64,000 nt of DNA from Styela clava. Taxonomy: Eukaryota > Chordata > Ascidiacea > Stolidobranchia > Styelidae. Within the stretch, counting starts at the first letter, position 1. The number at the start of each line of letters is the position of its first letter. The position numbers were made by a program, and so were the translations under genes. Shown piece after piece: positions 1 to 64,000 of the stretch. The notes below the pieces were generated by a model. That model worked only from the letters and a program-made list of their open reading frames with translations, was not told where the DNA came from and ran no database searches. The stretch is from NCBI RefSeq assembly GCF_964204865.1, contig NC_135251.1, positions 7,750,001-7,814,000 on the forward strand, given 5' to 3'.

Positions 1-1957
1 TCAGATTATGATTTAAAAACATTAGCTCCTCAGCAGTATCAGGTGATAGTCTGTTTCGATGAGGCGTATAAATATTTCCGCCAATGCTAAATAGTCTTTC
101 ACTTTCGACAGAAGATGGTGGGCAGGAAAGATATTTGTTTGCCAGAGAACTCAAGCAAGGAAATATCGATTTATTTTGTTTCCACCAGTATATGGGATTC
201 TCGTCTTTTTCGATTCGGCGACATGAAACATATCTCTCAATCTCTGAGAATAATGTCAAAGATTCGCTTCTAGACGATTTCTTATTAGTGGCATGATCCT
301 CAGTTTCCATCACAAGACGATCATAACATTTTTCGAAATCCAAATCACTAAAGACGTCTTCACGCGGAGCCAAGTTACCGTTATCACTTCCCGACTCCGT
401 CCCACTTGAGCATGATGTTTCACTTTCGCCTGTATGAATTGCAGCGTCTAATTTGCGTTTCTCGAGCGTCTCCAACAATCTTTGGCGAATGGTACCTCGA
501 TGAAACTCCGAAGTTTCGATAAGGCGTTCCGCCCCAAAAAGGACGTCTTTATGCCTTGGGTCTAAGAATGTTGCGAGAATACAATTGTAGCTATCCATGT
601 ACTTTTGAAATCTTAGTTTTGCCGAAGTTTTGAATGAAGTCAGTGTCCCACCAAGACCATGAAATCTCGGTCCAGAAATTGCTACATCCAACAAGTGCAT
701 GATATATTTAACCTGTGGAATTATTTCTGATATCGTACTTGAACGAGCACTCAGTCGAACAGTAACTTTGTGGAATATTTCAAGGAGTTTCACTAATTTA
801 CCCATTAGATTCCACTTATTAGCATCGATTGTTGGTAAGTTAGGAGTATCGAGCACATAATTTGCAATAGCGACCTTTTGCTCAAACATTCGCTCCAACA
901 TGAGGTAGATACTATTCCACCTTGTCGGAACGCTGTTGAGGAGCTTATGCTGCGGCAAGGCATGCTGCTTTTGAAGTTTGGTGAGTTTGTTATTAGCCAG
1001 CGCTGAATGACTGAAGTGACTAACGATTCTTTTGCATTGTTCAAGCAATTCTTTAATTACATCTTGCTCCAAAATAGAATCCTTAAGGACTAGTTGGAGC
1101 GTATGCAGGAAACAAGGCAGAGCATCATAGCCCGTGTCCGCTATACCTCTCACCATATTTGATCCGTTGTCTCGCGCAAACACGTGAACTTTATAGCTGG
1201 GAATGTGGAATTCATGTAATACCTGATAGATAATATTTGTGATATTTGCAGAAGTGTGAGAATCCGGAAAATGAATTGTGCGTAGCACAATGACGTTATC
1301 TTGAAAATGTTCATCGATCGTATGGGCAGTAATGCTTAGAAACGGCGTGTTGTTTATACTTGTCCATATATCGCTGGTAAAACTTATATTTTCTGCATGC
1401 TGGACGATCATTTGAACTTTCTCTCGAACAGATTTATAGATTGACGGAATCACAGTTTCAGAAAAATATTTGCGACTAGGGATATTGTACCTGGGTTTTG
1501 TATGGCCCATTAAACGTTTAAAGCCCTCGTCTTCAACTATTGAGAACGGCTGACAGTCCGTTGCTATCATTTCTCCAATTAGTCGGTGTAAAACCTTGGC
1601 TTCAGAGCTGTTTATGTCTCACAATTTCGATCTTGAAAAAGCTTCTTCTACGCTGAGCTGTGATTTACGATCGCGGTTTGTTTCTCCAGATTCCGACTGA
1701 AATCGTTTGAAGTACGTCTCAACACTCGTACCTGTGTGCCTTTTGGCCTCTTCCTCTCGAATTCTTCTCTTTTCTGCCTCGAAATCTTTTGGGTGGTAAA
1801 TTTCAAGGTGCTTTTTCAAATTTGAGGTGGTAAACGATTTTGAGGATTTCCCGCCCCTGGACACAATGCCACCACACAGCTCGCATTTAACCTTACATTC
1901 ATCTTCTTTTACAACTTCAAAGAATTTCCATACCACACTACGCGATGGACCAGCCAT
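1..1957 (-). pseudogene. hAT-superfamily (ZBED-type) transposase, near intact, runs off window
   Basis: The start is the ATG at 1957-1955. The frame stays open for 652 codons to the window edge, broken only by one in-frame TGA at 1621-1619 (codon 113). I checked every codon from 1618 to 2 and found no other stop. A BED zinc finger comes first (C25-x2-C28 and H50-x4-H55). Then follow the hAT signatures: an RNase-H-like strand with SDIWTS, ARDNGSN for the second acidic residue, CFLHTLQL, TRWNS with MLER, and LDPRHK. The C-terminal dimerisation block has YWWKQN, SSVESERLFS and NRLSP. In hAT transposases these form the DDE catalytic core that cuts and pastes DNA in the nucleus. The downstream part would be missed by tools needing a stop, because it leaves the window. 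One TGA in an otherwise clean frame means a young inactive copy, a domesticated gene or a base error. I did not identify terminal repeats. Confidence 0.85.
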
Positions 1958-2744
1958 TTTCGCCAATCACTCAGGACAAATGCCGTTGAACCAGGAGAGC
2001 ATAAGTTTTTTTCTATTATATGACTTTAACTGTTGCGCCGTAATAAAAATGGGAAGGTGCTGTCCTATGATTTGCGAAAAATCACCAACTGGGAACTACA
2101 AGGCGCATTATGAATGTTGGAATTTTTGCGGTTACCCAATTTTCCACAAAATGCTTTTCTGTTTGAAGTCTTTATCCTTATAGTTAGAAGCACTGATATT
2201 TATTTAGGCGCACTGTGATATACATTCTCTAGAAAGACCGGATCCCGGTAATTTGTAGTTTTGTATACGGATCTTTGGTGAAAATAGTTGAGTAGCCTTG
2301 GCCTACCTATCGTTTCCGCTGGTAACTAAGCAAAATGCGTGCGATTTACAGCGTGTAAAATGCGTGAAGACAACATCGCTGAGCTCCCAAAACAAAATAT
2401 ATGCTGCGTTTTTCATTTTCAATTTGTGGACACTTTCCATTTGCTGCCGCGGCACGAAAATCCGAGAGTCACTTTATTGCGCGCATTTTTAATCACATTC
2501 AACGTCTCGTCAGCACCGATCATTGCATCATGACGCGTTTTCGCACTGTACGTTGAATTCTGCGAGAAAAAACTAGTTCTCGATCGCAGTGATCCCGCCC
2601 CTATAGGGAGTGAACAGTGAAACATCCCACTCAAATTTTAAAGTTTGGTAATAAAATTTAAAATTTACTCATAATACCCAATATATTATCCCAATATTGT
2701 AAATGTCTAACTTGTACACTTGTTTCGTAAAAAATGCAACATAC

Positions 2745-4409
2745 CTGAGCAGCCATGCGCATTTGATCTTTTAGTGTGGTATGGCGGCCTTCGCCATTTT
2801 TGAGAAAATCGGACAAATTGCCATGCTCCGTATACTCAATTACCAATATCTTCTTCTCTGAATCAAAGAATAAATCTCATATCAATCAGGGTTGAAGCGT
2901 TATATACCGCAATAGTCATTTAGTCACAATAGTTATACAATACTATTAAAATTCATTTGTCATAGCTTCACTTTTACAAAGTTAATAAAAAGTGACAGCC
3001 TACAATGAATTTCTAATAGTCGTCATGTAATTAGTTCAACTCTCATAAATATAATAACACACTTTAAAAGACTTTTCAAATTTGCAAAGGTTCAGTAATG
3101 CTGTGAAATGATTACGAAGGCCTACTAATATTGAATAATATTTGTTGTTTGCTTACCGATTACCGCGCCATACAATTTCACAATGTTTTTGTGAGTCAGC
3201 CTTTTCAAAATGTTGAACTCGTTTTCGAAATCAGTCCCGGGAATCTTACTTTCTGGTTTCCACGCCTTTATCATCACGTTTTGATTACCGAAGTTACCTT
3301 GTGAACAAATACAATAAGGTGATGGGGAAAAGATAAAGATATAAATTATATAATTAATAGTAAGTTGGTGATTATGATTGAGTTCGCTCAAAAAATTGTC
3401 ACAAAAATCATATATAGACTTTCACATGGTTGTATTAGTTTTCCAAATTGTAATTCTATTTTACGATAAAATTCACTCAATTGGTTTGTTCAGTTCAGAC
3501 AACGGATATCCTATAAGTAACATCTACTGCAAGCTGGCGTCTCACTCATGTGTGATTACTCACGATGGCCTTGCGATATTTAAATAAAACCATGAAAACG
3601 AGTGAGTAATTGTCGGTTGTTTGGTAAACCCTTTACGTTGGATATACGAATTTTTCGTCAACTGCAAACAATGCCTGCACTCCCGCTCCACACAGTTAGA
3701 TTACAACCGTATGTATTATACGCGCCTGATTCCTCTATATCTGTATTGTGATTGGTTAAACAAAAGTTCGGTTTCAAACATATGCGCAATCTAGAATCAA
3801 TATACCTATCCACACGTTCACAAAGTCTGTGGCCAGAATTTTTCTCTTTTTAACGATCTGACTCTCGTCAATATGTATCCAATCTTCAATCTCTTTTGTT
3901 TTGATCGAATCTGAGTCATATAGAATTTTTATGAGTGAAAATGAGTTTTTATGGGCGCAGTATTAGGCGTGTGTTTAAGCCTAGTGCATTTGCACTTGAA
4001 CCGAAGATAGAATTGTCCTAAAATTCGTCTTGTAAATGTAATGTATCGGGATTTACCTTCTGGCCACTTGTTGTACCAGAATTTTTTTTTTCCAAAATCT
4101 CTATAGATCACAAGTATATCACTTCAATCCCAAGTAAGTTCACGGATTGCTATGTTTATTTACTTCTATATAATTCAATAAAAATCTTTTAGAGCGTAAA
4201 GCAGTTTCGCCGTAAGAGGTTGAAAAATTATGTAGTTAATAATAGTATCAATTTACCTTCTGCTAACTCCTTGTTTTCCTCGGCAGAGTCACGAAACGTA
4301 TTGGTAATACTAGCATAAATGGCAACAGATTCGTTTTTCTTTAGGTATCCTTTATAAACAAAAACACGATGTGCGTAATATAAATTATCTGCCATTTCAA
4401 CAGATTTCG
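2745..4409 (-). CDS. Src-like tyrosine-kinase N-lobe and hinge exons, copy 1 (truncated gene)
   Basis: Three exons are supported by splice sites and phase. Exon 4409-4257 (153 nt, phase 1 to 1) has a kinase-like strand VYKGYL followed by VAIYAS, where a kinase would have Lys. Exon 3297-3157 (141 nt) gives NFGNQNVMIKAWKPE with the ATP-site Lys in VMIK, then FENEF carrying the alpha-C Glu and HKNIVKLYGAV. Exon 2857-2745 (113 nt) gives KKILVIEYTEHGNLSDFL, the hinge and alpha-D region, and ends MAAQ at a CAG|GTATGT donor. These match the Src-family N-lobe. The C-lobe exons expected next are absent: the duplication ends at 2006 and hAT DNA follows. Copy 2 has the same exons and does continue. This copy is therefore truncated, or its C-lobe lies left of the hAT element outside the window. 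The start of the 4409 exon is chosen by phase and is the least certain boundary. Confidence 0.7.
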
Positions 4410-4449
4410 CTAAAATCTGATCTAACGTAAAACACTGTCCAAATGAACT

Positions 4450-7398
4450 TTAGCATTCATTAGATTTGAAATTGAAAACAGGTTTACTTGAACCGTGTTG
4501 TTTGAAGACATCATGCTGCAAGATCTCCGAAGTTGTTGGTCGTTCAGAGGGATTTTGCTTCAGCATCGTGGTTAGCAAAGACTTTCCATGATCGCGATCT
4601 GGTATTTGCAGTTGATCGATGTTCAAATTTTCATTTCGTTTTATGTAGTGATTCCAAGAATGGGGATCATATCCGAAAACGTGTTTACCGTGCGACCAAA
4701 CATATCCGAATATCAGCGCAAGAGAATATACATCAGATCCTTTGCCAATGTCCCTGGTGCCTTTGAGCAACTCGGGTGAACGCCAGCCATCAGTACCAGG
4801 CTGAACCATACTTTGAACTGTGAATTCACGTCCACTGGTCATTATTTTCGAAAGGCCAAAATCGCAAAGTTTTACCACATTCCCAATAAGCAACACGTTA
4901 TGGGGTTTAAGATCCCGATTCAGAACATCATTATTGTGAAGGAAATCTAACCCCAGAGCAATTTGAAACGTGAAAGATATGTATTTATCGGCGTCAAAGG
5001 GAATCTTCTCCTTGATTTCCGACTCAATATAATCGTAGAGATTCAATGGATCGCACTTCTCCATTGCGATGTATATACACGACTGACCGTGATACTTGAA
5101 TGTATCGGTGAACAAGCGCTCGACAATATTTACATGATGAGGAACAGCAAAATGAATTTGCGCTTCACGTCGTTCGCGCTCGCCATCGCGTAAGATTTTA
5201 ACCGCAATTTCGCGATCACCAACAACTTTACTACGCAAGGTGGCGCGAAAGATTCGCGAATCAACGCTAATGGGGTTTTCTTCAGAAACTGCGATGAACG
5301 GAATCAAGTTGAATTGACCTAAAAAGAAGAAATGACAGAAAATTGAAAATAAATGTATTGCAAAAGGCAGTTACTTTACAGCAATGGTTCCCAACCGCTG
5401 CTCCGCGGTCCCGCAACGGCAGTTCTCTGCCAGTCTGTTAGAATTTCGTTGTTTTAGCTGCCAGAGTAAACACAAAAAGACGAAGTTACGTTCCTTTTTT
5501 AGGTGATTTAACTTCCGTGTTAAACTAATTTTAGGTCCTGTCAATAAAATGTTTGGGAAATTATCTCCAGTGTCTTGGTTATAAAGATTTATTACACGTG
5601 CGTGATTTAATCCAATTTGCTAATGTATGAAGCGTATTGTATTCCATTCCCAATGATGCCAATTGACAAGTACCATTTAAAAAGTAAGAGAATATAAATT
5701 CTTAAATTCACCGTACTACTGAAATAATATTGTCAAATTATTTAACTTCCCGAGCCAAACTTTTTTTTGTTAGGATAGCAAGTAAATCCGAATTTTCATT
5801 TTAAATACTAACAAAAACTAAACTACTAGGTTCAATTTTTTTTTCAAATTTACTGAATTACATAAAAATGGTAGGCCTATATAAATGCTCATTGGTTTAT
5901 GTATAGCAAAACAGTGAAGAGGTCATGACTTTTGTTATTCTAATCTGTTGAATGATACATAGTACTGACACAACATTTGCACCTATAAACTGCACCAGGA
6001 CCATTTGAACTTGCATGTTTTAGAACCCATGGGTCCACTCATGGACTTTTGTTTCCACGTTATAAAATGGGAAAAACTCATGTAATCCATGTTAAAAAAA
6101 GGTGAACCATAACATTTTTCAGAGAAGCACTTAGAGATCCACATAGCCCAATAGGAATGAATTTGTCTCTTCCTGTACTTCGCAAGGCGTAAATTGGGTC
6201 TAGAAACGCCCACCTCTTAGAACTTCGAATGAATGTTAATTCAGTTTCCAAACAACGCAATTTCTGCGACAACGCTCTTTATGCCTTTGTTTATGTTTTA
6301 ATTACGTTGCTATTTTATTGGCTCATGATTTTACAACTTGCATTTTAGAATATCATTTTGTTCAAATATACAGAGTTGCTCACGTCCATGGGTGCACATG
6401 TTTGTGGATGTAAATGTCTATGGATGCAATTGTTCACGGATGCTAAAATCTCAAGTGCAGTTTACGGGTGTAAATGAACGTGTATGCAAATATCCTTGAG
6501 TGCAACTGCCTGGGAGTGCAAATGTTCATAGTTCTAAATGTACTTGGGTACAAATGTATATGAATGCAAATATTCTTGAGTGCAAATACCCGTGAGTGCG
6601 AATGTTCATGGTTCTAAATGTACGTGGGTGCTAAAGCACGTTAGTTCAAATGTCCTTGGTGCAAGTGTAAATGTTGCGACAGCACTATTCATTGTTGAAC
6701 AGAAGCATTATGTGCATTTGCACTGACACTATGTATTATTGAACTGCTAAAATATGCTGAAGATAAAAAGTGCTAAAATATCGATTAGGCTTACAATTGA
6801 ATCTCACCTTCGACCCCATACGTATTTGTAGACGCTGTGAAAATAAGTAAATGACCAAATAAATACATTTCATTTCAACTTCAGTTGGTAAAGATTCCAT
6901 AATGACAGTATAGGCTGGGGTTACTATATTTCAAAATGCAAAATTTCAGGAAAATTTTCATATATATTCAACACACCAAATTTTGGGTCACTCCAAGGCG
7001 ACAGTATGAGTAGTAATTTATAATTAATGCTAGTTATACAAATATCTGAGTTATCACAACGCGAAATAAATTTTACCCTTCTAAGATTACAACGTATATA
7101 TATGCCGTTGGATTATCGTCGGAATCGAAGTAAATTATAACGATACACAATGTTAAAACCATAAAATATAATAATAAATGCGTATCACAATACCCACTTT
7201 TGATTATTTTTTAAAATTACCTTGTTCATATTTGTTGATAACGGTCTTGTTGACAATCTTATCGCCCAAAACTGAGCCGCGGAAATCCCCGCCTTTAACA
7301 TCAACACCTCTAGATGGATCTTGGAAAAAATGATGAAAAGTTTTATTAGTAGAAGTAGTGACTCGATTCTTCACAGGATAATCTATAGTTCCTGACAT
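4450..7398 (-). CDS. IRE1-like Ser/Thr kinase without sensor or KEN RNase domain, copy 1
   Basis: Exon 1 is 7398-7221: ATG directly after an in-frame TAA, 59 codons plus one base, donor CAAG|GTAATT. The terminal exon is 5318-4450: acceptor TTCTTTTTAG, stop TAA. Joined they give 348 residues; a 27-nt exon (6834-6808) can be added in frame. Kinase landmarks in the 348-residue form: AVK Lys at about 100, NRDLKPHN at 194-201 (His of HRD replaced by Asn, Asp and Asn kept), DFG at 212-214, then PGTDGWRSPELL. The GTxGWxxPE signature and LKPHN point to the IRE1/RNase L kinase group. IRE1 senses unfolded protein in the ER and carries a KEN RNase after the kinase. This protein ends about 20 residues after the last kinase helix and has no visible signal peptide or membrane segment, so it should be a free cytosolic kinase. 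Whether it signals or regulates another kinase is unknown. Confidence 0.78.
6386..6675. repeat. Degenerate minisatellite, unit about 20 bp
   Basis: About fourteen imperfect repeats of a roughly 20-bp unit resembling GAGTGCAAATGTTCATGG are seen. They recur as GTGCAAATG or TGCAAATA with variable GG/TT spacers. The array lies in an intron of the IRE1-like kinase gene. It is kept almost unchanged in copy 2 (39991-40280). No coding sense is apparent. Confidence 0.6.
6808..6834 (-). CDS. 27-nt phase-1 micro-exon of the kinase gene, copy 1
   Basis: On the minus strand an acceptor (TTATTTTCACAG) and a donor (GAAG|GTGAGA) enclose exactly 27 nt. With a phase-1 upstream exon it adds STNTYGVEG-like residues and keeps phase 1. 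It can sit between exon 1 (7398-7221) and either the IRE1-like exon (5318) or the tyrosine-kinase exons. Both copies keep it. No transcript evidence is available, so use is inferred. Confidence 0.5.
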
Positions 7399-7440
7399 TT
7401 ATAGTTCTGCTTGGAAAAAATGCAATTTCCACTGAGCGTC

Positions 7441-8345
7441 AGAACTCTGAGCTGGAGTTGGGTACTGCGCAGCCACCAGAGGGGTTACCGTGTCAAAATA
7501 TCCCCCTTTTCAGAATTTTTGGAACACCGTTGGTAAACTATATTCTCACAAATTCCCCACAAGTATCCAACTGCACCTTACGTCTAGAAAGATGACAACT
7601 GGGCGTTCAGTTTAAAAAACCAAGCTGAAAACTATACCGTAATTACTAAAGTTAAAGAGTCGATTGTATTCACAGCCTTCTCATTCACTTTTAAATTTCC
7701 ATCGGTGCTGCACTCACTTTTTTTGGATTATGATGATATATTGATATATGAATACACCGACATATTTTACTATTCCGAAAAATGTTTTCGATTCTGGAAT
7801 TCAGTATACATTCAAAAATTCCACATAAATATTATTCGCTTTAGGAAGTAAGCTTCAATTTTGTTATGACGGCAGAGCAGATATATATAAATAAAATATA
7901 TGGTATGTGTGATGTAATCAAGATTTGAAGTGTACTTGATGCTGAATAATAGTAGAGAATTAGAAAACAGCGCAATATTTATATTATATTGAATGCAGCT
8001 TTTATTTAGGCAAGCACAAAAACGTCAAATTGAATCGTTGCCAAGTGTTTAAAATCGTACAGTAAAAACTACGTGCACTTGGAAAAAATACAGTGTAGAA
8101 CAGATAACGATATTGAATAAGAACTTAAACTTTTAATAGGAAATGAACTCGGCCAGAGCATCTTTACGTTAGCATAACTGCGTTTCAAGGGATACAAGTA
8201 TAATTATAATCATATTTATGAGTTATAATCTCATTGGACCAGCGATAAGACTCCAAATTTTAAATTTTTCGCTTTTTATATGGAACGCACAAACAACAGG
8301 GTTCCTCATTTCAGAAAACCGCGCATCGTAATAAAAGTTGGGATT
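7441..8345. other. Noncoding stretch upstream of the kinase first exon
   Basis: No gene, RNA or repeat is recognised. The sequence is AT-rich. The part around 7770-7860 resembles the hAT-type terminal sequence at 63707-63850 (shared ATGTTTTCGA, TCTGGAATTC and AAGTAAGCTTCAAT words), so an old degenerate hAT copy may lie here. The same stretch is in copy 2. Confidence 0.3.
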
Positions 8346-8590
8346 ACACTCGCCACCGCACCTCTGAATAACCCTCGTGGGTTCGCAGGTTTACGCAACC
8401 GCTGGTCAATTGCGGCTTCCTCCACCATCAAGTTCATGCTTCCGAAAACAAATAACTGGCTAACTAATCCTATACCCGATATGGACTGGTAACCTGACAA
8501 GAGGACGTTGTTCGCTATGTGGTTAAGTCGTCCTATCGGCTTTTCTCTCCCCCGTGATAAATATGTAAATCCTACCCTAATCTTATCCTA
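8346..8590 (+). repeat. tRNA-derived SINE, 5' part internally deleted (copy 1)
   Basis: This belongs to the SINE family seen best at 46367-46702 and 17244-17573. It keeps the body from CTCGCCACCGCACC, the ACTGGCTAACTAATCC block, CTATCGGCTTTTCTCTC and the conserved GATAAATATGTAAATCCTA tail. The head is shortened: the box B region (GGGTTCGCAGG) is joined directly to the CGCAACCGCTGG body. Its partner in copy 2 is 41951-42195, so it predates the duplication. Confidence 0.85.
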
Positions 8591-8859
8591 GTTGAAGAAA
8601 CGCACATGGTAGTCCCATATGAACGCCTTCCAATGAGGCATTAATACATGTGCTTCGAATCAACGCAGCATGTTTGATGTTAATTGATAAAGTAAGACTC
8701 CGAACCGAGTGAATAGCGGTGGAACAGAGGAAGCGTAGAGATGTGGTCAAACATCAGGCTGGGTTGAAACCCCACAGGGTAGATCGAGCTGTAGGAAATC
8801 AACCTACCCTATCTTTACGCAAGCAGTTCAGGGAAATAGGTAAGCGGTGAGCGATAACA

Positions 8860-8931
8860 TATAAAGAACATCAGTTTCATTATTATTTTGGTTTTTATAA
8901 AGAACATCAGTTTCATTATTATTTTGGTTTT
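8860..8931. repeat. Two tandem 36-bp units
   Basis: Units 8860-8895 and 8896-8931 are identical over TATAAAGAACATCAG and the following TTTCATTATTATTTTGG. They produce the repeated KTKIIMKLMFFI string in an open frame on the minus strand, which I take to be noncoding. Copy 2 has the same doublet at 42465-42536. Confidence 0.8.
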
Positions 8932-9231
8932 ATATATAGAAAACCAAAATTTGGAAGTCCTTAGGGCCTCTGAAAGGCATGATTCGGCCCTGCTAGGCAC
9001 ACATTCACAAATTTTCAGAATTTCATTTTGAAATTTTTGCACATACGACCGTAAACTTAGAATATTCATGCAAAATTCGCTAAGACGATAACGCCCGTTT
9101 CGATACATTTGCAAATGACAATCTTTTCAGTAGCGATTCTGTCAGTGGTGGATTGATGAACGCACAATAAACATTGAATGCAAGAATAATTATGTTTATC
9201 AATAAATACAAAATATTAACTTTGAAATTAC

Positions 9232-9253
9232 CTTCGCGTGATGATTCAGCCAT
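9232..9253 (-). CDS. Candidate alternative first exon MAESSRE, copy 1
   Basis: ATG at 9253 directly follows an in-frame TAA, reads MAESSRE, and ends GAAG|GTAATT at 9232 in phase 1. That donor and phase equal those of the 7398-7221 first exon, so it could splice to the IRE1-like exon, the micro-exon or the tyrosine-kinase exons. It is conserved at 42858-42837. It is only 22 nt, so the call rests on the ATG, donor and phase. Confidence 0.35.
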
Positions 9254-9878
9254 TTATTCCATAAAAAGTTCAGATGAGGAGTAATTAATTCCCTTCAAAT
9301 TTGAAAACCTTTTGTTCTATATGCAAGTATGAGATATTTCTATTCTCCAATAAGGGTCTTCAATATTTCCAAGTATACAAAAATATTTCCTAACTGATAA
9401 TTCGAAAAATACTTTTATAACAAAATTTGCCGTTATTGTTTGCAATTTTAGACTGTAAATTGCATCTGGCATCTGAGAACTCTGAAAATAATTCTAGTAA
9501 GCGTCATAATAATATGGTTTTTGTAAATTGGAGTGGTGATTTCAGACATTTAATGCCTAAACAAAATGGGCTATTTTAGTGAAAGTAAACTGTTTTCAAA
9601 ATTATCAGTTACTAAATTCAAAATATAACGAGTTTGTTTATTTGCCTGCAACTTGAACGGTTCACCATGTTGTAATTATTATCCCGTGCGAATATAAAAA
9701 AAAATTGAAACTGATATGAAAAATTGATCAATAAGATACGAGTTAATTAAACGGTCGATAATCGATTGGCTAGGTATACATTTTACAAATTAAAAATACC
9801 TGATTTATTCTGAATTTATGCAACAAACTTAGCAATATTTGCGTGCGGTAACTATAAAATGAAGCTAACGATCTTGTA

Positions 9879-9964
9879 TTAATGATTTGTATCCAAAATA
9901 AAAGTTGAAGCGTCAGTATCCATAGCTGCCAAATTTACTAATTTTTCAAGACTCAGTTCTCGGT
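9879..9964 (-). CDS. Candidate terminal exon of an unknown gene, copy 1
   Basis: On the minus strand an acceptor (TTATTCATTGCAG) is followed by a phase-1 reading frame of 27 residues beginning DRELSLEKLVNLAAMDTD and ending in TAA. The frame is kept in copy 2 (43568-43483). I recognise no family and cannot see the exons that would precede it. It could also be chance. Confidence 0.3.
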
Positions 9965-10103
9965 CTGCAATGAATAAATGTAGATAATGAAATCTGTTTT
10001 GGTATGTTGCCTCATTACATACTCGGAATATAACGGTTTTTGAAGAAAGCCTTTTACACCTCGAACTCGCAGGCAGGTTCAAAACTGCATATAGGTCGCT
10101 CAA

Positions 10104-11580
10104 AACAGAAAAGTCCGGATTTTAACGAAAAGGTGTACCCTTTGTGTGTCATATTTTATATTCAAATGCATTGGACCAAAGTAGCAAACGTCTAGAAGTT
10201 GTGTCTATTCGAGCGTTACGTTTCTTAGTCGTTTATACAGTCAAAACGCCAGCTGGCATATAAATCCCTACAAAATGGCCTAATTTAATGGAATTTCAGA
10301 GTTACGTGCGATCCTATTCTGGATTGAAATTTTACTCGAAGATTTTCTCATAGATTCGATAAAGAATATACGAGCGATTCCAATCTTGAAGTTTTAATCG
10401 TGTCTAATTTTTAAATGATGCTTGTTATAACCGTTCAATGCGTAGAAGAGGGCAGAGAAATAATGTATACTGCATTCTAGAGATGCATAAAATGTTTGCT
10501 AATTCTTCAGTTTATCTTATTGGTAACTTTTTTTTAATTTAAGTTCGAGTAGATTTGCAATTGTGGGTCTTAAACATGCTGCTTCCATAGTTAAGTCATG
10601 TATCAGGGACATGGGGAAAACGTGAGCCAAGTGTGGAACAAGTAAAGCTGGGTCTATTAAGCTTCATTATATCCGCTTTATAAACAGGTTTATGTTGTTT
10701 TACGAAAAGCCTGAATGAATTTGTTTGGGTTCGTTTTTATAATAGAGAAAAATTGATCGTTATGCCAAGCTTTAGTAACATTTTTGCCAAATAACCAAAT
10801 TATCCATTGCGCAATGCTGAAATCAGCAGTATGACAAAATAAAAATGAAAAGGATGAGAAAAAAATTGGAAGAGTTTAACAGAGTATAGCTAGCTAGATA
10901 TAAGTCTATAATTTGAAGTTTCGTTTTGACGGCAAAAAAGGTTTTTCAATCTAATATACTTCGCTACACTATATATATATCTTTATCGCCCATATTTTTG
11001 CAATGTTGCGTTTTATGATCTCGTTGAATCATTTGAAATTAAACATTTACCACAGTCGCAAAATTAACTGACCATAAGGATTAGTTGCAATCCTACAAGT
11101 AACTCAGAGGTAAACTTCCAGAAGTTTTTCGGTTGTTCCAAATCAAAGTAGCTGCATGTGTATGTTTAATAATAATTTTGTTAATTTTCGCAGCATATTT
11201 GGCTACTCGCTGCGTTGTAGATTACACAGTTTGGGTACAAGTCCCAAGCTCCCATCTCAACCACCGTGCAATGAATTTTCTTCTCCGTGATGTGTAATAA
11301 ATTAAGTAACAAGGTCGAACCAATGTCCGGTTTTTCCGGATAAAAGTAGCTGCTTGTGTATGACCCTATTTTGAGCGGAAGCGAAATTTTTGGAACTTGA
11401 AAAGCGATTCGTAAAAGCCACAGCGACGAAAAGTATCTTTAGTGCAGTAATAGTGAAGATGACTCAGCGAAACAAAACCTTTTTCTATTGTATATGTGAA
11501 GCAGAACGATTCGATAAATAGACTCTATATCTATTTGTCGTTAATTTACTGTTTTAACACACTATCTAATACCGCATTTT
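10104..11580. other. Noncoding stretch where copy-to-copy identity falls
   Basis: No gene is seen. At about 10200 (43800 in copy 2) the near-identity of the duplication gives way to frequent substitutions. From 10385 to 10455 the copies cannot be aligned. A B-box-like GGGTACAAGTCCC (copy 2: GGGTTCAAGTCCC, about 47570) may be a relic of a different tRNA-derived SINE. Confidence 0.4.
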
Positions 11581-11646
11581 AGTTTGGTACAATGTTCATC
11601 AACTTCATCAGTTCAATCGTTTATACTTGTCAGTTTATTTAGACAG

Positions 11647-11878
11647 ACCAGAATTGAAATTGTGGAGGGGTTTTTCTTATTATGTTGTTGTTGCCCTTGT
11701 TATTATCTTTCTTGTTGGTATTTTTGTCCTCGTCCTTATCTCGTCAACTACTGTAATTATTGCTTTGAAATTTTCAGTGGTTGAAGATTGTATTTTTCAC
11801 TAGTAGGTTGTCGCTTTTATTTACAGTACTTCAAAAATTCATGGAATTCGTATTTTTGTGTTCGATGATGTCAATAAA
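11647..11878 (+). pseudogene. Frame-shifted last exon of a one-pass membrane protein, copy 1
   Basis: This is the counterpart of 47998-48108. After an AGACAG acceptor the text is homologous. One extra base in the GTGGAGGGGTTTTTC stretch shifts the frame, so the hydrophobic strand YYVVVALVIIFLVGIF is read out of frame with the upstream part. An AATAAA lies at about 11872. Read as a decayed copy; noncoding in both copies is possible. Confidence 0.35.
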
Positions 11879-11879
11879 A

Positions 11880-13501
11880 TTAAAACAGCGCACTGAGGTA
11901 TAGGTAAGTCGCGAGTTTTATTGTTATAAGGAAAGCTTCGGAAACAAGACTATTGCTGAAATATAAACAGGGAAAATATAAAAGATACCAGTTTTGATAC
12001 CGTAAGCGCCAAGCATATTAAATGTCTGGTTTGAAATTCCATTCACCAGAACCATCGAATTGCCCAACTTAGGACAAAAAATTTGAATTGCCATAGCATT
12101 GCCTGACTTCGGACGAAATATTTGAACTTAAACTTCCGACAAACAATTTTAATTTGCTAAAACTGGCGATCAAAATCTGTCATGTGATAGGATCGTAAGT
12201 ATTGGCTTTCGTGTCCATATATCGAAGCATTGCTTTCTTGTTGTCACCTCCGTCCATAGACGAATCTTCGGTAGTGCATCAGTGTTAAATTCGAGTTGCT
12301 CGGGAGACACAGACCTCAATGTTGGCCGGTTAAAATAAAATTTCGCAAGTATCATCTTAAACCTCAATAAATGTTCGTTGGCATAAGAAATATTTTAAAA
12401 ATTCATTCGAATTATTCATAATTAGGCCTCAATAACAGTGAATGGATGTTTCGTCGAACATTGACCCCGAATAAATTCTCTACATACTTCATTATTGCGA
12501 TAATTATATTTTGAGAGTGTCTCCGAGAGTTGACGCTTACAATCTGGTTAGGGTTACCATATTTTTGTTACCCAAAGCGGGACGCCTCCAAAAACCATAG
12601 CTGTGATTTTTTGAATTTCAAATTTACCGATTTGACATTAGAGTTGATGCGCTGTCTGTCTGGATATCGGTTACAGTTCAAAAAATAGAAAGAAATTTAC
12701 GTTAAAGTTAAGCACCCTTCTGGCGTACGGAGCTCACTACACATAACAAATTGTAGTGATTAAAACAACGGAACAAACAAAACCACGCATCCACATTCAG
12801 TAATTGGTAATGTTCGTGTATCGTGCTGACTGGCTGGCTCAATGCCAAAGCGGGATTTTTGGCTGAACGGTCAGGACGCCGGGACAAGATGTTCAAAAGT
12901 GGGACTGTCCCGCCTAAATCGGGACGTATGGTAAGCCTAAATCTGGTATAGCCTACATGTTCAAAAACATTTTTTTATTAAAACTATTCGACCACGTGCA
13001 GCTTACAGTTTGGGTTAGTATGCAGCAGCTTTTGCGAGATTAATTTTTGATTATCATAACTAAACTAAAGCTCATTGGAAGTCATTATGAATATTAAGTT
13101 ATTTGATTCAGAACTAGATTTTGAAAACACAATTAAAAACTGACAAGTGACACGCAAACACCGAAAACGGAGCAAATGTTGCTCAGATATCTGTCCAGGC
13201 GGCTGGACGAATTGCGAGTGTTTTGTCATTGTTTATCTCATGGTTGCTCATTGTTACGGATATAAACAAGGAAATCGATTCACATGAAGACATGTATACT
13301 GAAACGTATTCAATTTCAGATACCATAGGACATTCGTTACATTAATATTACTTTTTATATATATGGCACCAAAGTCTCAAGTGCGTAAGAGTTCCAGAAA
13401 GGTGTTATACGACCGACATATGATTGATTCGTGTAGGTGAAATTCCTATCTTGTCGTAGTCTTGCCGGTTTTGACAAATGCAGCACAAGAAACTTTTTAG
13501 G
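11880..13501. other. Mostly noncoding stretch with one broken ORF fragment
   Basis: On the minus strand 12367-12170 is the decayed counterpart of the copy-2 frame at 48683-48420. It carries a 35-nt insertion in the middle and a stop where copy 2 reads through. Nothing else recognisable is present. A stretch of GTCCCGCCTAAATCGGGACG (about 12906) and its surroundings look like an old repeat. Confidence 0.35.
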
Positions 13502-13764
13502 CGCGTAGGAATCGAATCCAATGCGTGGATAATTTTGTGCGATTGCTCGATTTTTCGCCGTCGTTGGTTGGTTCACGTTACCGCTGGTGAGTAACGGCTT
13601 CTAACCCCCCATCAAGTGCATGTATCTAAAAACAATACCTGGCTAATTGACTGATACCATACCCGACATGGACTGGTAACCGGAAGAGAGGCGTAATTCG
13701 CCATGTGATTAAGCGATCTTATCGGCTTTTCCCTCACCTAGTATAAGTATGTAAATCCTATCCT
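13502..13764 (+). repeat. tRNA-derived SINE, degenerate (copy 1)
   Basis: The SINE body is recognised from ATCGAATCC (box B remnant), TTGTGCGATTGCT, GGTTCACGTTACCGCTGG, ACCATACCCGACATGGACTGG, CTTATCGGCTTTTCC and the GTATGTAAATCCTATCC tail. Its copy-2 partner is cut at GTTACCGCTG by the BEL/Pao element (49863). Confidence 0.8.
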
Positions 13765-14136
13765 GAAGCAGAGCCCCAGCCTTGATTACTCATAACCCAT
13801 ACAACTTGCAATAATTCGAATTGACAGCATATAAAAATTTATTTGGAAACATAACCATAATTTAATGAGAATAAGTGTATGACAAAATGGAGTATAATGA
13901 TTGGGCCCAACAATAATATCCGTGCTGAATATGACATCCGTGTACAATACATAATTGTCCTAGACATGGTAGCCTGTACAGATACTGTAGCCTTACTGTA
14001 CTGGCCTACCGGTGCGATACTGTTTTGTGATCTCAGTCACCCTGTCTCATGTGCATGTTGTTAATCCAGGTGTGGGAGAATGAGTGAATCTCAACAAACT
14101 CCTCGAGCTAATTTTTCATAACGTTTTCCGACCACT

Positions 14137-14402
14137 GGCTCGGCAGTGTGGCGTATCGTGCTAATTGTTAGGACCGTTCGCCACCGTACGCACTTCTGAC
14201 TGCCCTGCGTAGGTTCGCAGGCTTAAAAATCGAGTGGGATAATAATTTGCGAGAGGATTTCTGAACTCCTCGTCCCGCAGGGTGGTTCACTCATTCGCTG
14301 GTCGGTTTGGCTTCCTTGACCGCCAAGTCAATACCTCTGAAACAATTAACTGGCTAACTAATCCCATACGGGCATACGGTATCCGATATGGACTGGTGAC
14401 CG
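14137..14402 (+). repeat. tRNA-derived SINE, tail lost (copy 1)
   Basis: The box-A-like GTGTGGCGTATCGTGC, a decayed box B (GGTTCGCAGGCTTAAAAATC), GCGAGAGGATTTCTGAACTCC and the ACTGGCTAACTAATCCCATACG block are present. It stops after GGACTGGTGACCG, before the CTTATCGGCTTT tail. It is shared with copy 2 (58105-58372). Confidence 0.8.
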
Positions 14403-14705
14403 AATAACTTTTTCGATTGGAACTGTTTTTGGAATTTCATAAAACTGTTATAACGCACTAAAATATTAAGTCATGAATGGGTCTCTAGAAGTTGATTAAG
14501 GTATGGATTTAGGTTAAAATATATATATTGTACCTGTAACATTTGGCAACTATAAGTTAGGGTCAAAGGTCTTCTTACAGTTTACTGAATTTTCATTTCA
14601 TGGTTACTGGTTCATCTGCGCGTGTGATGTTTTAATTAATGGTGAACATTGTAACAAGTACGGTACCGGCACAAGTTAATTACAAATCAGTCCGCCGAAG
14701 CTATT

Positions 14706-14847
14706 AGAGATAACCTGATATATATGTTTGTTCACTTACGGTACACAATATATCTTTATTTATATTTCATTTATTTATTATTTACATATTGAATAATCCA
14801 CATTGTGGATCCATTTAAAAAAAAAAAAAAAGAGATAACCTGATATA
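14706..14847 (+). mobile_element. Short poly(A) retroposon with perfect 17-bp target duplication
   Basis: AGAGATAACCTGATATA occurs at 14706-14722 and again at 14831-14847. Between the two are 108 bases ending in 14 A. Copy 2 has a single AGAGATAACCCGATATA at about 58687, the empty site. A long variable target duplication plus a 3' A-tail is the mark of target-primed reverse transcription by LINE machinery. The insert has no coding capacity and may be a 5'-truncated LINE 3' end or a retroposed transcript. Confidence 0.9.
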
Positions 14848-15083
14848 AACATAACTACACAACGAGGAAGAGCCTAACAGCCTAAGAGCCTGAGATTGAT
14901 TGATTGAACAATACCGAAAATGGATGAAGTGCCGCATCACTATTTGACCTTTCATAAGTCTGTACCGGCTCCGTAATTCAGAGATGAATACAAATGTGAG
15001 TAAAATACGGTACCGGTATCATTGATATTTGGATATGGTTTGTTTGTGTTACTGATAGTACAAAAATATGGATCGTGCTGCTA

Positions 15084-15121
15084 CGATACCGTACCGGTAC
15101 CGGTACTGCAGTACCGGTACT
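15084..15121. repeat. ACCGGT-rich palindromic repeat
   Basis: The sequence consists of repeated ACCGGT and GTACCGGTACTG words around a CTGCAG centre. It is shorter in copy 2 (about 58903-58925), so it is length-variable. Function unknown; it could form a hairpin. Confidence 0.5.
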
Positions 15122-15823
15122 GTGTTGAGCCAGTAAGCCGATTGGTAGTCCCACCATCCAAGCGGCTAATTGTAAAGAGCTTATAAATAAATAAATGGGT
15201 TATTGGGCTAAAGCAAAAGCTTAGATCAAAAGTTATTTCGTTTTGGAAATTGTGCTTGCATTTTTTGTTGGTACCGTAAAACCGGCTAACTTCGGATGAT
15301 TTCACTATATTTTGAACAATATCTCCGCCGCATGTTGTTCAACTGAAGCCAAATTTGGAATATAATACATTGTGGCTATTCTCGTCTTGATAAAGTCGGT
15401 TCCATATCCATCAAAGCCTTTTTTCATTGAAATTATTGTCTTTATTCGTCTATTCTAAAATTATCTAACTTCGGATGGCCACTTTTCTCTTTGCGTCAAC
15501 TCGTCGTGAGAGAGAAATGTCTGCGTAAGCAATGACGCGTGACAACGTCGCTGAATAGACCTTACGCCGCCACGACCTGTCTTGCGTGTTGAATACTGAC
15601 GTTTGTACGTGACGTTACTCTTGCCGCTTCGCGAAGCTTAACTATTTATTCTTGTGTCCTTTATTATAACTCGTATATATTTCACTAACTACTCCTAATT
15701 TATTGCAAAATGCTAGTTCGTTCTTTTATGATCGTTTATTTTCAATGCAAGAAAAGGATTAACAAAAAAAAAAAAACGGAAGAATTGAAAGTACCTAACA
15801 CTGGTGTAGGTTGAAATTGAAAT

Positions 15824-16010
15824 GCAATATGGAACAAGTAAAGAATGAACAAAAATTAGACAATTAAAAATAAACGGATGAATCGAATGAAACACTGGCA
15901 AAAGTAAAAATTGAAATCAAAAAGCAATATGGAACAAGTAAGGTATGAACAAAAATTCGACAGTTAAAAATAAACAGATGAATTGAAGGAAACGCTGGCA
16001 AAATCAAGAA
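15824..16010. repeat. 100-bp tandem duplication inside the PHD transposon
   Basis: GCAATATGGAACAAGTAA starts at 15824 and again at 15924. The following text (GAACAAAAATTNGACA, ATAAACNGATGAAT, CTGGCAAAA) repeats with a few substitutions. The second unit reaches about 16010. Confidence 0.8.
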
Positions 16011-16270
16011 TTGTAATCATTTCCACATGGGTTAGACGGGTCTTTGCAACAGTTCTTGTGGAACCAATGTGTTTCGCTGCAGCTTTCGCAACCGACCCAT
16101 TCATCCTCAATTTCCGTACTTCCATTTGGATCATTCCATAATCCACAAGCAGAGCAGGTTTCGTCTTGATTATCACTTTTCATATTTTCTGATTTTCTCA
16201 GAGCTCCCCGTTGATCGGCTCGGCAGAGGTTCCTGCCCGGTGTGACTTTCGATCCTCGCTTTCGTTTCAC
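16004..16270 (-). pseudogene. PHD-type zinc finger fragment in a DNA transposon
   Basis: The 88-codon frame starts MKRKRGSK, is basic at first, and ends in a PHD-like pattern: CSACG, a linker, DEWVGCESCS, then HWFHKNCC. The order C-x2-C, W-x2-C-x2-C, H-x2-C is that of a PHD finger, a zinc fold that often reads histone tails. It sits between inverted ends of a TA-flanked transposon (15274-17189) and has no partner domain, so it is most likely the 3' remnant of the transposase gene. Whether it is transcribed is unknown. Confidence 0.55.
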
Positions 16271-17243
16271 TTAATAAAGTCAAATGACAATGAACGGATA
16301 AAAACGGCAAAAAGAAACTTTGCCACTTTTTTTCATTTTGCGCCTCACCTGTATGTGGTCCAACCTCCTGCTGTGTGCATGTATGTAGAGTTCTACGCTC
16401 ACCTGTTAAAGATATTATTATCATCTGCCGATCATAAACAGACATATCTAATCATTATGATCGTATAGATACATGTTTCAGGCCTAACGTATTACCAATT
16501 GCTACGGTATCTATCGGTGTCGGAGGAAGTATGCAAAAACAAAAATCGACAAATTTCATATGCATTAAGCGTATGCATACCCATATTTTTAAATAAACAA
16601 CATATGACTGAGACGATAGTGATGTTTTTGTAGGATTTAGTAACTAGGATCATGGATAAGCATAATTTTTAAATTTCACAAAACTGGGCGCCGCGATGTC
16701 TGGCGTTCAAATGTCGCAGCGAGTAACGCACGAGCTACGCAAAGTGACGTCGGCTACGAAGAGAGAGAACGGGATTTGCGTCGTTGACGTCACGCTGTAC
16801 GTAATCATCAAAACGTCGATATTTTGATGTAATTTTTAAATCAAAATAATCGATTTCACTCGAATCTCGTACGACACCTTGTGATCACTGTATTTTTTTG
16901 TATACATTGTGTACGCTCTCTAGCGCTTGGCGGTGATTTGACGAAGGTAGCGTCTGTAGAAGTCACGATTTGAGCCGCTCGAAAAAACGGTGTCATTTTT
17001 TTGGTAAAATACGATTTTTCGAATGATAAAAAATCAAATCGAGCGATTGGAGGCTACGGCAGATTCAGATATGTAAGGCCTTACTATAGAAACCGACAGA
17101 AGCGCAATACGACGAAATTTAGTTGAGATATGAATGATTGAAAATTTCATCCGAAGTTACAAGGCATCCGAAGTTAGCCGGTTTTACGGTATGTTAGTTA
17201 GCACATACAGACCCCTTTTTCTATTTTGAAATCTAAAATTAAT

Positions 17244-17573
17244 GGCTCGGAGGTTTGGCGCATCGTGCTAAGCGTTAGTAATATGCTTGCCACCGCATCT
17301 CTGATTACCTTGCGTGGGTTCGCAGGTTCGAATCCCATGCGGGGATGATTATGTGCGAGAGGATTGCTGGACTCCAGTGGGGTGGTTCACGTAACTGCTG
17401 GTCGGTTACGGCTTCCTCTACCATCAAGTCCATGCTTCCGATAACAAATAACTGGCTAACTAATCCCATACCCAACCTGGACTGGTAACCGGACAAGAGA
17501 CTGTGGTTCGCCATATGATTAAGCCGTCTTATCGGCTTTCCTCTCCCCCGGGATAAATATGTAAATCCTATTC
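17244..17573 (+). repeat. Full-length tRNA-derived SINE (copy 1)
   Basis: Box A is TGGCGCATCGTGCTAAGCG and box B is a perfect GGTTCGAATCC (17325-17335), the internal RNA polymerase III promoter of a tRNA-like head. A body of about 200 bp follows, with GGTTCACGTAACTGCTGG, ACTGGCTAACTAATCCC and CTTATCGGCTTTCC. It ends GGATAAATATGTAAATCCTAT. It is shared with copy 2 (59424-59748). Confidence 0.9.
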
Positions 17574-17792
17574 CGAGTTATGCTCAATTTCCAGGTACCG
17601 TACCGTATCTCTGCATTTTGCAGTTTTGTGAGAAATTAATTTAATATTGACAAATGATAGGCTGATACCAGCTTAAATTCATTAATTTTATTCAATTCAA
17701 GGATTATCGATTATTTGAACTCGGTTTTCAGGTAAAGTTATACTGCAAGCGGCCATCACATCATTTCGCACTTCACACACTCTTACATCAAC

Positions 17793-20856
<3,064 letters not shown>

Positions 20857-20938
20857 ATATAGCACTTATCAATAGAGTGGTACAAATAAATAAAGACAGA
20901 GGCACTGTACTGACATGCCTTAGTCTCATTTTTGGTTA

Positions 20939-21060
20939 CTCCCGTAGTGTGTACCAGGTTAAGGTTAGGGCGTTATGCCATTAGTTTACTCCGATTTTTC
21001 CTATTTCAGTTCTGTTACGAGTTTGGGGACTGTCTGTGTAAGCCAACTGAATATACTTCC
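20939..21060 (+). repeat. Half of a CTCCCGTAGT foldback MITE (copy 1)
   Basis: ACTCCCGTAGTGTGTACCAGG, then GTTAGGGCGTTATGCC and TTCTGTTACGAGTTTGGGGACTG, match the left arm and centre of the complete element at 25931-26168. The right arm is missing. Shared with copy 2 (62126-62250). Confidence 0.7.
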
Positions 21061-22227
21061 ATATTAGCGCACTCACTTCTGGACCGCCCATTTTTGTTAT
21101 AAAACACCCCTATTTTTACTGTATTGCACAGATCGGTAATCAACCCGAGAATATGTGTATGTAAAATCCTGATTACAAACTCAATGTTACTGTTTGTTTT
21201 TTTTGAGTAAAATTTCTTTTTATTTGGGGGTGGTTTACGATATGATTAAGCCAACTGCATATTTCATACATTCTGAACAGAGTATGAAAATCCTATCCTT
21301 TGCATTGGCTGTTATTTATGTCATCCTAATATTAACGTTGTGCGCAGGAGGCCATTAAAATGGCAATTGGGACCATAAAACCATCCCTATATTTAATTAA
21401 TAGTGAATGATAAAATGGTAAAAATGTAGATTGTAATACTTAAAACATAATTGCTGACTATGAGTAGCATGCAAATGGATGTTTTTAACATTCTACGCAA
21501 AACAAGGCCATTTGACACAATATTTATATGACAATGCTGTAACTTGTAAGTAACCTCGACATCTCTTAGAGCAGGGAGTGGGCAAAATACGGGCTGGATC
21601 CGGCCCACTGTAGTGTTCACATAGCTCATTTGTGTCTGCTGAAATCAAGACTATAGATTTTATGAATATAAAATTCTGATGAAAATAACATCACGATGAC
21701 CCCGAATGTATTTTTTATTATTATATAAACGTCAGCCTGGCTTATGTCAATGAACTGTTTTATTTCATAGTTTTACATGTTGGGTTTTTATGCATCTGGC
21801 TCAGTAACCAGATCTATTTTTTGTGAGTGGCCCACTCAGAAAAGTAATTGCTCACTCCTGCCCTAGAGAGTAATTAATTGATCAGTTAACTGGTGGACAA
21901 CCGGCACATTTTCGCATTGGATTTTTGTCCATATTTCGTTTGCGTGTTTATAATTTGTATTCTCAATTTTATCTGTTACCTGTTGTACAAACTTTATAAG
22001 GCATTAATAATTGCCGAGTACTGAGATAAATTCGACTCGTGTTTGATAGAGCCATTCCCATAGGTGCACTGCATCAGAAGGCAGAAAGAACGCAGAGAAT
22101 TTATGTATGTGCTCCGTCCTAAACGACACACCTACCTTTTTCAAAGCAGAGAAACCGTGACGGCCACATTGTTGCACATTTTTATTGCGAAATAAATTAA
22201 TTTCAATCCTTCGTAATTTGTCTAGAT
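21061..22227. other. No recognisable gene
   Basis: This is AT-rich duplicated DNA, counterpart 62251-63412. Words such as GCAGGGAGTGGGCAAAATACGGGC (21570-21593) and CACTCCTGCCCTAGAG (21851-21866) look like inverted ends of an old hAT-type MITE of about 300 bp, but no target duplication is clear. Confidence 0.35.
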
Positions 22228-22748
22228 CAGTGGTTCCCAAACTTTTTGAAAAAAATTCCATGACGGACCCTTGCAATTTTTTTAATGATTCCCGGCCTTG
22301 TGCACTAAAACAAAACATTAAAAGATCACAACAAAAAATCAATGCGGCGTATAGTAATTGAGCGAAAGAAATAAAGCGTAACTCTAATGACATGTGTGAC
22401 ATCCAGTCTGTTTCGATATTTGGTAAACGTGCAAAAGGGCAGCGTCAGCTACAGCTCTGCAGTTAGTAAATTTGTGGTGGCATGAATTGAACTCTCTCTG
22501 TGATATCACAGGCCCACGGCTATGTGGCATCACAATGGGGCAGCGTGATCGAAACAGAAAGTGAGGAATCAGTGTCTCCAGCGGTGATTGCGAAGCAGCG
22601 ATAGGCGGCAAATGTGTATTTGCAAATTTAAGCACTTAATTTTTGTATTATCAAGCTATTTAGCCATATTACAGATTTGTTTCGCGGACCCTCCGAAAGT
22701 GCTTCAAGGACCTTAAAAGATCCGCGGACCTCAGTTTGGGAACCACTG
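22228..22748. mobile_element. hAT-type MITE, CAGTGGTTCCC ends (copy 1)
   Basis: The ends are CAGTGGTTCCCAAACTTTTT and CAGTTTGGGAACCACTG, a typical hAT terminal inverted repeat, 521 bp apart. The left flank GTCTAGAT fits the hAT target consensus. The right flank GTATCTTG matches at only 4 of 8 positions. Subterminal GGACCCT and GGACCTC words recur. No transposase is inside. Copy 2 (from 63413) is interrupted at 63707. Confidence 0.8.
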
Positions 22749-23661
22749 GTATCTTGCTTATCTTGGAATTTGAAAATAATCTGAGTGGCAGACCTGAGCT
22801 AATGCGGGATCAGTGTTGCAAGAACGTCTAAAATTTGTGGTATTCGCTAAATCGCTATAATCTTCCACACAATCAGTCATGATTAAGATTTTATCTGGAC
22901 GGTCACAAATATCTTAATCAAACTACCAGCTCCGGTAATAGGTATGTTTTTTTTTTTGTGGGGAGTACGACATTCCTTCTAGCCTCTGACGATAGAAGCG
23001 TTGTTCAGGATATACGGAAGTCCACAAGAGCTTCGTTTACTTGACTTTGTTTCATTATTTTTCATTTCATGTCTGCATATCGCCGTGCTAACTTTGGCGA
23101 GTAATGATTTTATATTGTCGTAAGTCGACGCAACCTCAGGTTACATTGAACATAATTAATCCAATAAACAAGGCATTTTGAAATGCCCGCACCGGTCAAG
23201 GATTGCGCAATTGTAGATTGTACTCATTGAGGTTACGCCGATCTTGGGATTTTTGTAATGGCGATATCTTGCTTAAAAATAATTGTGATTGCTGAAAGAA
23301 CAACTAAAATTTAACGAATCTCAAGATTGCCAAAATACGATTTCAATCTATTTATAGTTTGCAGTTTAGCAGGTTTTTTTTATGTTATTTTAGAATAGTA
23401 ATCGTATTTTTTCATTTTAGTAATCGTATTCTCGACTCAAAGGCAGGTAGCGATAACCACAATTAGATTATTACGACAAGACATTTTAAATGCTCGCATC
23501 GGACATGAATTGAATATTTTGCGCGACAGAAAACCAGTTATCCATTGAAAAAAAGTATTTTTAACGAGTGGTCTAATCGCGAAGAATGTTGGCCGAGAAT
23601 TTTCGGGAAATTCGGGAATCCAATTTTGAACCTCTTCACTTTTAAAAATCCTGGCTGATGC
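22749..23661. other. No recognisable gene (single-copy in window)
   Basis: Nothing could be assigned. Two short stretches (about 23150-23190 and 23440-23510) share CAAGGCATTTTGAAATGCCCGCACCGG-like wording with small changes, suggesting an old diverged repeat pair. Confidence 0.3.
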
Positions 23662-23994
23662 GTATAGATCAGGGCTACTCAACTATTTTTACCGAAGGTC
23701 CGCATACAAAACTTCTAAATTATTTCGGTCCGGTGTTTCCAGATATTATATTTTGGCAATTGTTAAACGCGCACTTCCTCGACTGGCTAATGATTATTAG
23801 CTAATTAAGATTGTTTGTTATGGTGTTATAGTTCTTTTCATATATATTCAAAGCAATAAAAGTCTATTTATAAAATGAAATTTTAAAAGTGAGGCTAATG
23901 ATCCAAAATAAAGAATTAGGTGCGGTCCTAATCAAATACTCGAAAGGTCCGGAATCGGACCGCGGTCCGCCAGTTGAGTAGCCCTGGTATAGAT
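23662..23994. mobile_element. hAT-type MITE with perfect 8-bp target duplication
   Basis: The element is 23670-23986 (317 bp), with ends CAGGGCTACTCAACT and AGTTGAGTAGCCCTG. GTATAGAT flanks it exactly on both sides (23662-23669, 23987-23994). GGTCCGC and GGACCGCGG words lie near the ends. The 8-bp duplication and CAGGG start identify a non-autonomous hAT element. A perfect duplication suggests a fairly recent insertion. Confidence 0.95.
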
Positions 23995-24495
23995 AATGTC
24001 CCATTCGAATTACCGCCTAGTTGCCATATTTCGGCGCTAATGTTCTTAAATTTTATTAATTAATGCTGTTATTACTTATCGATCTTGAGATCGGTAAGTA
24101 TGCTGATAGGTATTTGTCTGATTGTTTGTTTGTCTGTTAGATACACGCGATATCTCACGAAGGCGAGGAGGAATCCGCTCCAAATTGAATATGCATTCAT
24201 CATATCTCGGATCAGAAACCTATTGATTTTGGATGAATTATGTCGTATAATTAGCGAGTTATTTTTTAATTGGTGATGGGACACAAGGTGTCACTATGGA
24301 GTAAGAGCGCTGCTTTGGGGATCCCCTAACTTTCGATCGATAAGTCTTCTGTATCTGACCGATATTCTCGTTGCTTCTTTGGACAGTTTCAAAATTAACC
24401 AAGTCAGTGTTTTGAAAGGTAATCGAATATCTCGCGGTCCCCCAATGTTTTTTTCAAGGAGCCCTGGGGCTCCGCACGGATCACTTTGACGACCT
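23995..24495. other. No recognisable gene
   Basis: The stretch CTTATCGATCTTGAGATCGG with CTGATTGTTTGTTTGTCTG and TACACGCGATATCTC (24075-24165) has the look of a dispersed repeat or retroelement 3' end, but no second copy is in the window to prove it. Confidence 0.25.
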
Positions 24496-24650
24496 ATGCA
24501 GGGCTACTAATCTAAACAATTTGGACCTTCCGAGTATTCGAATCGGACCGCACCTCACTATTTATTTTGGATCATTAGCATAATTTCCTCATATTTGCCC
24601 TTAACTATATGAAAAAAACTGTAACGCCGAGGAGGTGCGCGTTTCAAGGA
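24496..24650 (-). mobile_element. Fragment of the CAGGGCTACT hAT MITE
   Basis: It starts GCAGGGCTACTAATCTAAAC. It then carries TTCCGAGTATTCG, TCGGACCGCACCT and TTATTTTGGATCATTAGC, the reverse complement of the 3' half of the element at 23670-23986. The other end is lost. Confidence 0.7.
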
Positions 24651-24745
24651 TGTCGAAGTAAAATTTCTAGAAAAACCGGAGTTTTGAAGTTTGCTCTACA
24701 CATCTTTGGCACAAATATTTGAGAAGCCCAGTGCTAGAGGCTTGT

Positions 24746-24955
24746 TGGAATCCGCCGCCGCAAGTTGGTTCATGTAACCGCTTGCCGGTGACGGCTTCCT
24801 CCACAACACAGCCGTTCATCAGAAAACGAAATAAAGGGCTAACTAATCCCATACCCGAAATAGACTGGTAGTCGGACGAGAGGCCATGGTTTTGATTAAG
24901 CCGTCTTATCGGCTTTTCCCTATCCTGAGATAAATATATCAATCCTATCCTATTG
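24746..24955 (+). repeat. tRNA-derived SINE, 5' truncated
   Basis: Body and tail only: GGTTCATGTAACCGCTTGCC, GACGGCTTCCTCCAC, CTAACTAATCCCATACCCG, AAGCCGTCTTATCGGCTTTT and ATAAATATATCAATCCTATCC. The tRNA-like head is missing. Confidence 0.85.
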
Positions 24956-25930
24956 GAATGTAGCGAAACGCACAAATGTCGATTGCCCATGGCTGAAAAT
25001 TGCGCTGGAATGTACCGCTGTAAAAAGTTGGATATGCAAGGACGGCAATGTACGAACTTTAAAATGTGTGGTAAACAAGTTTCCTTGTTGAGTTGAACAC
25101 CTAGTATATTATTTTCATGCTATTTTGAGTTCATTCTAAGAATTTGAGTTTAACTCCCAAAACATTTTATTATTATTATTCCTTACTAAAACTGAATAAT
25201 CCTTTATCATTTGATTTATCTGAATACCTAGAAAACCCACCAACAACTTTTATGAAATAATAAGGTTATGCCCAATCTAAGACACTGACACTTTTGTCTC
25301 ATAATGCAAAACCTTACAATGTATTAACGTATACATTTAATTAATATGTCTTTTTTATTAAGTTCTCATTAGCAATCAGAGAAAAAACATTTGACTCAAA
25401 AAAACAACAAACTTTATGTACAATAAAATCGATCAAAAAACTTAATTCTATACAGAAAATACGTATTGAAATCAAATATGAGAATATTGTTTGTTAAGCA
25501 TAAGGCATGCTTGAATGTCCATATATACATACGACAGAATTCTCGGAAAAAATGATGAAAGCTACCCCACAAACGCATAAGCATATATATTCACTTCACT
25601 AAAGTGAGGAGGTTTGAAATTGGATTCCCAAATTGAGATAAATAATAATCGCTTTTATGTTTGCTAACCATGGCGACCAACTTGCTTATGTCGAAGATTG
25701 CTTCCAATGCCTAATAAAACCTGCTCGTGTACTCCTTTTATTCAATATTCTTTGTTTATTGTTATAAGCAATCAGGAAACAATATTCACTGACATCATGA
25801 AACTTTATACTTATCAATCAAAATATATTTATATATATTATCTCCCCTGGGATTATATGTAAATCCTATTCTATATAGTATACGAAAGCTAAGCATCGTA
25901 ACATATTTTTCAAAAACGAATTATTAAAGG
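24956..25930. other. AT-rich stretch without a gene
   Basis: Nothing is recognised except a 33-base SINE tail (TCTCCCCTGGGATTATATGTAAATCCTATTC) at 25841-25873. Confidence 0.5.
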
Positions 25931-26168
25931 TACTCCCGTAGTATGTGAATATGTAAATCAGGATGGCGGACACCGGAACGTAGTATGTGTACCAGGTTAG
26001 GATTAGGCCATAATTATAGGTGCAAATACTACGGGAGTCATTCGGCTAGTCCCCGAACTCGTAATAGAACTAAAATGGAAAAATTTGGAATAAAATTATG
26101 GCCTAACCCCAACCTGGTACACGTACTATGTCCGTGTCCGCCAACTTGGTTCACCTACTACGGGAGTA
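25931..26168. mobile_element. Foldback MITE with CTCCCGTAGTATGTG ends
   Basis: The element is 25933-26166 with CTCCCGTAGTATGTGAA at the left and TTCACCTACTACGGGAG at the right, flanked by TA (25931-25932, 26167-26168). The arms extend about 95 bp each (GGATGGCGGACACCGGAACG, ACCAGGTTAGGATTAGGCC and complements). They surround a centre with GTCCCCGAACTCGTAATAGAAC. An internal extra ACTACGGGAGT at about 26028 shows a nested half copy. The TA flank suggests a Tc1/mariner-type helper. Confidence 0.85.
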
Positions 26169-26365
26169 CATTATCAAATAAGATACATATCATATACATT
26201 ATCATTAAGATACACTCTACAAAAGGAACGTTGTTACATTATAGCCCATGTTTATTCCCGTATTACAGTTATGGGTTTCAAAATATGGTTTTCAAAAATG
26301 GATATTTGACTTGTATAATTCATGAAAAAAACCAATTAATAGTTACAAGAGAAAATGGCGATGGC

Positions 26366-26445
26366 CTAGCGATTAAAATGTAGACCCAAGTTGTTAGCGT
26401 CGCGGATTACACATCTCGGGTTCAAATATAAGAACACCCAGGTCG
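26366..26445 (+). repeat. tRNA-like pol III promoter relic
   Basis: TGGCCTAGCGATTAAAATG resembles box A. GGGTTCAAAT, about 55 bases later, resembles box B. There is no foldable acceptor stem that I can see, so this is more likely a SINE head than a working tRNA gene. It differs from the main SINE family here. Confidence 0.35.
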
Positions 26446-26678
26446 CAATAAAAGTTTGGTAGGCAATTACACACGGGAAGAAATATTCCAAGTATAAATA
26501 TATGCCAGTAACCTTTGACCGATCTAAGCACGAGAATTACATTGACAGAACGGTATTTACAGCTGAGTGTGGAGACATGCGGATGAATGCATTCCCGGCG
26601 TTATAAGTAACGTCGACAGGCATGAGATGAAGACAGATATATTTAATTTTCATCTTATTGAAATTGGCGTTTCAGAAG

Positions 26679-26876
26679 TGTGTGTACCAATATGGAGGTA
26701 ACTAATTTGGTTCGCCTACTTTACATCAAGTTGTGCAAAGGGACTGAAACTTATGGGCAGGGGATATATTCATTTGGCTAACACAGACAGTCCACGAACT
26801 CGTAATAGAACTAAAATAGAGAAACTCGTAATAAAATTATTCTCATCCCTAACCTGGTACACGCACTACGGGAGTT
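26679..26876. mobile_element. Degenerate CTCCCGTAGT foldback MITE
   Basis: The right part is clear: GTCCACGAACTCGTAATAGAAC, TCGTAATAAAATTATTC, CCTAACCTGGTACACGCAC and TACGGGAG at the end. The left arm is reduced to GTGTGTACCAATATGGAGG and GTTCGCCTAC. Confidence 0.65.
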
Positions 26877-26930
26877 GATTGAAACATTCGTGAAAATAAT
26901 AACGCTCAAATCAGAATTGTTCTGAAACTC

Positions 26931-26936
26931 TTTATT
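26931..26936 (-). promoter_or_regulatory. Poly(A) signal AATAAA for the kinase-SH3 gene
   Basis: AATAAA on the minus strand lies about 110 bases after the SH3 exon stop codon at 27048-27046, a normal distance for a 3' UTR. Confidence 0.5.
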
Positions 26937-27045
26937 TATAGATCTTCGAGTTCGATTTCTGGTCTTGGGGTTTACGCCCAATTATGGGTCATAGATGATT
27001 GATATCGAGAATCGAAATTTGGCAGAATCTCAGAATATACAATTC

Positions 27046-28119
27046 TTAGTCAATCAACTTTACGTAATTTGCAGGAATTAAGCCTCGTTGCCCGTTGCAG
27101 GTTCCCAACCACCAATCTTTTTTTTTCTGTATATTCAATATCTGTGATAATGTCTCCTGTCCGAATGCTTATTTCGACATCTTCGTCTAACAGTAAATAA
27201 AAAAACGGATAGAACTGCTGCTGTGTACAGTTTGTTGCCAATATAGTGTGATAATAAGAATATGATTGCTTGTTAATAATAAGTTTACTTGAGATAGCTT
27301 TCATTTTAACATAACATGTATAGATCGTTACTGGCCGCGACTGACGCAATACAAACACGGGCTGTAATATATGTAGCCTAAATTGTAAAAGATAAGTAAC
27401 AAACCTTAGTGAAAATAGTACAGTGTATCTAGTTCGAAAAAAATTAAAATATTTTTAACATTAAAAAATGTTATCTTAGACTCTTAGAGTGATAAGTAGT
27501 CAATTGCGTTAACGACATTAGAGGAATTCATATTCAAATCAAAGGGAATATCGTCGTTGCGAGATCTATAGGCTTCAATTACCGTAGTGCCAGAGATCAT
27601 TAGAAAATTTTAAAATACATTTTTAAAAATAGATTTTGAACACAAGCAGGTCATTTCAAGTCAGAATTAATTGAAAATATTGTATTACAAATTTAGGTGC
27701 TCCCGAAGTATGCGAACCAAGATGGCGGACATCGGAACGTAACATGGGTAACAGGTTAGTGTTAGGCGATAATTTCTTTCCAATTTTCCTTATTTTAGTC
27801 CTATTATCAGCTCGAAGCTTAGCCAAGAGCCTCCCGTAGTATTTATACCTAAAATTATGGCCTAACCCTAACCTAGTACACATATTACATTCCGATGTCC
27901 GCCATCTTGGTTCGCATACTTCGGGAGCCCCCAAATTTATTTATTACAAGCCCTTTTTTATAGCAGATGTTTTTTTTATGTTTTTATCAGTAATTTTTCG
28001 ATAATAGTGGGGAGATTTCAACAAGCAACCCTATGAGCAACCCTCACCTTTGACCACGTCAAAAAGTGCCACTGCTTTCTTTTTTGTGGCTGGAGTAGCC
28101 TTTTGTTCATCCAATGAAC
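27046..28119 (-). CDS. C-terminal SH3 domain exons of the tandem pseudokinase gene
   Basis: Two exons are visible. Exon 28119-28048 (72 nt, acceptor CTATTATAG, donor CAAAG|GTGAGG) gives GSLDEQKATPATKKK, then the first SH3 strand AVALFDVV. Exon 27186-27046 (acceptor TTTACTGTTAG) gives DEDVEISIRTGDIITDI, then DWWLGTCNGQRGLIPANYVK, LID and a stop. ALFDV, the WW pair, GLIPANYV and the spacing make a full SH3 fold, which binds proline-rich peptides. Between the halves a run of nine A puts the second half one base out of frame; eight A would keep it open. Both exons start in phase 1, as does the end of the kinase exon at 28895, so they attach to the upstream kinase. Sequence error, allele or pseudogene cannot be separated here. 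Confidence 0.75.
27700..27927. mobile_element. Foldback MITE in the SH3 intron
   Basis: Same family as 25931-26168: CTCCCGAAGTATGCGAACCA, AGATGGCGGACATCGGAACG and GGTTAGTGTTAGGC at the left, and the complement ending TTCGCATACTTCGGGAG at the right. An internal CCTCCCGTAGTATTTATACC marks a nested junction. No clear target duplication. It lies in the intron between the two SH3 exons. Confidence 0.8.
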
Positions 28120-28894
28120 CTATAATAGAATATTTACATATGCGGTCATCGATATTACTTAAAATTGTTCAAGTAACAGTAGGTAAAGCAGGAGTTACAT
28201 TATCGCTGTCTGTGTGATGTGGAAGTCTATCTTAAACTGCAAATTTGGGAACTTCCAGCACTGTGTCATTTATATATGCTCAGCCCAAATACTGATTTTA
28301 CTGCTGAATTTGAGTTTCATTCTAACCCATACGTTGAAGTGAATGTCTTTTATGATGTACGGTGTGTACGTTACAAACGAATCGCCGGGGTCTTTTATAG
28401 TGGTATTACTTTGTCCTGGCTTTATTAATTGTAGCGAGATATACTTTCGCTTACAAATGTTGCAAAAGTTTTGTGCTTAGCAATATGCAAACAAAATGTA
28501 GTAGGTTTAACTTACTTTTAAAGTTGGAAAATGCTTGTGTGGTCTTCTGAAAATATGATTTCTTTTCTTCAGCAATTGATCCTGTATACATCGAATATAG
28601 AGATTCTTAAGAGTGACATATTAGTCTATTAATGTCAATCTATTAATTAATTATCTATCTGAAGTCAATATAAAGCAATCTATTTGGACTGATTTTAGGG
28701 AGTGAAAAACGATCTAGTTAAACTGGACTGCAGACTGAGTAGAGTGAAACAGTAACAAATTCGAAGGTTTGACATTTTGAAGCTTAAATAAATTTGAAAA
28801 TTATGATAAATGTATTAAAATGCTTGTTCCGAGAGTTATGCTTACATTCAGAGAATTAATTATGGTAGGAAATTAAAATATTATTGTAGCTGAC

Positions 28895-31800
28895 CTGTCG
28901 CTTCTACGCTGATGCTGACCCCCTCGTTGTCGCTAATGTGTCGAGATTCGTCGTTGAAGTCATATTGTTTCAGAAAATCCTATAATATATGGCCGAACAA
29001 TAAAATTCGGTTTATGATTCATTAGTATTGTTCTTAGCCCGTTATGCAAAACCCGTATTTATTAAATTTTGACATGAATTTATCTTAATTTTTTTTATTG
29101 CAAGCTATCGTAAATAATTTGTGCACTTTGTGAATTAAGCAGCTTAAAAGCTTTGCCCACCTGATGTTGAAGATTAGGAACTCATATCCTATATTCAGGT
29201 ATTTGTATGATGTCGTTCCTACTTGCCCACCAGACAGCCATGAGTTATATTAATTTTTTATACTTTTCGTTTTATAAAAATAATATCGCTCTGTGAACAG
29301 CCTTTCAAATACGCCACAAACCGAATCAAAAAATTGTCAGGATTCTCAACACTTCCATAAGCACACACTGAAGTCATTATGATATTGTTAGAGTATTTTG
29401 CGAAATATTCGTGGCTAATGGAGGTGAGGGGAATGAGTGAATAAAGCGACTATCATTAAAATCGGTTCATAAAAATATTGGAGCGTAATTACTTATTAAT
29501 ATGTTTTTCGCCATCAACCGGGCCTGTATCAGCAGATGTGAGAGCCACTATTTTTATGATGGCTGGTTGGCCTCCTAGTAAAACGTGTCATGAATATGGG
29601 GACGTTTGACGTATAACTTCATGTCATGAGTTTAGATAGAAACCGCGACTTTTCTCTGTTCGTTATGTGTACCTCAAGATATTCGAACGCTGGCCTCTTT
29701 GCAGGATCGTTGTCCCAGCACTTAAGCATGACTTCGTAAAGTTGTTCTGGACATGAAGCTGGGCGTGGCATTCGATACCCTTCCACCAGCTTTTTTATAA
29801 CTTCTTTGTTCAATATTCCTAAATGAAGTATAATTGTTGTTTTTTGAACAATTAGATTATATAGAAATATAGGGACCGAATTGTGATAACGTCGAATGTC
29901 CGACATTTTGGTTTGGAAATCATGACTTATCCTTGCAAGCGATGTTTGATTAATCAAACATCTCAGTCTGTGAGAAATTATGAGCAAGATTGCATTGAAA
30001 ATTTGTATCACACAGCAGTCCGGATGTTTTTCCTCATACAATAGTTAGCGGAAAAAGTATTATTTAAATACAGAAAATGTGATTTCGCAATACGGTCCTA
30101 CTTTTGTTGGCGATATTTTGCGCGAAACCAAATAGGTCGAAAATAAAGTCTTCGTCAAAAACGAAGTTTGATAGAATCACCAAATAATTCAATTTCCACT
30201 AGTTTGGTAGATGAAGTAATTTGCATTATTTTACAATTTTTTTTACATGTCATGGTATGCTTACCCGGATATGGTGTGCACCCTTTCGTCACTAACTCAG
30301 TCAGAAGCACACCAAAACTCCAAACATCTGACTTGTGTGAAAAGTCCAAGAACTTATAGGCTTCTAGCGCCATCCACTTTATTGGAAAGATTTCTCCTTT
30401 AAGTGGTTTCCACTTTCCATCGTTTCCAACATATTGTGCCGAACTGAAATCAAACAGTTTGCACGACCAGTTTTCCCCGACTGCAATAGATCCTGCGCGA
30501 AGATCTATAAAAATATATTGTTTTTGTTCCAAATAGGCCATTCCGGATGAAATCTGTTAATAAAGAATTTATATTTTATTCCATTCTGGTTATTTTAGGA
30601 GTTAGGATAAGGAAATAAACTGGAAATTCCAGCTGTGAACCAAATGAAAATAAAATACATAAACATCGTTTAACCGATTTATGTCAGAATAGAATCGGGT
30701 CTAAAACATTGAGAAATTGGGATAGTAATTTAGAAACGCTTATATACAAGTTCAATGAGCTAATCTCCTTTACGATGTTGTCAGATGCAGGGATGGGAAG
30801 TTGGTTCGGAATCAAGGTTTCCCTGATATCACAGTATATCCAAACCGTGGCTCCGGATCCGGAACTTCATTTTTTATGTCGGACATTGAGGTTTTTGGGC
30901 GTGACCACCAGACCACTATGAAACATCAGTCCAAATGTAGTTTCGCAGTGGGACCCAAAACAGTGATATAAGGGTTTCAAATTGAAATTCAAACATTTTG
31001 CTATTAAAAATATAAATTCAATTTGAGACTTCGAAATTGATATTAGAAATTCAGATTGTTGAAATAAAGTTGAAAGAATATATTAGTTTTTATTCGTATT
31101 GGGATTTAGAAAATTTTAACGTCAGAAAGGTACATATAGAACTGAAGCCTATAAAATTCTTCATGAACTATGGTAAACCTATCTCCAGTCACACCTCAGC
31201 AGGACGGCTGCAACTTCAACCCGACTCCCGAGCCCTGGCCACGTAGTGCATAGTATAGTATAAGTCGTTTATTCAAAACATACTTGAGCAGCCATGTTTA
31301 TTTGATCCTTTATTGTGGAATGTCGGCCTTCTCCTTTTTTAAGAAAGTATAACAAAGAACCATATTTCATATCCTCCAGAAGCAATATCTTCTTATCTGC
31401 ATAAATGAAATAATCGAATGTAATTAATATATAAATATTATGGCCTGATATAGGTTAATCCAAATTCTGAAACATGTTTGAATTTACATAATTGAGACGT
31501 AATGTGTTTATTTAGTATTTCTAACTTGCACTTAGTATCAACTAAGGATGTCGATAACATAAACTCCAAGTGCTATTATGTCTCACGCATTGCAAAGTGA
31601 AATTGTTTAACTACTCGAATCGATTCACTTTCTTAAAAGTTTCTGAAAATTATCATGCTTCAGCCTGAGCAAAGGGCCCATTTAAAATTACAGCATACCT
31701 ATAAAAAACATTATTTTGAAAGCAAACACACACCATGTTCGGGCCATGTCTGCATCTGGCTGGTTTGTTTTCATATGCAGTAAATTAATCTTCTATGATA

Positions 31801-32444
31801 GCCTACTGTACTTGCCTGCCACGGCACCACATAATTCCACGATGTTTTTGTGAAATAGATTCTTTATCGTGTTAAACTCATTCGAAAAAATTATTCCGCC
31901 ATGCTCAGCTTCTGGCTTCCAGATTTTTATGATAACTTTTTGGGAACCAAATTTGCCTGTAAATTACATTTATTCTTAAACACCATTCCAAATTAATTAT
32001 TTGATAGATTAATTAGAAAATAGCAAAAGAGAAATGTAGATCGTATTGACTTAAGGAATCCATGTGTTAAGGGGTGAAGTTTCTATTTAATAATGTATGT
32101 CAGAAAGGGAAAACAAATATCTAAAAGCATGAGCTAGAATAACTCATTGGTAGTTTTGTCAAAAACTGCGACTTAGTGTCACAGTGCATGAACGTTTGAC
32201 AACCTACATTTTTTAGTTTTAGAAAACAAAATAAAACTTCCGAATTGAAGATTCATAAACAGTTCACAGCATATGTCAGCCTAATATCATATGATCTTTC
32301 ACCCTCGATGATTATTAGTCGACGTCGTATATTTACACTTCAACAAACCTTTCCATATTTCTGCAAATGGCGTGTCTGTGACTTTGTAGTGTTTATAAAT
32401 TCGATTTTCGTTTCTAGGAACCCATACTTCCTCTCCCCTTGTTA
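28895..32444 (-). CDS. Src-like pseudokinase unit B
   Basis: Six exons, all phase-compatible. 32444-32349 gives [12 protein letters not shown] then [12 protein letters not shown], the W-x-x-P-R linker and glycine loop of Src with every loop glycine lost. 31956-31816 has the VIIK Lys and NEF Glu, and ends in a GC donor (CAG|GCAAGT). 31396-31284 is the hinge. 30553-30265 has [15 protein letters not shown] (HRD to FID, catalytic-loop Asn to Ser), FDFSS (DFG to DFS), ALE for APE and [18 protein letters not shown]. 29818-29673 has EGYRMPRP and RPAFEYLE. 28979-28895 has DFLKQYDF, then a linker. DLRA plus [14 protein letters not shown] is the Src-family form. It keeps Lys, Glu and two Asp but has lost the loop glycines, Asn and DFG Gly, so weak or no catalysis is expected. 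It likely follows unit C in one protein and leads into the SH3 exons. Confidence 0.78.
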
Positions 32445-32449
32445 CTATA

Positions 32450-33399
32450 TAAAATAAAATATATTTAAGAAGAAAAATCAATGACAGCCATGTAGTTTTT
32501 TCTTGTGGGATATAGCAAATAGTTTGCCACGGTCAACAGGCAGGTATAAACGGTAGCGCCGTTTTTTGCCATGACTTGAACGACGAAACCCTTGGATTGA
32601 ACGAGGTTAAGAGAGACGATTTTTATTTTGTAAATAATCAAAAACTGTAACCACCAATATGTTATATAGTTTTTTCGCTAGTTGGCGCCGTGGAACAGTT
32701 CATTGCATTTTGATCAACCACAATTACTCTGTGGGCATGATGTCAGTGGACCCCCTGTCGCACAGTTTAGAAGGTAGTGACTGTTGAGTCATTTCGGCAT
32801 TTTTTAAGTATGTTATTTTCAGTTTTGAAGCTAATGAGCGATTTTAATTTAATAGGGTTAAATATACGTAGGTTATTTCTACTAATAGTAAACAGTGTAA
32901 TGTTATTATTAATCTTTCTCACATTGGTCGATCTAATATTGCTAAATAGTTCAGTCGAGGTATTGACATTTAGGGCCCACGTTACTGTTTGACGGCTCTT
33001 GAAAACAAAACGTAAATATATTTAAGTTATGCATTAGTCTGTATATTCCTGCCAGGTGTCAAGTTCGTAAGAGGTTTGTTTATTATAACCATTAGTGATG
33101 CCCGTATATATTGTGTGACGTAATAATTCTATTTAGGTTTGCTGACTATTACAATATTGCTTTTATTTTGCGTATGTGCTTTTACTTATTTTATGATAAG
33201 TTCAGAAAACCGTTCTCAGATGTTTACAACGCAATGAATGACGACAAAGAACTAAACTTCTTGTGCTGATAGTGCGCGTCTGTTTGGAGTGCAATCTTGG
33301 TCGAACAGAGTATTCGATGTTGGCCTACCCGTACACCCTATGTGGGCAGAGTCCACAACGAAGTTTTAATCAAAGCTATGCGCCAACACATACTTTTAC
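32450..33399. other. Intron between pseudokinase units C and B
   Basis: No exon or repeat is recognised. If units C and B were separate genes, a promoter and first exon for B and a terminator for C should lie here. I see no convincing poly(A) site or first exon. Confidence 0.4.
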
Positions 33400-36300
33400 C
33401 AACATCTTCGGCATTGTCATCAAAGTCAGATCTTTTCAACACATTCTGAAAATACAGTGTAGAATGAACATTTTTCGTTTAGTCATTATTGAAAATGAAT
33501 TTGTTGTGATTCGAAGTTTAAATATTACCAACATTATTATTGGATTTACAAATCATACATAACGAATAATACGTTCACTTGTTTCAGGTTAGCTTGCAGA
33601 AAAATGGAATTTGTAAGTGGCAAAACACATGGTCATGGGTTAGAAACATTTTAGCGCCACACCACGTTCACTTGAGCACTCATTGCAAGCGTTTCATGCA
33701 AAATATAGAAAACAAAATGTCGCTCGCATATTAACTCCGCAGATTATAGGAATAAGTTTTACCAATGGAGTTGTTGGAATTTGTTAAATGTACCCTGCCT
33801 TTAAAAAGTATTCGAACAGAACCTGCGTTAAGGTTGCCCGGTATTAGGATTACACGCCATAAACAACAGCAGTGAATTTACGTAATTGTGATTCTACAAT
33901 TAGCATTAAGGCATTGCTAGAATAGTAGGCACCAGAATAAATGGCGCTGGGCTAGTCACGCAAATGTGGCATGTAAATATTGCATACTTGCTTATAACAA
34001 CACTTTCATATTTGCTTCTTACCTCCAGCCAGTTGAAGGTTGGTCTCATCAGCGGTTCTCTGGCCCAGCACATAAGAATGACGTTATATAGCTTCTCGGG
34101 ACATGATATAGGACGTGGTATTCTGAAGCCTTCTTCTATCTTGCTCATAATTTCATCTTGTGTCATTCCTGCAATGGACGTTTATAGGCGATTTATTCGA
34201 AATGCAAAGTTTGTAATCGGGCCGTCGCGGGTTCATATGTTCTCGCTCCTCGATATGGGACTTTTATGTGTGAATATAATTAAAAAAACACGCGTTTGCT
34301 GGAGGACTACGAAGTACTACAACGAACGTAGAAAAGGGTATAGATCCAGGTGTATTCATAACTGTATGAATCAAGTATAGTATTTTACCAGCATTTGATT
34401 TGTGTATGACAAGGGCTGTTGTCCTTCAGTATCAGCATGAACAAATTTCAAAATTTAATTAAATAGTTTGGAGCCGGGTAATGGGCATAAGGTAGTTTGA
34501 AAATCGGCATCATTGCAACCATTACTGTGAGTGTGCAATACAGAATATCGTTTTCATATATGTGTCTCCAGGAATATATATATCTGTTTTGTATCCTAGA
34601 ATTCTATCTGTAATTAACTTGGAATATTTTAAAAAGTTCATTTAGCAGCAAAATTATATGTTTGCTAGAATCCATAAAATACACGCGTTTAAAGGTGATA
34701 ATTCTAAATTTTGTTCGAACTCAATTCTCACATAATTTTGCTGAAAATATATAGATTTTCTAACCAGGATATAAATGTTGTCCCTTTGTCACTAGTTCAA
34801 TCATTAAAACACCAAATGCCCACACGTCCGACTTATGCGACATGACATATCCTTCGAATAGACATTCAGGAGCAGCATGGTGATGTGGGCAGGTAAACTC
34901 ATCAGGCATTTCTATTTGCCCAAGATCTCCAACATATTTTGCCAAACTGAAATTACATAGCTTGCACAACATGTTTTCTCCAACGAGTACACTACCTGCG
35001 CGAAGATCGACTAAAACATACTGCAGTTGCTCCAAATAAACCATGGCGGAAGCCACCTGTTGAAAATTAATATGTGTAATGAATAAATGTACAAAACTCT
35101 GTCGTAGCCATTTATTTAGAAGAAGGAATTGACTTTAAGTTAAGATGTATTAGCATACCAAAACAGACATTTGAATATGACAAAATTGTAACAATTATGA
35201 ACTAATACACATCAGCCGGTGCGCCGAATTTTTTTTGCAGCAGCTTTCACAACAATCACACCGCAACACTCGTTGAGGTAGCAAACATTTTCATCTGAAA
35301 TGATGTTTGTCTGCTGCGGGAAATATGCAATCGACAGCCGATAATAACCTGAAAATGCTGGGTCATAATATCTGTAAATGTAGTAACGTAAGCGAGCGGC
35401 TATGTTAATTCATAACGATTTTATCCCAACTACATAGCGAAGGAATTTACTTAGGTAGAATGCAATGAACATAGATTAGACTAAAATTTATCGTAATCCG
35501 GAATACATTGGTGGTAGTCAATTTGTTAATGAGGCTCTTTTGAACCTGAAAATTTACCAAAGGGGACATTACTAGCGCTGATAGCGCAAAGGGATTTTCA
35601 TCTTCATCGCCTATGGCAGGGAACTCAAGTGGCTTTCGAGTTTTCGGACCGCACCTCATTCTATATGTTGAAACGCTGGCCTATTAACTTTGGATATGTG
35701 AAGTTTTTTTCTATTATATGACTTTAACTGTGGCGCCGTAATAAAAATGGGAAGGTGCTTTCCTATGATTTGCGAAAAATCACCAACTGGGAACATCGAT
35801 ATTTATTTAGGCGCACTGTGATATACATTCTCTAGAAAGCCCGGATCCCGGTAATTTGTAGTTTTGTATACGGATCTTTGGTGAAAATAGTTGAGTAGCC
35901 TTGGCCTACCTATCGTTTCTGCTGGTAACTAAGCAAAATGCGTGCGATTTACAGCGTGTAAAATGCGTGAAGACAACATCGCTGAGCTCCCAAAACAAAA
36001 TATATGCTGCGTTTTTCATTTTCAATTTGTGGACACTTTCCATTTGCTGCCGCGGCACGAAAATCCGAGAGTCACTTTATTGCGCGCATTTTTAATCACA
36101 TTCAACGTCTCGTCAGCACCGATCATTGCATCATGACGCGTTTTCGCACTGTACGTTGAATTCTGCGAGAAAAAACTAGTTCTCGATCGCAGTGATCCCG
36201 CCCCTATAGGGAGTGAACAGTGAAACACCCCACTCAAATTTTAAAGTTTGGTAATAAAATTTAAAATTCACTCATAATACCCAATATATTATCCCAATAT

Positions 36301-36900
36301 TGTAAATGTCTAACTTGTACACTCGTTTCGTAAAAAATGCAACATACCTGAGCAGCCATGCGCATTTGATCTTTTAGTGTGGTATGACGGCCTTCGCCAT
36401 TTTTGAGAAAATCGGACAAATTGCCATGCTCCGTATACTCAATTACCAATATCTTCTTCTCTGAATCAAAGAATAAATCTCATATCAATCAGGGTTGAAG
36501 CGTTATATACCGCAATAGTCATTTAGTCACAATAGTTATACAATACTATTAAAATTCATTTGTCATAGCTTCACTTTTACAAAGTTAATAAAAAGTGACA
36601 GCCTACAATGAATTTCTAATAGTCGTCATGTAATTAGTTCAACTCTCATAAATATAATAACACACTTTAAAAGACTTTTCAAATTTGCAAAGGTTCAGTA
36701 ATGCTGTGAAATGATTACGAAGGCCTACTAATATTGAATAATATTTGTTGTTTGCTTACCGATTACCGCGCCATACAATTTCACAATGTTTTTGTGAGTC
36801 AGCCTTTTCAAAATGTTGAACTCGTTTTCGAAATCAGTCCCGGGAATCTTACTTTCTGGTTTCCACGCCTTTATCATCACGTTTTGATCACCGAAGTTAC
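33400..36900 (-). CDS. Src-like pseudokinase unit C
   Basis: Five exons. 36900-36760 (141 nt) has VMIK and FENEF; 36460-36348 (113 nt) the hinge; 35056-34765 (292 nt) the catalytic region; 34168-34023 (146 nt) EGFRIPRP and RPTFNWLE; 33445-33400 (46 nt) NVLKRSDFDDN. Exon sizes equal those of unit B (141, 113, 289, 146), so B and C arose by duplication of a whole kinase domain. Motifs: HRD is LVD, catalytic-loop Asn is Ser (DLRAGS), DFG is NFS (metal-binding Asp lost), APE intact, then SHKSDVWAFGVLMIELVTKG. This is a clearer pseudokinase than B. The first two exons lie in the duplicated segment and the last three in single-copy DNA, so the duplication boundary (35704) falls in the intron between hinge and C-lobe. 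The last exon ends in phase 1, fitting unit B's first exon at 32444. I found no SH2 exon. Confidence 0.76.
35057..35703. other. Intronic DNA left of duplication copy 2
   Basis: Lies between the hinge exon (36348) and C-lobe exon (35056) of unit C. The piece TTTTCGGACCGCACCTCATT at about 35640 resembles the hAT MITE at 24530. Homology to copy 1 starts at AAGTTTTTTTCTATTATATG (about 35702). Confidence 0.5.
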
Positions 36901-37861
36901 CTTGTGAACAAATACATTAAGGTGATGGGAAAAAGATAAAGATATAAATTATATAATTAATAGTAAGTTGGTGATTATGATTGAGTTCGCTCAAAAAATT
37001 GTCACAAAAATCATATATAGACTTTCACATGGTTGTATTAGTTTTCCAAATTGTAATTCTATTTTACGATAAAATTCACTCAATTGGTTTGTTCAGTTCA
37101 GACAACGGATATCCTATAAGTAACATCTACTGCAAGCTGGCGTCTCACTCATGTGTGATTACTCACGATGGCCTTGCGATATTTAAATAAAACCATGAAA
37201 ACGAGTGAGTAATTGTCGGTTGTTTGGTAAACCCTTTACGTTGGATATACGAATTTTTCGTCAACTGCAAACAATGCCTGCACTCCCGCTCCACACAGTT
37301 AGATTACAACCGTATGTATTATACGCGCCTGATTCCTCTATATCTGTATTGTGATTGGTTAAACAAAAGTTCGGTTTCAAACATATGCGCAATCTAGAAT
37401 CAATATACCTATCCACACGTTCACAAAGTCTGTGGCCAGAATTTTTCTTTTTTTAACGATCTGACTCTCGTCAATATGTATCCAATCTTCAATCTCTTTT
37501 GTTTTGATCGAATCTGAGTCATATAGAATTTTTATGAGTGAAAATGAGTTTTTATGGGCGCAGTATTAGGCGTGTGTTTAAGCCTAGTGCATTTGCACTT
37601 GAACCGAAGATAGAATTGTCCTAAAATTCGTCTTGTAAATGTAATGTATCGGGATTTACCTCCTGGCCACTTTATGTACCAGAATTTTTTTTTTTTCCAA
37701 AATCTCTATAGATCACAAGTATATAACTTCAATCCCAAGTAAGTTCACGGATTGCTATGTTTATTTACTTCTATATAATTCAATAAAAATCTTTTAGAGC
37801 GTAAAGCAGTTTCGCCGTAAAAGGTTGAAAAATTATTTAGGTAATAATAGTATCAATTTAC

Positions 37862-38014
37862 CTTCTGCTAACTTCTTGTTTTCCTCGGCAGAGTCACGAA
37901 ACGTATTGGTAATACTAGCATAAATGGCAACAGATTCGTTTTTCTTTAGGTATCCTTTATAAACAAAAACACGATGTGCGTAATATAAATTATCTGCCAT
38001 TTCAACAGATTTTG
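37862..38014 (-). CDS. Kinase-gene exon upstream of unit C, copy 2
   Basis: Counterpart of 4409-4257. 153 nt, phase 1 at both ends: acceptor GATTTTAG, donor GAAG|GTAAAT. It encodes KSVEMADNLYY, VYKGYL, VAIYAS and SAEENKKLAE (copy 1 has ENKEL). It lies just after the IRE1-like stop codon, in the same frame as that exon. VYKG followed by VAIY looks like a degraded kinase N-lobe strand. It would be included only in transcripts skipping the IRE1-like exon. Confidence 0.5.
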
Positions 38015-38054
38015 CTAAAATCTGATCTAACCTAAAACACTGTCCAAATGAACT

Positions 38055-41003
38055 TTAGCATTCATTAGATTTGAAATTGAAAACAGGTTTACTTGAACCG
38101 TGTTGTTTGAAGACATCATGCTGCAAGATCTCCGAAGTTGTTGGTCGTTCAGAGGGATTTTGCTTCAGCATCGTGGTTAGCAAAGACTTTCCATGATCGC
38201 GATCTGGTATTTGCAGTTGATCGATGTTCAAATTTTCATTTCGTTTTATGTAGTGATTCCAAGAATGGGGATCATATCCGAAAACGTGTTTACCGTGCGA
38301 CCAAACATATCCGAATATCAGCGCAAGAGAATATACATCAGATCCTTTGCCAATGTCCTTGGTGCCTTTGAGCAACTCGGGTGAACGCCAGCCATCAGTA
38401 CCAGGCTGAACCATACTTTGAACTGCGAATTCACGTCCACTGGTCATTATTTTCGAAAGTCCAAAATCGCAAAGTTTTACCACATTCCCAATAAGCAACA
38501 CGTTATGGGGTTTAAGATCCCGATTCAGAACATCATTATTGTGAAGGAAATCTAACCCCAGAGCAATTTGAAACGTGAAAGATATGTATTTATCGGCGTC
38601 AAAGGGAATCTTCTCCTTGATTTCCGACTCAATATAATCGTAGAGATTCAATGGATCGCACTTCTCCATTGCGATGTATATACACGACTGACCGTGATAC
38701 TTGAATGTATCGGTGAACAAGCGCTCGACAATATTTACATGATGAGGAACAGCAAAATGAATTTGCGCTTCACGTCGTTCGCGCTCGCCATCGCGTAAGA
38801 TTTTAACCGCAATTTCGCGATCACCAACAACTTTACTACGCAAGGTGGCGCGAAAGATTCGCGAATCAACGCTAATGGGGTTTTCTTCAGAAACTGCGAT
38901 GAACGGAATCAAGTTGAATTGACCTAAAAAGAAGAAATGACAGAAAATTGAAAATAAATGTATTGCAAAAGGCAGATACTTTACAGCAATGGTTCCCAAC
39001 CGCTTCTCCGCGGTCCCGCAACGGCAGTTCTCTGCCAGTCTGTTAGAATTTCGTTGTTTTAGCTGCCAGAGTAAACACAAAAAGACGAAGTTACGTTCCT
39101 TTTTTAGGTGATTTAACTTCCGTGTTAAACTAATTTTAGGTCCTGTCAATAAAATGTTTGGGAAATTATCTCCAGTGTCTTGGTTATAAAGATTTATTAC
39201 ACGTGCGTGATTTAATCCAATTTGCTAATGTATGAAGCGTATTGTATTCCATTCCCAATGATGCCAATTGACAAGTACCATTTAAAAAGTAAGAGAATAT
39301 AAATTCTTAAATTCACCGTACTACTGAAATAATATTGTCAAATTATTTAACTTCCCGAGCCAAACTTTTTTTTGTTAGGATAGCAAGTAAATCCGAATTT
39401 TCATTTTAAATACTAACAAAAACTAAACTACTAGGTTCAATTTTTTTTTCAAATTTACTGAATTACATAAAAATGGTAGGCCTATATAAATGCTCATTGG
39501 TTTATGTATAGCAAAACAGTGAAGAGGTCATGACTTTTGTTATTCTAATCTGTTGAATGATACATAGTACTGACACAACATTTGCACCTATAAACTGCAC
39601 CAGGACCATTTGAACTTGCATGTTTTAGAACCCATGGGTCCACTCATGGACTTTTGTTTCCACGTTATAAAATGGGAAAAACTCATGTAATCCATGTTAA
39701 AAAAAGGTGAACCATAACATTTTTCAGAGAAGCACTTAGAGATCCACATAGCCCAATAGGAATGAATTTGTCTCTTCCTGTACTTCGCAAGGCGTAAATT
39801 GGGTCTAGAAACGCCCACCTCTTAGAACTTCGAATGAATGTTAATTCAGTTTCCAAACAACGCAATTTCTGCGACAACGCTCTTTATGCCTTTGTTTATG
39901 TTTTAATTACGTTGCTATTTTATTGGCTCATGATTTTACAACTTGCATTTTAGAATATCATTTTGTTCAAATATACAGAGTTGCTCACGTCCATGGGTGC
40001 ACATGTTTGTGGATGTAAATGTCTATGGATGCAATTGTTCACGGATGCTAAAATCTCAAGTGCAGTTTACGGGTGTAAATGAACGTGTATGCAAATATCC
40101 TTGAGTGCAACTGCCTGGGAGTGCAAATGTTCATAGTTCTAAATGTACTTGGGTACAAATGTATATGAATGCAAATATTCTTGAGTGCAAATACCCGTGA
40201 GTGCGAATGTTCATGGTTCTAAATGTACGTGGGTGCTAAAGCACGTTAGTTCAAATGTCCTTGGTGCAAGTGTAAATGTTGCGCCAGCACTATTCATTGT
40301 TGAACAGAAGCATTATGTACATTTGCACTGACACTATGTATTATTGAACTGCTAAAATATGCTGAAGATAAAAAGTGCTAAAATATCGATTAGGCTTACA
40401 ATTGAATCTCACCTTCGACCCCATACGTATTTGTAGACGCTGTGAAAATAAGTAAATGACCAAATAAATACATTTCATTTCAACTTCAGTTGGTAAAGAT
40501 TCCATAATGACAGTATAGGCTGGGGTTACTATATTTCAAAATGCAAAATTTCAGGAAAATTTTCATATATATTCAACACACCAAATTTTGGGTCACTCCA
40601 AGGCGACAGTATGAGTAGTAATTTATAATTAATGCTAGTTATACAAATATCTGAGTTATCACAACGCGAAATAAATTTTACCCTTCTAAGATTACAACGT
40701 ATATATATGCCGTTGGATTATCGTCGGAATCGAAGTAAATTATAACGATACACAATGTTAAATCCATAAAATATAATAATAAATGGGTATCACAATACCC
40801 ACTTTTGATTATTTTTTAAAATTACCTTGTTCATATTTGTTGATAACGGTCTTGTTGACAATCTTATCGCCCAAAACTGAGCCGCGGAAATCCCCGCCTT
40901 TAACATCAACACCTCTAGATGGATCTTGGAAAAAATGATGAAAAGTTTTATTAGTAGAAGTAGTGACTCGATTCTTCACAGGATAATCTATAGTTCCTGA
41001 CAT
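38055..41003 (-). CDS. IRE1-like Ser/Thr kinase, copy 2
   Basis: Exons 41003-40826, optional 40439-40413, and 38923-38055. It is the twin of 4450-7398. In the terminal exon I see three base differences from copy 1, two changing residues (FTVQ to FAVQ, GTRD to GTKD). All landmarks are kept: AVK Lys, NRDLKPHN, DFG, GTDGWRSPE and the same TAA right after the kinase fold. In this copy the open frame continues upstream through the acceptor into intron sequence, so a 364-codon frame is visible, but the acceptor TTCTTTTTAG at 38924 and its phase match to exon 1 favour the spliced form. It sits in an intron of the longer pseudokinase model on the same strand, so the two outcomes would compete by splicing. 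Confidence 0.8.
39991..40280. repeat. Degenerate minisatellite, copy 2
   Basis: Twin of 6386-6675 with hardly any change in length or sequence, so no unit gain or loss since the copies separated or were last homogenised. Confidence 0.6.
40413..40439 (-). CDS. 27-nt micro-exon, copy 2
   Basis: Twin of 6834-6808 with the same acceptor (TTTTCACAG), donor (GAAG|GTGAGA) and phase 1 at both ends. Confidence 0.5.
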
Positions 41004-41950
41004 TTATAGTTCTGCTTGGAAAAAATGCAATTTCCACTGAGCGTCAGAACTCTGAGCTGGAGTTGGGTACTGCGCAGCCACCAGAGGGGTTACCGTGTCA
41101 AAATATCCCCCTTTTCAGAATTTTTGGAACACCGTTGGTAAACTATATTCTCACAAATTCCCCACAAGTATCCAACTGCACCTTACGTCTAGAAAGATGA
41201 CAACTGGGCGTTCAGTTTAAAAAACCAAGCTGAAAACTATACCGTAATTACTAAAGTTAAAGAGTCGATTGTATTCACAGCCTTCTCATTCACTTTTAAA
41301 TTTCCATCGGTGCTGCACTCAATTTTTTTGGATTATGATGATATATTGATATATGAATACACCGACATATTTTACTATTCCGAAAAATGTTTTCGATTCT
41401 GGAATTCAGTATACATTCAAAAATTCCACATAAATATTATTCGCTTTAGGAAGTAAGCTTCAATTTTGTTATGACGGCAGAGCAGATATATATAAATAAA
41501 ATATATGGTATGTGTGATGTAATCAAGATTTGAAGTGTACTTGATGCTGAATAATAGTAGAGAATTAGAAAACAGCGCAATATTTATATTATATTGAATG
41601 CAGCTTTTATTTAGGCAAGCACAAAAACGTCAAATTGAATCGTTGCCAAGTGTTTAAAATCGTACAGTAAAAACTACGTGCACTTGGAAAAAATACAGTG
41701 TAGAACAGATAACGATATTGAATAAGAACTTAAACTTTTAATAGGAAATGAACTCGGCCAGAGCATCTTTACGTTAGCATAACTGCGTTTCAAGGGATAC
41801 AAGTATAATTATAATCATATTTATGAGTTATAATCTCATTGGACCAGCGATAAGACTCCAAATTTTAAATTTTTCGCTTTTTATATGGAACGCACAAACA
41901 ACAGGGTTCCTCATTTCAGAAAACCGCGCATCGTAATAAAAGTTGGGAGT
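41004..41950. other. Noncoding stretch upstream of the kinase first exon, copy 2
   Basis: Same content as 7441-8345. No promoter motif such as a TATA box could be assigned with confidence. Confidence 0.3.
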
Positions 41951-42195
41951 ACACTCGCCACCGCACCTCTGAATAACCCTCGTGGGTTCGCAGGTTTACG
42001 CAACCGCTGGTCAATTGCGGCTTCCTCCACCGTCAAGTTCATGCTTCCGAAAACAAATAACTGGCTAACTAATCCTATACCCGATATGGACTGGTAACCT
42101 GACAAGAGGACGTTGTTCGCTATGTGGTTAAGTCGTCCTATCGGCTTTTCTCTCCCCCGTGATAAATATGTAAATCCTACCCTAATCTTATCCTA
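41951..42195 (+). repeat. tRNA-derived SINE, internally deleted (copy 2)
   Basis: Twin of 8346-8590 with the same head deletion; differs at a few bases. Confidence 0.85.
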
Positions 42196-42464
42196 GTTGA
42201 AGAAACGCACATGGTAGTCCCATATGAACGCCTTCCAATGAGGCATTAATACATGTGCTTCGAATCAACGCAGCATGTTTGATGTTAATTGATAAAGTAA
42301 GACTCCGAACCGAGTGAATAGCGGTGGAACAGAGGAAGCGTAGAGATGTGGTCAAACATCAGGCTGGGTTGAAACCCCACAGGGTAGATCGAGCTGTAGG
42401 AAATCAACCTACCCTATCTTTACGCAAGCAGTTCAGGGAAATAGGTAAGCGGTGAGCGATAACA

Positions 42465-42536
42465 TATAAAGAACATCAGTTTCATTATTATTTTGGTTTT
42501 TATAAAGAACATCAGTTTCATTATTATTTTGGTTTT
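42465..42536. repeat. Two tandem 36-bp units, copy 2
   Basis: Twin of 8860-8931. Confidence 0.8.
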
Positions 42537-42836
42537 ATATATAGAAAACCAAAATTTGGAAGTCCTTAGGGCCTCTGAAAGGCATGATTCGGCCCTGCTA
42601 GGCACACATTCACAAATTTTCAGAATTTCATTTTGAAATTTTTGCACATACGACCGTAAACTTAGAATATTCATGCAAAATTCGCTAAGACGATAACGCC
42701 CGTTTCGATACATTTGCAAATGACAATCTTTTCAGTAGCGATTCTGTCAGTGGTGGATTGATGAACGCACAATAAACATTGAATGCAAGAATAATTATGT
42801 TTATCAATAAATACAAAATATTAACTTTGAAATTAC

Positions 42837-42858
42837 CTTCGCGTGATGATTCAGCCAT
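42837..42858 (-). CDS. Candidate alternative first exon MAESSRE, copy 2
   Basis: Twin of 9253-9232: ATG preceded by in-frame TAA, phase-1 donor GAAG|GTAATT. Confidence 0.35.
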
Positions 42859-43482
42859 TTATTCCATAAAAAGTTCAGATGAGGAGTAATTAATTCCCTT
42901 CAAATTTGAAAACCTTTTGTTCTATATGCAAGTATGAGATATTTCTATTCTCCAATAAGGGTCTTCAATATTTCCAAGTATACAAAAATATTTCCTAACT
43001 GATAATTCGAAAAATACTTTTATAACAAAATTTGCCATTATTGTTTGCAATTTTAGACTGTAAATTGCATCTGGCATCTGAGAACTCTGAAAATAATTCT
43101 AGTAAGCGTCATAATAATATGGTTTTTGTAAATTGGAGTGGTGATTTCAGACATTTAATGCCTAAACAAAATGGGCTATTTTAGTGAAAGTAAACTGTTT
43201 TCAAAATTCCCAGTTACTAAATTCAAAATATAACAAGTTTGTTTATTTGCCTGCAACTTGAACGGTTCACCATGTTGTAATTATTATCCCGTGCGAATAT
43301 AAAAAAAATTGAAACTGATATGAAAAATTGATCAATAAGATACGAGTTAATTAAACGGTCGATAATCGATTGGCTAGGTATACATTTTACAAATTAAAAA
43401 TACCTGATTTATTCTGAATTTATGCAACAAACTTAGCAATATTTGCGTGCGGTAACTATAAAATGAAGCTAACGATCTTGTA

Positions 43483-43568
43483 TTAATGATTTGTATCCAA
43501 AATAAAAGTTGAAGCGTCAGTATCCATAGCTGCCAAATTTACTAATTTTTCAAGACTCAGTTCTCGGT
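43483..43568 (-). CDS. Candidate terminal exon of an unknown gene, copy 2
   Basis: Twin of 9964-9879: acceptor TTCATTGCAG, a 27-residue frame with LEKLVNLAAMD, stop TAA. Confidence 0.3.
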
Positions 43569-44967
43569 CTGCAATGAATAAATGTAGATAATGAAATCTG
43601 TTTTGTTATGTTGCCTCATTACATACTCGGAATATAACGGTTTTTGAAGAAAGCCTTTTACACCTCGAACTCGCAGGCAGGTTTAAAACTGCATATAGGT
43701 CGCTCAAAACAGAAAAGTCCGGATTTTAACGAAAAGGTGTACCCTTTGTGTGTCATATTTTATATTCAAATGCATTGGACCAAAGTAGCAAACGTCTAGA
43801 AGTTGTGTCAATCCAAGCGTTACGTTTCTTAGTCGTTTATACAGTCAAAACGCCAGCTGGCATATGAATCGCGACAAAATGGCCTAATTTAATGGAATTT
43901 CAGAGTTACGTACGATCCTATTCTGGATCGAAATTTTACTCGAAGATTTTCTCATAGATGTGATAAAGAATATACGAGCGATTCTAATTTGAAGTTTTAA
44001 CAAGAGTTGTTGACTGAAACACTCCTGAAATATTTAAAGCGTTAATGTAAGAGTTTAGGTTAAATAATGTATACTGAATTCTAAAGATGCATAAAATGTT
44101 TGCTAATTCTTCAGTTTATCTTATTAGCAACTTTATTTTAATTTAAGTTCGAGTACATTTGCAATTGTGGGTCTTAAACATGCTGCTTCCATAGTAAATT
44201 CATGTATCAGGGACATGGGGAAAACGTGAGCCAAGTGTGGAACAAGTAAAAGCTGGGTCTATTAAGCCTCATTATATCCGCTTTGAAATCAAGTTTAGGT
44301 AGTTTTACGGAAAGCATGAATGAATTTGTTTAGGTTCGTTTTTATAATAGAGAAAAATTGATCGTTATGCCAAGCTTTAGTAAAATATTTTCCAAATAAC
44401 CAAAATATCCATTGCGCAATGCTGAAATCAGCAGTATGACAAAATAAAAACGATTGTTATGTCCTGACAAGGCAAGGAGACTACTGTTTGAAGTAACGAA
44501 GTATATTACACAATATATACAAAGGAAACGGCGAACTGTATAAGATCAAACAAGAGAGCAATGCTCAAATATATGGACACGCAGAACAATTCCCCAAAAA
44601 TCATATGCGATGACTTACCAGTACCTGTATAAACAAAGCAAGCAGCTACGAGTTAGTTCAGTGTCACCGCGCTGTGTTACGGTACCAGAACTTCTCTATC
44701 TGGGCTTCTAATTGCATTTCATGATTTCTGACCGTCATATATTTCAAGAACACGGTTATTTCAAACAAAACTCGTCAAATTATAAAAAAGCACCACATCA
44801 CAGCAATCAAACAGACAAAAACACGATGGTCGCAAATTGGTTGACAAAGATAATATCGACGTATTGGAAATGCGCACCCCCTTATTCCCCCTCCTACCTG
44901 TAATGCCGGACGCTTCTTCTTTGCAAAACCAACTTATTCGATTTATCACGGTAATATAATAGCAGAT

Positions 44968-45051
44968 ACCACAGTCTACGAATATAATCACACCAAGCGA
45001 AGCATTTCGACCACAGTCTATAAATATATTCGCACCAAGCGAAGCAGTGAA
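44968..45051. repeat. 42-bp tandem doublet with a third unit beyond the hAT element
   Basis: ACCACAGTCTANNAATATA followed by CACCAAGCGAAGCA occurs at 44968, 45010 and, after the hAT element, at 46321. The hAT element therefore inserted within or beside a small array of this unit. Confidence 0.8.
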
Positions 45052-45086
45052 GTACGGTTTACCGTACCTCTGTCTAGAGTCTAGAC

Positions 45087-46315
45087 CAGCGGTTCCCAAC
45101 CTTTCTACCCTGGCGGACCGGTAAAATTAGATTAAATGTACTCGCGGACCGGAAAAAATTGAAATGGCCGTAACGCTGGAAAGAATAACATATATTTGCG
45201 TAAAATAATGCAATGTCGGGCACTCAATATGCTTCTAGACAAAAAAACACACTTTAAAACCTTTCACACGGAGAATAACTATCAAATAATGTGCCGACAA
45301 AATATTAAAAATGGGTGAAACATAAAATAATACCATATATTTGCGTAATGAAATGCAGTGCTGGGCACCCATTATGCGTAAGAAAGGCACGCAAAAAATT
45401 CTCACAATAAAAACATGCACAATTAACTCCTGTGAGAATTTTGCTGCTGTTTCGTTTCAGATATAAGATTGCAAACGAGGCCTCACAAGAAGTTTTTGCA
45501 ATACGTATAGCTCTGCAGCCGCGTGCAGCCGATTTCTTTGCTTCGTTTTAATTGAATCTAGTGATGAAATTGTTTTTTCGCATAACGCAGTAACTGGCTG
45601 AAAATCCGGACAACAGTTTGATTGCTCGATTACTTGGCGATGGGTATTCGTTATCAAGAGATATCTAAAATGTGTGATAAGTAATTCTTTTTTAATCCTT
45701 TATTTTTTCATTGGGTTCATCATAATCCTTCTGCAGTTAATCGACGCGTCAAACGAAATGAATTTGCATTACAATGACAAAGTCGTCGATAACTTGGCGA
45801 CAAGCTCAAAATCCTACTGTGTCTGGAAAAGATCTCTGCGGCCCATCCTTTTTTTGCGTGTTTCGTGACCACCTGTGGGGTCGCAACAAGTTCATATCTT
45901 ACTGGATTATTACACTGTTCTTGACTGTTTTCTAGTTTGAACAAGGATATATCCATTACGTTTTATATGGATGGTCATATTAATTAAGAAAAGCACGCAG
46001 AACAGAAAAAGCACGCGGGCCGATTTTTAGGCTTCCTAATTTTGCGAGATTTGATGGAGCGCATTCGCGATGAATCGGAGCTGGAAAAGCGAAGAATGTG
46101 AGTGATCGGCGCCAACATGTCGCGTAAGACGGCGCCAACATGTCGCGAAAGACGTCGCAATATGACGGCAGAAGAGAATTGCGTAATGAGCCAACGCAAC
46201 TTTGTCTACGGTAAAGCGGTTGAGACGGCATAAAAAAACAAAACAACGAAATTTCTCGCGGACCGGCAAAAAAGCTTCGCGGACCGGCATCGGTCCGCGG
46301 ACCGGCGGTTGGGAA
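45087..46315 (-). mobile_element. hAT element relic with Charlie/ZBED5-like transposase piece
   Basis: The left end is CAGCGGTTCCCAACC. The right end is GGTTGGGAA, followed at once by TCTAGAC, which repeats the left flank GTCTAGAC (45079-45086), so the last six or so bases of the right end are lost. CGCGGACCGG words are repeated near both ends. Length 1229 bp. Inside on the minus strand is a transposase tail fragment (45657-45457). GGCGCCAACATGTCGCG is repeated at 46108 and 46132. Confidence 0.85.
45457..45657 (-). pseudogene. hAT transposase C-terminal fragment
   Basis: The frame contains IKTKQRNRLHAAAELYVLQ, then RPRLQ, matching the C-terminal dimerisation end (IKTKQRNRL) of the Charlie/ZBED5-like branch of hAT transposases. 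Upstream frames are broken. It is not related in sequence to the hAT gene at 1-1957. Confidence 0.6.
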
Positions 46316-46366
46316 TCTAGACCACAGTCTACAAATATATTCACACCAAGCGAAGCAGTACAGTAC

Positions 46367-46702
46367 GGTGTGGCTCAACGGGTTAAGCGTTAGGGATACG
46401 CTCGCCACCGCACCTCTAATTACTCTGCGTGGGTTCGCAGGTTCAAATCCCATGCAGGGATGGTTATGTGCGAGAGGATTGCTGGACTCCTCGCCGTTGT
46501 TAAGTGGTTCACGTAACCGCTGGTCGGTTACGGCTTCCTCCACCACCAAGTCCATGCTTCCGAAAACAAACAATACAGTATAACTAACTAATCCCATACC
46601 CGGCTTGGAAAGGTAGCCGAACGAGAGGCCGTGGTTCGCCATATGGATAAGCCGTCTTATCGGCTTTCCTCTCCCCCGGGATAAATATGTAAATCCTATC
46701 AT
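46367..46702 (+). repeat. Full-length tRNA-derived SINE, best preserved copy
   Basis: Box A TGGCTCAACGGGTTAAGCG is close to the tRNA consensus. Box B GGTTCAAATCC is at 46440-46450. The body has GTGCGAGAGGATTGCTGGAC, GGTTCACGTAACCGCTGG, GGCTTCCTCCACCACCAAG, CTAACTAATCCCATACCCGG and AAGCCGTCTTATCGGCTTTC. The tail is GGGATAAATATGTAAATCC. Absent from copy 1, it is a later insertion than the other SINEs here. Confidence 0.92.
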
Positions 46703-47217
46703 ACGGTCTACCGTACCTTTAGCATCACCGCTATTCACCGGTAACCTCGAAAAACTTGCGATTTGTGAGTAACGACTTTCAGAATCCGCCGTCACGCCAA
46801 CGTTCGATGTCACGTGATCAAAAAGAGGAGTGCCTGCATATGCGTCCGCAGAACGTTCAGTGACGTCATAGCAAACAAGAACAAATCTCACAGAGTTAAC
46901 AGGAATATTTGGAATAAATAAAAGTAATAGCCTTCTGGACAAAAAAAAATTCATTTTTAACCACTACAAATTTCAAAGCAATTGGTCCAGTGATCAAAGA
47001 GAAAAGCGGTTTTTTAATATTTTCACTAGGTGTCCAAAAGTGTCAAAGAACAACAACAAGCCCAACATAATATTGAAACGATCGTTATGTCCATTTCGTG
47101 TCCAATAACAAGCAGCCAGCAAGCTTAACAGAAAACCTAGAATGAGTAATAGACAGGGAAATCCCCTGACGTCACAATATGCTATATACAAGACTATGCG
47201 CATGAATAAGTACCAAC
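46703..47217. other. Unassigned part of the composite insertion
   Basis: No gene or repeat family recognised. Confidence 0.4.
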
Positions 47218-47997
47218 GATGAGAAAAAAAATGTACGAGTTCAACAGAGTATAGCTAGCTAGTTATAAGTGTATTATATTAATTTAAAATTTTATTTTGA
47301 CGGTAAAACAAGTTTTTCAATTTAATATTGTTCGCTACACTATATATCTTTATTGTTCTCGTTGAATCATTTGGAAATAAATATTTAACACAGTCGCAAA
47401 ATTAATTGATCATAATGGTTATTTGCAATTCAAGTGACCATTCAGAGGAAAACTTCCAGAAGTTCCCAGTTGTTCCGAATCAAAGTAGCTGCATGTGTAT
47501 TCAATCATATTTTAGTTATGTTCAATACAATTCTGTTAATTTTCGCGGCACACTTTGCACCCACAGTTTGGGTTCAAGTCCCAAGCCTCCATCTTAACCT
47601 GCGTGCAATGAATCTCCTTCTCCGTGACGTGTAATAAATTGAGTTGACAAAGTCAAACCAGATGTTTTCCGGTTCTTCCGAATAAAACTAGCTACTTGTA
47701 TATGTCCTTATTCTGAGCGAAAGCGGAATTCTTGAAACTTGAAAAGCGAATTGTGAAAGCCATAGCGACGAAAAGTATCTTTAGTTCAGTAATAGTGAAG
47801 GTGACTCAGCTAAACAAAACCTTTTTCTAATGTATATGTGAAACAAAATAATTCGATAAATAATAGTATTACTCTCTATCTATTTGTTGTTAATTTACTG
47901 TTTTAACACACTATCCTTATTACAATGTTCATCAACATCATCAGTATACAATCGTTTATACTTGTCACTTTTGTCAGTTTATTTAGATTTTAGACAG
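47218..47997. other. Duplicated noncoding DNA
   Basis: Counterpart of 10849-11646, with many small differences. GGGTTCAAGTCCC at about 47570 matches a tRNA box B, but no box A is evident. Confidence 0.4.
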
Positions 47998-48108
47998 ACC
48001 AGGATTGGACGTGTGGATGATTTTCCTTATTATGTTGTTGTTGCTCTTGTCATTATCTTTCTCGTTGGTATTTTTCTTCTCGTCCTTATCTACTCAATTA
48101 CTGTATAA
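47998..48108 (+). CDS. Candidate last exon of a one-pass membrane protein, copy 2
   Basis: After the acceptor TTTTAGACAG the frame reads TRIGRVDDFPYY, then a continuous hydrophobic stretch VVVALVIIFLVGIFLLVLI, and ends YSITV with TAA. An ATTAAA lies about 115 bases downstream (AATAAA in copy 1). One transmembrane helix near the C-terminus with a short tail is predicted. Upstream exons are not identified. Copy 1 has a one-base frameshift before the helix. Confidence 0.4.
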   Translation, partial: TRIGRVDDFPYYVVVALVIIFLVGIFLLVLIYSITV

Positions 48109-49773
48109 ATTGCTTTGAAATTTTCAGTGGTTGAAGATTGTATTTTTGACTAGTAGGTTGTCGCTTTTATTTACAGTACTTCATAAATTCATGGAATTCG
48201 TATTTTTGTATTCGATGATGTCATTAAAATTAAAAACACGGCACTGAGGTAAAAGTAAGTCCCGAGTTTTATTGTTATAAGGAAAGCTTTAGAAACAAGA
48301 CTATTGCTGAAATATAAACAGGGGAAATATGAAAGATTCCTGTTCTGATACCGTAAGCGCCAAGCATATTAAATGTCTGGTTTGAAATTCCATTCACCAG
48401 AACCATCGAATTGCCCAACTTAGGACAAAAAATTTGAATTGCCATAGCATTGCCTGACTTCGGACGAAATATTTGAACTTAAACTTCCGACAAACAATTT
48501 TAATTTGCTAAAACTGGCGATCAAAATCTCTCCTGTGATAGGATCGTGAGTATTGGCTTTCGTGTCCATATATCGGAGCATTGCTTTCTTGTTGTCACCT
48601 CCGTCCATAGACGAATCTTCGATAGTAGACCTCAATGTTGGCCGATTAAAATAAAATTTCGCAAGTATCATCTTAAACCTCAATAAATGTTCGTAGGCAT
48701 AAGAACTATTTTAAAAACTCATTCGAATTATTCATAATTAGGCCTCAATAACAGTGAATGGATGTTTCGTCGAACATTGACCCCGAATAAATTCTTTACA
48801 TACTTCATTATTGCGATAATTTTATTTTTATTTTGAGAGCGTCTCCGAGAGTTGACGCTTACAATCTGGTAAGGGTTACCATATTTTTGTTACCCCAAAG
48901 AGGGACGCCTCCAAACACCATAGCTGTGATTTTTTGAATTTCAAATGTACCGATTTGACATTAGAGTTGATGCGCTGTCTGTCTGAATATCGGTTACAGT
49001 TCGAAAAATAGAGAGGAATTTACGTTAACGTTAAGCACCCTTCTGGCGTACGGAGCTTACACGTAACAAATTGTAGTGATAAAAACAACGGAACAAACAA
49101 AACCACGCATCCACATTCAGTAATTGGTAATGTTCGTGTATCGTGCTGACTGGCTGGCTCAACGCCAAAGCGGGATTTTTGGCTGACCGGTCGGGACGCC
49201 GGGACAAGATGTTCAAAAGTGGGACTGTCCCGCCTAAATCGGGACGTATGGTAAGCCTAAATCTGGTATACATGTTCGAAAATTTTTTTTTATTAAAACT
49301 ATTTGACCACGTGCAGCTTACAGTTTGGGCTAGTATGCAGCAGCGTTTGCGAGATTAATTTTTGATTATCATAACCAAACTAAAGCTCATTGGAAGTCAT
49401 TATGAATATTAAGTTATTTGATTCAGAACTAGATTTTGAAAACACAATTAAAACTGACAAGTGACACGCAAACACCGAAAACGGAGCAAATGTCATTGTC
49501 ATTGTTTATCTCATGGTTGCTCATTGTTACGGATATAAACAAGGAAATCGATTCACATGAAGACATGTATACTGAAACGTATTCAATTTCAGATACCATA
49601 GGACATTCGTTACATTAATATTACTTTTTATATATATGGCACCAAAGTCTCAAGTGCGTAAGAGTTCCAGAAAGGTGTTATACGACCGACATATGATTGA
49701 TTCGTGTAAGTGAAATTCCTATCTTGTCGTAGCCTTGCCAGTTTTGACAAACGCAGCACAAGAAACTTTTTAG
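48109..49773. other. Duplicated DNA with one possible minus-strand exon
   Basis: 48683-48420 on the minus strand is an 87-codon open frame with DSSMDGGDNKKAMLRYMDTK and THDPITGEIL. The wording is protein-like, but I know no family. Copy 1 has a 35-nt insertion and a stop in the same text. I treat it as a possible exon or repeat-derived frame. Nothing else was recognised. Confidence 0.3.
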
Positions 49774-49863
49774 GCGCGTGGGTTGGAATCGAATCCCATG
49801 CGTGGATAATTTTGTGCGATTGCTCGATTTTTCGCCGTCGTTGGTTGGTTCACGTTACCGCTG
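49774..49863 (+). repeat. tRNA-derived SINE cut by the BEL/Pao element
   Basis: Partner of the copy-1 SINE at 13502. ATCGAATCCCATGCG and GGTTCACGTTACCGCTG are present. The text then switches at 49864 to LTR sequence. The SINE remainder and following DNA (13580-13984 in copy 1) do not resume on the other side of the retrotransposon. Confidence 0.85.
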
Positions 49864-50744
49864 TCATACTGGAGTTGTAATATAATGTAGGGATACAGGT
49901 TAGGGTTGTATTATAGTCCAAATAGAATGATAATGTAGTTACCGCACGTCATACTGGAGTTGTAATATAATGTAGGGATACAGGTTAGGGTTGTATTATA
50001 GTCCAAATAGAATGATAAATGCTGTTTCTTGTATTTAGTCACATAAGTTAAGTTGTATTTACTTTGGATTATAATTTGTTGAATTGAGTTGCCTGGAGAT
50101 CCTAAACATTCGGTATGTAAATATTGTTTTATCTTGTATGATTCATTCTGTATTTTATTATTGTGAATACTATTTTATCCTATGTGATTTAATCTGTACA
50201 TAATTGTGACATATGGTTATCTGCTAATTGATGTGAATTGTTATTGCTTGTAAAATGGTAATGCTGTTATATTTGATTAATTGTGCCATATAAGCTATTT
50301 AGTTTTATCTATTATTTTGGCAGAAAACCGTTCCTTTAACAACGTTACGTTACGTTCCATTAACAACGTTCCTTTACGTTCCTCATACCCGGTATCAAGA
50401 TTTACGTTACGTTCCATTAACAACGTTTCGTTTCCGGTACCCGGCAAGTTCTATTTTCCTGATTCATGTTCGAGATTTGATTTGAAGTGTCTGTTGATTG
50501 TTATTAAAGATATTCACCGATTTCAAGTTGAATTATATTGGGGCAGCATTTGAAAGGCACAGAAGAATCTGGCGGCACTTTAACCGCTGTTTACAGACTT
50601 TAATTGCTTGAAAGCACGGACTAGTTGTAACAATTAACCGATATAGGTTGGGGTCAGGACTGGGGTATTGGGACGCGTTTTTGAAGTCTCCAATCTCTTA
50701 ATGTGCGTGAGAAGTAACCAGGCTACAAAGAATCGAGCGCAACA
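49864..50744 (+). repeat. 5' LTR, truncated, with a partial tandem start
   Basis: 49949-50744 equals the last 796 bases of the 3' LTR. The first 290 LTR bases, including the TGTTAGCG start, are missing. In front is an extra copy of the first 69 retained bases (49864-49932) joined by 16 bases ATGTAGTTACCGCACG. GTTACCGC in this joint repeats the flanking SINE text GTTACCGCTG, which looks like templated end-joining. Inside the LTR, TTACGTTACGTTCCATTAAC is repeated. Confidence 0.92.
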
Positions 50745-50849
50745 TTAAAGTTTTCGAATGCAGGAAAACTGAAGTTTTCTATTTCGAAATAAAACCAGAG
50801 TATTGTAAGCAGCAATTGAAAGATATCGAACTTTTCAATTGATCCTAGA

Positions 50850-52145
50850 TTGAGTGAAGAAAGTCACTTAAAAGTCGAAATGGCTGCAAAACCAGTTTCA
50901 CAAGGAGAACTGGAACGTTTATTGGCTGATCTGAATGGTCAGTATAGATCAGCAGAAGAATTGATGTTGAATCCAAGAAATAAGGTGATTCTACAGTCAC
51001 AAGTAAAAGAAATAGATGCAATGTTTGTGGAGTATTCTAAAGCTTATGAAATACATGTTGCAGAACTGCCAGTAGATGAAGAGGCTCAAAGAGTAGCTAA
51101 AGAATCTTTCCATAGAGAAAGTTATGGATATGAAGAGTTCAAAGCACATGTTGAAGAGTGGCTTTCCAGACAAGAAAGCACACAAATCGTTGAGAATCCC
51201 CCATCAAAACCACAATCTATAGCTAGTAAAAAATCATCTAATATGTCGAGACCTCGATCTGCAAGGACAGCATCGAGTTACAAAAGTACAAGTTCCAGTT
51301 ACAAGAGAACTGAGGCAATAGCTGTCAGAGAACTTGCAAAATTGAAAATGAAGCAACTGTCAGAGCTAGAACAGGCTGAACGAAATACTGAAGAAATGAA
51401 TCGGCAAGCTGAAGAATTAAAATCAGCATCAGAGAGAGAAATAAGGCGAGTACAAGCTATACACGAATATCAAGCCGCATGTGTAGAGGCGGAAGTGTGG
51501 GAAATAGGCTCTAATCGCAATGAAAGAGTTCAGTTTCAAGAAATGGATTCTGGACCATCGATAGCACAATTGGTAGAATGTGAAGCAGCACGGGCTGAAG
51601 TAAACACACCTCAAGTGGGTCAAACCAATTGTATTGTGCCTCCTAGAGAGCCACAAGTTAGATTATCCCTGGATCCGGTCCAGGAAGTGGTTGCGGAAGT
51701 GATGAATCCCGTTAATCAAGAATTTCGAACTAGACAAGGTGGAACGAGACAGGCTAATTTGGTGAGTCCTGTAGAAGTACCTAATATGCCATCACAAGAT
51801 GTTGGCTCAATTCTTGCTACTATGACATCTACAATGCGTGACATGGTAGATTTACCTAAACCAGAATTACTTTCGTTTCATGGTTCTCATGAAGAATATA
51901 CAAGATTCATGAATAGTTTCAAGATAAATATTGAGAACAAGATTTCAGATGACAATCTGAGACTTACTTACTTGCAACAATTTTGCAAAGGTAAAGCAAG
52001 AGAATTGATTCGTCAATGTTCTGTATATCCTCCTACAGAAGGATTGACTTTAGCAAAGAGACTTCTAAGAGAAGCTTACGGACGACCATTGTTGATTGCC
52101 AGATATGGAAGAGTTGGTACATGGTCCAATGTTGAAACCAGATGA
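50850..52145 (+). CDS. BEL/Pao gag-like protein
   Basis: A frame of 431 codons from the ATG at 50850, 105 bases after the LTR. The N-terminal half is charged. A Ser/Arg-rich stretch (about residues 125-150) precedes a probable coiled coil (about 160-215, with LKMKQLSELEQAERN). Residues about 334-405 match the DUF1759 gag-type domain of Pao elements (LPKPELLSFHGSHEEYTRF, LQQFCKGKARELI). Gag proteins of this kind assemble particles. The frame ends at 52145 while pol is open in another frame from 52096. BEL/Pao elements usually have one continuous frame, so the break is probably a disabling indel, though a programmed +1 shift is possible. Confidence 0.9.
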   Translation: MSEESHLKVEMAAKPVSQGELERLLADLNGQYRSAEELMLNPRNKVILQSQVKEIDAMFVEYSKAYEIHVAELPVDEEAQRVAKESFHRESYGYEEFKAHVEEWLSRQESTQIVENPPSKPQSIASKKSSNMSRPRSARTASSYKSTSSSYKRTEAIAVRELAKLKMKQLSELEQAERNTEEMNRQAEELKSASEREIRRVQAIHEYQAACVEAEVWEIGSNRNERVQFQEMDSGPSIAQLVECEAARAEVNTPQVGQTNCIVPPREPQVRLSLDPVQEVVAEVMNPVNQEFRTRQGGTRQANLVSPVEVPNMPSQDVGSILATMTSTMRDMVDLPKPELLSFHGSHEEYTRFMNSFKINIENKISDDNLRLTYLQQFCKGKARELIRQCSVYPPTEGLTLAKRLLREAYGRPLLIARYGRVGTWSNVETR

Positions 52146-55100
52146 TCGAGATAGTCTTCTGGATCTTTCTCATAAAATGGAAGAATGTTACCTAACGCTG
52201 TCGCATTGGAAGCAATATTCAGATCTAAATAATTTTGACAATATTGCTCAACTTTCATGTAGATTACCCCTGAAGTACCATAATAAATGGGAAGAAGAGG
52301 CAGCAGATTATGAGAATAGAAACATTGAACTAAAATTTGAACATCTTTTAAAGTTTGTCAAGAAAGCAGCAATTACGGCACAATCATCAATGGGCAAAGC
52401 TATGAGAGCTCATAAAGAGAGGGAAAAGGCTAAACACCCCCAAAAGAAGAGAATTTATGCAAATTCCACTTCAACAAGTGGTGATGGCAAACCTGAACAA
52501 TCTACCGAGAGAAAAGGTACATTTGTGAGGAATAGATACAGATGTGTTATCTGTTCAAAAGATCATTTTCTTATTCATTGTCCAGAGTTTGAAAGAAAAT
52601 CTGCAGGTGAACGCGAGGCTACAATTCGTGAATTTCATATTTGCAGAAACTGTTTATACATTGGTCATATGGCACGGCAATGTCGTAAGAATCCTGCATG
52701 TACTGAGAGAGGATGTGGTGGCAGACATCATAGAATGCTTCATCGAAATGTTGCAGATACTAAGCGAAAAGAGCAAAGTACAAGTTCCGCTACTCAAACT
52801 GCTACATCGGGATCGACCTTAACGAACTATACCAGAAATTCAGCTGGAGTATACTTGAATATAGTTCCAGTGAAAGTATCCTCACCTCAAGGTAGAGAAA
52901 TTGAAGTATACTGTTTCCTAGACGAGGGAAGCACCTCTTGTCTATGTGATAAAAGATTGATGGAACTTTTAGAGATGGATGGTGAACCAATGAGTTATTC
53001 CATTACTACTGTAAACACACCGAATCCACAGAAACAAGATGGATTCGCTCTTGACTTAACTGTTAAACCACTGAAAGAGGAAGGTTGTGTGACATTACAT
53101 CGTGTGCTCACTGTGGATGAAATTCCGACAGTACCGAATAAATTACCTAAAAGGGTTGAATTACAAAGGCATGAATATCTCGAAGGTATTGAATTTCCAA
53201 AATTACCAGATGAAAGAGTGATGCTCATGATTGGCGTGAATGTACCGGAAGTATTCTGGGTAAAAGGTGAAAGGCGTGGTACTATAAATGAACCAGTTGC
53301 AAAAAGAAGTATTCTTGGTTGGTCACTGGTTGGGCCTGCCTTTAATGAAGCTTCTCGGAATGAAAGTTTTCATGTACAAGTAAATCTTGCTGAAGTGAAA
53401 AGAGAAGATCTTCAACGACAAATTAGAGAGATGTGGGAAATAGATTTCAAAGATATATCATTGACTCCCACACCAACATTGTCAAGAGAAGATAAGTATG
53501 CATTACAACTGATGGAAGATAATATAAAGATGGTGGATGGACATTACCAATCTCCGTTACCATGGAAACCAGGATGTCCTGAATTTCCTAATAATCGTGA
53601 TGCAGTTATGAGAAGAACCAACAATTTGGGAAAACGCTTGTTGAGGAATGATGTTTTAAGGGACAAATATTGCAGTACCATGGCTGAATTTATAAAGAAA
53701 GGATGGGCAAGGAAAATTCCTGCGGCTGAATTTGAAGCACCCATTGGTAAAGCGTGGTATCTTCCTCATCAACCCGTTACATCAGAACAGAAACCTGGTA
53801 AAGTACGCCTGGTATTTGATGCAGGTGCAAGATATTTGAACACATCACTGAATGATCAATTACTGCAAGGTCCAGATATGGCAAATGGATTGTTATCTGT
53901 TTTGCTACGTTTCAGAATGTACAAATATGGTATAACGGCAGATATAGAAGCTATGTTCTTACAAGCTCGTGTAACGCCTAGGGATGTTGATGCATTGAGA
54001 TTCCTATTTTGGCCTGATGGAGATTTGACAAAAACTCCTGTCGATCATCAGATGTTAGTGCATTGTTTTGGAAATACATCAAGTCCATTTTGTGCAAATT
54101 ACTGTTTAAGGAGATCTGCAGAAGATTTTGGAAAAGACTTTCCATCAGATATAAGTGACAATATCAAAGATAATTCATATATAGATGACTTCCTACTTGG
54201 AGCAGATAGTATATCTGAAGGGAAGAGAATTGTCAAGCAAACCTCAGAACTTACTGAATGTGGAGGTTTTCATTTAAACAAATGGAGGAGTCATTCAGAA
54301 GAAATTATTTCTTGTGTTCCAGAAAAGGATAGAGCACAAATTCAAGCAAACGTAAATTTAGACCCAAATCGTGTTGAACGAGTTTTGGGAGTTGTGTGGT
54401 TCGTGGTAGAAGATTGCTTTGGATTCAATACAAAGCTGAAGCCAAAACCTGATACGAAAAGAGGAGTTCTAGCAATTTTAAGTTCCGCATTCGATCCCAT
54501 GGGTATTGTATCACCTGTGATATTGCAAGCAAGACTTATATTCCAAGAGTTATGTCGCCAACAATTGGGATGGGATGAAACTATCGGAGAAAATGAACAA
54601 ATAGCATGGGAAAGCTGGACTAGAGCAATTCCAGACTTATCAGAAGTCAAATTACCAAGATACATTAAACCGAATTCATTTGGGGTTATTGTTTCACAAG
54701 AATTACATCATTTTGGCGATGCATCACAAGTTGCCTATGGATCAGTTTCATATTTGAGGTTAACAGATGAAAACGGTCAGATACACTGTTCATTTTTACT
54801 TGGAAAATCAAGATTGTGTCCTATCAAGACAATATGTTCACTTCCACGGCTGGAAATTACAGCTGCTGCGCTTTGTGTGCGAGTGGATATGTTTTTAAGA
54901 CGTCAATTAAAATTTGAGAAGAATGTTAAGTCTATATTCTGGAGTGATAGTACAGCTACTATCCAATCAATTTACAATTCGTCGAAAAGATTTCCTACTT
55001 TCATAGCTAACCGATTAGCAAAAATTGAAGAAGGTTCAGAGCCACATCAATGGCATTATGTTCCAAGTGAATTGAACCCAGCGGATTATGCATCCCGTGG

Positions 55101-56769
55101 AATGACAGCAAAGAAATTGATTGCAAAGAAATCATGGTTACAAGGACCAGAATTTCTCTACCAGAATGAAGAGAACTGGCCACAAATGCCCGTTAAATTA
55201 CCAGATTTACCATTGGAATTTATTCTGAAGAAGCCAATTAACGTTTTAGTGAATCTAGTGACAGAGAATGAACCTTTGGACAAGTTTATCAACTATTATT
55301 CTTCATGGTATAAGTTGAAGAAAGCTACCGCATGGATTATCAGATTCAAAATTTATTTACAAGCTAAACCAACTGTTCAAAAAGGTAAATTGCAAACAGA
55401 AGAGTTGAGAAGATCCGAAAATGAGCTGATAAAGTATTTACAAAATCGTGAGTTGAATAAAGTTATTGCAAAGTTACAAAATTCTGATGTACAAGGGAAA
55501 AGTGTGCTTAGAAAATTGAAAATTGCACCTTCAATGCAAAAGTTGAATCCTGTTTTAATTAATGGAATATTGAGAGTGGGTGGAAGATTGCAGAACGCAC
55601 CCATAGAATTTGATTTGAAACATCCAATAATACTGCCAAGTAACCATCACATCACACAGTTGATTGTCAGAGAATACCATAAAAGTTCACATCATTGTGG
55701 AGCAAGTCATACATGGAATTTGCTGAGACAGAAGTTCTGGATTATCAATGGAGCTGTTGTTGTAAAGCGAAATATTCGTAATTGCATTTTTTGCAAAAAG
55801 AGAAATGCTTCGATGGGTAAGCAGTTTATGGCTGACCTACCTAAAGAGCGTGTGACACCAGATCAACCACCATTCACATGTGTTGGAGTTGACAACTTCG
55901 GACCGTTGTTGGTAAAGCAAGGAAGAAGTTCTGTGAAGAGATGGGGCTTGATAATAACCTGTGCAACAACTAGAGCAGTGCATTTGGAAATTGTGCATAG
56001 TATGGATTTCAATTCATTTATTAATGGATTAAGAAGATTCATTGCCAGAAGAGGCAAGATGTCAACCATTATATGTGATAATGGGAGCAATTTTACAGCT
56101 GGAAATAAAGTGTTGAAGAAAGAAATTCAAATTTGGAATTCCAGTAAAATGGGAGAATTTTGCAGACAAAGTGATATCATATTCAAGTTCAATCCTCCCA
56201 CAGCTTCACACTTTGGAGGTTTCTATGAAAGACTCATCAGATCAGCAAGAAAGATACTGACTGCTTTATTGCATGATCAATTGGTTACTGATGAAGCGTT
56301 GTCTACTATATTTTGTGAAGTTGAAAGTCAATTGAATTCAAGACCACTTACACCTATTAGTATGGATCCTTTGGATGAAGAACCACTTTCACCAAATCAT
56401 TTATTGTTGCTGAAGCATAAAGCAAATTTACCACCAGGAATATTTGACAAGAAAGATTGTTATGCGAGAAGAAGATGGCGTCAAATACAATATTTGGCTG
56501 ACCAATTCTGGATAAGATGGTCCAGAGAAGTACTTGTCAATCTACAAGCTCGACATAAATGGTTGAAGAAGGAAGACAATTTCAAAGTCAATGATCTTGT
56601 GCTACTGGTTGACAACACAATACCAAGAGGGAAGTGGCTGACAGGCAGAATTATGGAAGTTATACCAGACAAATTTGGAGCTGTCAGACAAGTGACTGTC
56701 AAAACTTCTCATGGGTTTTTAAGAAGACCAATAGCAAAACTTTGTATGATTCAGAGAGCTGATGAGTAA
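52096..56769 (+). CDS. BEL/Pao pol polyprotein (protease, RT, RNase H, integrase)
   Basis: The frame is open for 1557 codons after a TGA at 52093-52095; the first ATG is at 52105. In order: zinc knuckles near residues 150 (CVICSKDH) and 183 (CRNCLYIGHMARQC); aspartic protease near 276 with LDEGST where most retroelements have D-S/T-G; reverse transcriptase from about 568 with YIDD at 695-698; RNase H acidic residues at about 875, 920, 951 and 997; integrase zinc pair HH/CC (about 1198-1233) and DDE at about 1266, 1328 and 1378; then a C-terminal DUF5641-type domain ending at LCMIQ. These copy the RNA into DNA and insert it. All catalytic residues I can check are present. No stop lies inside, so apart from the gag-pol break the element looks intact in coding. 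Confidence 0.95.
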   Translation: MPDMEELVHGPMLKPDDRDSLLDLSHKMEECYLTLSHWKQYSDLNNFDNIAQLSCRLPLKYHNKWEEEAADYENRNIELKFEHLLKFVKKAAITAQSSMGKAMRAHKEREKAKHPQKKRIYANSTSTSGDGKPEQSTERKGTFVRNRYRCVICSKDHFLIHCPEFERKSAGEREATIREFHICRNCLYIGHMARQCRKNPACTERGCGGRHHRMLHRNVADTKRKEQSTSSATQTATSGSTLTNYTRNSAGVYLNIVPVKVSSPQGREIEVYCFLDEGSTSCLCDKRLMELLEMDGEPMSYSITTVNTPNPQKQDGFALDLTVKPLKEEGCVTLHRVLTVDEIPTVPNKLPKRVELQRHEYLEGIEFPKLPDERVMLMIGVNVPEVFWVKGERRGTINEPVAKRSILGWSLVGPAFNEASRNESFHVQVNLAEVKREDLQRQIREMWEIDFKDISLTPTPTLSREDKYALQLMEDNIKMVDGHYQSPLPWKPGCPEFPNNRDAVMRRTNNLGKRLLRNDVLRDKYCSTMAEFIKKGWARKIPAAEFEAPIGKAWYLPHQPVTSEQKPGKVRLVFDAGARYLNTSLNDQLLQGPDMANGLLSVLLRFRMYKYGITADIEAMFLQARVTPRDVDALRFLFWPDGDLTKTPVDHQMLVHCFGNTSSPFCANYCLRRSAEDFGKDFPSDISDNIKDNSYIDDFLLGADSISEGKRIVKQTSELTECGGFHLNKWRSHSEEIISCVPEKDRAQIQANVNLDPNRVERVLGVVWFVVEDCFGFNTKLKPKPDTKRGVLAILSSAFDPMGIVSPVILQARLIFQELCRQQLGWDETIGENEQIAWESWTRAIPDLSEVKLPRYIKPNSFGVIVSQELHHFGDASQVAYGSVSYLRLTDENGQIHCSFLLGKSRLCPIKTICSLPRLEITAAALCVRVDMFLRRQLKFEKNVKSIFWSDSTATIQSIYNSSKRFPTFIANRLAKIEEGSEPHQWHYVPSELNPADYASRGMTAKKLIAKKSWLQGPEFLYQNEENWPQMPVKLPDLPLEFILKKPINVLVNLVTENEPLDKFINYYSSWYKLKKATAWIIRFKIYLQAKPTVQKGKLQTEELRRSENELIKYLQNRELNKVIAKLQNSDVQGKSVLRKLKIAPSMQKLNPVLINGILRVGGRLQNAPIEFDLKHPIILPSNHHITQLIVREYHKSSHHCGASHTWNLLRQKFWIINGAVVVKRNIRNCIFCKKRNASMGKQFMADLPKERVTPDQPPFTCVGVDNFGPLLVKQGRSSVKRWGLIITCATTRAVHLEIVHSMDFNSFINGLRRFIARRGKMSTIICDNGSNFTAGNKVLKKEIQIWNSSKMGEFCRQSDIIFKFNPPTASHFGGFYERLIRSARKILTALLHDQLVTDEALSTIFCEVESQLNSRPLTPISMDPLDEEPLSPNHLLLLKHKANLPPGIFDKKDCYARRRWRQIQYLADQFWIRWSREVLVNLQARHKWLKKEDNFKVNDLVLLVDNTIPRGKWLTGRIMEVIPDKFGAVRQVTVKTSHGFLRRPIAKLCMIQRADE

Positions 56770-56854
56770 TTCATTGTTAAGTTGTATTACTTATTTGTGA
56801 TGATTCTCACTTTTTCTTTTTGAATTGTAAGATGTATTCTCTTCGTTCCTACAT

Positions 56855-56867
56855 CTGGGGCGGGGAA
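56855..56867 (+). promoter_or_regulatory. Polypurine tract before the 3' LTR
   Basis: CTGGGGCGGGGAA directly precedes the LTR start TGTTAGCG. It is the expected primer site for plus-strand DNA synthesis and fixes the LTR start. Confidence 0.8.
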
Positions 56868-57953
56868 TGTTAGCGAGAATCATAACGTGTTTCTAATTTG
56901 ATGACGTTTTACGTTGTTACGCAGGCGTTGCAAACGTATCGACGCAGCATTATTGCGACATAGTCCTGTTTCTCGATTAATCCTGGGAATTCTAAATTAT
57001 CGCCACGCTGCTTCGATGAGTTGGCACCTTCTGTCCTTGTATACAGTGTAATCTATTGCGCTAGGAGTTGTTTATCGTGTTTAATATTGGGTTTACTATT
57101 CGCGGTTAGGATAAACGATTCGAATTGAAGTTATTAATTGGGTTTAAAATCAACGGTTCATACTGGAGTTGTAATATAATGTAGGGATACAGGTTAGGGT
57201 TGTATTATAGTCCAAATAGAATGATAAATGCTGTTTCTTGTATTTAGTCACATAAGTTAAGTTGTATTTACTTTGGATTATAATTTGTTGAATTGAGTTG
57301 CCTGGAGATCCTAAACATTCGGTATGTAAATATTGTTTTATCTTGTATGATTCATTCTGTATTTTATTATTGTGAATACTATTTTATCCTATGTGATTTA
57401 ATCTGTACATAATTGTGACATATGGTTATCTGCTAATTGATGTGAATTGTTATTGCTTGTAAAATGGTAATGCTGTTATATTTGATTAATTGTGCCATAT
57501 AAGCTATTTAGTTTTATCTATTATTTTGGCAGAAAACCGTTCCTTTAACAACGTTACGTTACGTTCCATTAACAACGTTCCTTTACGTTCCTCATACCCG
57601 GTATGAAGATTTACGTTACGTTCCATTAACAACGTTTCGTTTCCGGTACCCGGCAAGTTCTATTTTCCTGATTCATGTTCGAGATTTGATTTGAAGTGTC
57701 TGTTGATTGTTATTAAAGATATTCACCGATTTCAAGTTGAATTATATTGGGGCAGCATTTGAAAGGCACAGAAGAATCTGGCGGCACTTCAACCGCTGTT
57801 TACAGACTTTAATTGCTTGAAAGCACGGACTAGTTGTAACAATTAACCGATATAGGTTGGGGTCAGGACTGGGGTATTGGGACGCGTTTTTGAAGTCTCC
57901 AATCTCTTAATGTGCGTGAGAAGTAACCAGGCTACAAAGAATCGAGCGCAACA
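56868..57953 (+). repeat. 3' LTR, full length (1086 bp)
   Basis: Starts TGTTAGCGAG and ends GAGCGCAACA, so it has the TG...CA ends of LTRs. It shows the 290 bases lost from the 5' LTR. Duplicated host DNA resumes at 57954 (CTGTAGCCTAACTG, copy 1 at about 13985). Confidence 0.93.
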
Positions 57954-58104
57954 CTGTAGCCTAACTGTACTGGCCTACCGGTGCGATACTGTTTTGTGAT
58001 CACAGTCACCCTGTCTCATGTGCATGTTTTTAGTCCAGGTGTGGGAGAATGAGTGAATATCAACAAACTCCTTGAGATAATTTTTCATAACGTTTTCCGA
58101 CCAC

Positions 58105-58372
58105 TGACTCGGCAGTGTGGCGTATCGTGCTAATTGTTAGGACCGTTCGCCACCGTACGCACTTCTGACTGCCCTGCGTAGGTTCGCAGGCTTAAAAATC
58201 GAGTGGGATAATAATTTGCGAGAGGATTTCTGAACTCCTTGTCCCGTAGGATGGTTCACTCATTCGCTGGTCGGATTGGCTTCTTTGACCGCCAAGTCAA
58301 TACCTCTGAAACAATTAACTGGCCAACTAACCCCATACGGGCATACGGTATCCGACATGGACTGGTGCTCGA
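58105..58372 (+). repeat. tRNA-derived SINE, tail lost (copy 2)
   Basis: Twin of 14137-14402, with several substitutions (for example GGTCGGATTGGCTTCTTTGA). Confidence 0.8.
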
Positions 58373-58937
58373 ATAACGTTTTCGATTGGAACTGTTTTTG
58401 GAATTTCATAAAACTGTTATAACGCACTAAAATATAAAGTCATGAATAGGTCTCTAGATTCTAGTAGTTGATTAAGCCTAAGGTATGTTTTAGGTTAAAA
58501 TGAATATACTGTACCTGTAACAGTTGGCAACTATAAGTTAGGGTCAAAGGTCTTCTTACAGTTTACTGAATTTTCATTTTATTCTTACTAGTTCATCTGT
58601 GCGTGTTATGTTTTGATTAATGGATGGACACTGTAACAAGTACGGTACCGGCACAAGTTAATTACAAATCAATCCACCAAAGCTATTAGAGATAACCCGA
58701 TATAAACATAACGTGGAAGAGCCTAACAATACCGAAAATGGATGAAGTGCTGCATCACTATTTGACCTTTCATAAGTCTGTACCGGCACCGTAATTCAGA
58801 GATGAATACAAATGTGAGTAAAATACGGTACCGGTATCATTGATATTTGGATATAATTGGTTGGTGTTACTGATAATACAAAAATATGGATCGTGCTGCT
58901 ACCGTACCGGTACTGCAGTACTGTTTTAAGCCAGTAA

Positions 58938-59232
58938 GCCGATTGGGGTCTCATGTAGTTTGTTACCTAACATATCGTACCGTACTTCTAGTGGGCGTAG
59001 CATGACAATTTTTTCAAGTATCAATCCTAACCCCAATAGGAGAGAGACCGATAACGTCAGTCAGTTCTTTATCGTTGGCGCCAATGCCATTCCGGTCGAT
59101 CGTGCGTATATTTGGACGTAAATTTTGGATGGCGTAGTCAGGTGAGGGTTAGTATTAGCATGTCAAAAAATTGTTATGCTACGCCTACTAGAAGTACGTT
59201 AGGTACGAAACTACACGAGACCCGCCGATTGG
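58938..59232. mobile_element. MITE with GGGTCTC ends and 8-9 bp target duplication, only in copy 2
   Basis: GCCGATTGG stands on both sides (58938-58946 and 59224-59232). Copy 1 has it once (about 15137), followed by the same TAGTCCCACC. The ends pair as GGTCTCATGTAGTTTG and CTACACGAGACCC, with about 80 bp of inverted repeat (GTGGGCGTAGCATGACAATT against AATTGTTATGCTACGCC). The element is about 277 bp. An 8-9 bp duplication fits Merlin-, hAT-, P- or Mutator-type transposases; a GG start leans to Merlin-like. There is no coding sequence. Confidence 0.92.
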
Positions 59233-59423
59233 TAGTCCCACCATCCACTGATCCAAGTGGCTAATTGTAAAGAGCTTATAAATAAATAAATGGGTTATTG
59301 GGCTAAAGCAAAAGTTTAGATCAAAAGTTATTTTGTTTTGGAAATTGTGCTTGCATTTTTTGTTGTTGGTAGGTTAGTTAGCACATACAGACCTTCTTTT
59401 ATATTTTGAAATCTAAAATTAAT

Positions 59424-59748
59424 GGCTCGGCGGTTTGGCGCATCGTGCTAAGCGTTAGTAATACGCTTGCCACCGCATCTCTGATTACCTTGCGTGGGTT
59501 CGCAGGTTCGAATCCCATGCGGGGATGATTATGTGCGAGAGAATTGCTGGACTCCAGCGGGTGGTTCACGTAACCGCTGGTCGGTTACGGCTTCCTCTAC
59601 CATGAAGTCCATGCTTCCGAAAAAAAAAACCGGTTAAATAATCCCATACCCAACCTGGACTGGTAACCGGACAAGAGGCCGTGGTTCGCCATATCGGTCG
59701 TCTTATCGGCTTTCCTCTCCCCCGGGATAAATATGTAAATCCTATTCC
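59424..59748 (+). repeat. Full-length tRNA-derived SINE (copy 2)
   Basis: Twin of 17244-17573, with box B GGTTCGAATCC intact. Confidence 0.9.
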
Positions 59749-59966
59749 GAGTTATGCTCAATTTCCAGGTACCGCACCGTATCTCTGCATTTTGCAGTTT
59801 TGTGAGAAATTAATTTAATATTGACAAATGATAGGCTGATACCAGCTTAAATTCATTAATTTTATTCAATTCAAGGATTATTGATTATTTGAACTCGGTT
59901 TTCAGGTAAAGTTATATTGCAAGCGGCCATCACATCATTTCGCACTTCACACACTCTTACATCAAC

Positions 59967-62044
59967 ATGACTGACAGTGATTCTGAAAACTGGAATACGG
60001 AGGCGGGTCGGGTCATCCTGCTGCTAGGTCATACTCAACTGTGGAAGACCATGCAGAGGCAGAAAAGGACTGTGATACAGAGAAACTGTAAGTAAGCTTT
60101 TGCTAATATCAGAATATTGCATAGTTAGGAATTAGAGGTGGGCAAAAAACACTTGATTACCAAAATAATTCACTATAACTATCTGTAAAAGATTCGATAC
60201 AATTTGAAAACAGGATACTGATTTCAATGGTATGTTATTGAATACTGGAGCGATTATTTGATATAGTAATTCTACAGATTTCTGGGGGACAAGACCGCTT
60301 GAGTTATGAGTTTGATTTTCAGTTGCCCTGGCAGTTCTTTGATATTAATAATATACGAATACATATAAATATCTAGGACATGGGTATGCTCTACACATAG
60401 CTAACTACTGCCTGTTGGCACCTGTACACTGCAATTATCAGTTCTTCTAACCCTAACATTAAACCACAAACCATCTCATTGTCCAGAAGTCTGTATGTTG
60501 TTAGTGAGTAGGTAAGATCTCATAAAAATGGCCAGATAAGACATATACCGTATATGTTATTGACAAGACGCAGAATATAGGGTGGAAGGCTTTTTCATGA
60601 ATCAGCTGTTAGAATAACAATAATTTGAAAGCAATACAAACAGGATTACGAACAGTATTGGCGAGTCACCCGAATAGTAATGAATATTATATTCAAGTAA
60701 ATATACATGTATAGAATATATATTCATAAATATATAGTTAGTTAGGTTTAAGATGATTGTCGCCGGTAATGAGATAAAATCACAAAAATAATGTGAAACT
60801 TTGAAAATGATTGAGATTACCACACAAGAATCATCGTTTAAGTTTTCTAAGTTTAGGTAAAAGTCGAGTTATCTTCTAGAGTCTGTTGCGTCATGAAAAG
60901 TTAAGGCTCACTTCTGATTAGGTAAGTTCTAGTAGTATTGATACGAGTAATAAGTTATTTTATTAGGTACCAGTAGTCATTGAAACTGCTTGTCAGATAC
61001 AGGTTAGATAACAGATACATAGGTTTTGGTAAAGGGTTTTAAAAATAGAAAACCTCATGACTAAGCCTAGAATTAGAAGAAATTTATTCTCAAGTTAAGG
61101 GTAATCAACTCTTCCAATTTTCCCCTCCGAGAGGAACCCCTCTCAACAGAACAGAATTACTGAATGAAATGTGTTAAGGTGAGCATGAGTGTTTGCTATT
61201 CTACAAATCTGAAAGATGCATATATATATGTACCATGAGGTTTACACTTTAGTAGTTTATTTTGTCTGGACACAATTTTTATAATACAGTAGTTGAGGGC
61301 AGCAGTCGCATTGAATGAAAATCATACCAGATAGAAATTCCATATTTATCTGGGAATGGGAAAGAAGCTAAAGCGTCTTAATCATAGCCTTCTATGTGGT
61401 TACAAGTTCATGTTGGGTATGGGTTTAAATCAATGCTTATCAACCTTTATTAAAATGATACCTACGCCCTTTTATCCCCCACTCAAAATCTGGCTCAGGC
61501 TGTTCCATGTTTCCCATGACGAATTTCTTTTTGCCAATTTTCTAGGATATAGTTTTTATTTAAATTATGACATGGTTATCAGTATAATAGCGATTCCATG
61601 ATGTATGGCTTGCTTGTGTCTGAGAAACTGGTCTTCCTGTACATTGATATTTTTCCAATTAATTGTGAGTTGGGTTGAGCGTATGTTTTACATTGATAAA
61701 TTAAAATATTTAATTCCATTTAGATGAGACATTTGCAGCGCCGGACATTTTTTTTTTGGCATTGACATTTACCGATAGTTATAGACTGCATAGCATGTTA
61801 TTGTTAATGTCACAGGTTACGACAGGTAGCCACTCAAACCCAATGGTCAAAGCTACAGAAAATATTTAACCTGTCATCTTTGACTCTGGATAAAAGTAGT
61901 TCAATTGGTTTTCTATTTATATAATCTATTATTTCTCTCTTTCAGTGGGAAAGAAAAAAACGTCATTTTATCTATTTTAAAGATGGCATGTTCTCATCCG
62001 AAGATGGACACCAGTTGAAAATGACATTACCATATTTTGTGTGA
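59967..62044 (+). pseudogene. Frame-shifted copy of the small two-exon gene (copy 2)
   Basis: Exon 1 at 59967-60087 keeps ATG, MTDSDSENWNTEAG and the GTAAGT donor but is 13 nt shorter than copy 1, so the donor is in another phase. Exon 2 starts at 61946 after TCTCTCTTTCAG and is 4 nt shorter near its start. The joined frame stops after about 50 codons. AATAAA remains at about 62073. One of the two copies, or both, is not a working gene. Confidence 0.4.
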
Positions 62045-62125
62045 ATATAGCACTTGTCAATAGAGTGGTACAAATAAATAAAGACAGAGGCACTGTACTG
62101 ACATGCCTTAGTCTCATTTTTGGTT

Positions 62126-62250
62126 ACTCCCGTAGTGTGTACCAGGTTAGGGTTAGGGCGTTATGCCATTAGTTTACTCCGATTTTTCCTATTTCAGTTC
62201 TGTTACGAGTTCGGGGAATGTCTGTGTTAGCCAACTGAATATACTTCCAT
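62126..62250 (+). repeat. Half of a CTCCCGTAGT foldback MITE (copy 2)
   Basis: Twin of 20939-21060, here with GTGTACCAGGTTAGGGTTAGG, a telomere-like TTAGGG doublet that is part of the repeat family and not a telomere. Confidence 0.7.
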
Positions 62251-63412
62251 ATTAGCGCACTCACTTCTGGACCGCCCATTTTTGTTATAAAACACCCTTA
62301 TTTTTACTGTATTCCACAGATCGGTAATCAACCCGAGAATATGTGTATGTAAAATCCTGATTACAAACTCAATGTTACTATTTTTTTTTTTTGAGTAAAA
62401 TTTCTTTTTATTTGGAGGTGGTTTACGATATGATTAAGCTACCTGCAGATTTTATACATTCTGAACAGAGTATGAAAATCCTGTCCTTCGCATTGGCTGT
62501 TATTTATGTCATCCTAATATGAACGTTGTGCGCAGGAGGCCATTAAAATGGCAATTGGGACCATAAAACCATCCCTATATTTAATTAATAGTGAATGATA
62601 AAATAGTAAAAATGTAGATTGTAATACTTCAAACATAATTGCTGACTATGAATAGCATGCAAATGGATGTTTTTAACATTCTACGCTAAACAAGGCCATT
62701 TGACACAATATTTTATATGACAATGCTGTGACTTGTAAGTAACCCCGACATTAGAGCAGGGAGTGGGCAAAATACGGGCCGGATCCGGCCCACTGTAGTG
62801 TTCACATAGCCCATTTGTGTCTGCTGAAATTAAGACTATAGCTTTTATGAATATAAAATTCTGATGAAAATAACATCACGATGACCCCGAATGTATTTTT
62901 TATTATTATATAAACGTCAGCCTGGCTTATGTCAATGAACTGTTTTATTTCATAGTTTTACATGTTGGGTTTTTATGCCTCTGGCCCAGTAACCAGATCT
63001 ATTTTTTGTGAGTGGCCCACTCAGAAAAGTAATTGCTCACTCCTGCCCTAGAGAGTAATTAATTGATCAGTTAGCTGGTGGACAACCGGCACATTTTCGC
63101 ATTGGATTTTTGTCCATATTTCGTTTGCGTGTTTATAATTTGTATTCTCAATTTTATCTGTTACCTGTTGTACAAACTTTATAAGGCATTAATAATTGCC
63201 GAGTACTGAGATAAATTCGACTCGTGTTTGATAGAGCCATTCCCATAGGTGCACTGCATCAGAAGGCAGAAAGAACGCAGAGAATTTATGTATGTGCTCC
63301 GTCCTAAACGACACATCTACCTTTTTCAAAGCAGAGAAACCGTGACGGCCACATTGTTGCACATTTTTATTGCGAAATAAATTAATTTCAATCCTTCGTA
63401 GTTTGTCTAGAT
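62251..63412. other. No recognisable gene
   Basis: Counterpart of 21061-22227. An open frame on the minus strand (63527-63189) runs into the hAT MITE end and is not accepted as a gene. Confidence 0.4.
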
Positions 63413-63706
63413 CAGTGGTTCCCAAACTTTTTGAAAAAAATTCCATGACGGACCCTTGCAATTTTTTTAATGATTCCCGGCCTTGTGCACTAAAACAAAA
63501 CATTAAAAGATCACAACAAAAAATCAATGCGGCGTATAGTGATTGAGCGAAAGAATATAAAGCGTAACTCTAATGACATGTGTGACATCCAGTCTGTTTC
63601 GATATTTGGTAAACGTGCAAAAGGGCAGCGTCAGCTACAGCTCTGCAGTTAGTAAACTTGTGGTGGCATGAATTGAACTCTCTCTGTGATATCACAGGCC
63701 CACGGC
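63413..63706. mobile_element. hAT-type MITE, interrupted (copy 2)
   Basis: Same left end (CAGTGGTTCCCAAACTTTTT) as 22228. The text follows copy 1 until CCCACGGC at 63706 and then changes to another element. Confidence 0.8.
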
Positions 63707-64000
63707 CAGGGATGGCCATTTCCGAATACTAAACTATTCCGAATACATTCTAAAATAATGTTTTCGAATCTGGAATTCCGAATACATTCTAAAATCGAAA
63801 ATAACACATTTTTGTTTTAGTTGATTAAAACCCAGTAAATTAGGAAATAAGCTTCAATAGAAATATCAGAATAAAGCCACAAACCAACAGTATATGTACA
63901 CAAAGTTTATAGCTATCGATAAAAAATAATAGCAACTTGTGACACAGTCAGTTCATTAAAATTATTCATTTGTACAAATGACCATATGAAAAGATAGCCA
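63699..64000 (+). mobile_element. hAT-type element nested in the MITE, cut by the window edge
   Basis: CAGGGATGGCCATTTCCGAA at 63707 is a hAT-like start. CCCACGGC (63699-63706) would be the left 8-bp target duplication, because copy 1 reads CCCACGGCTATGTGG without a break. Repeated CCGAATACATTCTAAAAT words follow. The right end is outside the window. Confidence 0.65.

Follow-up and report, generated by a model that had tools for sequence, protein, structure and literature searches.

A predicted Styela clava gene that would combine an IRE1/PKR-like Ser/Thr kinase, a pair of Src-derived pseudokinases and an SH3 domain in one protein

Structure of the predicted gene

In a 64,000-nt stretch of the Styela clava genome (contig NC_135251.1, positions 7,750,001 to 7,814,000; hereafter the window), the original prediction described 13 minus-strand exons that encode two degenerate Src-like kinase units followed by an SH3 domain. 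The fuller model presented here has 20 exons on the minus strand, running from 42858 to 27050, and comprises 1021 codons (3066 nt including the stop) with no internal stop. The phases join throughout; of its 19 introns, 18 have GT-AG borders and the remaining one has GC-AG. The predicted protein starts with an N-terminal motif and continues with a Ser/Thr kinase, Src pseudokinase C, Src pseudokinase B and an SH3 domain. The exons and accompanying features are as follows.

42837..42858, minus: E1, start codon, MAESSRE (MAESS search; GT donor; P0001 residues 1-7)
40826..40924, minus: E2, N-terminal motif DPSRGVDVKGGDFRGSVLGDKIVNKTVINKYEQ (boundaries as in P0001)
40413..40439, minus: E3, 27 nt, ASTNTYGVE (present in P0001)
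38093..38923, minus: E4, IRE1/PKR-like Ser/Thr kinase domain (Pfam, PDB matches, alignment)
37862..37954, minus: E5, linker RYLKKNESVAIYASITNTFRDSAEENKKLAE (P0001 boundaries; no Pfam match)
37409..37513, minus: C0, start of pseudokinase C (in P0001; absent from the original prediction)
36760..36900, minus: C1, pseudokinase C
36348..36460, minus: C2, pseudokinase C
34765..35056, minus: C3, pseudokinase C, HRD changed to LVD and DFG to NFS (alignment)
34023..34168, minus: C4, pseudokinase C
33394..33445, minus: C5, last exon of pseudokinase C, with GTATGT after it
32349..32444, minus: B0, first exon of pseudokinase B; P0001 skips it, P0002 and P0003 keep it
31816..31956, minus: B1, pseudokinase B; GC donor
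31284..31396, minus: B2, pseudokinase B
30265..30553, minus: B3, pseudokinase B, HRD changed to FID, DFG to DFS and APE to ALE (alignment)
29673..29818, minus: B4, pseudokinase B
28895..28979, minus: B5, last exon of pseudokinase B, with the tail
28516..28581, minus: K1, linker (in P0001; absent from the original prediction)
28048..28119, minus: S1, first part of SH3
27050..27186, minus: S2, remainder of SH3; ends with TGA when read in the nine-A frame, while the stop of the other frame is at 27046
27118..27126, minus: nine-A run at which the SH3 frame is lost (P0003 is in frame at the same place)
26931..26936, minus: AATAAA, candidate signal for polyadenylation, about 110 nt past the stop (this strand has 29 such hexamers in all between 26500 and 43500)
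2745..9253, minus: copy 1 of exons E1-C2, differing at 7 of 1431 bases, within a 98.7% duplicate of 35798-44453

The model agrees at 988 of 989 residues with LOC120335729 isoform X2 (P0001), a predicted Styela clava protein. The assembly behind P0001 was probably this one or one almost identical to it, so P0001 is not independent of the window. A further Styela protein, P0002, has the identical domain order (804 of 973 aligned residues identical), and we infer from this sequence divergence that it represents another locus. In tblastn searches with P0002, E values reached 2.8e-55 for the pseudokinase exons and 7e-175 for the Ser/Thr kinase exon; since the best E value in 20 window shuffles that keep two-base blocks was 0.47, these exon matches are not due to chance. 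Every gene model in the family (P0001, P0002 and the paralogues) is a prediction. Kinase and pseudokinase domains occur in one chain in predicted gene models, and the existence of a single transcript carrying all domains rests on such predictions, whereas the domains themselves can be read in the DNA.

The arithmetic of the original prediction was reproduced: its 13 exons from 36900 and three leading exons give exactly 2179 nt, with a remainder of 1 and a stop at 27046. The two Src-like units and the SH3 domain lie where it placed them, but exons 37513-37409 and 28581-28516, both in P0001, had been missed. Its leading exons (41003-40826, 40439-40413 and 38014-37862) are replaced in P0001 by 42858-42837, 40924-40826, 40439-40413, 38923-38093 and 37954-37862. 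The earlier set, with 41003-40826 as start and MADN in 38014-37862, is in phase, but its boundaries differ from those of P0001 and the Ser/Thr kinase exon lies in between. The donor of C5, previously put at 33400, is corrected to 33394 with GTATGT after it, which is shown by the residues GKIT, DKIT and GKS in P0003, P0002 and P0001, respectively. Exon E5 was also considered as a kinase fragment, but it has no Pfam match.

Origin and condition of the domains

The two tandem units derive from the Src family; over unit B, the match to c-Src scores 229.6 bits. In a 37-row tree (30 kinase rows from 26 proteins chosen among 120 listed, plus seven Styela rows), all seven Styela pseudokinase rows form one clade (100/100) on a long stem branch of 0.9, sister to vertebrate Src/Yes (97/93); the long branches of JAK2 (twice), PTK7 and STYK1 are unsure in this tree. 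The predicted fold of P0003, which covers unit B, is an intact kinase with an SH3 domain (mean pLDDT 82.4; blocks of ten residues mostly 88-98 in the kinase and 73-91 in the SH3), and the 50 PDB chains listed as its matches are Src, Fyn, Hck, Lck and Lyn. In the same model a helix is predicted at residues 312-339, in the region of linker exon K1. The fold predicted for full-length P0002 from six sequences had low confidence (mean pLDDT 31.3, pTM 0.21).

Alignment indicated that all seven Styela tyrosine kinase (TK) units have lost the Gly loop, the His and Arg of HRD, the Gly of DFG and the activation-loop Tyr, and both Src-like units in the window are probably dead as kinases. Because the beta3 Lys is kept in the pseudokinases, as is the DFG Asp in unit B, nucleotide binding is conceivable and they may still bind nucleotide. 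Judged by eye, neither the B5 tail nor that of C5 has the C-terminal regulatory Tyr. Pfam searches found no SH2 domain in a 708-aa piece of the model up to E 1, nor in P0002 and P0006 up to 0.001, and no FERM domain in the model pieces or P0002.

The SH3 domain was considered as a displaced Src SH3, but it does not resemble one: its best solved relatives are Grb2 and cortactin, and the best 60 of 263 matches include no chain of a Src-family kinase. In this copy it is detected with E 2.6e-11 when read across the frame shift (with X there), versus 0.16 for the unshifted first half alone. In the original prediction, reading the nine-A run as eight As makes the length of its model a multiple of three. 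The second half of SH3 indeed lies in another frame after the nine-A run, but length alone does not prove it, since with nine As the fuller model, too, has a length divisible by three and closes with an in-frame TGA at 27050; the shift in S2 is shown by the SH3 residues. The paralogues P0003 and P0006 have a complete SH3, in frame at the nine-A site in P0003. The SH3 of this copy appears broken by the nine-A run, be it a real change or a sequence error.

About 49 conserved residues precede the Ser/Thr kinase upstream; a search with the N-terminal motif was positive for four of nine candidate proteins, all from Styela. Pfam PF00069 matched an earlier 348-aa model containing exon E4 with E 3.2e-36, and the best solved relatives in the PDB are IRE1 (E 8.1e-22) and PKR (E 9.2e-18). 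The kinase is probably working, judged by aligned residues: Lys, alphaC Glu, (N)RD Asp, Asn and DFG are retained, Asn replaces the HRD His and the glycine loop is not clear. Homologue searches with this part leave a gap in matches from 1e-118 (Styela) to 3e-21. The Ser/Thr kinase was also considered as a separate gene, but both the stop (38055) and the MADN start (38000) fall inside a short intron that the P0001 model places at 38092-37955.

Taken together, we consider, with a probability of roughly 60%, that the locus is a member of a Styela clava family with an N-terminal motif, an IRE1/PKR-like Ser/Thr kinase, two Src-derived pseudokinases, a linker and a Grb2/cortactin-type SH3. The kinase-kinase-SH3 order originally proposed, with two degenerate tandem Src-family units, a C-terminal SH3 and no SH2 found, is retained within it, but the full order adds the N-terminal Ser/Thr kinase. 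Styela paralogues carry zero, one or two pseudokinases, and P0006 (738 aa) combines the Ser/Thr kinase with one pseudokinase and SH3. For comparison, chromosome-level genomes are available for Styela plicata and Botryllus schlosseri (PMC12627437, PMC12448946). Beside copy 1 of the gene, hAT/BED transposase ORFs lie at 2-1966, where its continuation was expected.

Integrity and continuity of the gene

This copy could instead be a decaying pseudogene, broken in an array that still produces copies. The frame shift in S2, the skipping of B0 in predicted isoform X2 and the transposase ORFs beside copy 1 are consistent with decay, but we regard it as unlikely given 1021 codons without internal stop and a nine-A run that a base-call error could explain. 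Constraint between units C and B (dN 0.39, dS 1.60, dN/dS about 0.25) also argues against a pseudogene, although dS is near saturation and the ratio reflects the past of the family rather than the present of this copy.

An improbable alternative is that a gene predictor fused two separate genes, one with the Ser/Thr kinase and pseudokinase C and the other with pseudokinase B and SH3. The P0005 model (502 aa) ends just past unit C and the P0003 model (401 aa) starts at exon C5, and AATAAA hexamers occur at 33167, 33084 and 32627 inside the C5-B0 intron. However, P0001 and P0002 both span the C/B junction, where the donor is GTATGT and the phases of C5 and B0 agree, and P0006 likewise joins Ser/Thr kinase, pseudokinase and SH3.

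Possible function and comparison with known systems

For the fused protein we tentatively propose a joint mechanism, which we hold to be possible rather than probable. The Ser/Thr kinase would be the output, switched on like IRE1 and PKR when copies are brought together. The two pseudokinases, which are not expected to phosphorylate, would act as Src-lookalike folded modules for protein binding or allostery that gate, or together with SH3 recruit, the Ser/Thr kinase, and SH3 would dock the protein onto proline-rich partners. Pseudokinase number differs among paralogues and so might tune the binding of each. Paralogues with zero, one or two units offer a natural dissection series for the effect of a pseudokinase on a linked kinase.

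The original prediction knew of no described family with its domain order, and this was borne out within the literature searched: no description of the order Ser/Thr kinase, two Src pseudokinases and SH3 was found in open-licence PMC papers. Predicted records of the family do exist, however, and the names given to them include 'JAK1-like', 'Fyn-like' and 'uncharacterized'. A Ser/Thr kinase with two Src-derived pseudokinases and SH3 would be a new arrangement for the pseudokinase field, and would provide a case, in a close vertebrate relative, of a captured Src kinase domain in which the catalytic motifs were lost and which was then doubled and held under constraint.

A different reading, which also seems improbable, is that the protein is a chordate counterpart of the plant tandem-kinase immune proteins, in which dead copies of host Src would bait pathogen or parasite factors, the PKR/IRE1-type kinase would raise the alarm, bait number would vary by copy and SH3 would dock. 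It would fit the recent duplicate, the variable unit number, the PKR/IRE1-type output domain and the gap in matches to the Ser/Thr part. According to PMC8956640, plant tandem kinase-pseudokinases (Sr62, Yr15, Pm24) are resistance proteins that likewise hold kinase and pseudokinase in a single chain, and guarded target or direct perception is proposed for them; 'bait' is our word and not that of the source. Nevertheless, the analogy is architectural only; the kinases described there are unrelated to those of Styela and belong to another kingdom. That the protein is simply an active tyrosine kinase of the Fyn or JAK type, which the database names imply, is very improbable in view of the altered HRD, DFG, Gly loop and activation Tyr in all seven Styela TK units and the lack of SH2 and FERM matches in Pfam searches of the model pieces and P0002.

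Returning to the proposed Ser/Thr kinase-pseudokinase family, its N-terminal kinase domain has IRE1 and PKR as best solved relatives, but differs from them in its fusion to Src-derived pseudokinases; no Pfam match to a KEN ribonuclease or dsRNA-binding domain was found in the model pieces or P0002. JAK proteins have the order FERM-SH2-pseudokinase-tyrosine kinase. They resemble the Styela protein in that a pseudokinase adjoins a kinase in one chain, whereas in Styela the leading kinase is a Ser/Thr kinase and the two TK units both appear inactive. Compared with Src, Yes and Fyn, the Styela TK units are nested in the family and the predicted fold of unit B is Src-like, but the catalytic motifs are changed and the units stand in tandem, fused to a Ser/Thr kinase. 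The order SH3-SH2-kinase is given as the core of the Src family in PMC8662651, whereas the Styela SH3 is of another type and at the opposite end, with no SH2 found. Lastly, P0004 (SH2 and four Src-like kinases, from an ENA contig) shares the tandem Src-like units, its four units being nearest one another in the tree. They stand apart from the Styela units there, and P0004 has an N-terminal SH2, HRN for HRD and neither Ser/Thr kinase nor SH3.

A probable multi-kinase gene and its exon structure

When the two-kinase model was searched against protein records, the best named matches came from Styela clava, a stolidobranch ascidian (taxid 7725). The predicted Styela protein P0001 (LOC120335729 isoform X2, 989 aa) is identical to the window gene at 988 of 989 residues. 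With P0001 as guide, the gene was built on the minus strand from 42858 to 27050 in 20 exons, giving 1021 codons (3066 nt including the stop) and introns with GT-AG (18) or GC-AG (one) borders. The original prediction joined 13 exons and three leading ones into two Src-like kinase units (C and B), a linker and an SH3 domain, and recomputing its total gave exactly 2179 nt. All its exons for units C, B and SH3 are present in the window, but it overlooked exon C0 and a linker exon, and its upstream part was wrong, as two further exons sit there.

Exons in which the gene model departs from the original prediction
38923-38093, minus strand: Ser/Thr kinase exon, 831 nt, after the 27-nt exon (40439-40413) and before unit C
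37954-37862, minus strand: exon upstream of unit C, also between the 27-nt exon and unit C
37513-37409, minus strand: exon C0, unit C
28581-28516, minus strand: linker exon

Matches of the related protein P0002 to the gene's exons reach E-values of 7e-175 for the Ser/Thr kinase and 2.8e-55 for the pseudokinase, whereas the best value in 20 shuffled windows was 0.47. The intron between exons E3 and E4 holds an 80-bp tandem repeat (2.3 copies, 40089-40269).

Further predicted Styela family proteins
P0002: Ser/Thr kinase, two pseudokinases and SH3 (SH3 incomplete in its isoform)
P0006: Ser/Thr kinase, one pseudokinase and SH3
P0101: Ser/Thr kinase without pseudokinase; SH3-like remnants by eye, no Pfam SH3
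P0005: partial Ser/Thr kinase and C unit
P0003: B unit and SH3

P0001, P0003, P0005 and P0006 are recorded on contigs of equal size (31344463) and P0101 on a contig of 23510596; for P0002 the contig is not given.

Judged from sequence, the locus probably represents one fused gene (probability about 0.8). It could instead be two genes split at the C/B junction, where P0005 and P0003 are divided as separate predicted proteins; AATAAA hexamers also occur in the C5-B0 intron, with 29 on the minus strand in 26500-43500. However, the P0001 and P0002 models, themselves predictions, span this junction, and P0006 combines Ser/Thr kinase, pseudokinase and SH3 modules in one protein. Exon C5 of the gene model ends at 33394, the donor used in P0001, which skips exon B0; P0002 and P0003 retain B0 with the same C5 donor.

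Kinase and pseudokinase domains

The N-terminal kinase matches PF00069 (E 3.2e-36), with IRE1 (8.1e-22) and PKR (9.2e-18) as best solved relatives. In the alignment it retains the catalytic Lys, alphaC Glu, catalytic-loop Asp and Asn, and DFG, and is therefore likely active, tempered by an unclear glycine loop and Asn in place of the HRD His. A search with the Ser/Thr kinase part gave 98 matches, of which five had E <1e-100, all from Styela (P0006 itself, P0001, P0002, P0101 and P0005); the next was at 2.7e-21. The N-terminal motif GGDFRGSVLGDKIVNKTVIN (40826-40924, minus strand), which is reminiscent of glycine-rich repeat motifs in certain immune proteins, is strongly conserved in four Styela proteins and was not found outside these among 9 candidates using the 60 N-terminal residues as query. 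Since both searches require shared 5-residue words and similar length, distant relatives may have escaped them.

Units C and B jointly match PF07714 (E 5.3e-125), and c-Src aligns to unit B with 229.6 bits. Both retain the beta3 Lys and alphaC Glu and lack the activation-loop Tyr; by alignment, HRD and DFG are replaced by LVD and NFS in unit C and by FID and DFS in unit B. The units share 141 of 276 residues and a common exon plan (141/141, 113/113, 292/289 and 146/146 nt, equal phases), with dN 0.39 and dS 1.60, the latter close to saturation. A tree of 37 kinase domains places the seven Styela units in one clade (100/100) on a long stem, adjoining vertebrate Src and Yes (97/93). Within it, C units (100/100) separate from B-like units (88/74) and each window unit groups with its P0002 counterpart; on this sequence-based tree, the doubling therefore predates the P0001/P0002 split. 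P0004, a protein from a 23-kb ENA contig, combines an SH2 with four Src-like kinase units in tandem, in which HRN stands instead of HRD; in the tree these four are nearest one another and lie apart from the Styela units.

The SH3 domain and a possible function

The predicted frame shift in the SH3 exon is real in the window sequence: past nine As at 27126-27118 the residues DWWLGTCNGQRGLIPANYVKLID run on in another frame, leaving the second half of the domain out of frame. Deposited P0001 ends with the shifted sequence; P0003, which shows 97% identity across the region that matches, is in frame there. With an X placed at the shift, SH3_1 is matched (2.6e-11). Its closest solved relatives are Grb2 and cortactin, and no Src-family kinase chain is among the best 60 of 263. 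Inverted copies of a repeat (79%) flank the last SH3 exon (25950-26169 and 27697-27918) and might bear on how it moved.

The predicted fold of P0003 (17-row alignment) has a mean pLDDT of 82.4, with blocks of ten residues mostly at 88-98 in the kinase and 73-91 in the SH3, and a helix between them. Among the matches listed from the PDB (at least 2000 in all), the 50 chains are all Src-family structures. The full-length P0002 model was poor (pLDDT 31.3).

IRE1 and PKR kinases are turned on when brought together. In the Styela protein, an SH3 and a pair of folded Src-like domains, presumably without catalytic activity, are linked to a Ser/Thr kinase and could supply partners or gating, which the number of pseudokinase units would tune. 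Possibly the pseudokinases act instead as baits, by analogy with plant tandem kinase-pseudokinases as presented in an excerpt of PMC8956640. According to PMC8662651, SH3-SH2-kinase is a core order of the Src kinase group that has been conserved since ancient times, and the excerpt names no order like that of the Styela protein, in which the SH3 is C-terminal. The latter would be a new arrangement within a known kind, multi-kinase proteins with pseudokinase domains. Titles and abstract starts in open-licence PMC yielded no literature on this family; its proteins are already in public databases under automatic names.

Duplicated copies and mobile elements

Exons E1-C2 occur a second time at 9253-2745, with 7 differences from the main gene in 1431 bases. 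This copy sits within an 8.7-kb direct duplicate (2195-10848 and 35798-44453, 98.7% identity), which reflects either recent tandem duplication or an artefact of the assembly. Where the copy's exon C3 would be expected, hAT/BED transposase ORFs follow at 2-1966 on the minus strand (zf-BED 2.9e-10, Dimer_Tnp_hAT 5e-24). Direct 796-bp repeats (99.75%; 49949-50744 and 57158-57953) enclose two long ORFs on the plus strand, one of 441 aa without a Pfam match and one of 1557 aa; the whole looks like a young LTR retrotransposon. Other duplicated blocks (92% and 97%) lie at 17188-22520 and 59368-63706, offset by ~41-42 kb, and an inverted 300-bp pair at 18841-19140/19528-19827.
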